From Selaginella tamariscina (Eukaryota; Streptophyta; Lycopodiopsida; Selaginellales; Selaginellaceae): a stretch of DNA of 64,000 bases. Both the position numbers and the translations under genes were made by a program. Shown here one piece after another: positions 1 through 64,000 of the stretch. Under the pieces are notes generated by a model. That model did no database searches. It saw only the letters and a list, made by a program, of their open reading frames with translations, and had not been told where the DNA came from. The first letter of the stretch is position 1. Every line of letters begins with the position of its first letter. The stretch is from contig PUQB01000131.1 in the NCBI GenBank assembly GCA_003024785.1, forward strand, positions 124,001 to 188,000. The letters are read 5' to 3'.

Positions 1-655
1 ATAAAGTTGCAAGCTATTCGAGAGTTCCCTCGTTCCCTATGGTATAATAAGTCTAGTGTTTCTTAGGCAAGGTGCAGTACTTGGGTTGGTTCATCGATTA
101 TCTCGTTAACCAAATTGCCCCTCTTTGAGAATTAGTTCATCCATAAGTACCTTTCAGGTGGACTCTTAGTGTCAGTAAGCATTTGACCAATTAAAAAAGT
201 TCTTAATAACTCCACCATTGCTTCAATACTTAGATTTTACTTGTCCATTCATTTTTCGAGTAGATGCGTTACATATTGTATTAATAGTGTGTTGATGCAA
301 ATCGATGTTGTAAATTCTTTTATTTGACACCCAGTAGCTTACATTAGTCAAATACTCGAGCCTACTGAGCGAAATTATTCTATTACTAAAAAGAATGCTT
401 TGTTATTGTTTGAGTTTTGAACAACTTCATGCCTACTTACATGAAAGTGAAACACTTTTAGAGTGTGATCATGCTGCTATCATTTCCTTATTAAACGGAA
501 AAATTTGGTAGGTCGTGTAGCCAAATGGGTACATGTTGTGTCATAAAAACATTTGAAGGTATATTCTCAGAAATAATTTGAGCATTTTACTATTGATTCA
601 ATTGAACATTTTATTCAATTAATATTTGATCCGGACGGCCAAAACGAATGTGTTT
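1..655 (+). mobile_element. Ty3 RNase H fossil fragment
   Basis: The plus strand shows a decayed Ty3-type RNase H region, recognisable from an ERNYSIT-like stretch near 370-400 and a DHAAIISLL-like stretch near 470. It is the counterpart of 55,470-56,085 in the inverted copy. Old and broken many times over. It ends where unrelated AT-rich sequence begins near 655. Confidence 0.65.
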
Positions 656-1689
656 TAACATACATAATTTATGTGTATATTTATATTCTTTTAAATATAG
701 TATTATTAACAAATTAAAATATACCAGTAGTAGTTTATCCATATATATATATATATGTATGCATATGCATATACTTAAGTAAAATGTTATTTCACTTAAA
801 TTTTAGAACATATATACATGTTATAAACTTTCTAATTTTATCAAAATTATAATGTTCATGTAACTTATTGTTTTTATAAACATTTTAACTCATATATTGT
901 GTTAGAACTTGAATATAAAATTAAAGACCATATTACTGTTTAATAAAAGAAAAATGAGTTAACCTGAAAGTTTAATTATTTAATAATATGCTATGTTTAA
1001 GGTTTAATGAAGTATATATATAAAGAATAATTTGTCCAAACTGTAATTTAATCTTAAGTTTTACTTAAGAAATTTTAAATATATAAAAATTAAAATATAC
1101 TCAAGAAGTATGTACAAATATGTTTATTGTTTAAAGTTGTTACACATGGGAACAAATGTCTATATGTGCACAAATGAAACATAATAATTGAGATAATAAT
1201 AAATTAAATTTTAATGTATAATATAAACTTTGAATGAATTTGTATTATTACTTAATTGAAGAAAGCTTGAAGTTTCTTATTCAGATGTTATATTATATCT
1301 ATAAAAATTTTTACATTAAATGTGTTAACAAGTAATATCCACACAACAGAATCTTTGAAGAATATTCCTTTGCAATTTTTTGGCATAAATTTTATTTGGA
1401 AATCAATTTCATTAACATAAACTTGGTATCTACAAAAATTATTTTAAAAAGTTCCATTTTGCCGGAATTGAAAAAATAATATACTTGTCTTCACTTTCTG
1501 CTTAGTGAACTATATAAAAAATAAACTATTAATACATATGTGTGCGCGCGAGCGTGTGTGTGTTGCATTAGAAAGTTTAGAAAACATCATGAATTAAGCT
1601 AATGTAATAATTAATAAGCTACACACACACACACACACAAACACACTATATATATATTTATATATATATAGTTTCACATTCATATATAT
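656..1689. other. AT-rich spacer, no gene seen
   Basis: Very AT-rich sequence with short (TA)n and (AC)n/(GT)n runs, for example near 1,540-1,565 and 1,621-1,640. It is copied in the inverted duplicate at about 54,440-55,465. No frame, splice pattern or repeat ends stand out. It could hold the 3' part of the adjacent minus-strand gene fragment, but nothing supports that directly. Confidence 0.6.
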
Positions 1690-1709
1690 GATTAACTACC
1701 CTGTAAGAA

Positions 1710-2543
1710 AACCATCTTTGAGAATGGTTTATTCTTCATCAACGGATGGGATTTGCACATCATGTCGTGGTCTTTTATCAGTAGAATTCTCCTCAACACG
1801 TCGGAGAATCGAGAATAGTCTATCGAATAAATGGGATGTCGGGGTTATCAGATCTAACGAACGGTCGATAAGCAACAAAGCAGCAGGCCTGGTGGCTCGT
1901 CCGAAGCTGTCCGAAGAGAGAAACTAGACCCAGACTAAATAGCTAGATATATACCAGATATTAACCCTCATGTACAACTATGTATACCTCTATCCTATTT
2001 CACATACATAGCTTGATGATATGCCAATCTTCAGTATAAATGGTATTGTCTAACTGCATATATGCTCTCTGTGTGTGTGTCACACACACACACGCAGTGG
2101 AGGACTAAACAATTGACTACAAAAACCAATTATGACACACACAGAAACATGTGTATGCACATATATACCTGGGCACCCAAATGATGAAGAAATGTGTATG
2201 TAACGTAGCTCCAGCTGGAGGAAGTTCATCCTCATCCCATGCAATTGCAGGAAGTCCTTTACATAGAAAAGAAGCCTCTTTTTAACTACTCAATGGTGCT
2301 GTGGCAAACCTGTAAGAAAAATATCATAATATATATTAAACGTTAATAAACATATGAACATAATAATTAAAAATTAAATGAATATGCAGAAGGAAAAAAC
2401 GAAGACACGTGGAGTTAACCAGCAGCAAAGAGCTTAATTGTAATCGAATATTCACCAGAATGTTCTTTGAGAACATGTAATAGGAAGTCTCTGTATTCTG
2501 AGAGAAAGCATCGGTAGTGTCTTCCAGAACTTGAATGTGACTC
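1710..2543 (-). pseudogene. MIP3: MIP3/SCFD2-like Sec1-family gene fragment (three exons)
   Basis: Three exon-like blocks lie on the minus strand. Block 1 (2,543-2,420) reads a ...YRCFLSEYRDFLLHVL... stretch and ends at a GT donor. Block 2 (2,309-2,169) has a CTTACAG acceptor and a CAG/GT donor, and contains GLPAIAWDEDELPPAGATLH. Block 3 (about 1,925-1,710) contains ATRPAALLLIDRSLDLITP then FDRLFSILRR. From memory, Arabidopsis MIP3, a Sec1/Munc18-type protein tied to ER-Golgi tethering (human relative SCFD2), has closely similar segments in the same order. The rest of the gene is missing. Block 2 has an in-frame stop, and block 3 ends at a stop soon after DVQIPSVDEE. The fragment sits downstream of the Crinkler-type gene on the same strand and is duplicated with it. 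Most likely a captured or stranded piece of a host gene, not functional. Confidence 0.8.
2071..2095. repeat. (GT)n(CA)n perfect inverted microsatellite
   Basis: A run of GT dinucleotides switches directly to CA dinucleotides, giving a self-complementary stretch. The inverted copy has it near 54,033-54,058. A simple repeat with no assigned role. Confidence 0.8.
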
Positions 2544-2931
2544 CTATGATATAGATATGTGACGACAGAAACTCAGTGGGTATTGATGAAAACTAAAATT
2601 AATCTATGCCCACATATAAAATGTACCTCCTATTTAAAGCATATTCCGCATATATTCTTATAATTCATCAAAGTAAGTTTCAACCCTATTCAAATACTAG
2701 AATAAAGAAAATAGCTACACAGGCATTTTGGATATGAGATTTTAAAATGTGTACGTCCAGCATATAGATTTAGATGTGTGTATATTTATGTGTGTTGCAT
2801 TTAATCATATGAATGTCAGATGCGTTTAATAAGATAAGTTATAAAGCTTTATTCTAATCTTAATGTAAGTCATAAAGTTATATTTAAAAACACATACCTC
2901 TGGAACAAAATGAAACACATAAAGTCTCCGG

Positions 2932-5900
2932 TCTTACGCATCCTTCTCCTTGAGGAAGCGGCCGAATGGATCTTCCATGGGCTATACAAGAGAAACATAA
3001 CATAAGGCCAAAGCAAATTGAGAGACCCAACACGCCCCACCTCCTCCGGCTTGAAGTAGTTGGTGAGACTATGCTTTACGATTTCTCCTCCCTTGCCTTG
3101 AATATGATCTGCCAGCTTGAAGAAGGCTGACCGCAGATTCCGTAAGGCATTCAGCTCGTCCGGCTGCACATAACAAATGAGAATGCCAAAGAAAAGTATG
3201 TACTAATTAATACCTTGAGGAATGAATACTCCAGCCGATGAATGATCAAAACCTGGCCTTCCTCTGCCAATTCTACTGTCTTAGACTTGTTCCGGCCTCC
3301 AAGATGCAGATAAATGCCGAATGGCATTTTCAGCTTTGCCTCCTTATCAACACGTATTCTCTTTGGATTTCGCTCATCATCAACATCTTCGGTTTTGTCT
3401 GCTGAAGGTAGATAATCAGGATCCCAATCTTCTTTCTTGGGATCATCCGAATCAGAGGACTCACGGTATTCCACCCGGCCCACATTGCGGCTACTATGAT
3501 CATCACATTAGTTCTTTTACCAGAAAAGAATACTAGAGGTAAATTTACCTTCTTCTTTTACGAGGTTCAGAAGGTGCTGTGTCGTCCTTCAAAAGTCTGA
3601 AAAACATACAGAAAACTCAAATTTGTCAGGGTACAAAACCACCAAAGCATTTACCTTTCCGTTGACGCTGTTGCCGCGAGCTCATGGACATGTGGTATCT
3701 TTGGTGGTAGATCACTGGTACGCCCGCCCTCCGCCATTGGTACCTTTGCTGGTAGATCACTGGTGCGTCCCTCCTCCGCTGTTGGTACCTCTCGACGTCC
3801 CCCTCAGCCGTTGGTACCTTTGGTGGTAGCTCACTGATGTGTGTTACAAGCGATCCACGTGCGAGCTCACAGATATGTGGTAGAAGAGAACCAGACCCGA
3901 CTGTGTATGTATCCCTGTTTCTAATCTGAACTGGCACCCCTTGCATATTCTCTGCCCTCGGCTCGTACTTCCCATCCTTCCCTGGAAGTAGTACTGGCAA
4001 GATGGCATCGAACCCCTTCTGATTGCGCTGCGGAATAATGGCTACGCAGCAGATGAAACAAAGGAGCAGGTGGTCCCCGGTGATCTTTTCCCTGTCCACC
4101 ATGATGAACCTGTTGAAGCATACAAGACCTTCAGCTTCAATCTTTAAGCCCCCGCACAACTTGGTGAGAAAATCAGCGATTTTGACGGGGTGGCTGTACA
4201 TGTTGAAGAACTTTGCACCTGGGTGGCCACTGCAACAGGCATGCATGGCCAAGACCATGATCAGGCGCCCCACTATCTCTCCTCTCGGCCCCTCTATAAC
4301 AAAGCCTGCTTGAAAACCCTCTCAGCCACCTCCAGCACTGCGCTCAGATTGGATCGCAAGATTTTGGCAGCGGCCTCACCCAATATCGGCTCCAACGCAT
4401 CGGCCGAGAAAACTTGATCACGCTCTTCAGCAATATGACTGACCGTCCGCATGTGCAACGCTACCATATCTTTAGCTAAGTTTGACCAGGCCGCCACTTC
4501 CAGGCCAGCTGCTACCCGAGAATGGCCATACCCATGGCCTCTGTCATGTTTTCTCGTGATACTTGTGCCGACGGGATCCCGCCCAGGAGTTTCTGCATGG
4601 CAAACGTAAGGGCCGCATCCAAGTCAGTCTCTTCCAAAGCAGACTTCCACAGAGGCCGACCCCACTTAAAAAGCTCCTTTGACACATCTTCCGAGGGGAT
4701 GGTCGGATCGACTGCCTTTTTCAGGTGTGAAGACATCAACCGCAGAAGCTCTTTACCGCGGCCCTGCAGAATGCCCACCACGCTGATCGGCTGGAAAAAC
4801 TTTGACTCGGGAGCCGTTGCACGCGCGCTGGGATCGTACATCTTATCGGGAAACACCAGGCCAAGCTTTCCTGCAGTGTCTGCCACCAGTCCGAAAATCC
4901 ACGATCCACGCTGGATACAGGAGAAGAACCGCCTGGTGGCTAAGAATGAGCCTTGTACCTCTCCAAAGAGTGATGCGGCCTCGTCCAGGCAAATCACAAT
5001 CTTCATCTTCTCCAACGAGACATCTTTGGTGCTGGTCTTCTCCAACAAATTGGAGAAGACAACGTCAGTCTTCTTCTTGACCCACTTCCTCAACAGGGGA
5101 CAATCCCATTGCTCTCCCGGGCCAGGATTCGGAAGAGTCACTTCCTTATAAACCTCCTCCCGGAGTTGGTGATAGCTGGAACGGACAAGCACAAAAATCA
5201 TTCAGAAGCACAAGCACAAGAAATCGTACCACTGCTTCACTTGTGTCTTATGTTTTTCGACCTTCTCCTTGGCCTCTTGTTTGTCGTCCATATGCATTCC
5301 CACCCACTCCTCCATCTGCATTGCCAGCCAATCCTCGGGACTTGAAGCTCCATTTGAGAGCTCCAAAAGCATGGCAAAAACCCATGCCGCAACACTGCGT
5401 GGGTCGTTGGCGTCCGTCAATACGTCGGCTACGGGGCTTCGCTTGGGAAGCCCTGAACTCCCGTCTTTGAGGAAGGAGACGTAAGCCACGTGAACTCCCT
5501 TGGTAGACAGCTGACATATTGTTCTCGACTTTCCCCACCCAGAGCTCTGTATGATGGCGGTCCATGCTGCGTAATATGCAGCCTCGCTGCACCAGGTCTC
5601 AACATAGCCCTCGAGCACGTCGTGAACGTAGTCGACTACTTTGAAATCGAAAGGATCCTCGTAAGGACGAGTCCACCCGCGCTTGAGCACAAGTTCTACA
5701 CCTGGAGGTTCCTGGGGTGCGCTTGCGTACTCGAGTATGGCCGGAAAAAGAGCATCTGCGCTGTACCTCTCGCCAATCGCTCCAATCAGCCCATTCAGCC
5801 AGTCCTCATCTGCCGTCCAGATCAGCTCTACCATTTCGTGTATGGCATTAACCATCGGTAGAGGAGCACCATGTAGGACCAGGTGAAACTGCCACCCGCC

Positions 5901-6325
5901 AGGGCTATACGCAGGACGTCACGAGACAGGGGAGGACTAGCGCTGGGGCCCTCCTTGCTGTACTCGCTCACTCGCTGCAGACCATCAAACAGGCGCTTCT
6001 CAAAACCTGAGAGAAACAGCGAGCAAGTTTATGGGAAACTAATTTCAAGGCAAGTTTATGGAAACTAATTTCAAGGTAAATCATACCGCAAACATAGATG
6101 TACTCTCCGGCAGGAATCCGATGGTCGCCCCCGTGTACAAGTTTTCCCGTCGAATCCCGAAGAGTGCCGCCGCCAAATTCGCGCTTGAGCACCTCGGTCG
6201 AATGGTAGCTGCATTGCAGAGGGGCGCTCTTTGGGCGCAAGATTCGCACCCTCACATCACCGTCCGCCATAGACTTATAGCCATTTATGATTTCGTCCGC
6301 CATAGTATATTTTTGAAAAGAATAT
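2932..6325 (-). pseudogene. Crinkler (CR)-type NTPase-nuclease gene, fossil, copy A
   Basis: Known family layout: a short header domain, a P-loop NTPase and a restriction-enzyme-like nuclease. All parts are visible. The header (about 6,295-6,086) ends in a DSTGKLVHGG...GEYIYV pattern. The NTPase (about 5,980-4,510) has a GxGKS-type Walker A, a Walker B reading KIVICLDEAASLFG, and the LFKWGRPLW block typical of fungal and oomycete CR proteins. The nuclease-like part (about 4,215-3,900) reads FNRFIMVDREKIT, then GFDAILPV, then VQIRNR, in the place of the family's D...QxK core. A charged C-terminal tail runs to about 2,932. Splice-like borders occur, for example TTTCTCTCAG near 6,010. The copy looks close to whole with perhaps a couple of breaks, and I treat it as a fossil. 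CR proteins are described as effectors or selfish-element proteins; any role here is unknown. Confidence 0.8.
3688..3845 (-). repeat. GC-rich minisatellite inside the CR gene tail
   Basis: About three copies of a roughly 50-60 bp unit built around GGTAGATCACTGGT and TTGGTACCT. In the minus-strand frame it gives a repeated RYQQRR / PVIYQQRY pattern. The A' copy near 52,300-52,440 has the same repeat. It lies just after the nuclease-like part. Confidence 0.75.
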
Positions 6326-7004
6326 ACCATGGCATCTGTCACAAATGCATACACAGGTAAATATCCCATAGATTAAATAATATATAAATTTACTTTTAAA
6401 ACATTATCTAAATAACAAATCGATAGCGTTACATTAAGTTAACATTAAACGATTAAAACCATGTATTATTTTTAAATAATAAATCACAATAGGTGAAATT
6501 TAAAAAAATAAGTTCAATTGTAAAGGTTATTTGCCCTAAAACACATACACATGTGTCTCTATATATATTACGAACTTTAACTACTTCCAATTTTGTTAAC
6601 CTTGAAAATCTCACACACACACACACATCTTATTAAGTTAAACTTAAGTTCCAGTTTAAACATTCCTCCCCTCTATATCATCCCATCGTCACAAATTTGT
6701 CCACTGGTGTATATTTTAAAAGAACTGAAAGATCGTACATAATGTCAAGAGTAAGAAAGTTGTTCCTCCTATCAAAAGCTCCTCAAACTCTTATTTAAAA
6801 CTGCCGGATTATGAATGAATATGCGTGCATCAAAATCCATTGACACTACGTGGATGAACACGTAATACATATGCATGCAAAGCATATAACTGCGACTCGG
6901 GGTACGTGAGGGGTATTGGGAGCCTATGACATTACATGTTCCACATAAATTCTTATCATTGTAAAACAAATAGAATATTTGTTTTAATGGTCTTTTAATA
7001 ATAA
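6326..7004. other. AT-rich spacer, CR gene upstream region and duplication border
   Basis: Up to 6,736 this is the 5' flank of the CR-type gene and part of segment A; it has a (CA)n run near 6,614-6,626. From 6,737 to about 7,004 it is single-copy AT-rich sequence. I saw no gene or repeat ends in it. Confidence 0.55.
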
Positions 7005-7995
7005 TCTTAAGTTGTTTAACTTTTGAACATGTTCACATCTCTAAAGAAAACACTCTCTAACCAAGTGTGCGTACTAACACACTCAATGATGACACCCGAC
7101 TCCCCTTGAGTAGATGCTCAAGGCTTAATAGCCAAGCACACCTCACAATCTTAGAGGGCGTGCCTTGCATTGTAACGTGTGTTATTTTGCCTAGTGTCAC
7201 ATGTTCATGTGACATATTTCCCAAAATGTAGACTAGCCTATGAAGTCAAGATTTACACTTGGTGGTGATTTAGGAACATAATAAAAAAAACTTATCAACC
7301 AAGATCCCATGAATAAGAATATGATATGTATGAACAAACAGGCATTGTATACTGAAAGATAGAGAAAGAAATTATATGTCATTGTAACTAAATGGGCATG
7401 ATACATGAAAATAGAAATATAAAATAAATTATTAATTAATACTTAAGTTTTAGTTATATTCTAGACTAAGGGCTAGTACTTAATGAGGACATAAGTGTGC
7501 ATTGTAACTGAACACGAGTGTTTTACCCACGGTTTGATAAGAATACAGATGTGTCTTATTTAATTGCAAGTGTTGCTCTTAGTTTAATGTGGAGGAAAAG
7601 GCTAGAGACATGCCTTAACCTTTGACTAATGGAACATTTAATTCGACAAGACCTCCTAGGTGCAAATTCGTCAATGTTAATAGTAAGTTACTTCAAAGGT
7701 GAAACATACCTTTATTATTTGGAAGTTGAGGTGGCACAATAGAGAGTTGTGCCTTGATGACACAAACTTATGAATAACAAACTCAGTTATGAACCCAAGA
7801 ATTCTTATTACACTTCTTATTTAATATATATGATAGAGCCCCCCATTTCCCCCTCCCCTTTTTCCATGTTTTTTAAAGTGGGCTAGCATAGAATCTCAAT
7901 TTCAATAAGAATATACTTAACGAGTTTAACTTAACTACCTGTTGACCCCTAAATCCTAGGCAACCTCAAGATTAGGTCAATCGTAGATGTAAACT
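7005..7995. mobile_element. Degenerate copy of the 1.7-kb LTR family
   Basis: Stretches here match the solo LTRs at 42,511-44,212 and 45,427-47,121, in the orientation of the second. The shared parts include the GTGTGC...CTCAAGGCTTA region (7,060-7,120), the GGGCTAGTACTTAATGAGGAC region (near 7,470) and the GGAAGTTGAGGTGGCACAA region (near 7,720). It is rearranged, and a fragment resembling the left end of element B sits inside it. An old fossil with many breaks. Confidence 0.65.
7377..7446 (+). repeat. Fragment resembling the left end of element B
   Basis: It reads TTGTAACTAAATGGGCATG followed by ATACATGAAAATAG and AATATAAAATAAATTATTAA, closely matching the first 70 bases of element B (8,540) and B' (56,480). 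LTR-family sequence follows directly. It is either a leftover of a third insertion or the end of a small non-autonomous relative. Confidence 0.7.
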
Positions 7996-8034
7996 CAAAT
8001 GCCGGAGGCACCATTTAAATCACTTAGAAATCTT

Positions 8035-8165
8035 TGTATATTTGCAAAGTCTATCACCTGACACAAACAACATAATGGTTAATTTATTTATTTAATTAAA
8101 ATCTATATTGGAGGCTTTTAGTTAATGTTGATTGCCGACCCCTAGAATAATAAAAAAAAAATAAA
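8035..8165. mobile_element. Ty3 terminal-repeat fragment
   Basis: This resembles 40,625-40,745, sharing a TATATTGGAGGC block, TAGTTAATGTTG and a GGCCCCTAG / GACCCCTAG block. At 40.6 kb that sequence adjoins the chromodomain end of a chromovirus, so both are probably remains of its LTR. Too short and decayed for a firm family call. Confidence 0.5.
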
Positions 8166-8534
8166 GCTTTGCTTTATTCCTTAACTTTATATGCACTTGA
8201 CAATTTTATCATCATAAACAATTTTAATCCATCTTAAATGTTTAATTCAATGCCTTCATATTTTCTTGACTTCCAATGATTTTACATGTTATGGTATTAT
8301 AGCCTCATATTTCTAATGATCTTATTACCCTTACATAAGGGTTTGTTACTATACCTATTCCTTATTAATGTATAAATACACTATACTATGTATGAAATCA
8401 AACTCTTTTTCAATATAAGAGTACTATTCCTAAAACCTTGTTCTTTGTAGACATCAATCTAACTAGAGGCAATCCTATAGGTGCATGACTATATACATGT
8501 ATATAACAAAGTTCTGTCAACTTGAAATTAGTCC
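8166..8534. other. AT-rich flank of element B, nothing seen
   Basis: AT-rich sequence with no convincing frame, RNA or repeat. It is the sequence into which element B inserted. Confidence 0.6.
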
Positions 8535-8539
8535 ATCTA
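8535..8539. repeat. Target-site duplication ATCTA (left)
   Basis: ATCTA lies immediately before the first base of the left terminal repeat. The same five bases follow the last base of the right terminal repeat at 21,871-21,875. The left end was placed independently, by comparing B with B', which share sequence only from the T of TGCACG onward. Confidence 0.8.
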
Positions 8540-8565
8540 TGCACGTTGTAACTAAAGTGGGCATG
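8540..8565 (+). repeat. Left terminal inverted repeat of element B
   Basis: It begins TGCACGTTGTAACTAAAGTG and continues GGCATG. It differs from the reverse complement of the right end by one gap and two substitutions. The same sequence opens B' at 56,480. Confidence 0.85.
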
Positions 8566-8844
8566 ATACGTGAAAATGGGAATATAAAATAAATTACTAA
8601 TTAATACTTAAGTTTTAATTATTAATTAATCATTTAATTAATATGTAATTAAGCCTTAAATATTAATTAATTAATTAATTAATCCTTCAATAACCTTACT
8701 TAGTAAGGAATATTCCTAAAATATCTTAGAATATTCATATTATTCTAAAAATAGTTTACAATAATGAAGAAATACTATCAAACATAATTACAAATGAAAT
8801 CATTTCCTTATCAACATGTTAATTTATTTATAAATACTTTCTTC
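8566..8844. other. Left subterminal region of element B
   Basis: AT-rich, with TTAATTAA runs (near 8,610-8,690) and AGGAATATTCCT / AGAATATTC palindromic motifs (near 8,707-8,735). Similar GAATATTC motifs lie near the right end (21,720-21,780), as expected for subterminal transposase-binding repeats (inference). Confidence 0.6.
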
Positions 8845-10161
8845 CTAACCATACAGAAATCTCCTCATTTTGTCTAAATCATCACTCTCCGGATTAATCA
8901 AATCATTTTGGTCAATATCTTGATGTTGTTGCCACCACCTAACACTCTCACGAATGCAATTGGGAGTTGCCATCCTTGTTAATACATAAGATGTAATAAG
9001 ACCAGGTCTGCATAAAGGCTCATCTAAAAATGACGTTCCTTAAGAATAATATTATAAAGCGCCCGGTTGCTATCCTTCATTTTATAAAATTCAAAATCAC
9101 GAGAAAGAAAAGCTTCAGGAAATGTATGATACGGTGGATACTGCTCAAAAAATTTTCGAGATTCTTCTTTCTGAGGCACGTATCCAAGTAGTTCACTAGC
9201 TCATCCATGATATCGGTATCAGAATATGGATCGAAAGTGATTGGATGAATACAAGCAATGTTTTGGTTGAGCATAGCCTTCTGAGGAGAGTCGTCTACTA
9301 CTAAGATATGTGCATTCTTCATTATCCTTAAGCGACTGATCTCCCCATGAGTCCCAATTATTCTTTCATTCTTGAAGAAGTATGGCTTGCTTTCCTTTCT
9401 TATATTGTGAAATTCGAGAGGTTTATAACACATTCGCTGGTCAAAAATCCAATCTTTACGAATCACCTCTTCTGCAACACTACAATGTTTCTTAAGCAAA
9501 TTCAACAGCGGTGTTAAGTTATGAATCTGCATGCATGACCAAATCCCCACAAGCGCACCCATCTCCTTAAGCTTTTGAAAGAGACGATCCAACCCTGGAC
9601 GAAAAATAATATCATATCGAAATTTACCATGACAAGGAATGAAATCTCCTTGTTTGATTTCTTTTTTCCTATCCTCGGGCCTTTGTCGATGAAGCAGAAC
9701 ACCATTGACATCCAACAACACAATATGGCCATGAGTAACATGAGATAGCGTTGCCTCTTGAATACTTTGCAAATCACTTGTTTGCTCCCTTTCACATTTA
9801 TCCGTTGCCACTATCTCGTTGCCTATCCCTTCATCATTTAATTGTACATCATCCTTACAAGATTCAGATATTGCATGCGCTGAAGAAATTGATTTCGGAA
9901 CTGAAGCCAATAAAAATGATGATGAAAAAACTGAAGTGGCCCCCATGGTAACGATGTTTTGAGCTGCATTATTATCCATTTCCTGCATGAACTCTGTCAT
10001 TCTGACATGTGGCACAAGAAATTGTCGCCAAACCCCTCTCTTACCTCATGCCAATGCTGAAAATCCATGTTCTCAATTGTTTCATTACATCTGCAAAATG
10101 ATAATTAGCTGACCTTAAAATTATCAAGGTATATTATTTACCTTGTTAATGTGTGACCCAT
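8845..10161 (-). CDS. FCP1/NIF-type HAD phosphatase-like protein
   Basis: The proposed start ATG at 10,161 is joined through two short introns (about 10,141-10,091 and 10,044-9,983) to the main frame. HAD motifs: LLDVNGVLLH near 9,720, where the usual DxDx(T/V) reads D-V-N-G-V so the second Asp is Asn; GIWSCM near 9,540; and ILVVDDSPQK near 9,300. FCP1/SCP-type enzymes dephosphorylate proteins such as the RNA polymerase II tail; the Asn change, also known in some plant FCP1-like proteins, puts catalysis in doubt. After about 9,190 coding signal moves to another frame (ELLGYVPQKEESRKFFEQ, then MKDSNRALYNIIL, then RPGLITSYVLTRMATPNC) and ends at a stop at 8,847. That C-terminal part matches nothing I recognise. 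B' keeps the gene at 56,782-58,078. It is the downstream gene of the leftward unit. Confidence 0.75.
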
Positions 10162-10269
10162 GTTTGAACTAAAAGCTTCATTAATCCTTGAGAATTTATT
10201 TTCTGTACAAATATAAACGAAATATACAAAAATGCCTTATGTTACACTCATTTACAACTATTCGTCACT
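10162..10269. other. Short intergenic gap between the two leftward genes
   Basis: Only about 110 bases separate the methyltransferase stop from the proposed phosphatase ATG. A TTTGTACAG acceptor-like site near 10,208 opens a block that stays in frame with the phosphatase ATG, so the downstream gene may have an extra 5' exon or share a transcript with its neighbour. Confidence 0.4.
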
Positions 10270-13200
10270 CTAACAATTCATTAACAATTCTTCTTCGCTA
10301 TTACCTTCTGAGTGAGGCGAAGAAGGTCTAAGCCGCTTGTGAGATGGTTCAAGATCTTCTGCATCTTCTATTGATGTTTCCATGGGTAATGGAGTGTGCA
10401 AATGTTCTGTACTCCTCGAGATAACTTCCGGTCTAATATCTGATTGAAGTTCGTCCTCAGACTCCGACATTGAACCAGATTCGTCTTCAGAGCTATCGCA
10501 CTTATCTGGAGGGAACTTTCTCAAATACTCCTTTATGGATTCGTTGGGGTAGTCAGTTGAGAACCTATCTATCCACTTGTTCAGGTCCTCAACCATGGTC
10601 TTATCCTTTTCAACGGCAAATACACATGTATGCCGAAGGTAACACTCCTTCAAGACGGACCCCCTAGTGCAGTAGTCAAAAACCCACGCATCACTGTGAG
10701 GACCCCTGATCAAGTTGACGATGCTCCGTGCCGCTTGACTTGTGATGTTTGGATAACGTACATTGCCGAATACGTCACTCTCACCTATCGGTGTATCGGA
10801 TGGAGGTTCAGGGCCGTTGGAGTGCAAACAGATGCCTGGCCAGTCATTTGGAAGTTTGAAATTGTTTGGCGCATTCCTAACAACCAAGTGAACAACCGAA
10901 TCAATGCACTTCGGATCAGCATCATTCATATAAAATCCTGTCCAACGATGTTTATTCCTCTTGGCAAAGGAGAAGGCAAAGGTATCGGTGACATGAGCAA
11001 GAATCAAGAAATAAATACCTGAAAACGTAGATATCAGTCAAGAGTGCAAGTATGAATTCAATAATAAATACCTTCTTTGTACATGCTTGCACGGCTAAGT
11101 TTCTCCACCAAATCCTCTAGTGTCCTGTCTGTCGAAGGATTTTTTGACACCCGCCGATCCATCACGAACAATTGAAACGGTTTCCTACAAGCAGTGATGG
11201 TACCCCATAAAGTCTCCGAATCCAACAACAAACATCTGTAGGGCTTGTCGTGATTCGTAGCATCCTCCTTTATAAGGTTCAACTCGGTTCTCCGCTGCTG
11301 AAGGACTGCCATAAGAGAAGGCGTCATCGCAATGTTCTCCTTTTTGGCGTTGGCGTGCAATAGATTCTTGCCCAGATCTTCCGATTGATTCACCCATTCG
11401 ACAAGCATATCATCGTTTGTCACATGCAAATATTTGCTGACCTCTTCGTATGTTGAAGCCGATCCAACCCAGTTTGTGGCAGTGTATTCCCAACCACTCC
11501 TTGAAGTGCCTGACCGTCTTCAACTCCATTGCCTTGAGATGAAAAGGAGAGGTGGGCTGCTGTTGTTAATCTGTAATTTGCCATCAATCACCAAATCAGC
11601 CAAGACTTCCATCTCCTCCATCGTTGTTCCATTTAAAGGCTTCAACCATGTGAGCTTGAAATCGTTGTCTACATCCTTTATAGATTGAACAGACTTAGCC
11701 TTCGGCGTCTTACTGGGTTTCTTTGCAGACTTCTCTGAGGGCTCCACTTCACTTGTCTGCTTCTTCTTCAGTGTTCCTTTTGCAAAGGATTCCATAATCC
11801 CCAACCATTTGGCAAAGATCCTATCCTCGGGACAAGAAATCAACATCATCAAAAAGGATGTTTCCTTCCCGCCCACCTGGGCAAAATCAACTGCTACAAT
11901 TTCTTCAACTCTCTGAGGAAAAAGACAGATTAATATACCGGCGAGATAAATCCCGCCCAAACAATTTGCTTACCCGGTATTCCGCAGATTGTGTATTCCC
12001 TGCGGTAGCTCTTTGTGGTCGCTGAAGAGATTCCCACACGGCTCGCGTGTGTTTGAACTTCTCCCATATTTTGCTGTTGTAGTGGTTGGTGTCTGCAGCG
12101 TCCCATTCCGCCGATAACTTATGGTACTGCTCGATTGTGAGATTCGGCTTCGCTAAAAACGCCGATCTTTTCGTCAGCTTCTCACGGGTATGCTCGGAAA
12201 GTTTTGTTGCCATCGTTCCTTTGTTGTGTTCGTCGAGAAGTCGTTGGGCTGCCGTTATTGTGTGCTGGCCACTAATGATGTAGTACTTAACTGATTTTCT
12301 ATTCTCCGTCTGAACCTTCCTCATTTGTTCCGGTGTTGTGATCCACACTTTGTCAGCGCCTTTGTCTCTCGTAGTATGCGCACAAAACAGCATTATGTGG
12401 AACGGTGTAAGAATTGTCGTCCTTCATCTTCTCCATGAGCTCAGCTACACGTTCCTGATTGAGTGGCCTGTAATTGAAGTTTGGGTTGACGCTGCAATAC
12501 TTAACCCTACACTGGTAAATCCTATCATCCAACATCATTTCCTTGTGGCTTATTGCAGCATGGGATGCCACAGGTGCAGCTGACAAAACGACTAATGATT
12601 TTCTTCTACGATCCGAATCAACATGTGTGATCCCCGATTGATGCTGTTCTAATGTTCTCGGCACACTCTTCCAGCTCCCGAAATTTGCTAAGCAAATTGA
12701 ACGTGATCTGTAAAGAACCTGAGACCAAGCCACCCTCTCAATCTCCTTTATGATGTCGCTGTGTTCTTCTTCAATGTGAAGAGGGACGATTGCTCCACTT
12801 GTGATTTTCTGTATTGTGAAGCAATATCTCCTGACAATACACCTACTCGATGAGTCTGAAGATCTTCGAAGTAGACATCCAGATGGATCCCCTCCATAGA
12901 TGGGCTTTCGTTGAGTTGAAGAAGAACTCCAAGGTCAACATCATTAGTGAACACGTGAACGTCATTATCCACAAGTCGACAAAACCACCCGAAACATTGG
13001 GATGAATGAGGCATATGTGTCGAGCATCGTTCAATCTGGGTTCACAGCATGCTTTCGGATGCTTGACTAGCACACCCACTTTCCATTGTTTTGCTTGTCC
13101 ATGCGATGTGACAGAGGTTAGTTTGACAGCAACCATGGTTGTTCCAATGCGCTTCCCGTTTAGTTTGAAATATGGCCAAGTTGATTCCAGAATCCCCCTG

Positions 13201-13373
13201 CCCATCTCTTCTCCTGCTCTCGTCTTTAATGTCACCTCAATTCCACATCTGAATAAAAATGATTAGTTCAAGCACATATCCGAGTATAACAGATTTTATT
13301 TTAATTCTTACCCAGAATTTGACGACGACTCCATACTAATGACTCGATCTCCTTGTTTAATTAAATCGTCCTT
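10270..13373 (-). CDS. ParB-like / N4-N6 DNA methyltransferase-like protein
   Basis: Reads leftward through short introns at 13,311-13,249, 11,973-11,913 and 11,071-11,019 (53-63 nt). Order: an N-terminal part of unknown type (MESSSNSG..., then a block at about 13,248-12,750); a ParB N-terminal-like domain (RPLNQERVAELMEKMKD near 12,450 and YYIISGQHTITAAQRLLDE near 12,260, matching the family's GxHRxxAA pattern); a Lys-rich linker; then a methyltransferase-like domain. In the last, LLLDSETLW near 11,230 takes the place of DPPY, and WVFDYCTRGSVLKE with VFAVEKD near 10,680-10,610 takes the place of motif I, normally DxFxGxG. A long acidic Ser-rich tail ends at 10,270. Frame changes occur near 13,010 and 12,365; at the latter B' reads straight through. 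ParB-methyltransferase fusions are known from phages and mobile DNA. Activity is uncertain because the key motifs are altered. Confidence 0.65.
11940..11958 (+). repeat. Lone palindrome unit inside an intron
   Basis: GGCGAGATAAATCCCGCCC lies inside the 61-nt intron 11,973-11,913 of the ParB/methyltransferase gene. It is a variant of the unit that forms the two large arrays. B' has a decayed version near 59,736-59,755. Confidence 0.7.
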
Positions 13374-13671
13374 CTGCAAAATAATACACTATGAATACAA
13401 ATCATATAAAAACGCACACACACTTGTATAAACCCGAATATACAAAAATAATACACAGAGAGAAGTAGACGGAATTAACTGTCCAAAGCTCACCTTTGTG
13501 CTAGTAAAGAAAGATAACATTTCGTTTTAAACCACCACAAATGTGAGCTCTGGACAGTTTTACATAGTTTCCTAGCTTTTACTCGAAATATTATGATAAG
13601 ATGATAAAAGTAAATAAAATGAGATATGCAACTTATATATACTAATACACATATATATTCACATGGAAGGT
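13374..13671. other. 3' part of the first intron of the leftward unit
   Basis: It begins at a TTTTGCAG acceptor on the minus strand (13,374-13,381). It contains (CA)n and a pair of imperfect inverted copies, CTGTCCAAAGCTCAC (near 13,480) and GTGAGCTCTGGACAG (near 13,542), about 60 bases apart, that could form a hairpin. The pair is kept in B' near 61,335-61,420. No protein is seen. Confidence 0.5.
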
Positions 13672-14630
13672 GCGGCGGGATTAATCTCGCCACCCTTCAA
13701 TGCCTCCTGAAAGAGTGGGCGGATTAATCTCGCCACCTTTCTGGGAGGCCTTGAACAGGAGTGCGGATTAATCTTGCCACCTTCTCGGTTCGAGAGAACT
13801 GGGCAGGATTTATTTGGCACACCCCTTCAGTGACTCCAGAAGGAGGCGGGATTAATCCCGCCACCATGTAAGGGATGGTTAAATGAATTTCGCCACCCTT
13901 CCCAGTTCTTCCATTGGTATGTTGTAAACCTTCTACGTTCAGACAGAAACGTTTGAGATTGGTCGACTCACCAAGGGAGAAAAAAAGGAAGGGTGGTGGG
14001 ATTCATTCCTCCAAAGGCATTGAAGGCTCGACGGGATTAATCTGCCGCCAGGGCCTTCACTCGTTCTATGCGGCGGGATTAATCCCGCCGGACGCCAATT
14101 CCCGCTCGAAATCGGGCGGGATTAATCCGCCGCTAGGCCCTTTAGGCAGGCCTTTGGTGGCGGGATTAATCCGCCGATTCCGTGCAGGCAGCGGATTATC
14201 CTGCTGCCCCGGCTTCACTTGGGCCTAGGCGGCGGGATTAATCCGCTGCTTATGCATCCCTGCGCGGAATCAGGCGGGATTAATCCGCCACTAGTCCCTT
14301 CAGGCAGGCCAATGGCGGCGGGATAAATCCCGCTGATTCCGCGCAGGGCATGCGTACGCGGCGGATTAATCCCGTCGCCAGGCCCTTCACTCAGGCCTTA
14401 GTCGGCGGGATTAATCCGCCGGACGCCAATGCCTGTGCGGAATCCGGCGGGATTAATCCCGCGCCTAGGCCCTTCATGCAGGCCAATGGCGGCGGGATAA
14501 ATCCGCCCGATTCCGCGCAGGCATGCGTATGCGGCGGGATTAATCCGCCGCTGAGTGGCTAATTATAATGGGCGAGATTAATCCCGCGCTACACACGTCT
14601 ACCATATAGCGGCGGATTATCGCGCTACCA
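13672..14630. repeat. Palindrome array I (GGCGGGATTAATCCCGCC, about 22 units)
   Basis: About 22 copies of a 16-18 bp palindrome, consensus GGCGGGATTAATCCCGCC, are spaced roughly 35-60 bases apart. Many are perfect (13,845; 14,070); others lack one base or carry a substitution. The spacers in the right half share GCAGGC / CCCTTCA blocks, so that half also grew by tandem duplication. The array lies in the proposed first intron (15,094-13,374) of the leftward unit. The unit is too regular and symmetrical to be coding, although short frames run through it. Confidence 0.9.
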
Positions 14631-14639
14631 CACAACACA

Positions 14640-15092
14640 GAGATATATACAGATTATACAGATACTGGTAATAATATATGTATGTATACATAGGTATATA
14701 TATATATATTGTGTATATGTATATGTGTGTATGCGTGTGTGAAACAATAAAATCATACAGATAAACAAACACACACACACATATTTATAGATAAATAAAT
14801 AGAATATATATTATATATCTGTGTGGTGTGTTATGTATATATATTGTGTGTGTATATGTATATGAGTGTGCGTGTGTGCAAGAGATAGAGATCTATAGAA
14901 GAGAGAGAGAGAGAGAGATATATATATATATATATCTGTGTATATATGTATAGAGTGTGCGTGTGTGTGAGAGAGATAGAGATCTAAATTATATTATTAA
15001 GATACACACATATAAATATATATGAATAAAATAATAAATATCACAAATAAACGCAGAGGAGTGTGCGTGTGAGAGAGAGAGAGAGAGTTCTC
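14640..15092. repeat. Tandem AC/AT-rich minisatellite (about 110-130 bp units)
   Basis: Repeated blocks read GTGTGCGTGTGTG, then AGAGATAGA, then an ACACACAC and TATATATA stretch. The matching zone of B' (62,160-62,860) has about six such units. No coding content. Confidence 0.8.
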
Positions 15093-15439
15093 ACCTGTGT
15101 GGAGAGAGAAGGAGATTTCACTGCCGCCGCCGCCGCCTTACAAACCCTAGGAATAACCAAAACCCTAAAAGGAATAGAATATATATTAACCCTAATCAAA
15201 TATTCCTTTTAAGAATATACTTAAACCCTAAAAGAATAACTATAGATTCGCCCTAAACGAATATTCTTTCATTATATTATCAGCGTGTGCGTGTGCGTGG
15301 GTGTATCACATACACCCAAGAATAAATATCATGCAAGGGTTTAACACGTGTGTGTCCATGAGAGTGTTAAAGTTTCACATGCAGCGATACATATAACACA
15401 TAGTTATACACATAGACATACTATATTAGAGAGACAGAG

Positions 15440-16000
15440 TACAGGATCATGTATGGTGTGTATGTATGAGAGAAGAGTGACAATACATATTATGGATCAT
15501 GCATGGTGTGTATGTTTAAGAAAAGAGAGACAGTACATATTTACATGGATCATGCATGGTGTGTATGTATGAGAGAAGAGTGAGAGTGTTAACAAATTAA
15601 ATTCATACACATTGGATATATTAGTACACACATATACATACACGTGTATACACACAGACATACATACATATTACATGTGTAAATTCAATGTAGGGTTTAG
15701 GGTTTAGGGTTAGGATGGATCATGCATGGTGTTTATGTATGAGAGGAGTGAGTGTTATACACAGATATTTATACATATTACATAATATTGTAACATTAGT
15801 ACATATTATGGATCATGATGGTGTGTATGTATGAGAGAAGAGACAGGCTACATATTATGGATCATGATCATGCATGGTGTGTATGTATGAGAAGAGACAG
15901 GCTACATATTATGGATCATGATCATGCATGGTGTGTATGTATGAGAGAAGGGATTATGCATGTGACACTGTGTATGTATGAGAAGAGATAGAGTGTTAAC
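15440..16000. repeat. Minisatellite of about 50-55 bp (GGATCATGCATGGTGTGTATG)
   Basis: About eight copies of a unit containing GATCATGCATGGTGTGTATG and then TATGAGAGAAGAG. They are interrupted near 15,590-15,760 by AC-rich sequence and a telomere-like stretch. B' has four or five units at 63,325-63,515. Confidence 0.85.
15692..15714 (+). repeat. Plant telomere-like motif (TTTAGGG)n
   Basis: Two full TTTAGGG units plus a partial one stand alone inside the minisatellite zone. Too short for a telomere; an interstitial telomere-like motif. Confidence 0.7.
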
Positions 16001-17304
16001 AAATGAAAATCGTACACATTGCATATATTATATTAGTACACATATATACATACACACGTGTATACACACAGACATACATATATATTACATGTGTAAATTC
16101 AATGTGTTACATACACACACACTGAGTACATATAGATCATACATGCGTTGAACATGATGTTTTTCAATAAAGAAGCAACATATAATTTCTCAAGTTTGGT
16201 TTAGGGCAATGTGCATGTGTGTGCATATGTGTCTCTGTAAGTGCTTCTAATGTGTGCACATGTATGATTGTGTTTATATATAATATGTGCAAAACAAACA
16301 TCGAATAATTAAGAAAATAATATAATATACACACTATGAACATATTTTAAATTATACATAATAATATATGATTTTATCTAATATATAGCCATATATAGTT
16401 TTAATAATATATATTAATTTAATATTGATAATAAGGTTTAACACTAGAATATTCTTGAAATAATAACAAATTAATTGAGAAAATCCCATTAATATATACG
16501 AATAATTACTGAGATAATTAATAAGACTAATTTAATTATGATAATATTTAATATTGGAATATTCTTTGAATATTAAGAAAATAATAAAGAATATCCCATT
16601 AATAGTAGGAAATGTAAATTAATTACTCGAGTAATTAAGAAAATAATAATAATAAACAGACTATGAATATATTTTAAATGATACATAATAATATATCAAT
16701 TTATTTATTGTATTATGTATATATATATAATATAAACTTAATAATATATACTTGAATATTAAGAATGTAGAATAATTACAAAAATTTCGTAATATTAAAC
16801 AGCTTGAAGCACTTGAATGACATTAAATGCAATTTTAAAACACTCATTGGAATTGGAGAGTATATATGTCAGACTGTCGGTTATTTGTTTCAACTCATCT
16901 TAAATTTTCTTTTCTGTTATTTCAAAAATTTGAATTTCTGACATAAGTATTATCAGTCTGACATGTAAATTTGAAAATACATTTAATTTCCCACTCAAAT
17001 TCAGATCTGGTTCTTTCTCCGGCAAGGGTTTCTTCATTTTCACTCTTCAGATTTTTTTTTCTTCTTAGTGATCAGCTCAGGAGCGACATTAAATTGGGTG
17101 CGCTATTGTTTATAGGAAAGCACGGCGCCTTCAGTGCTGTTTACAAGTAAGTATTATAAACAAATTTAGATATATTTATAAAGATTCACTCTCTTACATT
17201 CTCTCTTAAATTTTAGAATTTAGGGATTTAGGAATGCATTAGGATTAATATATTCTGTTAGGGATTTATCCCGTTTAAATATACTTTTAACTTAGTATTC
17301 TCGG

Positions 17305-18103
17305 TTAGCCGGGGCGGCGGGATTAATCCGGCCATTTTTTTTCGCCTCTTTGAAGAGGTGGCGGGATTAATCCCGCCACCATCTCTTTCATAGCTATGGC
17401 AGAATTAGTTCGGGCAATGCTTCTCCGCCTCTTAAAAAGAGCGGCGAGATTAATCCGCCGATAACTCTCTCAACTGATAATGATTTACTTGAATTTATTA
17501 GAAAGAGTTGTCGGCGGGATTAATCTCGCCAACCATTTTAGGAGGCAGAGAAGGGGTGGCGGGATTAATCTCGCCACTACTTCCCTGTTTTAAATATTTG
17601 TGGGCAGAATTCATCCCGAATCTCTTTGAAATCATAGTTTCGGAGAGAGTTGTGGGCGGGATTAATCCCGCCGCTTATTCCCCGTCGTCAGAGTTGTGGG
17701 CGGGATTAATCCCCGCCTATTCTCCGTCTTCAGTGTTGTGGGCGGGATTAATCCCGCCCCCTCTTCCTCGTCGGAGGAATTTGCGGCGGGATTAATCCCG
17801 CCGACTCTCACAGACGAGGAAGATCCGGCGGCGGGATTAATCCCGCCGTACTTCCTAGTCGGAGGGAGCCCGGCGGGATTAATCCCGCCGCTACTTCCTC
17901 GTCGGAGGGAGCCCGCGGCGGGATTAATCCCGCCGTACTTCTCGTGAGGGAGCCCGCGGCGGATTAATCCGCCGCTCCTCTCGAGGGTAGAGTCGGCGGG
18001 ATTAATCCCGCCGACTCTCTCCGATGGGGTAGAGTCGGCGGCGGGATTAATCCCGCCGACTCACTCTGAAGGGGTAGAGTCTGCGGCGGGATTAATCCCG
18101 CCC
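17305..18103. repeat. Palindrome array II (GGCGGGATTAATCCCGCC, about 17 units)
   Basis: About 17 units of the same palindrome as array I, spaced 40-50 bases. The right half is almost perfect (17,784 to 18,103), with spacers built from TACTTCCTCGTCGGAGGGAG or ACTCTCTCCGATGGGGTAG types, which shows recent tandem growth. The array lies in the proposed first intron (17,147-18,247) of the transposase unit and mirrors array I in the opposite unit. Confidence 0.92.
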
Positions 18104-18247
18104 ATCAGTTATATTAATAAAGCATGAGATATTTTTTATATATAATTATGTATTATTGCACATGCATATTATTAAGCAACTGCAGTTATGATTTCTTACA
18201 AATATTGCATAAACAGATATCATAAATAACACAATTTTTATGTGCAG

Positions 18248-21200
18248 GACAATATGTATAATACTGGAGATAAAGTATGTCTTCTTCGGAACAACGAGAT
18301 AGTTGGCACTGGAACTGTGGAAGTTCGAGATGATAATGCATCATGTCACAATATTGCCCAAGGATCTTGTGTGTACGTATGGGTGAACACCATTTTCAAG
18401 CATGTTGAGGTTCCTGGAATGGAATTTGAGGAGGGTTCTCCTGTATTGTGGAATTTGGATGAAGTCAAGGCTGACACAGAATATACAGAGTCACAAACAA
18501 ACAGTAGCACGAGTTTTCCAGATGATGGCTTGCCTGCTGTGATGGATGAGGTGATTCTCTTTCTTCATGAGATTGAGGTTGGGAGAGGCATCATCACAGC
18601 TATAAATCCAATGGAAGCAGTGTCAGAAGAGAAACTAGGGTCCGACTTCGTGGGTGTAGTTGTGACAGAGGTTTCACCTAATGGCACTTTGCATCCTGGA
18701 TCCCTCGTGAGGTGGCGAACATCTGAATTAAGACGGCAAGATGGTTCAACATATTCTGGGTTGGATTTCAATAATAACAACCCGGAAGAACAACTCATAT
18801 TTGAAGAGGTTCCTTGCATTGGTCCTATTAAAGAAAAAGGCGATTCATGGGTTGCAGATCTTCCCCTACATGTTTCAGCAAGAGGATGAAGATGGATCCT
18901 ACATCTTCCGAAAGTGTTACGAGCATTTCCACGATTGACTGCTGCAAGAAGAAGTGTTGTCAGATGGCAGACCGGAATGAAATTACCCAATGTAGACATG
19001 TCTTTCGTACGCTCACCCAAAAGCAAAGGCATGAGTTTGTATATGCTGCACTAACTGGGTGTATTGATGGAATGGCTTCGGACACAGGTTATCAGAGTAC
19101 ATCCATGGTATTTAATAAGGTGGCCATCTGCTTCAAAGCTTGGTACAGTATATATGGGATCCAAAGACCACGTTCTACCGTCGGAGGGATGAGTGGTTAG
19201 ATGGAGCGCGAACCTCAGTACATGGGAACACTGGCTTGGTCAAAACCCGCTCTCACATTATGGCAGCCATAGAGATACTCAAGGCTTTTGTGGAAGCAAA
19301 TGCAGACAGGATGCCTCACAAATGCCGAACCACAAATGCAGGGGTCAGGGAAAATCTCAAGGTTTTGCCTTCGATCTACACTCAATTGAAGCTGTGTGAA
19401 CATGTGAACAAGTGCCTCAGCTTGATGGGGCTGCAAGCAATCTGCACTGGTACCTTCAACAACATATGGAATACTCATTTTAAGGATGTGGAGATTGCAA
19501 AACACTCTAGCTTTTCCAAGTGTGACACTTGTACATCATTGAAGGCTGCAGAGGCTTGTGCAAAAACCTTGGTGGAGATCACTGCCATTCAAAAGAAGAT
19601 GGAGGCCCACATGATTGCGCAACAAACTTGCCGGTCTCAGTACTATGCACACCGCATGCTTTCTGTGTCACGCCCATCAGAGTACCTGTGCTTGATCCAT
19701 GACAAGATGGATCATTCAAAGACCAGCATTCCAAAGCTCGTTGCAACACCAAAGTGCCTTGGAAATGTCATGAAACTTCCGATTTCATTGACAGGTGTGC
19801 TAACACATGGACACGGTTGTGAATCATATGGACACTTTTCACTTCCACATTGGTCTAGCGACTCCAATTTCACTATTGGGTCGTTGGCCATGTGTTTCAG
19901 AAACCTTGAAGCCCACTCACAGACAAGTCCTATCGGTGATCTCAAAGTGAAGAAACAACACCTTCAACCTTTACATAATGCTCTCATGAACACGTCTGCA
20001 CTTGAGGCTACTTGGGAATATGAGAGGCATTGTCAGCAACCTGCACAAAAAACAGATGGCCCTGTTGAGAGTTCAGGTTCAGTGGAGGGATCTAGCTCAA
20101 ATAGTGTACATGTGTCCTCAACATCAAATAAGCTTCCTCGTCATTTGCTTTTACAGATGGATAATTGTGCAGGCGAGAACAAAAATAGGTAAATCATTTT
20201 ACTTAAGGGTTTCTCAAGCTCATACTTACTTTTATTTTCTAGATATGTGCTAGCATACTTGTCAATGCTTGTTGCCAAAGGTGTGTTTGAAACAATCACG
20301 CTCAGTTTTCTTATGGTTGGTCACACTCATGAAGATATTGATGCGTTCTTCAGCAAGGTCTCCAACTCTACAAAAAGGACAAGTGCACTTACCTTACCGC
20401 ATATGATGAATCTTTTTGAAAATTGCATCTCCAAAAAAAGTTGTGCTTTGCTTTGTGACTGAGGTGCCAGACTTCAAAAAATTTCTCAAGGAGTATATAA
20501 AAGAGGGGAGTGATTCTTTAGTTGGTCACCTTGTGCCGCTACAATTCTTTTTCTCCATACGAGATGGTATACCTATTATGCAGTACAAGTTACGGCCATC
20601 AGAGCAGGAGTGGTTACCGAAAGAGGGGTTAATGCTCTTCAAAAGTGGAGAGAATGGAAAGCCACTTCTCCCAGAAGGACAACCAGACCCTATTCCATTG
20701 AGTGCCCAGCTCAAGGAACAAGAGGTTATTATTGATGGCATCAAAAAATATGTGGCATGGGTTCAAAAATCGATGCCAAAGAATTCTGATAAGGCAACTG
20801 GTTACTCAGAACTATATAAGCATGTGGTTGACTATTGGGAGACTGTTGTTCGAGAGTTGGAAGGGCCTACTGTCACAAGTACAGAATTGCAACACCCTTT
20901 TTGGCCTAAAACAAGGTGGCGAGAGGAGATTGAAATGACATCACTGAGCACAGGACATAGAAGCCAGTAGTGATGTGGAAGTGCAAACCCCACACTTTGT
21001 TGGACAAAGGAACCAAAAACCTAAAGCATACTTTGATTGCTGCCAGGATCTTCAAAAACTAATGATGGTTCTCATTACTCCAGATGCGTCATATAATCAG
21101 CCTATTTGGATGGGTCAAATTATCGACACACCTGAAGTAATCACAAAAAATAGTATTGTTAAGGTTGCATGGTTCAAACCACAAAAAAGGCGACACGAGA

Positions 21201-21370
21201 AGGAGAGCGAAAGATATAATGGATGCCTAGAGAAAACATGGTCTCCCAATCAAAAAGACCCAGCATGTTTTATAAATGTTAAATCCATTCGATATGGGTG
21301 GATGTCAAGAAGCGTTGATAAAGTCACGATTAACAAAACTGCAAGGGAATGTATGTTTTCTGAAGCTTAA
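18248..21370 (+). CDS. DDE-type transposase (DUF7869-like) of element B
   Basis: The first coding exon follows a TGTGCAG acceptor; the likely Met is at 18,254. The N-terminal part holds two similar blocks (GDKVCLLRNNEIVGTGTVEV and EVILFLHEIEVGRGIITAI) resembling, from memory, the DUF8039-like domain of plant transposon proteins. A Cys-rich CCKKKCC segment follows, then a region ending VHGNTGLVKTR and a CDTC pair. The catalytic core shows IHDKMD near 19,700, DNCAGENKNR near 20,160 and FLMVGHTHEDIDAFF near 20,310, which fits an RNase H-fold D-D-E/D triad. A 54-nt GT-AG intron (20,189-20,242) sits exactly between DNCAGENKN and its natural continuation RYVLAYLSMLV. The C-terminal block near 21,100-21,360 is BAH/chromo-like in style. 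Frame changes near 18,880, 19,170, 20,430 (an A7 run) and 20,947 mean this copy is damaged or the assembly has indels. It should cut and join the element's ends. Confidence 0.82.
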
Positions 21371-21845
21371 AGCAATTACAAAATTATAAAATATCATATA
21401 TTTTATTCATAATTATTATAAACTCTTTAATAATAGTACCAAATTGTTTACTTAACTATATAAATTTAAAAAATGATATGGAAGATTGACTATATTATTA
21501 TAGGATTTTATATATTATTTATTACTACAAATTTTTAATTAATAATGTTATATTTAAATATTAATATTTTAATAACAACATCAATATTTATATAATGTAC
21601 CTCTTATGCTCTTCCTTAATTGTTATATTAGGCAATATATTATATAATTTAATACCTTCTACTTTTATAATGTTATTAATTTTTGTTCAATGAATGCTAT
21701 AATTTATTAAAGGGTAGAATACAAAATAGAATATTCTAAAGAATATTCTATTTTCAAACATATATTCTAAAGAATATTCCTTTAATATTAGAAAATGCTA
21801 ATTAAATAGCTAAAATTGCTAATTATTAGGAAATGGGACTATAGC
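21371..21845. other. Right subterminal region of element B
   Basis: AT-rich 3' flank of the transposase gene. Near 21,720-21,785 it has three AGAATATTCT-type palindromes, matching the GAATATTC motifs of the left subterminal region. No other gene is seen. Confidence 0.6.
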
Positions 21846-21870
21846 CATGCCCATTTTAGTTACACTTGCA
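21846..21870 (-). repeat. Right terminal inverted repeat of element B
   Basis: Reverse-complemented it begins TGCAAGTGTAACTAAAATGG and continues GGCATG, matching the left end apart from one gap and two substitutions. ATCTA follows at once (21,871-21,875). Confidence 0.85.
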
Positions 21871-21875
21871 ATCTA
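21871..21875. repeat. Target-site duplication ATCTA (right)
   Basis: Perfect match to 8,535-8,539 on the other side of the element. Confidence 0.8.
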
Positions 21876-22786
21876 CTTAGTGTTCATTCAATAAATCTAT
21901 TCCTAGTAAGAATTAATTCAAATCAAATCTATTACCAGTGCATAGCGATATTCGTTTGCAACTAATTTTTTATTCTTTATAACATTAATTAATTATCGAG
22001 TAGATATAAGCTAATATACATTTTTAACAAACTGATGTGGAAATCAAGTAACTTGACCTATATCTAGGTGCCGCAATCAATAGTTTTATATATCACATGT
22101 CTTAATTGTCACATTGTGTTCATCCTTAAGAGCACAACATATTATATGTCATTTAATAATTCTTAACTTTTTATTTCACTAAATTTAAATATTGAATTTT
22201 AAAATATATTTCTTATAATAAGAATCTCTTTGAACTCGTAATATTGCATATTTTTGTATTATTATATTTATTTTCAACTCTCAAACTAATTACATAAACG
22301 TTCCCCCAACACTTTACTAAAGTATAGCATTTTCACTCATTCAAGTAATTAGAGTTTGACAAACACTTTCAACCAATTCCATAAATAATTGCAATCTTGA
22401 TATTAATATAATTGAGCTCATAACCATCAATTAACCTTTAAATCCTGAGTTTATCAATAAGTTATTAATAACTTTATAATCATATTAATTTATCGAAATA
22501 CAAGAATTGTAATATGAACATGGACTTAATTAATAAGAATCTAACTTTAATTTTGAAATGGAACATAATATTACTTTTAATATTTTGAAGAACCATTCAA
22601 GGAATAAAAGAATTATGAATAAGCATTTGGTTGATTAAGTAATTTAGTAAAATACTAACCTCCACATTAATGCCATCATGACATTGAAGTGTTATACGCT
22701 TAGTTATATCTCATAATTCAATTAAACTCCTTAAAGATATTTGATTCAATACATCAAATTAAAATACACCACCCATTTTAAACACC
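21876..22786. other. AT-rich spacer, no gene seen
   Basis: Single-copy AT-rich sequence between element B and the first chromovirus. No supported frame, RNA or repeat. Confidence 0.6.
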
Positions 22787-23163
22787 TGTCATGACCTTGT
22801 GCAAAGGGTGAAACCTTTAGAACAAGGGCGGAACCTTTGAGCTGAAAGGAGGAGATTGTATTCAAGTGAAAAATGAATACAAAATGAAACACAAGGCCAA
22901 AGACTGGTGTTGAATGATTTTAAGAAACCTGGAACTAGAACCCTGTTTATATATCTGAGGTCATGAGGATTGTGTGGTTCACAACTGGTCTGGAATGTGT
23001 GGTCCACAACTGGTCTGGAACATGCGTATGAATATATGCCTTGTTGTTAATGGTGTAATTTAGTATCCATGATCATACGGACAAGTTGAATACATATGTG
23101 TGTTAGCAGAAAGGTCTCGAGTTCAAGTCATGTGAAAGACAAAAATAACCCATGATCCTTACA
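22787..23163 (-). repeat. 3' LTR of the minus-strand chromovirus
   Basis: On the element strand it begins TGTAAGGATC, ends CATGACA and is preceded by a purine-rich GAAGGGGGAT tract. It matches 27,781-28,178, which has an extra internal duplication and lacks a few terminal bases. Confidence 0.85.
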
Positions 23164-26100
23164 TTATCCCCCTTCGATGACGAGCACCGCGCGTCACTGG
23201 TCCAGGCTTTGCAAGATATCGATGATGGAACTCGGCAACAAGATTATGAGCATGAAAAAGATGAGCAGCATGCTCCCAAGTGCGTTCGCTGGATGGATAA
23301 TCGACCCAATCCACGAAATAGTGAAGCTGACCATGAACAAGCTTGGAGTCAAGAATTGCAGCAACCTCGAACTCAGGTTCACCAGTAACTATAACCGGAG
23401 GAGGTGGTGGATAAGGCTCCAACAAAGAAACATTGAACACGAGATGGATCTGGATGGTTGGTGGAAGCTCGAGACGAAACGTCACATCAGAGAGTCTCTC
23501 GATGATGAAAAATGGGCCCAAGCGTTGATAGTCCAGCTTGTCATAGGGACGTGTGGTTGGCCAATGACGCCGGAGGAGCCACACTTGGTCACCAACTGTG
23601 AATGCTGAAGGAGAGGAACGGGAACGATCAGCAGCTTGTTGTTGCAAATCCTAAGCGCATTGAAGATGATGCTGCACTTCTTCATGGACATGTTGGAGAT
23701 GCTCAACACGATCATCGGCAATAGTGGTAAGGCCAGGAACCACGGGCAAGCTGTAGGACCAGCAAGGATGAACACCAAAGAACGCAAAAAATGGCAACAC
23801 ACCTATGGATGAGTGTGTTGTGTTGTTGTACGCGAACTCGGCAGTAGGAAGAAGATCGACCCAATCATCTTGCAGATGAGAAATGAAACATCAGAGATAT
23901 TGTTCTAGAGTCTTTGTTGTACGCGAACTTGGCAACAGGAAGGAGATCGACCCAATCATCTTGCAGATGAGAAATAAAACCTGAAGATATTGTTTCAAAG
24001 TCTAAATCGTGCGCTCCATTTGGCCATCTGTTTCAGGATGATGTGCAGTAGATAGCTTCCCGGTGATACGTAGCCGATCCAGGAATCTTCACCAGAATGC
24101 CGAAGTGAACTGGGGACCTAGATTAGTGACAAGTTCATCAGGAAGACCATGAAGATGGAACACCTCCCGGTACACCAGATCTGCAGCATTAGGACCCGAA
24201 CATGTTTTTGTTACAAACAAAGTGCGCCATCTTAGAGAACCGATCAAAATGACTAGGACAGCATCAAACCCTTAGAAGGTGGTAAATCATGAGGAAATCC
24301 ATGGTGATGGAGACCATGGCTGCTGAGCAATAGGAAGAGGCTGTAGTAGTCCAACCGGTCGATGACAGGAAGCTTTGTACGCTGGCACGTGTCACAAGAT
24401 CGCACAAATTTCTCAACATACATGCAAGCCGAGGCACCAGAACACACGTTGTACTGCTCGATCGTCTTCCGAATGCCAAAATGTCCCAGCTGTGTTGTCA
24501 TGGCAGTGTTGGACAACTTGCAACCTCAGTTCTCCGTCCGGAACATAGATTTGGATGTGGTGGTACAACAACCCATTATGAAGATGGAAAGCAGCATAAT
24601 CTCGTAGTTGTGACCCTGAAACAATGGTGAACTCGTCGAACATGTGCAAGGACATCACGAGCAAACTCGTCTTGAGAGATTTTCGATTAGATCCAAAAAC
24701 AAGTGTCAACTGGAGCAGAAGAACGGGAAAGCGCGTTTACCAAAACTGTCGAGCTCAGGATGACTTGTTCTTGTTGATCAAATCGGATTTCACCTGGTAC
24801 TGGAGCTAGGTAATTGCGACGAGATAAGCATCTGCTTTGCCATTTAGACGACCGGGACGATGAATAATCACGTATCGAACCGGGACAAAGACTGTGCCCA
24901 TCGCGCCTGACACCATTGAGAACTCGTGCTGTTGCTAGTACTGGAGGTTTTTGATCACAATACACCTTAACCACATGCGGGGAACCTTCAAGGAATCTGT
25001 GCCACTCCTCAAAGGCATCGACGATCGCCAACAGCTCCTTGTTGTAGACATCATAGTTGATCTCAGGTGCAGTGAACTTGCGAGGAATGAAAGCAATGGG
25101 ATGGAGAAGATGATCTGGACCTTCTGGGACAACACTCCACCAATGGCGAAGTCAGAGGCATCAGCTTCCACAAATATGGCTTCGCAGGGTCAGGATTAAG
25201 AACAGGTGCCAGGTGAACGCCTTCTTTAGGAACTCGAACGCCTCCTCAGCCTCAGAGGACCAGACAAATGGAACATCCTTGCCAGTCAACTTCGTCAATG
25301 GCAATGCAATCTTGGAGAAATCCCGAACGAAACGTCGATAGAAGTTCGCAAACCCGAGGAAACATCGAACATCACGAACATTTGATGGTCTCTCCCACTC
25401 CAATACAGTCCGGACTTTTGCAGGATCCATGTGAACACCTTCAGCTGAAATGATGTACCCCAGGAACTCGACAGACTGCTGACTGAAAGAGCACTTCTCC
25501 AACTTGGCAAACAAGTGGTGCTTCCGGAGCTCTCCAAGACTAACCGTACATGCCGTTCGTGTTCTTCTCGAGTCTTGGAAAATATCAGGATGTCGTCTAG
25601 GTACATGATGACAAACAAATCCAAGAAGTCCCGGAAAATATCGTTAGCCATGTGCTGGAACACAGCAGGTGCATTTGTCAGGCCGAACGGCATTACTACG
25701 TACTCGAAATGTCCGTAGCGTGTACGGAAAGCTGTTTTCCACTCGTCCCCTTCTCGAATTCGGATGAGATTGTACGCTCCTCTTAAATCGATCTTTGTGA
25801 AGTACGGGCACCAGAAAGACGTTCGAGCATGTCGGAGACGAGCGGAGAGGATACTTGTTTGGAATGGTGACCTTATTCAGATCTCGGTAGTCCACCACGA
25901 GCCGGAGACTTCCATCCTTCTTGGAAACAAAGAATACTGGGCACCAGCCGGTGATCGAATGACGGATAAATCCGGTGACAAGATTCTCCTCAATGTATTT
26001 CCTCAATGTCTCCAACTCTGTTGGTGAGAGACCGTAAATGGGACCGGAGGACGGCTGCTTACCCTCAACGAGATCGATAGGACAGTCGTACTCACGGTGC

Positions 26101-27780
26101 GGTGGCAAGGCAGAAGCTTTCTTTTTGTCGAAGACGTCTGCAAATCGGCATACTGCTTTGGTAAGGCAGAGGAGGAACAGAAACATCCTTAGCAGAGCAG
26201 GGATAGACTTTGATCGCGAACACGGACTGGGTCATGTCGGCTATCTTTCTTGAACTGCTTCAAGGTGATATGCGAGACTTGAAGTGGAGGAGGAACTGGA
26301 ACAGGATCGGAATCAAAGAGTGTGGCTGGAGTTGAAACAGCTGGGAAACTGTTCATGAAACGTTCTCTCCAACCAGGATCCACCAACTCGATCCACGGCA
26401 AACCAAGGATAATCGTAGAGTCTGGAATAGAAACAACACTGAAGGAGATGTTGCACACAGCACCGCAAGCAACGACCTCAACGAACTCTGTCATTTATTA
26501 CCGCTCCAGATTTGATATCTCGTCCATCAACGACCCGTACAGAACCAGGAGTCTTCAAAGGATGTAGACGATCCCGTGCTTGACAGCAAAATTCTTGTCG
26601 ATGAAATTTGTGTTCGCTCCGCTATCCACCAAAGCTTTACCAGAGAACTCCACCTCTGGTCTTCAGCTGCACCGGAACATGGAACGGCTTGCACACCTTC
26701 GTGGATGGAATGGATCCAAGATGAGGAAGGGAAGATGTTTGAGTGAAGAGCCTTGAGGAACATGAGTTGTTCCACGGCAATCCAGGGACGGCTCCTATTC
26801 GGGCTGGATCTTCTCGTTTCCCGGCAGCACAGCAAGGGCCACTTCACGAGCTTGTTTTGGACGTCATGACAATTCTCCAACTTGTGGTACGGGTCCCCAC
26901 AGTACAACAAAGCTTGTACTGAATCCGCTTCTGGTTTCGTTGGCAAAAGCTTGCCTCGACGTGATCGCCCTAATTCCATCGGGATGGTTCTACTGAGGAA
27001 GATGATGATCAAGATGAGAACAGGACTGCAGAAATGGAAGAAGACGGCACGAAGAAAGAAGGATGCCGACGTTCTTGTTTCCTCGATCAACCGGTTGTCA
27101 CAACGAATTGCCAACTCGATCATGCTGGTGAGGGTTTTGGAACAAAATTCAGCAACATGTCTTTGATCGTCCTGCAACCCCGACCGAAAACCTCCTTGAG
27201 AGCACGATCTCCCCAGTGACATCACAAGCAAGAGTTGAAACTTCGATGCGTACTCTGCTACCGACATACCCCTTGGTGAAGCTGAGAGTTTGGTGATGGC
27301 AGCACTCTCACGATCCACGTCACTGAACATCGCCGTGAACCGTTCCACAAACTCCTCAAAATTCCCAAGGATCGGATCATTGTTCTCCAGCAAGGCTGAG
27401 AACCATGAAAGAGCAGAACCAGAAAGCAGCGACCCATCAATCCACCTTAATGGTTCTGTGCTGTAGCGCCTCGGCTGCATCACGATCCACAGACGAACTT
27501 GATTGAGAAAACCTCGGAACTTCGATCGGGTACCATCGAACTTTTCGGGCATGCTGATCTTTCGGCTCTGGAGAATTCGCACACTGTCGGAGCTGATCAT
27601 TCTCCAGGTGTAGTTGTTCGAGCTGCTGCTGGAGGGCAGCAACTTGCTCATGAAGAGCATGCTCGGACATGATGAGTCGAAGAAGAAAATCAAAAAAAAA
27701 AAAGAAAGAAAAAAAGAGAAAGAAAGAAAATGGGATCGATGACAAGCAGGAGAGCTTGTCACTACCTTAGAATCATTCAA

Positions 27781-28178
27781 ACTGTCACGACCTTGTGCAA
27801 AGGTGAAACCTTTAGAACAAGGGTGGAACCTTTGAACTGAAAGGAGGTATTCAAGAGAGAAATGAATATAAAAATGAATGATTCTGAGAAACCTGGAATT
27901 ATAACCTTGTTTATATATCTGAGGTCCTGAGGATTGTGTGGTCCACAACTGGTCTGGAATGTATGGTCCACAACTAGTCTGGAACATGCGTATGAATATA
28001 TGCCTTGCTGTTGATGGTGTAATTTAGCATCCAGGATCATACGGACGAGTTGGCTGTATTTAGCCCCATGAATAAACTTCTAACATTCCCACATACGAAC
28101 GAGTTGGCTAACACATATGTGTGTCAGCGGAAAGGTCTCAGGTTCAAGTCCTGTGAAAAGTAAAAAATAACTCATGAG
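27781..28178 (-). repeat. 5' LTR of the minus-strand chromovirus
   Basis: Matches 22,787-23,163 and begins at TGTCACGACC. It has an added stretch around 28,050-28,115 where the ACGGACGAGTTGGCT part is partly duplicated. No clear target duplication remains. Confidence 0.8.
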
Positions 28179-28228
28179 CAAAGTGTTGAACTCAGATTCA
28201 TTTGAGTTTTTATATCCCACAAGTATAG

Positions 28229-28374
28229 TTACTTCATGTGATCCTACTTGAGTTGTAATATTGAGTGCTCATGTTTTAATATTCATTAGATATTATAAGT
28301 ATTACTTCATGTGATCCTACTTGAGTTGTAATATTGAGTGCTCATGTTTTAATATTCATTAGATATTATATTAT
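28229..28374 (+). repeat. Tandem duplication of 73 bp
   Basis: Two practically identical 73-base units, each beginning TTACTTCATGTGATCCTACT. Identity this high points to a recent local duplication. Confidence 0.9.
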
Positions 28375-28559
28375 ATTTTGCCAAGTCTTTTATAATTAAT
28401 CTCAAAGAAATAATAAAAAATACTTAAGTATAAATAATAATTGAGGTGATAAGAAACCTCATGTTATCAAACAAGATATCAGACCATATGTTAGAGACCT
28501 TGGATCATGATCATTAAGAAAGAAAACCATCTTTTTGAGATAATTTAGCAACTCATCAT

Positions 28560-29177
28560 TGTCAAGCCACGATCCAGGAACCAGGAAGAGAACAGGATTC
28601 CAAGAACAGGAAGGCTTGACTCAGGAGCATGACCGAGAGCAGATAGGAATAGGAACAGGACGGATCCAGGAGCAAGACAAGATCAAGATAGGATCCGAGA
28701 GCAAGACAGGAAGGTGCAGGACAGGATCTAGGAACAAGATAAAGACAGGACAAGATCCGGGAACAAGACAGGAGCAGGACAGGATCTAGGAGTAGGACAG
28801 GAAACAGGAGTGAGACAGGAGCAAGACAGGAAACAAGACAAGAACAAGACAAGATAAGATTGATCGTAGTAAGACTGGTGTTGATAGTAACTGATTGTAC
28901 AACAATTAGGTCAGAGCTTTTATGCTCACAACTCCAAGAGCTAATCTAGGCATGAGTGCTAAAAGTGGTTATATGCATGCAAAGTGACTGCATTCATGCA
29001 GAGGCTAAGATGAGTCCACATGTCCCTTATCCTCTAGGCATATCCTGTGGCATATTCTGTAGGAATATCCTGCAAACCATATCCTATGTCCGGAATCCTG
29101 GTAGGAATATCCTGTAGGAAAGTTCTGCAACTCATATTCTATATCCGGAATCCTGTATCCTGCATCGGGTCGTGACA
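28560..29177 (-). repeat. Solo LTR of the AGGATAT-rich chromovirus family
   Basis: It starts TGTCAAGCCACGATCC and ends GGGTCGTGACA, the reverse complement of the LTR family at 32,538, 38,124 and 40,284. ATCAT flanks it on both sides (28,555-28,559 and 29,178-29,182), a 5-bp target duplication. No internal part remains, so it is a solo LTR left by recombination. The AGGA/GACAGGA-rich stretch is a simple-sequence part of the LTR, not coding. Confidence 0.88.
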
Positions 29178-29182
29178 ATCAT

Positions 29183-30189
29183 CATATTTTATAAATACTA
29201 AACTAGACTCAAGGAACACTATTAACTATTGAAATATAATCGACAACAAACCCAGGAACACTACAATCTTAAGTTAAGAAAAGTTTTACTTTTTAATATT
29301 TTATAGAATTGAAGATACATACTTCACATTTGCAACACGATGTAGAGTTAAGAAACTGATTTTCTGAATAACTATATTCGACTTTAAGATGAAGTCAATA
29401 TTGAAAACCAACACTAACTTTTAATCCCATTGAATAAGACACATGCACTTAAACTTCCATTAAAAACTTCATTGACAATTCTCAACATAAATTATAAAAT
29501 TAGCAAGTTTTCTTAGTGGAGACCCTTAAATTATATCTTGTTAACCAAGACCTTATTCAAAAGCTTAAACTAATTGATTCTTATAATGCAAACAATTTAA
29601 GTTTAAAAAGTTAATAATGAAATGCATAAGTGTGTGCCAAACACCTTCACTATGCAAGTTTTCATACACTCAATAAACAGAAAAATGTAAACATATGTTT
29701 TTAACAATTTTGTTTCTAGTAGATCAAGCCATCTACCCCAAAATTGCACCAATAAACTACATTATTAAATCCTCTACTGCCATAAATTACATCCCATCTC
29801 CTTCTCATGATCTTACATGAGACACAATTATAAATGGATTAAGTCGAATCAATTAACTTGAAAAAATAGCATGTGCTTACAACTAAATAAGATTTAATGT
29901 TATACTTGTATAAATCAAGAGACTTAAACTCAATAATATAATTAACTTAACTTGTAACTAATGTTATTGAAATAATGCAAACATTAAACAATATTTCGAT
30001 CACATTGCATTTTCGAATCAACTGTTAACATATTGATCATATGTTAATACCTAACTCTCCATCATACCATAAGTTCAACACTATAGCTTACTTATTAAGT
30101 TACACTCTTGAACACATAAGCTATAGTGAGATTCATTTTACACTTTCTATTAGAATTAGTATTCATTTTTATATTTGAATATGCCCCTT
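29183..30189. other. AT-rich spacer, no gene seen
   Basis: AT-rich sequence between the solo LTR and the outer chromovirus. Nothing coding, no clear repeat. Confidence 0.55.
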
Positions 30190-32537
30190 TTTTCTAAAGT
30201 TAAAGATGCACACTTGATCATAAGTCTTTCCCTATTTGAATGCTATTGCCAAAATTGATATTGAACCACACCATTCCATCACTCAAGTTTCTTGTACACA
30301 TTGCCTCAATAATCGAGAACTCAAGAAGTTTGCCCTGTTAGACACTGGTGCAAATGCATGCTTCATGGATGACACTTTTGTAACTCAGCATGGCATTTCG
30401 GTGGTGAAGTTGAAGTGTGCAATTCTTGTAAAGGTTGCAGATGGTCGTTTAATTGCTTCTGGCGCAGTTACTCATGCTACCACACCTCTCTCTTGCACTC
30501 ATGGTGCATTTAACTATTCGATTTCTTTCAACTTGATCAAGACTCGAACGACTCCCATCATTTTGGGCATGCCATGGTTCATGGTTGCAAATTCTCAGAT
30601 CGATTGGAGATCCAGGACACTCACGTTTTTCTCTTCGGCAGCTAGGATTAATTCTGTACCTTCTTACGTGCAGGATATGATCTTAGTGTCTGAGGTAGCA
30701 CAAGCTACAGGATTGACCATGCCTGTTCCTGTATCAGTGTTGAAGATTCCTCCTCGATAGGATTCACCTTATGTCAGTTCATTAACACATCCACAGGCTC
30801 TCTCCACTCCTATAAGTTCACAGATTCTGTACAGGGTTCTTCCAATCCTATATCAGTGTCAAAGGTTCCTCCTCAACAGGTTCCACCTCCTATTAGTTTG
30901 TTAGCACATTCGCAAGCTCTCCTCACTCTTGTGCATTCACAGACTTTTGTACAGGATTCTTCTAATTCTGTACACTCGTCAACATCAGCACATGTTTTCC
31001 CCAATCCTGCTTCTTTTCATTACTCTGCTTCTGTTCCATCCCCCAAGATCCTTCCTCTTTTTCATTCATAGCTCCCTCCTCCTCTCCGAGTTCTTACCAC
31101 TATTATGCATGAACTTGCCACTAATCATGCCTTTTCATCTCTTTGCTTTTCAAGTAACTCCTACGTCCTTTTTACCTCTCCTGTTTTTCAATCTCCTTCT
31201 CCTCCTCCTACTTTTTCCTTGTCATCTAAGTATCACTCCTTCTAAGACATTTTTAATAAGCACAAGGCTGTAGTTCTTCCTATTCACAGGTCCTACGATT
31301 GTCCTATCGATCTTACGGAGGGAAGACTCCACCATTTAGACCAATTTATGCCCTGTCACCTACAGAATTGAAGGTTCTTCGCCAGTACATCGAGGATAAT
31401 TTGGCATCCAGCTTCATTCATCACTCAAGTCCCACGTAGGAGCACCTATCTTCTTTGTCAAGAAGAAAGATGGAAGATTGCGTTGGTTGTGGACTACAGG
31501 GGTTTGAATTAAGTCATCATCCGGAACCGGTACCATTGCCATTGATCTCGGAACTTCTCGATCAGCTACGAGGAGCAAAGGTGTTCACGAAGATCAACTT
31601 ACGAGGGCCTACAATCTTGTACGGATTTGTCCAGGCGATAAGTGGAAGACTGCCTTTTGTACAAGGTATGGACATTTTGAATACACGATGATGCCTTTCG
31701 AACTTACAAATGCCTTAGCCATGTTCCAACACATGGTGAACAACATCTTTCACGACTTCTTGGACCAGTTTGTGGTGATTTACCTCGATGATATTTGATT
31801 TTCTTTAAGGATCATGCAGCACATGACAAGCATGTACGACTAGTTCTACATAAGCTTTACAAGCATGGCCTATATACAAAGTTGGAAAAGTGTTTTTTTG
31901 ACAGGGATACTGTGGAGTTCTTGGGGTACATCATCTCTCCTGCTGGCATTTCCATGGACATGCATAAGGCGAAAACTATTGTGAAGTGGGAGAGGCTCAA
32001 GTTTGTATGAGACGTACAATGTTTCATTAGCTTTGCAAACTTCTACAGGCGATTCATACAGGACTTCTCCAAGCGTGTACTTCCACTCACGAAACTCACC
32101 AAGTGCACAGAGGATTTTCATGATCTGATAAGGCGGAACATGGATTCATAGCACTCAAGGACGCCTTCACGACAGCTCCGATTTTAGTACATTCTGATTC
32201 TTCTCGTCCCTTCTTCGTTGAAGCAGATGCTTCGGACTTTGCAGTAGGTTCTATCTTATCACAAGCTGGAAAAAACAAGTTACTCCATCCTGTACCTTTC
32301 ACTCTCGTAAGTTCTTTTCAGCGGAGATCAATTACGAGATTTTTTGACAAGGAACTCAAGGCCATTGTGGATCGTTGGAGGAGTGGTGACACTTCATGGA
32401 AGATGCTGCACATCCTGTACAAGTTCTTACGGATCACAAGAACCTAGAGGTTTTTTAAACGGCTCAAGTTCCCAGTCAGTGACAGGCTAGGTGGGTGGAA
32501 TTCTTATCATGTTTTGATTTTGTCATTGTCTACAGGC
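30190..32537 (+). mobile_element. Outer chromovirus fossil, left part
   Basis: A Ty3 chromovirus whose 5' part (LTR and most of gag) is absent. Visible are a retropepsin (LLDTGANACFMDD near 30,335), a Pro/Ser-rich linker, reverse transcriptase (about 31,450-31,970) and the start of RNase H. It is cut at 32,537 by a nested member of the same family and resumes at 38,635. Broken many times. Confidence 0.85.
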
Positions 32538-33112
32538 TATCACGACTTGATATAGGATGTAGGATTCCGGATACAGGATAATATACAGGACACAGGATAC
32601 AGGATATGCCCACATGATATGCCTATAGGATATACCTACAGGATATACCTATAGGATATACCTACAGGATATGCCTACAGGATTTGCCTACAGGATATGT
32701 CTACATGATATGCTATAGGATATACCTTTAGGATAAGGGTCACCATTTTTAGCTCATGACTAGATTAGGCTCATGACCAGATTAGCTCTTGGAGTTGTGA
32801 GCATAAAGCTCTGACCTAATTGTTGTACAATTAATTACTATCAACACCAGTCTTTCTATGATTAATCTTGTCTTGTCTTATTCTTGTCTTGCTCCTTGCT
32901 TCCTATTATCTCCTTGTCTTTTCTTAATTCCTGTCCTGCTCCTGGATCTTGTCCTGCCCGTCTTGCTCCTGGATCCTGTCCTGCTCCCGTCTTGCTTCTG
33001 GATCTTGTCCTGCTCCTATTTTGCTCCTGGTTCCTGTCTTGCTCTTGTCTTGTTCCTAGTCCTTGTCATGCTCCTAAGTCAAGCCTCTTTGCTCTTGGAT
33101 CGTGGCTTGACA
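32538..33112 (+). repeat. 5' LTR of the nested chromovirus
   Basis: Begins TATCACGAC (consensus TGTCACGAC) and ends GTGGCTTGACA. It contains many tandem CTACAGGATAT / CTATAGGATAT units near 32,590-32,740 and a TCCTGTCTTGCTC-rich part, both internal simple repeats. Confidence 0.9.
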
Positions 33113-36100
33113 GTTTGATAGTAACTGCTTTCATAGCTCTCCAATTTCTAGTTACTTTTTTTTTCCCTTGATTCTTCTCATTCATTTTCCTCCTTTTTTT
33201 CTTTCATAGATCATGGCTGATTTTGAGCAATTTCAACGCGAGCACCAAATGTTGCTTCATGAGCTAGCCACTTTGCATCAAGTGGTCACAGATCTGCAAG
33301 GTTCCACCAACGCGGCGCATGCAACTGCTGATGCATCCTCTAAGGCCGCTGCGCAGGCTTCTCTTAAGCATCCATGGTTTCCTCTCCATTGAACTTTTCT
33401 TTGGAGCCGAAGATCAGCATGCTAGAAAAGTTCAGTGGCAATCGCGCCGATTTCAAAGGTTCTTGAATCAGATCCGGCTCTTGATTCGTATGCAACCACG
33501 CCGCTACTCGACTGTGCAAAAAGGTTGGCCTTTTGGCATCCTTATTAGTTGGATCTCCACGGGCTTGGGTTGCCCTTGCTGAAGCGTGACGACCCATTGA
33601 TGGAAGACTTTGAAGGATTCGTGGCTGCCTTTGAAGCCTACTTTGGAGATTTCAATAAGTACCGTTCCGCATGCACGAAGTTACGCAAGCTCACACAAGG
33701 ATCCTGACCAATTTCTGTCTATGCATCCGAATTTCAGCAACTTTGCATGAACATTTCATCGGACGAGACTGCATTGATCAAACATTTCCGTTTTGGGTTG
33801 AGGGATGACATGAAGGACCTTCTTCTTACATTACCGAATGCCCAAACATTAGCAGAGATCATGACAGGCCATTCACTGCGACAACCGTTTGTTCAAGCAT
33901 CGCTAGGAAAAATCCCCGTCAGCAGTTCTTGCAAGCCAATCCTACAGCTGTAGTACATGTTCCTATGACACCTTCCGGAGTAGTTTATGGAAGTTGAGAA
34001 ATACAAGCGTGGCTCACTTTCTGCTGCTGAGAAGCAATGTTGCTACTGTGAGAACCTATGCTTGTATTGTGGTGAAGCAGGACACAAGGTGGCAAAATGT
34101 CTTATTAAAGCCAGGAAGTTCAAGATGCGTGAATGAAGCTGAAGTTCAGTCGGAAAACTTCAATGTCCACTTCGTCTAGAAGCCGTGAAATTGGACGTAG
34201 GTGCATGCTCCATTGGTGCTGCTCATACCATTTCATCACTCAAGTTTCTTGTACACATTCGTCTCAATAACGAGAGCTCAAGGAGTTTGCCCTGTTAGAC
34301 ATTGGTGCAATTGCATGTTCATGGATGACACTTTTGCAACACAGCATGGCATTCCGATGGTGAAGTTGAAGCGTGCAGTTCCTGTAAAGGTTGCAGATGG
34401 TTGTCTGATTGCTTTTGGCGCAATTACCCATGCTACCACATCTTCTTGCAGTCATGGCGCATTCAACTGTTCGATTTCGTTCAACTTGATCAAGACTCGG
34501 TCGACTCCCATCGTTTTGGGCATGCCATGGTTCATGGTTGCAAATCCTCAGATTGACTGGAGGTCTAAGACGCTCACATTTTCCTCTCCGGCAGCCAGGA
34601 TCCTTGTACCTTCCTGCGTGCAGGATACGTCCTTAGTGTCTGAGGTAGTATAAGCTACAGGATTGACCGTGCATGTTCATGTATAGTGTTGAAGATTCCT
34701 CCTTGATAGGATTCACCTCCTATCAGTCCATCAACACATCTGCAGGTTCTCTCCACTCCTATAAGTTCACGGATTCCTATACAAGGTTTTCCAATCCTGT
34801 ATCAGTGTCAAAGGTTCCTCTCAACATGATCCACCTCCTGTTGGTTCGTTAGCACACTTGCAGGCTCTCCTCACTGTGCATCCACAGACTTCTGTACAAG
34901 ATTCTTCCAATTCTGTACACTTGTCAACATCCGCATAGGTTTTCCCAATCCTGCCTCTTTTTATTACTCTGCTTCTGTTCCACCCCCCAAGATTCTTTTT
35001 TTTTCAGTCACAGCTCCCTCCTTCTTCTCTCCAATTCTTACCACTACTATGCATGAACTTGCCACTGATCCTGCTCCTTTTCATTTTTGCTTTTCAAGTA
35101 GCTCCTACGTCCTCTTCTACCTTTCCTATTTGACTCTCCTTTTTTCAATTTCCTTCTCCTACTCCTTCTCCTTCTCCTACTTCTTCCCTGCCATTCAAGT
35201 ATCACTCCTTTCAGGACATTCTAACAAGCACAAGGCTGTAGTTCTTCTTGTTCACAGGTCTTACGACTGTCCTATCGATCTTGCACTCACCATTCGAACC
35301 GATTTATGCATTGTCACCTATAGAATTGGAGGTTCTTCACAGTACATGAGGACAACTTGGCATCCGGCTTCATTTGTCACTCAAAGTCCCCTGTAGGAGC
35401 ACCTATCTTCTTTGTCAAGAAGAAAGATGAGAGTTTACGTTTGGTTGTGGACTACAGGGGTTTGAATCAAGTCACCATCCGGAACCGATACCCATGCCAT
35501 TGATTCGGAACTTCTCGATCGGCTATGAGGAGTAAAGGTGTTCACCAAGTTGACTTACGAGAAGCCTACAATCTTGTATGGATTCGTCCAGGCGATGAGT
35601 GGAAGACTGCCTTTTGTACAAGGTATGGACATTTCGAGTACACGGTGATGCCTTTCGGACTTACCAATGCCCCAGCCGTGTTTCAACACATGGTAAACGA
35701 CATCTTTCGTGATTTCTTGGACCAGTTTGTGGTGATTTACCTTGATGACATTTTGATTTTCTTCAAGAACCAGGCGGCACACGATAAGCATGTACGACTA
35801 GTTTTACAGAGGCTTCGCGAGCATGGCCTTTATGCGAAGTAGGAGAAGTGTTTTTTTGACAAGGATATATGGAGTTCTTGGGCTACATCGTCTCTCTTGC
35901 TAGCATTTTCATAGACATGCATAAGGTGAAGACTATCGTGGAGTGGGAGAGGCCCAAGTCGGTATGAGACGTACAATGTTTCCTTGGCTTTGCAAACTTC
36001 TACATGCGATTCATACAGGACTTTTCCAAGTGCGTACTTCCACTCACAGAACTCACCAAGTGCACAGGAGGTTTTTCTTGGTCCAACAAGGAGGAACATG

Positions 36101-38123
36101 AATTCACAGCACTCAAGGACGCCTTCACGATAGCTCCAATTTTAACACATCCTGATCCTTCTCGTCCCTTCTTCGTTGAAGTAGATGCTTCGGACTTTGC
36201 AGTAATTTCTATCCTATCACAAGTTGAAAAAGACAAGTTACTCCATCCTGTACCCTTTCACTCTCGTAAGTTCCTTTTGGCGGAGATCAATTATGAGATT
36301 CATGACAAGGAACTCAAGGCCATTGTGGATTCATTCGAGGAGTGGCGGCACTTCCTAGAAGGTGTTGCACATCCTGTACAAGTTCTTGCGGATCACAAGA
36401 ACCTGGAGTTTTTTCAAATGGCTTGAGTTCTTAGTCGGCGATAAACTAGGTAGGCGGAATTCCTGTCATGTTTTAATTTTATTATCGTTTACAGGCCCGA
36501 TTTTCGGAATGGTAAAGCGGACGCATTGTCTAGGCGCGCTTACCTTGCATCGACCCCATGCAATGCTGCATATGACTGTCAAAAGCAAGTGTTGTTGGGT
36601 CCTGATTAATTTCGGCTTGCAGCACTACAGGTTCATCAGGCTCCAGCAAATTCAACACTTCTATAGGACATCCGTTTGCAGTTGGTTACAGACGACTTGG
36701 TAAAGAATGTGTTCTCACATATTAGTCCTGACATTGCAAGCTCCTCTTCCTCTAGTTCCCATTTAGACTACAAGTTGTTCACCATACAGGACGGACTTCT
36801 GTACCGAGAAGGTCTCCTGTACGTTCCTAATAGTGTTTACAGGACTCATATAGTACAGGATTGTCATGATACCTCGGCTACAGAACATTTTGGTGTGGTC
36901 AAGATAATTGAGTTGGTGACTTGCAACTATTGGTGGCATGGGTTGCAAGGTTTTGTGGAAAGATTTGTACGGAGTTGTGACACATGCAACAGGTCAAAGA
37001 TGCCTCATCACGCGCCCTTTGATTTTCTTCATCCTCTCCTGTTCCTTTTGCTCCTTGGAGATCCATTTCTATAGATTTCCTCACAGATCTTCCTTCTTCT
37101 CATGGATTTGATGTAATTCTTATGGTAGTTGACCGTTTCACCAAACAGGCTCATTTCCTACCATGTAATAAGACGGCTATAGTCTAGACAATTGCTGAGT
37201 TGGTGATCCACAGTGTTTCAATATTATTATTTCTTGAAAGTATTGTTTCTGAGGCCCACAATTCATATCCAAGTTTTGGCGAGAGCTTCTCCAAAGTCTA
37301 GGATATCATCCACAAACTGATGGGCAGTCAGAATGCACGATTCAAACTTTGGAGCAATATCTTCGCTGCTTCATCAGTTACCAACAGGACAACTGGTTAG
37401 ACCTTCTTTCAATGGCGGAGTTTGCCTACAATAACTATGTTTATGCATCTACAGGCTAGACACCTTTCTTCACTCTTACAGGCTACCATCCACATTTTGA
37501 CTTTGCTCCTCCTACTTCTCCTTCTTCCGCTCCTATAGTACAGGATTGTCTCCAGCATCTTCGTTAGGTACAGGATGATTTCTAGATTCATCTTCAGCAG
37601 GCACATGAACAGTACAAGCGTCATGTTGATGCTCATCGTCAGCCAACACCTGCATATAAGATTTGTGATCTCGTATGGCTTCTTCGTCGGCATATTCGCA
37701 CCAACATGCCTTCTTCTAAGTTAGATTTTCAACGATTGGGCCTTACAGGATTGTTGTTGAGGTCAATCCTGTAGCTTTTCAACTAGAGTTACCATCTACG
37801 GTAAAACTTCATCCTATGTTTCACACCTCTTTATTAGAGCTGTATCATCCTTCTTCTCTTCCTAGTCATGCTTTTTCTCCTCCCCCTCCTGTGGTTATTG
37901 ATGATGAACCTGAGTACGAAGTTGCAGCCATCCTTAATTCTCATCTTCATCGCCACCAACTTCAATACTTGGTGGATTGGAAATGTTATTTGCCTACCAA
38001 TTGCACTTGGGAATCTGCATCCAACTTACTCCATGCTTCTTCCAAGGTTGCTGTTTTTCATCGGCATTATCCTGCTAAACTAGGTCCCAAGACTCGTGGA
38101 ACTCGTCTTTAGGGAGGAGGTGC

Positions 38124-38634
38124 TATCACGACCCGATATAGGATGCAAGATTCCAGATACAGGATATAGGATACAGAATATGCCTATAGGATATACCTAT
38201 AGGATTTGTCTACAGGATATCCTTATAGGATATGCTACAGGATATACCTTCAGGATAAGGGTCACCATTTTTAGCTCATGACTAGATTAGGCTCATGACC
38301 AGATTAGCTCTTGGAGTTGTGAGCATAAAAGCTTCAACCTAATTGTTGTACAATCAATTACTATCAACACCAGTCTTTCTACGATCAATCTTGTCTTGTC
38401 TTGTTCTTGTCTTGCTCCTTACTTCCTGTTCTCTCATTGTCTTGTTCTTGGTTCATGTCTTGCTCCTAGTTCATGTCCTGCTCTTGTCTTGCTCCTGGAT
38501 CCTGTCTTGCTCCTGGTTCATGTCTTGCTCTTGGTTCATGTCTTGCTCCTGGTTCCTGTCCTGCTCATGTCTTGTTCTTAGTCCTTGTCCTGCTCCTGAG
38601 TCAAGCCTCCTTGCTCTTGGATTGTGGCTTGACA
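38124..38634 (+). repeat. 3' LTR of the nested chromovirus
   Basis: Follows the AGGGAGGAGGTGC purine tract and matches 32,538-33,112 with fewer AGGATAT units. CAGGC follows. Confidence 0.9.
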
Positions 38635-40618
38635 CAGGCTGGTTTTCGAAATGACAAAGCGGATGCATTGTCTAGGCGCTCTTACCTTGCACCAACCCCT
38701 GATAATCCTGCATATGACTGTCAAAAGCAAGTGTTGTTGGGTCCTAATCGATTTTGGCTTATGGCACTACAGGTTCATCAGGCTCTAGCAACTTCAACAC
38801 TTCTACAGGACATCCGTTTGCAATTGGCTACATACGACTTGACAAAGAATGTGTTCTCACACATACATCACAAGTTCCTCTTTCCTCTAGTTCCCGTACA
38901 GACTACAAGTTATTTGCCATACAGGACGGATTTTTGTACTGGGAAGGTCTCCTGTACATTCTTGTTGGTGTTACAGGACTCGTGTGGTACATGATTGTCA
39001 TGATACCCCAGCTACAGGACATTTTGATGTGGCCAAGACAGTTGAGTTGGTGACTTGCAACTATTGGTGGCCCGGGTTGCGAGGTTTCGTGGAAAAATTT
39101 GTATAAAGTTGTGACACCTGCAACAGGTCAAAGATGCCTCATCATGCACCCTCTGGTCTTCTTCGTCTTCTTCTTGTTCCCTCTGCTCCTTGGAGATCCA
39201 TTTTTATGGATTTCCTCACAGATCTTCCTCCTCATGGATTTGATGCAGTTCTTGTGGTGGTTGACCGTTTCACCAAACAGGCTCATTTCCTACCATGTAA
39301 CAAGACGGCTACAGGTCAGCAACTGCTAAGTTGGTGATCCGCGAAGTGTTCCGACATCATGGTCTTCCTGAGAGCATTGTTTCTGATTAAGGCCCATAAT
39401 TCATGTTTAGATTTTGGCGAGAGCTTCTCCGGAGTCTACAAGTTAAAACAGATCTTTCTTTAGGATATCATCCACAAACTGATGGACAATCAGAACGCAT
39501 CATTCAGACCTTGAAGTAGTATCTTCACTACTTCATCAGTTACCAACAGGACAACTGGTTGGATCTTCTTCCTCTTGCGGAGTTTGCTTACAACAACTAT
39601 GTTCATGCATCTACATGCCAGACTCCTTTCTTCGCTCTTATATGCTATCATTCACGTTTTGACTTTGCTCCTCATGTTCTCCTTCTTCCACTCCTGCAGT
39701 ACATGATCGTCTTTAGCATCTTCATCAGGTACAAGATGATCTTCGAGTTCATCTTCAGCAGGCACAGGAACGGTACAAGCGTTATGCTGATGCTCATCGT
39801 CAGCCAGCACCTGCATACAAGATTGGTGCTATCGTGTGGCTTCTTTGTCGGCATATTCGCACCAACAAGCCTTCTTTTAAGTTGGATTTTCAATGATTGG
39901 GCCCTTACATGATTGCGACTGAGGTCAATCCTGTAGCTTTTCGACTAGAGCTACCATACAGTGAAACTTCATCCTGTGTTTCACACCTCTTTGTTGGAAC
40001 CGTATCATCCTTCTTTTCTTCCTGATCGTGCTTCTTCTCCTCCCCCTCATATGGTCATTGATGATGAACCTGAGTACAAAGTTGCAGCTATCCTTAATTC
40101 TCGTCTTCATCGCCGCCAACTTCAATACTTGGTGGATTGAAAAGGTTATTTGCCTACCAATTGTACTTGAGAACCTACATCCAATTTATTCCATGCTTCT
40201 TTCAAGGTTGCTACCTTCCATCAACGTTATCTTGCTAAACCAAGTCCCAAGACTTGTGGAACTCGTCCTTAGGGAGGAGGTGCTGTCACGACCCGATATA
40301 GGATACAGGATACAAGATACGGGATATGCCTATAGGATATACCTACAGGATATGCTTACAGGATATACCTACAGAATAAGGGACATTATTTTAGCTCATG
40401 ACTAAATTAGCTCTTGGAGTATATTTTTAGGTCATGCCTAGATTAGCTCTTGAAGTTATAAACATAAAAGCTCTGACTTAATTGTTGTACAATCAGTTAC
40501 TATAACACCAATCATTCTATGATTATTGTCTTGCTCCTTACTTTATGTTCTTGTCTTATTCTTAGTTCTTGTCCTACTCTTGAATCAAGCCTCCTTGCTC
40601 TTGGATCGTGGCTTAACA
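38635..40618 (+). mobile_element. Outer chromovirus fossil, right part and 3' LTR
   Basis: Continuation of the element cut at 32,537: the end of RNase H, integrase (about 38,900-39,880) and chromodomain (about 40,060-40,230), then the 3' LTR 40,284-40,618, shortened relative to the others. More decayed than the nested copy, as expected for the older host element. Confidence 0.87.
40284..40618 (+). repeat. 3' LTR of the outer chromovirus (shortened)
   Basis: Begins TGTCACGACCCGATATAGGA and ends GTGGCTTAACA. Same family as 38,124-38,634, with internal loss. Confidence 0.85.
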
Positions 40619-41176
40619 TCTGGAAAGTCTGTCACTTGACATAGACAACAAGTTAGTTAATTTCTTGAAGTTGACTAGAATTTATATTGGAGGCGCCTCT
40701 AGTTAATGTTGTCTGTTGGCCCCTAGGTTAATAAGAAATAAAGTTTACTTCATTTCTCATCATCATTACAACAGTTTGAAACCTCGCCTCAAACTCAGTC
40801 ACTAACTCCATTGCATTTAATAAATTCTCCAATAGTTCCCATGTTGACTCACATTTCAGGTAACCTTTCCATTTAACAAGATATTCTCATTTATGTTTCC
40901 ACGACCCTTGGTGTTTATTATCCTTTGCATCCAAAATTGACTCAACTTTGAACTTTTTCGTATCACCGACCAACTCAAGAAGCAGATGTAAGTTTTCATA
41001 TCTTTGCGGATGTTTCTCATCCTTGTGGAATGGCTTCAGCAAATTGAAATGAAACACATTGTGTATTGCTCCCAACTCCGGAAGAAGATCTAACCCATAA
41101 GCCATCTTTCCTACCGCTTTACCACTTTTATGTACCTATGTAATGCGATAGAAACTTCCTCGAAAGAGTCATTGGT

Positions 41177-41986
41177 TGACGGTGGTCTGACACCGTCAAA
41201 CTACCAGCCGCACGAGACGAGCGATGGGACATAGCGTCAGGTAAGGAAGGTATCGTAGGTACGGACTGATGGCACAAATGTCAGCGGTGCGTAATCGGGC
41301 ATAGATCCGATCATCCAGATCAACTACCCAAGGTACGCAAGACAATATTTATAAATTTTTCTGCGATTAGCTTTTAATTTTGACGTTTCAAACATTTTCG
41401 AAGCTATTTTTAAAATTTTAGGGTTATTCTGCTAATTAGAAATCAAAGTATTCCTTGGTATATTCTAAGGACAACACGCGTGAGGGAGGCACATAAATGA
41501 GATAGACAAGACTCTGTCACAGGGAGGCAGATCATTAAGAAAGTGCCACCTGTACCTAGGTCTAGCGCTAGGTGACCCACTATATAAACAGGAAGGTTGG
41601 TAGTGGGACGGGGTCTTTGGGTTAGGAAGTCTGCGTCTTGTGTCTTGCTCCCCTATCAAAGATAGTTTGTATCAAGGCACTACATATATATAACCATATG
41701 CTCCTTCTATTCACCATCTTACCGATGATGCTTCTCTTGCTCCACTATAATGCACTCTACTAACCGACACAGCGGTACCCTAGAAGAACTCCCCCATCCA
41801 TGTACAGGACCCTCGCAACGTCTGAGTAGAGGCCATTCAACACCTTCCAGTACTCCCGAGGTAAGGCCGGCTTGCCGGCTCAGACCCCCAGGGGTTGGAC
41901 GCTATCCATAGCGTCCTGGCAACTATCGAGGCTTCCTAAGAAAGCACCACATCTGGCCTATTGGAGTCCCCAACGACCAGTCGTCA
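41177..41986. mobile_element. Unclassified 0.8-kb insert with TGACG...CGTCA ends
   Basis: It interrupts the 3' part of the third chromovirus. The ends TGACGG and GTCGTCA are inverted over five bases. No coding and no clear target duplication. It could be a solo LTR of another family or a small non-autonomous element. Confidence 0.4.
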
Positions 41987-42510
41987 AAACCTTCAGGTTT
42001 TTAGACATCCCATTGATGCTTATGTATTGCCAATGATACCTTTTTTGTGTTGTAGTCATTGCTTGGCAAGCAGCTTCCCATGTACAATACAATTGTCCGG
42101 TGAACTCTACTATAGAGGGAACTTAATTGACATCGTCTTTCAATAACACCATACTTTGAGGAATATCATCCTATTTCCAGTTAACACCTCCATCAAGCTA
42201 CAACCAATCATAGTTGCATTGAGTTATTGTCACATATCTTAGCCATATCCAAGTGTTCAACCCAATCAAGTTGATCCCCTTGAACTAGCATCTAGATAGT
42301 CCTCGACTTGTCAAGTCACCCTCTCCATTTGATCATTATTGGCAGATGGTAAGGCGTACTGAACTTCAGCAACTACTTAAATAACGTTCCCCAAAAATTA
42401 CCCATAAATCGAGGATCCGATCTAAAATCATCATTTCTATTAGTCTACATACTCTTATGACCTCTTGGAAGAGCAACTTTCCTGCTTGTTTTGCATTTAC
42501 AGTTTCTACA

Positions 42511-44212
42511 TGTCATAATTTTCACTATGACTCCTCTTTACTTTGGATGTTGACTGTTGTTACCTACCGAACTATGTTGATAAGCCCTAGGTGTAGAAGA
42601 AACATGCTTGCTTAGTGAATTTGGATATCTAGTGATGGTCCGGCCAGGTGTCATTAAGTATTTGCAAGAAACTCTGGGCGAAGCTAGCACTTCCATTTAG
42701 AAAATTCTTACCCTAGTTTTCCGTGTCTCAATTAGGTTTTTGGGTATTTCGATGAGTTCAACATGTCAATATGGGTAAAAACACCCTTAGGGTTGCCCTA
42801 ACCCACGCCCTAAACCCCTCATGTTAGGGTTTAGGGGTTAATGGGTCATTAATTAACTCACCAAGTATATTCCCTCTGGGAATGAGATTCCCTGCCAGCC
42901 CACTTATATAAATAGGAAAGGGGGGGGGGGGCTCTATCACATATATTAAGTAGTACATGTAGGAGAACTCTTGGGTTCATGACGAAATTCGTTACTCTTC
43001 TGCTGGTGCAAGCTTCAACTTGTGTCATTAAGGTACAACTTTCTGTTGTACCGCCCTAACTTTTAAATGACAGGGGTACGTCCCACCTTTGGGGTAGTTC
43101 ACCTTTAACATTGACGAATCCATGCCTAAAAGATCTTGTCGAAATGCACGTTCCAAGAGGCAAAGGTTGAGGCTTATCTCCAACCTCCTTTTCCATGTCA
43201 AGCTAGGTGTAGCACTCATGGCCAAGCAAGGCACATTCGTGTCCTTGTTCAACTATGGGCATGGGATCTTATTTGATAGATTCACATTACCTAGTTCTTG
43301 AGGGTTCACTAAGGGGTTCTAGAGTTGGCATTTAGGAGCCACGTTTGTGGCACTTGGTACAACTCTTGAATCTAAGGGCTATGGCAAGATAGCCCACATC
43401 GTGGAAGATAATGTTGCATGGAGATGTGACACTGGGCTAGATGTCACATGATACAATGCCCGAGGCACACCCTTTGAGGTCGTGTTATGGGTTTGTCGCC
43501 AAGGGTTGGATACTCTAGTAAATAAGCATGCTTGTGTTCACACTAGGGTGCTAAACTTTAGGCATCTACTCAAGGGAGGTTAGGTCTCATAACTAGGTGT
43601 GCTTTGGCACACTTGGCTAGGGGGTGTTCTCTTTAAGATCTAAGGGTTGAACAACCTAAGCTCATTAGCAAAAGCCCTATCATGAAACACTTGCAAGGTC
43701 ATGTACTTAGGGTTATCCAAATTTAACCTTAGAGAGTTTGCTTATCAGAACATTCGTGTCCGCCTACGGCGCACACTCATGTCCTCACTAAGTACTAGCC
43801 CTAGGTCTAGGATATGACTTGGCCACTCAAACCCTTAGGGGTTAGTAGTGGTTCAGGGTACCCCTAAAGGGGTTGCACTCTTGAATAAAGGTGATTCCTC
43901 AAGGGGTAAGTGCCAATGCATTAGCTTTGTCACGGGGCCATGTGTGAGACACATCTTCTTTGTGGGGTTAGGGCATGAGCTTGTCTAGATCTATTGGGAT
44001 AGGATCCTAAAGTCTACTCGAGATATTCTCTAGGGTTCGGGGGATGGTCATTTTAGGGGACTTAGGGTAGAACTCTAAGTCTTTTGTTTAACTAGGCATT
44101 TGAGTTAGACTCTTAAAATCATCTTCAAAGACTTAGTGTTGCTCACACAGGGAATTGACGCCGGAAGGCCACGTGTTGCCACATGTTAACCCTTCGGGTT
44201 AAAACTCTGACA
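42511..44212 (-). repeat. Solo LTR of a 1.7-kb family (reverse orientation)
   Basis: Ends TGTCATAATT and CTCTGACA. It is the reverse complement of 45,427-47,121 along its whole length. Flanks are CTACA and CTATA, a 5-bp target duplication with one change. It contains an interstitial CCCTAAACCCC stretch and a G10 run near 42,920. No gene. Confidence 0.85.
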
Positions 44213-45426
44213 CTATAGTTGGAATGAAATGGGTAACCTTTGAAGACCGATCGACCACCAACATGAGGGCATTAAAACCACAAGATTTTGGCAATCTCGT
44301 AACAAAGTCCAAAGTAACACTTTGAAATGGCTGCTTTAGAATCAGTATATACTGTAACTTTCCAGCTCGTTTTTGCAATTGATTCTTCACTTGTTGACAT
44401 GTGGGGCATGTTTTAACATACTTGGTAACATTGTCTATCATACTCGGCCAATAGAATCCATGTTTTAATAAAGCCAACGTCTTATGCCTTCCACTATGTC
44501 CTACCAAAGGAACGTTGTGATGCTCTCTTAATAGCCTCTTCCTCCATGCCCCTTCTGGAACATAGAGTCTCTTTTCTTTATAATAAAGAACTTCATCTCG
44601 CACCACAAAATGTGCCCGTTTGAGTGCATCCATTCGACTTTTTATTTCTATTGGAATATTACCATCTCTTCGTAATTGATGAACTTGTTTTCTCTTTGCC
44701 ACCAAGTTCAAAGCCTCCTTAGCAAACTCGTCTTGAGGATACGCTGTTACAAATTTATCCACTAGAGTTGACACTAGTGTTAACATAATACAAAAATGAC
44801 CATTCCTACTAAGTGCATCAGTTACCACATTGTCTTTTCCAGCTTTATGTTTGATTTCAAGCTGAAATCATACTAACTTCTGTTGCCATCTAGCATACTT
44901 TGGTGATAGCTTTGACTGCATTTCAAAATACCTTAAATATACACTATCTGTCCAAACCACAGTGCCATGACTTGAAAGATAACGGCGCCAATACTCCAAG
45001 GAAGCAACAATAGCATGCATCTCCTTTTTGTAAATAGGCCATCGAATTTGTGTGGCATTCAACTACTTCGAGAAAAAGGATACTAGATGTTCTTTCTACT
45101 GCAATACACCACCAATTATAAAATCGGAAACATCATATTTTACCTCAAATGGATCTTCAAAAATTAGCAACTGCAAAATTGACTTAGAAGAGATAGCTTC
45201 TTTGAATTTGACGAACACCCACTAGCATTCTAGAGTCCAATGCCATGGAATGTTCTTCGTGAGATCTGTCAATGGCATCGCTATCTCTGAGTAACTTTTT
45301 ATGAATCTTCGATATTAATACCTTGTCAAACATGATCTAACTTCATACACATCTTTCAAAGTCGAACACTCAGTAATAACTTAAATTTTCTTTGGATTCA
45401 TGGCCACCTTCCCACTTGAGATTGAG

Positions 45427-47121
45427 TGTCAGAGTTCTAACCCGAAGGGCCAACACGTGACTGCCAAGTGGCCATTCGGCGTCATCACCCTGTGTGAGCA
45501 ACATTAAGTCTTCCAAGATAACCCTAAGAGTCTAACTCAGGGGCCTAATTAAGCAAAAGACTTAGAGTCCTACCCTAAGTCCCCTAGAATGACCATCCCC
45601 TAAACCCTAGAAGATAACCCGAGTAAACTTTAGGATCATGTCCTAGTAGACCTAAACAGGCTCATGCCCTAACCCACAAAAGAAGATGTGTCTTACACAT
45701 ACCCCCGTGACAAAGTTAAGGCATCGTCACTTACCCCTTGAAGAATCACCCTCATCCGAGAGTACAACCCCTTTAGGGCGACAAGGGTACCCTGAACCAT
45801 GACTAACCCCTAAGGGTTTGGGTGGCCAAGTCATACCCTAGACCTAGGGCTAGTACTTAGTGAGGACACGAGTGTTCTACTAAGCAAACTCCCTAAGGCT
45901 AGGTTTGAAAAACCCTAAGTACATGACCTTACGAGTGCTTCACAAAAGGCTTCTGCTAACAAGCTTAGGTTGTTCAACCCCTAGATTCTAAGAAGAACAC
46001 TCCCCTAGCCAAGTGTACCTAAGCACACCTAGTTACGAGACCTGACCTCTTTTGAGCAAATGCCCAAGGCTTAGCACCCTAGTGCGAGCACAAGCATGCT
46101 TGTTTGTCAAAGTAGAGACAAGCCCATGACACAACCCCAAGGGCGTGCCTCGGGCATTGTATCGTGTGACGTTTAGCCCAGTGTCACATCTCCATGTGAC
46201 ACTGTCTTCCCATGTGGACTATCATGCAATAGCCCTTAGATTCAAGATTTGCACCAAGTGCCACAAACGTGGCTCTTAAATGCCAACTCTAGAACCCTTA
46301 GTGAACCCTCAAGAACTGGGTAATGAGAACCATCAAACAAAATCTCACGCCCATGATTGGACAAGGACACGAATATGCCTTGCTTGGCCATGAGTGTTAC
46401 ACCTAGCTTGACATGGAGGAGGAGGCTGGAGACAAGCCTCAACCTCTGCATCTTGAAACGTGCATTCTGACAAGACTTCCCAGGCATGGATTTGCCAATG
46501 TTAAGGGTAAGCTACCCCGAAGGTGGGACGTACCCCTGTCATCTGGAAGTTAGGGTGACACAACAAAGGGTTGTGCCTTGACGACACAAGCTAGAGCTTG
46601 CACCAGGAGAAGAGTAACGAGCTCAGTCATGAACCCAGGAACCCTCACTCCTACATACTCTACCTTATTTATGTGACGGAGCCCCCCCCCCCTCTTTTCC
46701 TGAATGTGTATGTGGGTAGCACAAATTTAGCTAGCCCCTTATTAAATTAATGAGAGAATGTTTAACTTAGCCTAACTCTAACCCTAAAACACTACCCAAA
46801 GGGGTGGGTTAGGGCAACCCTAGGGTTAGGTCAACCCTAGGGGTGTTCCTAACCCTACTAAACACGCCGAACTCATCTACATTAACCAATCAACCTAACT
46901 GGGACGTCAAAATTGGGAGTGGGTTTCCTAGAAGGTAAGTTCTAGCTTCGTTTAGAGTTTCCTGTAAATACCTAATGACACCTAGCCGGACCATCACCAA
47001 ATACCCAAGTGCACTAAGCGGGCCTATTTCCTACTACATCTAAGGTCCATTAACATAGTGTAGTAGGTAACAACAGTCAACATCCAAAGTAAAGGGTCGA
47101 GTCATAGTAAAAATTATGACA
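45427..47121 (+). repeat. Solo LTR of a 1.7-kb family (forward orientation)
   Basis: Begins TGTCAGAGTT and ends TTATGACA, with TTGAG on both sides (45,422-45,426 and 47,122-47,126). It lies in the reverse transcriptase part of the third chromovirus. Long for a solo LTR. No gene. Confidence 0.88.
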
Positions 47122-49319
47122 TTGAGTGTCTTAAGAAATCTATCTTAGTTTGACCAAATGCGCACTTGTTTTTTATTAACATACAATTATTCTCCCTCAA
47201 CCTTTAAAACTCTTTTTTCAAGTGTTCCACATGTTCCTCAATTGTTAAATTAAAGACTAAAATGTCATCAATATACACTACTATGAACTCGTTTAGATAG
47301 TCTTTAAACACATCATCCATCATTGTGCAAAAAAGTTGCTAAAGCATCGCATAACCCGAATGGCAAAACTAGATACTCAAATGATCCATAACGCATTCAA
47401 AAAGCGGTTTTCTCAATGTTATTTTTTGCTACCTAAATTTGATGATACTCAGATCTCAAGTTTATTCTTGAAAAATACTTTGCTTTTGTTAACCTATTAA
47501 ATAAGTTGTCCACTCGTGGAAGAGGATACTTATTTTTTTATAGTTATCACATTCAGTGCTTGATAATCAACACACATCTGCATTGTACCATCCTTTTTCT
47601 TTACAAACAAGATCGGTGCACCATACAATGATTGACTAGGTCAAATGTGTCCTCGACCACTTAATTCTATCAATTATCTCTTCAATTCCACCAACTCTTG
47701 AGAATTCAACTGATATGGGGCTCTTATCACTAGAGACGAACTTAGCAAAATCTTTATCATGTGGTCCACACCTCAACATGGAGGTAGCTCGAGTGGCAAG
47801 TCTTTTAGCAACACATCTTTAAACATGTTTAAGACTTCAAAAATAGGTTTGGGAACAGATTCTTGACCGTCTCCTATCTTGACTTCACCAATATCTAAAA
47901 CCATTGCAAGAAATACACATTTCTGATGTTTAATTGCTTTACACAAATGAGTTAAGGTAAGGAACATAGGATTTCAATTTTTATCAATTAACGTCTCCAT
48001 TTTGAGCGTCGTTTTTTTAATGTCCTCTTTGTCTGTTACAAGTGTGATTCGATTATCTTCAGAACCCCTCATTTCAACTATATGTTTATGAAACTATTCC
48101 ATACTCCACAGAGAGTCAAACCCGGTCATATTCAAAACAATTAAGTCTAGCTTAGCCTTTTAATTTTTAATTTAAACAGGAACTACCCTTGTTATATTAT
48201 TAGTATTTTGAAAACCTATTTTGATCTTTATTTCATTCATTTTTATTATATTTAAATTCAATCAACGAGCTAGACTAGTCAATATAAAATTATATGTTGC
48301 TCCAGTATCAATTATCATTCGGACTCGATCCCTTTGTAGCCTTCCTATCAAATATAACAAAGGGTTAGTTTTGTCTTAAATAATAAATAAAGCAGGTTGT
48401 GTCTGGCACAAACATTACCTCATTTGACTTGTCTTCTAGATCTTTAAGCGTTTCAGGTTCAACAACTTCCTCTTCTACCATCGCCTTAAAATGACCCAAT
48501 TATTGTGAGGGTGCCCGACATTCTTTAGCAAAATGACCATGCTTGTTGCAATTATGACATTTTAAAACTTTACAGACTACATAGGAGCAGGCTTTTGAGC
48601 CGGGCCCTTGGCCTGCTGAGGTGGTGGTAACGCTAATGGTTTCCAAAATCCAGTGGTTCTTGATGTGTCTAAAAACTTAGAATTGGGACTTGCAATTTGA
48701 TTTGATGGTGACTGAGTACCTTCTAAACCCAGGTTTTGGAGGAAATCTCTTCGATTTAAGTTTTGCTTTCTCCTCCTTATTATACAAGTCTTCTAATGAC
48801 ATACCATAAGCAACCTTTTGAACTGCCTCTTGACATTCTCGATAGCTTATTAGCTTGTACCTTTGAATTTCCTTTCACGTCTTTTCATTCAAGCTAACCA
48901 TGAAGCAACTTCGAGCTTCATCATCACTCATATTTGGCACCAAACATCGTACATTTTCGAATCGATAAATGTGGTTTATTGGACTTCCTCGAACTCCGCA
49001 AACCAAGGTCATCTGGCATATATTGCTTTTTTAATCTCTTTTTTCATATATTTTCAACTGTTTCAGTATTCATGTTTACCTTCAACAATCTGCCATCAAG
49101 TCTTAACTTCTCCTTTATAAAACTGCTTGGCTCACGAAACTTTTTGTTTTTCTTATGAAAGTAGCCTTGAAATACCATTCCATATCATACAACTATCCAA
49201 AACCTTGTAATTCCTTGAACCCATCAAATTTGAAGGCTTGATTGATTTGAACTTACTAGGACCTCCACCATTTATTTCCGTCGAAGAATCTGATTTAGAA
49301 ACATAATTCTGAGTTATAC

Positions 49320-49340
49320 TTTTTTTTTTTTTTTTTTTTT
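49320..49340 (+). repeat. Poly-T tract at the inner border of A'
   Basis: About 21 consecutive T, 30 bases before the inverted duplication begins. It may be a homopolymer at the recombination junction or the A-tail of a small retroposed piece on the minus strand. Confidence 0.7.
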
Positions 49341-49436
49341 CCGTGTGTCTAATTGTAAAACATTTAGTACTTCAATTCTTTTAAAATATACATCAGTGGA
49401 CAAATATGTGACGATGGGATCATATAGAGAGGGGAA

Positions 49437-49607
49437 GGAAGCATAATCCGCTGCTGTTTAGGGAGCAATCCCCACATTTCCTGGCTGACGAGGTAATCCG
49501 GCGATTGGAGAGAGGAGAATGCGAGCATCCGGTTCCCAAGAACATGAGAACAGTCTCTCGGCAATTCGCATCAAATCTTTTTTATCTTATTATTATAAAG
49601 AAAGAAC
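49437..49607. other. Insertion of about 170 bp present only in A'
   Basis: The left arm reads straight across this point (near 6,660). In A' a piece with moderate GC content is added, flanked by GGAA-like bases. No recognised family. Confidence 0.55.
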
Positions 49608-49889
49608 GGAATGTTTAAACACTTTTAAATTTAACTTAATAAGATGTGTGTGTGTGTGAGAGAGAAAGGTTAACAAAGTTTCGGAGTAGTTAAAGTTCGT
49701 ATATATTAATTAAAACTATGTGTTTTAGGGTTACAATTGCAAAAATTCACCTACTGTGATTTATTATTTGTTTATAACTTAATGTAACGCTATCAATTTG
49801 TTATTTAGATAATGTTTTAAAAGTAAATTTATTTATTATTTAATCTATGGGATGAATGCCATTGCCCTAGAATACCAATGGTATAGTCC

Positions 49890-52800
49890 TTTCAAAACTT
49901 TATGGCGGACGGCGATGTGAGGGTGCGGATCTTGCGCCCAAAGAGCGCCCCTCTGCAATGCAGCTATCATTCGACCGAGGTGCTAAGGCGCGAATTTGGC
50001 GGCGGCACTCTTCGGGATTCGACGGGAAAACTTGTACACGGGGGCGACCATCGGATTCCTGCCGGAGAGTACATCTATGTTTGCGGTATGATTTGAGTTT
50101 CCCATAAAACTTGCTCGCTGTTTCTCTCAGGTTTTGAGAAGCGCCTGTTTGATGGTCTGCAGCGAGTGAGCGAGTACAGCAAGGAGGGCCCCAGCGCTAG
50201 TCCTCCCTGTCTCGTGACGTCCTGCGTATAGCCCTGGCGGGGTGGCAGTTTCACCTGGTCCTACATGGTGCTCCTCTACCGATGGTTAATGCCATACACG
50301 AAATGGTAGAGCTGATCTGGACGGCAGATGAGGACTGGCTGAATGGGCTGATTGGAGCGATTGGCGAGAGGTACAGCGCAGATGCTCTTTTTCCGGCCAT
50401 ACTCGAGTACGCAAGCGCACCCCAGGAACCTCCAGGTGTAGAACTTGTGCTCAAGCGCGGGTGGACTCGTCCTTACGAGGATCCTTTCGATTTCAAAGTA
50501 GTCGACTACGTTCACAACGTGCTCGAGGGCTATGTTGGGACCTGGTGCAGCGAGGCTGCATATTACGCAGCGTGGACCGCCATCATACAGAGCTCTGGGG
50601 GAAAGTCGAGAACAATATGTCAGCTGTCTACCAAGGGAGTTCACGTGGCTTACGTCTCCTTCCTCAAAGACGGGAGTTCAGGGCTTCCCAAGCGAAGCCC
50701 GTAGCCGACGTATTGACGGACGCCAACGACCCACGCAGTGTTGCGGCATGGGTTTTTGCCATGCTTTTGGAGCTCTCAAATGGAGCTTCAAGTCCCGAGG
50801 ATTGGCTGGCAATGCAGATGGAGGAGTGGGTGGGAATGCATATGGACGACAAACAAGAGGCCAAGGAGAAGGTCGAAAAACATAAGACACAAGTGAAGCA
50901 GTGGTACGATTTCTTGTGCTTGTGCTTCTGAATGATTTTTGTGCTTGTCCGTTCCAGCTATCACCAACTCCGGGAGGAGGTTTATAAGGAAGTGACTCTT
51001 CCGAACCCTGGCCCGGGAGAGCAATGGGATTGTCCCCTGTTGAGGAAGTGGGTCAAGAAGAAGACTGACGTTGTCTTCTCCAATTTGTTGGAGAAGACCA
51101 GCACCAAAGATGTCTCGTTGGAGAAGATGAAGATTGTGATTTGCCTGGACGAGGCCGCATCACTCTTTGGAGAGGTACAAGGCTCATTCTTAGCACCAGG
51201 CGGTTCTTCTCCTGTATCCAGCGTGGATCGTGGATTTCGGACTGGTGCAGACACTGCAGGAAAGCTTGGCCTGGTGTTTCCCGATAAGATGTACGATCCC
51301 AGCGCGCGTGCAACGGCTCCCGAGTCAAAGTTTTTCCAGCCGATCAGCGTGGTGGGCATTCTGCAGGCCGCGGTAAAGAGCTTCTGCGGTTGATGTCTTC
51401 ACACCTGAAAAAGGCAGTCGATCCGACCATCCCCTCGGAAGATGTGTCAAAGGAGCTTTTTAAGTGGGGTCGGCCTCTGTGGAAGTCTGCTTTGGAAGAG
51501 ACTGACTTGGATGCGGCCCTTACGTTTGCCATGCAGAAACTCCTGGGCGGGATCCCGTCGGCACAAGTATCACGAGAAAACATGACAGAGGCCATGGGTA
51601 TGGCCATTCTCGGGGTAGCAGCTGGCCTGGAAGTGGCGGCCTGGTCAAACTTAGCTAAAGATATGGTAGCGTGCACATGCGGACGGTCAGTCATATTGCT
51701 GAAGAGCGTGATCAAGTTTTCTCGGCCGATGCGTTGGAGCCGATATTGGGTGAGGCCGCTGCCAAAATCTTGCGATCCAATCTGAGCGCAGTGCTGGAGG
51801 TGCCTGAGAGGGTTTTCAAGCAGGCTTTTGTTATAGAGGGCGAGAGGAGAGATAGTGGGGCGCCTGATCATGGTCTTGGCCATGCATGCCTGTTGCAGTG
51901 GCCACCCAGTGCAAAGTTCTTCAACATGTACAGCCACCCCGTCAAAATCGCTGATTTTCTCACCAAGTTGTGCGGGGGCTTAAAGATTGAAGCTGAAGGT
52001 CTTGTATGCTTCAACAGGTTCATCATGGTGGACAGGGAAAAGATCACCGGGGACCACCTGCTCCTTTGTTTCATCTGCTGCGTAGCCATTTTCCGCAGCG
52101 CAATCAGAAGGGGTTCGATGCCATCTTGCCAGTACTACTTCCAGGGAAAGGATGGGAAGTACGAGCGAGGGCAGAGAATATGCAAGGGTGCCAGTTCAGA
52201 TTAGAAACAGGGATACATACACAGTCGGGTCTGGTTCTCTTCTACCACATATCTGTGAGCTCGCACGTGGATCGCTTGTAACACACATCAGTGAGCTACC
52301 ACCAAAGGTACCAACGGCTGAGGGGGACGTCGAGAGGTACCAACAGCGGAGGAGGACGCACCAGTGATCTACCAGCAAAGTACCAATGGCGGAGGGGGGC
52401 GTACCAGTGATCTACCACCAAAGATACCACATGTCCATGAGCTCGCGGCAACAGCGTCAACGGAAAGGTAAATGCTTTGGTGGTTTTGTACCCTGACAAA
52501 TTTGAGTTTTCTGTATGTTTTTCAGACTTTTGAAGGACGACACAGCACCTTCTGAACCTCGTAAAAGAAGAAGGTAAATTTACCTCTAGTATTCTTTTCT
52601 GGTAAAAGAACTAATGTGATGATCATAGTAGCCGCAATGTGGGCCGGGTGGAATACCGTGAGTCCTCTGATTCGGATGATCCCAAGAAAGAAGATTGGGA
52701 TCCTGATTATCTACCTTCAGCAGACAAACCGAAGATGTTGATGATGAGCGAAATCCAAAGAGAATACGTGTTGATAAGGAGGCAAAGCTGAAAATGCCAT

Positions 52801-53190
52801 TCGGCATTTATCTGCATCTTGGAGGCCGGAACAAGTCTAAGACAGTAGAATTGGCAGAGGAAGGCCAGGTTTTGATCATTCATCGGCTGGAGTATTTCAT
52901 TCCTCAAGGTATTAATTAGTACATACTTTTCTTTGGCATTCTCATTTGTTATGTGCAGCCGGACGAGCTGAATGCCTTACGGAATCTGCGGTCAGCCTTC
53001 TTCAAGCTGGCAGATCATAATTCAAGGCAAGGGAGGAGAAATCGTAAAGCATAGTCTCACCAACTACTTCAAGCCGGAGGAGGTGGGGCGTGTTGGGTCT
53101 CTCAATTTGCTTTGGCCTTATGTTATGTTTCTCTTGTATAGCCCATGGAAGATCCATTCGGCCGCTTCCTCAAGGAGAAGGATGCGTAAG
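49890..53190 (+). pseudogene. Crinkler (CR)-type NTPase-nuclease gene, fossil, copy A'
   Basis: Inverted copy of the gene at 2,932-6,325 with the same parts in order: header (about 49,900-50,095), NTPase (about 50,140-51,620; Walker B KIVICLDEAASLFG near 51,130, GRPLW near 51,470), nuclease-like part (about 51,900-52,200) and charged tail ending EDPFGRFLKEKDA at about 53,190. It is broken and shows a few more breaks than the left copy. Near identity with the left copy means the duplication is young compared with the surrounding retroelements. Confidence 0.8.
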
Positions 53191-53583
53191 ACCGGAGACT
53201 TTATGTGTTTCATTTTGTTCCAGAGGTATGTGTTTTTAAATATAACTTTATGACTTACATTAAGATTAGAATAAAGCTTTATAACTTATCTTATTAAACG
53301 CATCTGACATTCATATGATTAAATGCAACACACATAAATATACACACATCTAAATCTATATGCTGGACGTACACATTTTAAAATCTCATATCCAAAATGC
53401 CTGTGTAGCTATTTTCTTTATTCTAGTATTTGAATAGGGGGTTGAAACTTACTTTGATGAATTATAAGAATTATATGCGGGAATATGCTTTAAATAGGAG
53501 GTACATTTTATATGTGGGCATAGATTAATTTTAGTTTTCATCAATACCCACTGAGTTTCTGTCGTCACATATCTATATCATAG

Positions 53584-54420
53584 GAGTCACATTCAAGTTC
53601 TGGAAGACACTACCGATGCTTTCTCTCAGAATACAGAGACTTCCTATTACATGTTCTCAAAGAACATTCTGGTGAATATTCGATTACAATTAAGCTCTTT
53701 GCTGCTGGTTAACTCCACGTGTCTTCGTTTTTTCCTTCTGCATATTCATTTAATTTTTAATTATTATGTTCATATGTTTATTAACGTTTAATATATATTA
53801 TGATATTTTTCTTACAGGTTTGCCACAGCACCATTGAGTAGTTAAAAAGAGGCTTCTTTTCTATGTAAAGGACTTCCTGCAATTGCATGGGATGAGGATG
53901 AACTTCCTCCAGCTGGAGCTACGTTACATACACATTTCTTCATCATTTGGGTGCCCAGGTATATATGTGCATACACATGTTTCTGTGTGTGTCATAATTG
54001 GTTTTTGTAGTCAATTGTTTAGTCCTCCACTGCGTGTGTGTGTGTGACACACACACAGAGAGCATATATGCAGTTAGACAATACCATTTATACTGAAGAT
54101 TGGCATATCATCAAGCTATGTATGTGAAATAGGATAGAGGTATACATAGTTGTACATGAGGGTTAATATCTGGTATATATCTAGCTATTTAGTCTGGGTC
54201 TAGTTTCTCTCTTCGGACAGCTTCGGACGAGCCACCAGGCCTGCTGCTTTGTTGCTTATCGACCGTTCGTTAGATCTGATAACCCCGACATCCCATTTAT
54301 TCGATAGACTATTCTCGATTCTCCGACGTGTTGAGGAGAATTCTACTGATAAAAGACCACGACATGATGTGCAAATCCCATCCGTTGATGAAGAATAAAC
54401 CATTCTCAAAGATGGTTTTC
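53584..54420 (+). pseudogene. MIP3: MIP3/SCFD2-like gene fragment, copy A'
   Basis: The same three exon blocks as at 1,710-2,543, now on the plus strand: 53,584-53,707, 53,818-53,958 and about 54,205-54,420. Exon lengths (124 and 141 nt for the first two) and splice borders are conserved between arms. The same in-frame stop in the second block is present in both, so the damage predates the duplication. Confidence 0.8.
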
Positions 54421-54439
54421 TTACAGGGTAGTTAATCAT

Positions 54440-55465
54440 ATATATGAATGTGAAACTATATATATAAAAATATATATATAGTGTGTTTTGTGTGTGTGTG
54501 TGTGTAGCTTATTAATTATTACATTAGCTTAATTCATGATGTTTTCTAAACTTTCTAATGCAACACACACACGCTCGCGCCCGCACACATATGTATTAAT
54601 AGTTTATTTTTTATATAGTTCACTAAGCAGAAAGTGAAGACAAGTATATTATTTTTTCAATTCCGGCAAAATGGAACTTTTTAAAATAATTTTTGTAGAT
54701 ACCAAGTTTATGTTAATGAAATTGATTTCCAAATAAAATTTATGCCAAAAAATTGCAAAGGAATATTCTTCAAAGATTCTGTTGTGTGGATATTACTTGT
54801 TAACACATTTAATGTAAAAATTTTTATAGATATAATATAACATCTGAATAAGAAACTTCAAGCTTTCTTCAATTAAGTAATAATACAAATTCATTCAAAG
54901 TTTATATTATACATTAAAATTTAATTTATTATTATCTCAATTATTATGTTTCATTTGTGCACATATAGACATTTGTTCCCATGTGTAACAACTTTAAACA
55001 ATAAACATATTTGTACATACTTCTTGAGTATATTTTAATTTTTATATATTTAAAATTTCTTAAGTAAAACTTAAGATTAAATTACAGTTTGGACAAATTA
55101 TTCTTTATATATATACTTCATTAAACCTTAAACATAGCATATTATTAAATAATTAAACTTTCAGGTTAACTCATTTTTCTTTTATTAAACAGTAATATGG
55201 TCTTTAATTTTATATTCAAGTTCTAACACAATATATGAGTTAAAATGTTTATAAAAACAATAAGTTACATGAACATTATAATTTTGATAAAATTAGAAAG
55301 TTTATAACATGTATATATGTTCTAAAATTTAAGTGAAATAACATTTTACTTAAGTATATGCATATGCATACATATATATATACATATGGATAAACTACTA
55401 CTGGTATATTTTAATTTGTTAATAATACTATATTTAAAAGAATATAAATATAAATGTCGTTTTGG
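54440..55465. other. AT-rich spacer, copy in A'
   Basis: Counterpart of 656-1,689. It has (GT)n near 54,481-54,505 and (TA)n runs. No gene. Confidence 0.6.
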
Positions 55466-55469
55466 CCGT

Positions 55470-56479
55470 CGGATCAAATATTAATCTGAACAAAATGTTC
55501 GATTGAATTTTTGAAAATATATTTTCGAAATGTTCTACGACACAACATGACTACCCATATGGCTATACACCCACTAAATTCTTCCATTTTAATAAGGAAG
55601 TAAAACAACATGATCACACTATAAAAGTGTTTTACTCCCATGTAAGTAGGTATGAAGTTTTTTAAAACCCCAAATAGCAGCAAGACATTCTTTTCAGTAA
55701 TAGAATAATTTCGTACAACAAGCTTGAGTATTTGACTAATGTAAACCACTGAGTGTTAAATAAAAAAATCCGTAACATCGGTTTGCATTAACACACCACC
55801 AATACCAATATCTAACATATCTATTTGAAAAATGAATGGACAAGTGGTATTGAAGTAGTGGTGGAATTGTCAAAAACTCTTTTAACTAGTCAAATACTTA
55901 CAAACACCTGTGAGTCCACCTGAAAGGTACTTATGGACGAACTAATTCCTGAAGAGGGCAATTTAATCAGTGAGATGATCGATGAACCAACCTAAGTATT
56001 ACACCTTGCCCAAGAAATGCTGGACTTTTTGTACCATAGGGAACAAGGGAATTCTCAAATAGCTCGCAACTTTGTTGGATCCACTTGTAAACTCTCTTAA
56101 GATATATGGTAACCTAAGTAAGTGGTGTTGGTCAAACTGAACACACACTTCTCAAGTTTCAACTTTAAGTCAATTTTTCAAAATTGATTGAGAACTTGCT
56201 GTACATCACGAATGTGATCCTTTCAAGAATCAGACTCATGAATTAGCACATCATTGATAAAATCGGTAATGATATCAAGCATATCTGAAAGAAGCTCATC
56301 CATTATGCGTTGAAAGGTGGTAAGAATTAAAGTTAATCCAAAAGGCATAACTAAAAACTCATAAAGACCAAATGGTGTCCGAAAGGTCTTTTTTGGAATA
56401 TCCTCCTCAACTATAAGAACCTGCTAATATCTTGATGCCAAATCCAACTTAATAAACTATTGACTCTAACCCAATCGAT
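55470..56479 (-). mobile_element. Ty3 reverse transcriptase / RNase H fossil
   Basis: On the minus strand the region near 56,390-56,220 reads an FGLYEFLVMPFGLT-like then FQRIMDELL-like pattern of Ty3 reverse transcriptase, followed leftward by RNase H shared with 1-655. Broken many times and old. Element B' is inserted at its right edge (56,480). Confidence 0.75.
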
Positions 56480-56781
56480 TGCACGTTGTAACTAAAATGG
56501 GCATGATACATGAAAATGGGAATATAAAATAAATTACTAATTAATACTTAAGTTTTAATTATTAATTAATATTTAATTAATATAATTAAGCCTTAAATAT
56601 TAATTAATTAAAAATTAATCCTTCAATAACCTTACTTAGTAAGGAATATTCCTAAAATATCTTAGAATATTCATATTATTCTTCTAAAAATAGTTTACAA
56701 TAATTAAAAAATACTATCAAACATAATTACAAATGAAATCATTTCCTTATCAACATGTTAATTTTTTATAAATACTTTTTC

Positions 56782-58078
56782 CTAACCATACAGAGAAATC
56801 TCCTCATTTTGTCTAAATCATCACTCTCCGGATTAATCAAATCATTTTGGTCAATATCTTGATGTTGTTGCCACCACTTAACACTCTCACGAATGCAATT
56901 GGGAGTTGCCATCCTTGTTAATACATAAGATGTGATAAGAACAGGTCTGCATAAAGGCTCATCTAAAAATGACGTTCCTTAAAATAATATTATAAAGCGC
57001 CCGGTTGCTATCCTTCATTTTATAAAATTCAAAATCACGAGAAAGAAAAGCTTCAGGAAATGTTTGATACGGTGGATACTGCTCACAAAATTTTCGAGAT
57101 TCTTCTTTCTGAGGCACGTATCCAAGTATTCACTAGCTCATCCATGATTGGTATCAGAATATGGATCGAAAGTGATTGGATGACAAGCAATGTTTTGGTT
57201 GAGCATAGCCTTCTGAGGAGAGTCGTCTACCACTAAGATATGTGCGTTCTTCATTATCCTTAATTAAATTGATCCCCATGAAGCCCAATTATCTTTCATT
57301 CTTGAAGAAGTATGGCTTGCTTTCCTTTCTTATATTGTGAAATTCGAGAGGTTTATAACATATTCGCTGGTCAAAAATCCAATCTTTACGAATCACCTCT
57401 TCTGCAACACTACAATGTTTCTTAAGCAAATTCAACAGCGGTTAAGTTGTGAATCTGCATGCATGACCAAATCCCCACAAGCGCACCCATCTCCTTAAGC
57501 TTTTGAAAGAGACGATCCAACCCTGGACGAAAAAATAATATCATATCGAAATTTACCATGACAAGGAATGAAATCTCCTTGTTTGATTTCTTTTTTCTAT
57601 CCTCGGGCCTTTGTCGATGAAGCAGAACACCATTGACATCCAACAACACAATATGGCCATGAGTAACAGGGTAGTTGCCTCTTGAATACTTTGCAATCAC
57701 TTGTTTGCTCCCTTTCACATTTATCTGTTGACACTATATTCGTTGCCTATCCCTTATCATTTAATTGTACATCATCCTTACAAGATTCAGATATTGCAGG
57801 CGCTGAAGAAATTGATTTCGGAACTGAAGCCAATAAAAATGTGATGAAAAAACTGAAGTGGCCCCATGGTAACGATGTTTTGAGCTGCATTATTATCCAT
57901 TTCCTGCATGAACTCTGTCATTCTGACATGTGGCACAAGAAATTTGCCAAACCCCTCTCTTACCTCATGCCAATGCTGAAAATCCATGTTCTCAATTGTT
58001 TCATTACATCTGCAAAATGATAGTTAGCTGCCTTAAATTATCAAGGTATATTATTTACCTTGTTAATGTGTGACCCAT
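56782..58078 (-). pseudogene. FCP1-like phosphatase gene, decayed copy in B'
   Basis: Counterpart of 8,845-10,161 with the same order. LLDVNGVLLH near 57,640 keeps the D-V-N-G-V form, so the Asn predates the split of the two copies. Several small deletions break the frame, for example near 57,145 and 57,440. Probably not functional. Confidence 0.75.
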
Positions 58079-58184
58079 GTTTGAACTAAAAGCTTCATTA
58101 ATCCTTGAGAATTTATTTTCTGTACAAATATAAAAAAATATACAAAAATGCCTTATGTTACACTCATTTACAACTATTCATTAA

Positions 58185-61100
58185 CAATCTTTTTCTTGTT
58201 ACCTTCTGAGTGAGGCGAAGAAGGTTAAGCCGCTTGTGAGATGGTTCATGATCTTCTGTATCTTCTGTTGATGTTTCCATGGGTAATGGAGTATGTGAAT
58301 GTTCTGTACTCCTCGAGATAACTTCCGTCTAATATCTGATTGAAGTTGTCCTCAGACTCCGACATTGAACCAGATTCTCTTAGAGCTATCGCACTTCTCG
58401 GGAGGAACTTTCCAAATACTCCTATATGGGTTTGTTGGGGTAGTCAGTTGAGAACCTCTATCCACTTGTTCAGGTCCTCAACCATGGTCTTATCCTTTTC
58501 AACACAAACACACATGTATCCCGAAGGTAACACTCCTTCAAGACGGACCCCTAGTGCAGTAGTAAAAAACCCATGCATCACTGTGAGGACCCCTGATCAA
58601 GTTGACGATGCTCCGTGCGCCTGACTTGTAATGTTTGGATAACGTACATTGCCGAATACGTCCTCTAGCTATCGGTGTATCAGATGGAGGTTCAGGCCGT
58701 TGGAGTAAACAGATGCCTGGCCAGTCATTTGGAAGTTTGAAATTGTTTGGCGCATTCCTAACAACCAAGTGAACAACCGTATCAATGCACTTGGGATAGC
58801 ATCGTTCATATAAAATCCTGTCCAACGATGTCTATTCTTCTTGGGAAGGCAAAGGCAAAAGTATCGGTGACATGAGCAAAATCAAGAAATAAATACCTGA
58901 AAAGTAGGTATCAGTCAAGAGTGCAAGCATGAATTCAATAATAAATACCTTCTTTATACATGCTTGCACGGCTAAGTTTCTCCACCAAATCCTCTAGTGC
59001 CCTATCTGTCGAAGGATTTTTTGACACCCCCGATCCATCACGAACAATTGAAACGGTTTCCTACAAGCAGTGATGTTACCCCATAAAGTCTCCGAATCCA
59101 ACAACAAACATTATAGGGCTTGTCGTGATTCGTAGCATCCTCCTTTATAAGGTTCAACTCGGTTCTCGCTTGAAGGACTGCCATAAAGAAGGCGTCATCG
59201 CAATGTTCTCCTTTTTGGCGTTGGCGTGCAATAGATTCTTGCCAGATCTTCCGATTGGTTCACCCATTCGACAAGCATATCATCGTTTGTCACATGCAAA
59301 TATTTGCTGACCTTTCATATGTTGAAGCCGAGGTCCAACCCAGTTTGTGGCAGTGTATTCCCAACCACTCCTTGAAGTGCCTGACCGTCTTCAACTCCAT
59401 TGCCTTGACATAAAAAAAGAGGTGGGGCTGCTGTTGTTAATTTGTAGTTTGCCATCAATCACCAAATCAGCCAAGACTTCCATCTCCTCCATCGTTGTTC
59501 CATTTAAAGGCTTCAACCATGTGAGCTTGAAATCGTTGTCTACATCCTTTGTAGTACTTCTTTTAGTGTTCCTTTTGCAAAGGATTCCATAATCCCCAAC
59601 CATTTGGCAAAGATCTTATCCTCAGGGCAAGAAATCAACATCATTAAAAAGGATGTTTCCTTCCCCACCTGGGCAAAATCAACTGCTGCAATATCTTCAA
59701 CTCTTTAAGAAAAAAAAGAGACAGATTAATATACTGGCAAGATAAATCCACCAAGACAATTTATTTACCCGGTAGTCCGCACATTGTTCTTTCCCTACAG
59801 TAGCTCTTTGTGGTCACCCAAGAGTTTCCCACACGGATCGCATGTGTTTGAACTTCTCCCATATTTTGTTGTTGTAGTGGTTGGTATCGGTAGTGTCCCA
59901 TTCTGCCAATAACTTATGGTACTGCTCGATTGTGAGATTTGGCTTAGTTAAAAACACCAATCTTTTTGTCAGCTTCTCACGGGTATGCTTGGAAAGTTTT
60001 GTTGCCATCGTTCCTTTATTGTGTTCATCGAGAAGTCGTTGGGCTGCCGTTATTGTGTGCTGGCCATTAATAATGTAGTACTTGATTGATTTTTTATTCT
60101 CCGTTAAATCTTCGTGATTTGTTCTGGTGTTGTTACCCACATTTTCTTAGTGCCTTTCTTTCTTTCATAGTATGGGCACAAAACAACATTATGTGGAACG
60201 ATATAAGAATTGTCGTCCTTCATCTTTTCCATGAGCTCAGCTACACGTTCCTGGTTGAGTGGGTTGTAATTGAAGTTTGAGTTGACGCTACAATACTTAA
60301 CCCTAGACTGTAAATTCTATCATCCAACATCATTTCCTTGTGGCTTATTGCAGCATAGGATGCCACAGGTGTAGCTAACAAAACGACAGATGATTTTCTT
60401 TTTGCAATCCGAATCAACATGTGTGATCCCCGACTATTGTTCTAATGTTCTCAGCACACTCTTCCAGCTCCCGAAGATTCTTAAACAAATTGAACGTGAT
60501 CTGTAAAGAATTTGGCCGAGCCACCCTCAATCTCCCTAATGATGTCCCTATGTTCTTCTTCAATAAGAAGAGGGACGATTGCTCCACTTGTGGATGTTTG
60601 TATTGTGAAGCAATATCTGCTGAGAATACACTTACTTGATGATTATGGAGATCTTTGAAGTAGATTTAATTGGATCCCCCCATATATGAGCTTTTATTGA
60701 GTTGAAGAAGAACTCCACGATTAACATCATTAGTGAAAATGTGAACGTCATTATTTACAAGTTGACAAAACCACCCGAGATTAATGTCGTAACTAGCGAC
60801 CTCTGGATTTGAGAACGTGACATTGAATGGAACAAGGCATTGTGTCAAGCATTGTTGAATCTGGGTTTGCAACCTGCTTTCGGGTGCTTGACTAGTAAAT
60901 TTACTTTCCATTGTTTTGCTTGTTCACGCGTTGTGACAGAGGTTAGTTTGACAGCAACCATGGGTGCTCCAATGCGCTTCCTGTTTATTTTGAAATATGG
61001 CCAAGTTGATTCCAGAATCCCCCTGCCCATCTCATCTCCTCCTCTCATCTTCAATGTCACCTCAATTCCACATCTGAATACAAAAATGATTAGTTCTTCA

Positions 61101-61200
61101 AGCACATATTCGAGTATAACAGATTTTATATAATTCTTACCCAGAATTTGACGATGACTCCATAGTAATGACTGAATCTCCTTATTTGATCAAATCGTCC
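58185..61200 (-). pseudogene. ParB / methyltransferase-like gene, decayed copy in B'
   Basis: Counterpart of 10,270-13,373. The ParB-like YYIINGQHTITAAQRLLDE block near 60,060 is preserved, and near 60,160 this copy reads through in one frame (VLCPYYERKKG) where copy B is shifted. Near 60,780-60,840 it also holds about 60 bases missing from copy B (QCLVPFNVTFSNPEVASYD), so copy B has an internal deletion. The methyltransferase-like part (58,560-58,990) has lost several short pieces. Confidence 0.72.
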
Positions 61201-61526
61201 TTTTGTACAATAATACACTATGAATACAAATCATATAAAAATGCACACACTTGTATAAACCTGAATATACAAAATTAATACACTGATAAATTCATATACA
61301 CCCTTATTTGTCTTAGAGAGAAGTGGATGGGATTAACTGTTCAAAACTCACATTTGTGCTAGTGCAAAAGATTGATAACATTTAGTTTTATAACCATCAT
61401 AAATGTGAACTTTGGATAGTTTCACATAGTTTACTGGCTTTTATTCAAAATATTATGATAAGATGATAAAAGAAATAAAATGAAATAAGTAACTTATATA
61501 TACTAATAATATATTTCACATGGAAG

Positions 61527-62145
61527 GGGTGGTGGGTGAGATTAATCTCACCACCCTTCTAAATCCCTTGAATGGATGTGTGGATTAATCCCGCCACCCT
61601 TCTCGGTCTAATAGAGAACTGAACAGATTTATTTGGCACACCCCTTTATGTGATCCAGAAGGGTGGTGGGATTAATCTCACCCACCATGGAAAGGATGGT
61701 GGAATTAATCTCTCAGTCCCTTAAATTGGTGTGCGGTAACCCTTTTCGTCTCAGACAGCTTACCAATTCCTGAAATGGAGAAGGGTGGCAAGATTAAGTG
61801 ACGGGATTAATCCCGCCACCCCTTCCATGCCTAGTGAGCAGGATTAATCCCATCCATGACACTTTCATATGGATAATGGTGCTTGGCAGGATTAATCCTG
61901 CCCTACAATCATTGAGACATAAAGGGTGGCGAGATTAATTCCACAACCTCTTCCATGCCCAATGAAGGGAATTAATCCTCCCACCATTTTACGCCTTCTC
62001 GGAGGGACAACGGAATTAATCCTGCCATGCATGGAAGGGTCGGCGGGATTAATCCCGCCGCCCTCTCATAAATCTTGCGCACATACACATATATATGGGC
62101 GGGAGATTAATCCCGCCGCCCTTTGGTTAATCCCGCGCAACACAC
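61527..62145. repeat. Palindrome array III (decayed, about 13-14 units)
   Basis: B' counterpart of array I. Most units show C to T or G to A changes at former CG steps, for example GGTGAGATTAATCTCACC near 61,535, while the last units near 62,040 and 62,100 remain perfect. The ATTAAT core is kept almost everywhere. Confidence 0.88.
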
Positions 62146-62159
62146 AAATATTTATATGC

Positions 62160-62270
62160 ATATGTATATACAGGAATGTGCGAGAAATGAACAAACACAT
62201 ATATATGTATATGTATATACAGGAATGTGTGTGTGTGTGCCAAAGATAGATAAATAAAAAAATTATACAG

Positions 62271-62316
<46 letters not shown>

Positions 62317-62669
62317 TATATTATATTGTATATATGTATAGGAGTGTGTGTGTGTGCAAGAGATAGATAAATAAATAAAATTATACAAATAAACACACAC
62401 ACACACACACATATATATGTATGTATGTATATATTATGTATAAGAGTGTGCGTGTGTGTGCGAGAGATAGATAAATTAAAATTATACAAATACACACATA
62501 ATATATGTATGTATATATGTATATAGGTATATATAAATGTGTATATGTATATCATGTGTATGCGAAACAAATAAAATTATACAAATAAACACACACAACA
62601 CACACATATATATATAGTAGTGTGCATGTGTGTGCGAGAGATACATAAATAAATTAATTACACAGATAA

Positions 62670-62709
<40 letters not shown>

Positions 62710-62860
62710 TTAAATGTAATACAGATATATGTATATGTGTATGTATATACAGTGTGTGCGAGAAATAGATAATAAATTTATTATTAAGATACACACTATA
62801 AAATGTATATGTAAATACAGATAAATAAATATACACAGGAGTGTGCGTGTGAGAGAGATA
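62160..62860. repeat. AC/AT-rich tandem minisatellite in B'
   Basis: About six units of 110-130 bases, each with a GTGTGTGTGC run, then GAGAGATAGATAAATAAA, then AATTATACAAATA and an ACACAC/TATATA run. Counterpart of 14,640-15,092. The long frames here are low-complexity artefacts. Confidence 0.85.
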
Positions 62861-64000
62861 ATTTCACTTGTGTGAATGCACTTTAAACCCTACTGCACCA
62901 CCGCGCCATTTTGCACTGCCACACCTTCTGAGAGAGAGATCTATTCATCTATGGCACAGCGAGCACAAACCGCTCTATTCCACCACACTGCCACGAAACC
63001 CTAAGAATATACCTAAACCCTAAAGAAATAAAATTATATTACCCTAATCAAATATTCCCTTTAAGATATATCTAAACCCTAAAAGAAAAAAAATATATTG
63101 ACCCTAAACGAATATTCTTTCATTATATTATCATAATTTTAAATTTGTGGCGTGTGTGGGTGTGGATGTATCACATACACCCAAAAATATAAATTATGCA
63201 GGGGTTTAACATATGTGTGTCTATGAGAGTGTTAAATTTTCACGTGTAGCAATACATATATACACACATATAATATTATACACATAAACATATATACATA
63301 GTACATAATATTGTCACGTCAGTACATATTATGGAGTGTATGTATGAGAAAAGAAAGACAGACTACATATTATAGATCATGTATGGTGTGTATGTATGAG
63401 AAAAGAGAGACAATACATATTATGGATCATGCATGGTGTGTATGTTTGAGAAAAGAGAGATAGTAATGTTATGGATCATGCATGGTGTGTATGTATGAGA
63501 GAAGAGAGAGAGTGTTAACAAATTAATTTCGTACACATTGCATATATTAGTACACATATATACATCACACGTGTATACACAGACATATATACATATTACT
63601 TGTGTAAATTCAATGTGTTACATACACCAACTGAGTATATATGATCATACATGCATTAGCCATGATGTTTTCAATAAAGAGTAACATATTTTCCGTTTAG
63701 TTTAGGGTTTAAACCCAATGCAAGTATTTTATTATTAAATTTTATATGATACATATATATATTAGTATAAAATCTTCATACTAATATAAACTAAATGCAT
63801 GCACATTTTTCTAATATTTAATATAAATTTACTCTAAACACTAAACATATGTAAGTTTGTGTGTAACTATAAATATTTAGTTTTGGTTTTAAGTTGTGTG
63901 TAACTTATAAATATTAGTTTTGGTTTTAAAACTCTATATCGTAAATAAAAGTTAAATGCTTTATTTATATCGTGATCCACTCATCGGCTTGTGCATGTGT
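62861..64000. other. Central region of B' up to the window end
   Basis: Collinear with 15,100-16,210 of element B: AACCCTA / GAATATTC blocks (63,000-63,130), the GATCATGCATGGTGTGTATG minisatellite (63,325-63,515) and AC-rich sequence. From about 63,710 it no longer matches element B and is plain AT-rich sequence with a duplicated AGTTTTGGTTTTAA stretch near 63,880-63,930. Confidence 0.65.

Follow-up and report, generated by a model that had tools for sequence, protein, structure and literature searches.

A large DNA transposon, young and recently multiplied in this genome, is represented in the 64,000-nucleotide stretch of Selaginella tamariscina DNA analysed here (contig PUQB01000131.1; hereafter the window) by a full-length but damaged copy, by part of an older one and by a fragment (Table 1). 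The full element is ATGCACG...TTGCAT and is flanked by a 4-bp target-site duplication; the window copy has lost the final T. Taken as a whole, together with the mechanism proposed below, it is probably a large cut-and-paste transposon, with Sola as the most likely type. The earlier note on this DNA was right in calling it a eukaryotic DNA transposon with defined ends.

Table 1 Features of the transposon family and of related empty sites in the window
Feature	Position	Strand	Remarks
Solo short left-end fragment of the family	7376..7457	+	coordinates approximate
Left target-site duplication, ATCT (4 bp)	8535..8538	.	A 8539 is the element's first base
Transposon	8539..21870	.	ATGCACG...TTGCA; lacks the terminal T of most other copies read
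Left terminal inverted repeat	8539..8565	+	
Two subterminal GAATATTC palindromes	8708..8736	.	
Phosphatase-like gene, 322-aa open frame	9077..10045	-	NIF/FCP1-like phosphatase domain, residues 108-293
Second gene, multi-exon	10273..13335	-	frames interrupted in the window copy; start inferred
Array of the 18-bp palindrome GGCGGGATTAATCCCGCC and variants	13674..14588	.	beside the start of the second gene
Second array of the GGCGGGATTAATCCCGCC palindrome	17316..18102	.	beside the start of the transposase gene
DUF7869 transposase gene	18254..21370	+	frameshifted in the window copy
Transposase motif HDKMD	19698-19712		
Transposase motif DNCAGENKN	from 20160		
Transposase intron	20190-20243	+	inferred from GT...AG
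Transposase motif GHTHEDID	20319-20342		
Three subterminal GAATATTC palindromes	21729..21779	.	
Right terminal inverted repeat	21846..21870	-	lacks one internal A and the terminal T of most other copies
Right target-site duplication, ATCT	21871..21874	.	
Related empty site, C1207 insertion	24570..24760	.	single AACT
Related empty site, C113 insertion	30932..31130	.	single TTCT
Second related empty site, C113 insertion	34877..35076	.	single TTCT
Second, more diverged copy	56480..64000	+	left part only within the window

The ends of the window copy, TGCACGTTGTAACTAAAGTGGGCATG on the left and TGCAAGTGTAACTAAAATGGGCATG as the reverse complement of the right, are mutually inverted over approximately 25 bases. 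As had been noticed before, they are accompanied by matching subterminal GAATATTC palindromes, which start at 8708 and 8729 on the left and at 21729, 21741 and 21772 on the right, and the left end is set by the second copy, which has the same end behind a different flank. The assembly (300.7 Mb, 1391 contigs) was searched with the terminal stretches. Twenty-two distinct left ends, retrieved with that same end as the query, begin at a common base and have flanks that differ except in the pairs C811/C786 and C1183/C585; a more diverged left end (locus L055) reads TATACG. Each of these two contig pairs (loci L006/L007 and L017/L019) carries the same insertion and flanks and represents either duplicated regions or assembly haplotypes. 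On the right, where the query held no flank, a T follows TTGCA in all 30 ends fetched from the 40 scored, and the four bases beyond this T are A or T in 26, 25, 23 and 23 of the 30. Twelve other copies were read at both ends and are about 13.1-14.95 kb long, as calculated from match coordinates. It is these both-end reads and the 30 right ends with T that define the element as ATGCACG...TTGCAT with a 4-bp duplication.

The earlier note had described a perfect ATCTA repeat outside the ends as a 5-bp duplication. ATCTA does stand on both sides of the window copy (8535-8539 and 21871-21875), but the duplication itself is ATCT and the left A belongs to the element; in a copy without the terminal T, an ATCT duplication looks like ATCTA. 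A 4-bp duplication with A...T ends was found in 10 of the 12 other copies, corresponding to 9 of 11 independent insertions since C811 and C786 have common flanks. The duplicated word is ATCT in C1133, C1119, C1044, C929, C811 and C786, TTCT in C1043 and C113, TACT in C1248 and AACT in C1207; because similarity to the ATCTA flank had served to rank the copies, these words are uninformative on target choice. Two copies are exceptions: C402 has ATATA on both flanks and misses its terminal T, like the window copy, and C269 has no duplication. An element that duplicates 5 bp would account for the repeats of the window copy and of C402, and for C1133, the only A...T-ended copy in which the fifth base also matches (ATCTA on both sides). 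Such an element is nevertheless very improbable, given that the fifth base is mismatched in the nine other A...T-ended copies and that T follows TTGCA at every right end fetched.

Empty sites argue in the same direction. Nine insertions (C1133, C1119, C1044, C929, C811, C1043, C113, C1248 and C1207) were joined at their 4-bp word and compared with the window and the fetched loci. Related empty sites were found for two of them, C113 and C1207, at five places, three of which lie inside the window. The four places related to C113 (two in the window, one each in L037 and L073) contain TTCT once, without the A or T of the element's ends, and the C1207 site likewise holds its word once and no end bases, which contradicts a 5-bp duplication. 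For C1044 the best candidate was a 73% match and was not used, and for the other six insertions only their own flanks matched within this set, those of C811 being matched by its twin C786.

The part of the window with these empty sites includes a retrotransposon gag frame (PF03732) at 26530-28023 and several neighbouring repeats at 86-92%, and it is these repeats that hold the related empty sites for the two insertions elsewhere in the genome. An inverted repeat of approximately 6 kb (1-6276 and 49896-56073), largely 99-100% identical in blocks, flanks about 43 kb that include the element. It either arose by a recent inverted duplication or is an effect of the assembly; in its left arm, the two longest frames gave no Pfam match.

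A first look at the whole assembly returned 798 candidates for the left end and 735 for the right end of another copy. These are candidates rather than verified copies, and 40 of each were scored; identity was 99-100% in all 40 left and all 40 right ends. By rough arithmetic, ~700 copies of ~14 kb would amount to about 10 Mb, ~3% of the genome. Two loci are probably nested insertions: in L026 (C445) a left end lies beside internal sequence of the same family, and in L074 (C102) a right end abuts an inverted right end, as if inserted in the inverted repeat of another copy. The second window copy is about 95% identical to the first over its first 3.1 kb; it yields no duplication, since T rather than A precedes its left end and its right end is diverged. 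Because the transposase and second genes of the first copy are frameshifted and the second copy has short frames only, neither is intact or autonomous.

The transposase encoded by the window copy matches the DUF7869 profile with an E-value of 2.5e-12, in agreement with its first identification from motifs. The structure predicted for a homologue has an RNase H-like core, for which the nearest solved fold listed is Mos1. Five aspartates (D515, D518, D676, D716 and D718) are invariant across 22 aligned homologues and are putative catalytic residues. In profile searches none of the 22 strongly matched another transposase family; Transposase_23 was hit by two, with a best E-value of 6.6e-4. The catalytic exon (a piece of 342 amino acids) has 118 scored genomic matches, the best of 6133 candidates and hence a favourable sample, all 99-100% identical and without stops. 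Open frames around these matches reach 671 amino acids, a length to which assembly gaps may contribute, as seen in one case. Between the window copy and six others the dN/dS of the transposase is 0.12-0.20 (neutral-model p 1.2e-9 to 2.0e-7; all comparisons include the window copy and hence are not independent), which shows that the gene is under purifying selection.

Among named groups the Sola type is the best filing for this element, matched through published descriptions rather than through sequence comparison with named Sola transposases. In the available descriptions, Physcomitrella is among the hosts of Sola transposons, whose insertions carry 4-bp duplications and whose transposase is of the DDD type (PMC10741241, PMC9033089); they also occur in bivalves (PMC10294476), and Sola2 elements of amoebozoa make AT-rich 4-bp duplications (PMC3627910). 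The element shares with them the 4-bp duplication, as read in the 10 copies and at the empty sites of two insertions, and its terminal inverted repeats of ~27 bp fall within the 11 bp or more given for the superfamily (PMC10741241). At about 13-15 kb it is larger than most Sola elements, which are described as 2-9 kb long with some over 15 kb. The closest published layout is that of Sola1-1_Ec32 of Ectocarpus (2025), also a giant DNA transposon, in which a gene on the strand opposite the transposase encodes a ParB-like and DNA methyltransferase protein of 1104 amino acids (PMC12477816). That element is 21.5 kb long and resides in another host, and the available part of its description mentions neither an FCP1-like gene nor palindrome arrays (PMC12477816). 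The view that no named superfamily carries such a set of genes is therefore weakened now that the duplication is 4 bp, since the Sola descriptions fit both this length and the suspected ParB-methyltransferase layout.

Alternatively, DUF7869 elements could form a separate, unnamed superfamily that has only the 4-bp duplication in common with Sola. DUF7869 was not mentioned in the literature searched, the 22 homologues match no other transposase family strongly, and the closest structural neighbour is Mos1; to our knowledge there is no solved Sola structure. We consider this alternative rather unlikely, as the duplication length, the putative DDD letters and the moss and bivalve hosts agree with the available accounts of Sola1 and Sola2, and an opposed, putative ParB-methyltransferase gene agrees with that of Sola1 (PMC12477816).

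Several other superfamilies disagree with the element in the features given for them in the available texts. The hAT/P/MuDR/Kolobok/Dada group has C/DxxH between the second D and the last acidic residue (PMC9587614), and in the EnSpm-Mirage-Chapaev-Transib (CMCT) group the stretch from the second D to the last E contains C(2)C and H(3-4)H (PMC12730594); by eye in the alignment, neither C/DxxH nor C(2)C occurs in the 39 residues between D676 and D716 of the aligned protein P0003. IS3EU elements need TA..TA termini and usually make 6-bp duplications (PMC10045372), against ATGCA...TGCAT and 4 bp here. Tc1/mariner elements need a TA duplication (PMC10741241), against ATCT, TTCT, TACT and AACT, although Mos1 is still the nearest fold. 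The TTAA-specific duplication of Kolobok and piggyBac (PMC9587614) is contradicted by the duplications read and by the right flanks. Ginger1 and Ginger2 do not belong among these rejected groups; they are described with a gypsy-integrase-like transposase and duplications of 4 or 4-5 bp (PMC10045372).

The second gene is under purifying selection. Its dN/dS is 0.24-0.25 against L010, L015 and L083 (p 8.3e-11 to 7.4e-10) and 0.49 against L081 (p 6.5e-4); the value against L080, 0.42, is not significant. In L082 and L083 the gene is better preserved than in the window copy but still not fully intact as fetched. Searches of Pfam, PHROGs, NCBIfam, PDB sequences, phage records and two protein searches returned no credible relative of its product (the best PHROGs match, to a family of unknown function, has an E-value of 0.017), and no profile or homology search detected a ParB or methyltransferase domain. 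One protein search covered 5.8 billion proteins but requires shared exact 5-residue words, and so may miss distant relatives. The structure predicted for a 219-aa piece was unusable. By eye, GQHTITAAQRLL is reminiscent of ParB-type proteins, and DYCTRGSVL...FAVEKD of a methyltransferase motif region; DYCTRGSVLKECYLRHTCVFAVEKD is part of this motif-level resemblance.

Because the searches gave no relative and the motifs were seen by eye, we treat a ParB-methyltransferase as likely by analogy only. The earlier proposal of such cargo thus has no statistical support in the sequence searches, yet it gains from the Sola1 parallel in the available account (PMC12477816), in which the protein is a ParB and methyltransferase while the one studied here matches no such profile. 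It is quite possible, if not the expected outcome, that the second protein is instead a fast-evolving accessory protein of unrelated origin, with a DNA-binding or structural role, acting on the internal repeats as TnpA of En/Spm does. This would agree with the absence of a credible match in all the collections searched, the 5.8 billion proteins included; the motif resemblance, the Sola1 parallel and the exact-word limit of that search speak against it.

The window copy contains 12 exact GGCGGGATTAATCCCGCC palindromes, in two arrays beside two divergent gene starts, and GATTAATC occurs 32 times in it (about 0.4 expected); the rest of the window, beyond the two copies, has it a single time. Exact 18-mers are likewise numerous in the 10-kb loci L009 (27), L011 (22), L012 (27), L013 (12; half of it N), L014 (10) and L015 (17), with 3 in L010 and 2 in L016, the second window copy; shorter loci above 4 kb have 0-6 and hold little or none of the array region. 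A minisatellite of ~50 bp (unit around GGATCATGCATGGTGTGTATGTATGAGAGAAGAG) also lies inside both copies, at 15440-15946 and 63331-63513. A second protein that is thought to act on many short, promoter-near internal repeats is found in En/Spm (CACTA) of maize, which differs from the present element in its 3-bp duplications, CACTA ends and transposase.

The FCP1-like phosphatase cargo first proposed from the sequence was borne out by a PF03031 match (E 3.1e-12; 46.9 bits, cut-off 21.8), while the NCBIfam dullard-like model scored far below its own cut-off (E 0.0033). In the DxDx site, the second Asp is replaced by N (DVNGV) in the window copy and in L082. Six between-copy comparisons gave dN/dS values of 0.27-0.82, none of them significant, and so there is no sign that selection keeps this gene.

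We propose that the DUF7869 transposase, with its predicted RNase H-like core and invariant acidic residues, would bind the 27-bp inverted ends, perhaps helped by the subterminal palindromes. It would cut the element out as ATGCA...TGCAT and, by a staggered cut of 4 bp, place it in AT-rich sites. Two transcription units would diverge from the central region, the transposase gene rightward and the second gene followed by the phosphatase-like gene leftward, each presumed start adjoining an array of the one 18-bp palindrome. The second protein could bind DNA in the manner of ParB and, through these arrays, control or protect the element's promoters; such a role has been put forward for the ParB-methyltransferases that algal transposons carry, as far as the available text goes. 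Together, the second gene and the repeated palindromes have the look of a control system built into the element. More speculatively, and with considerable doubt, a DUF7869 lineage with two Tudor-like domains before the core and a BAH-like one after it, together with a self-encoded regulator and 18-bp operator arrays beside both promoters, might form a self-contained anti-silencing or dosage circuit that enabled several hundred near-identical copies of 13-15 kb.

Algae and fungi have already yielded reports of giant DNA transposons that encode DNA-modifying or regulatory proteins of their own. The gene set found here repeats the published layout, and, measured against the available texts, what looks new is the phosphatase-like gene, together with the palindrome arrays and the transposase's possible chromatin-reading ends. 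A Gypsy element of Ectocarpus was, to its authors' knowledge, the first transposable element reported with a Tudor domain (PMC12477816). Fungal DNA transposons with TET/JBP dioxygenases similarly pair the transposase with a gene for the control of DNA modification but belong to other transposase superfamilies and carry another enzyme (PMC12730594). The closest named relatives of the transposase are from liverworts and moss. The element would give DUF7869, a domain of unknown function, a job, and the family offers a tractable case: it is young and has many copies, with open transposase exons, defined ends, empty sites, a selected regulator and candidate binding arrays.
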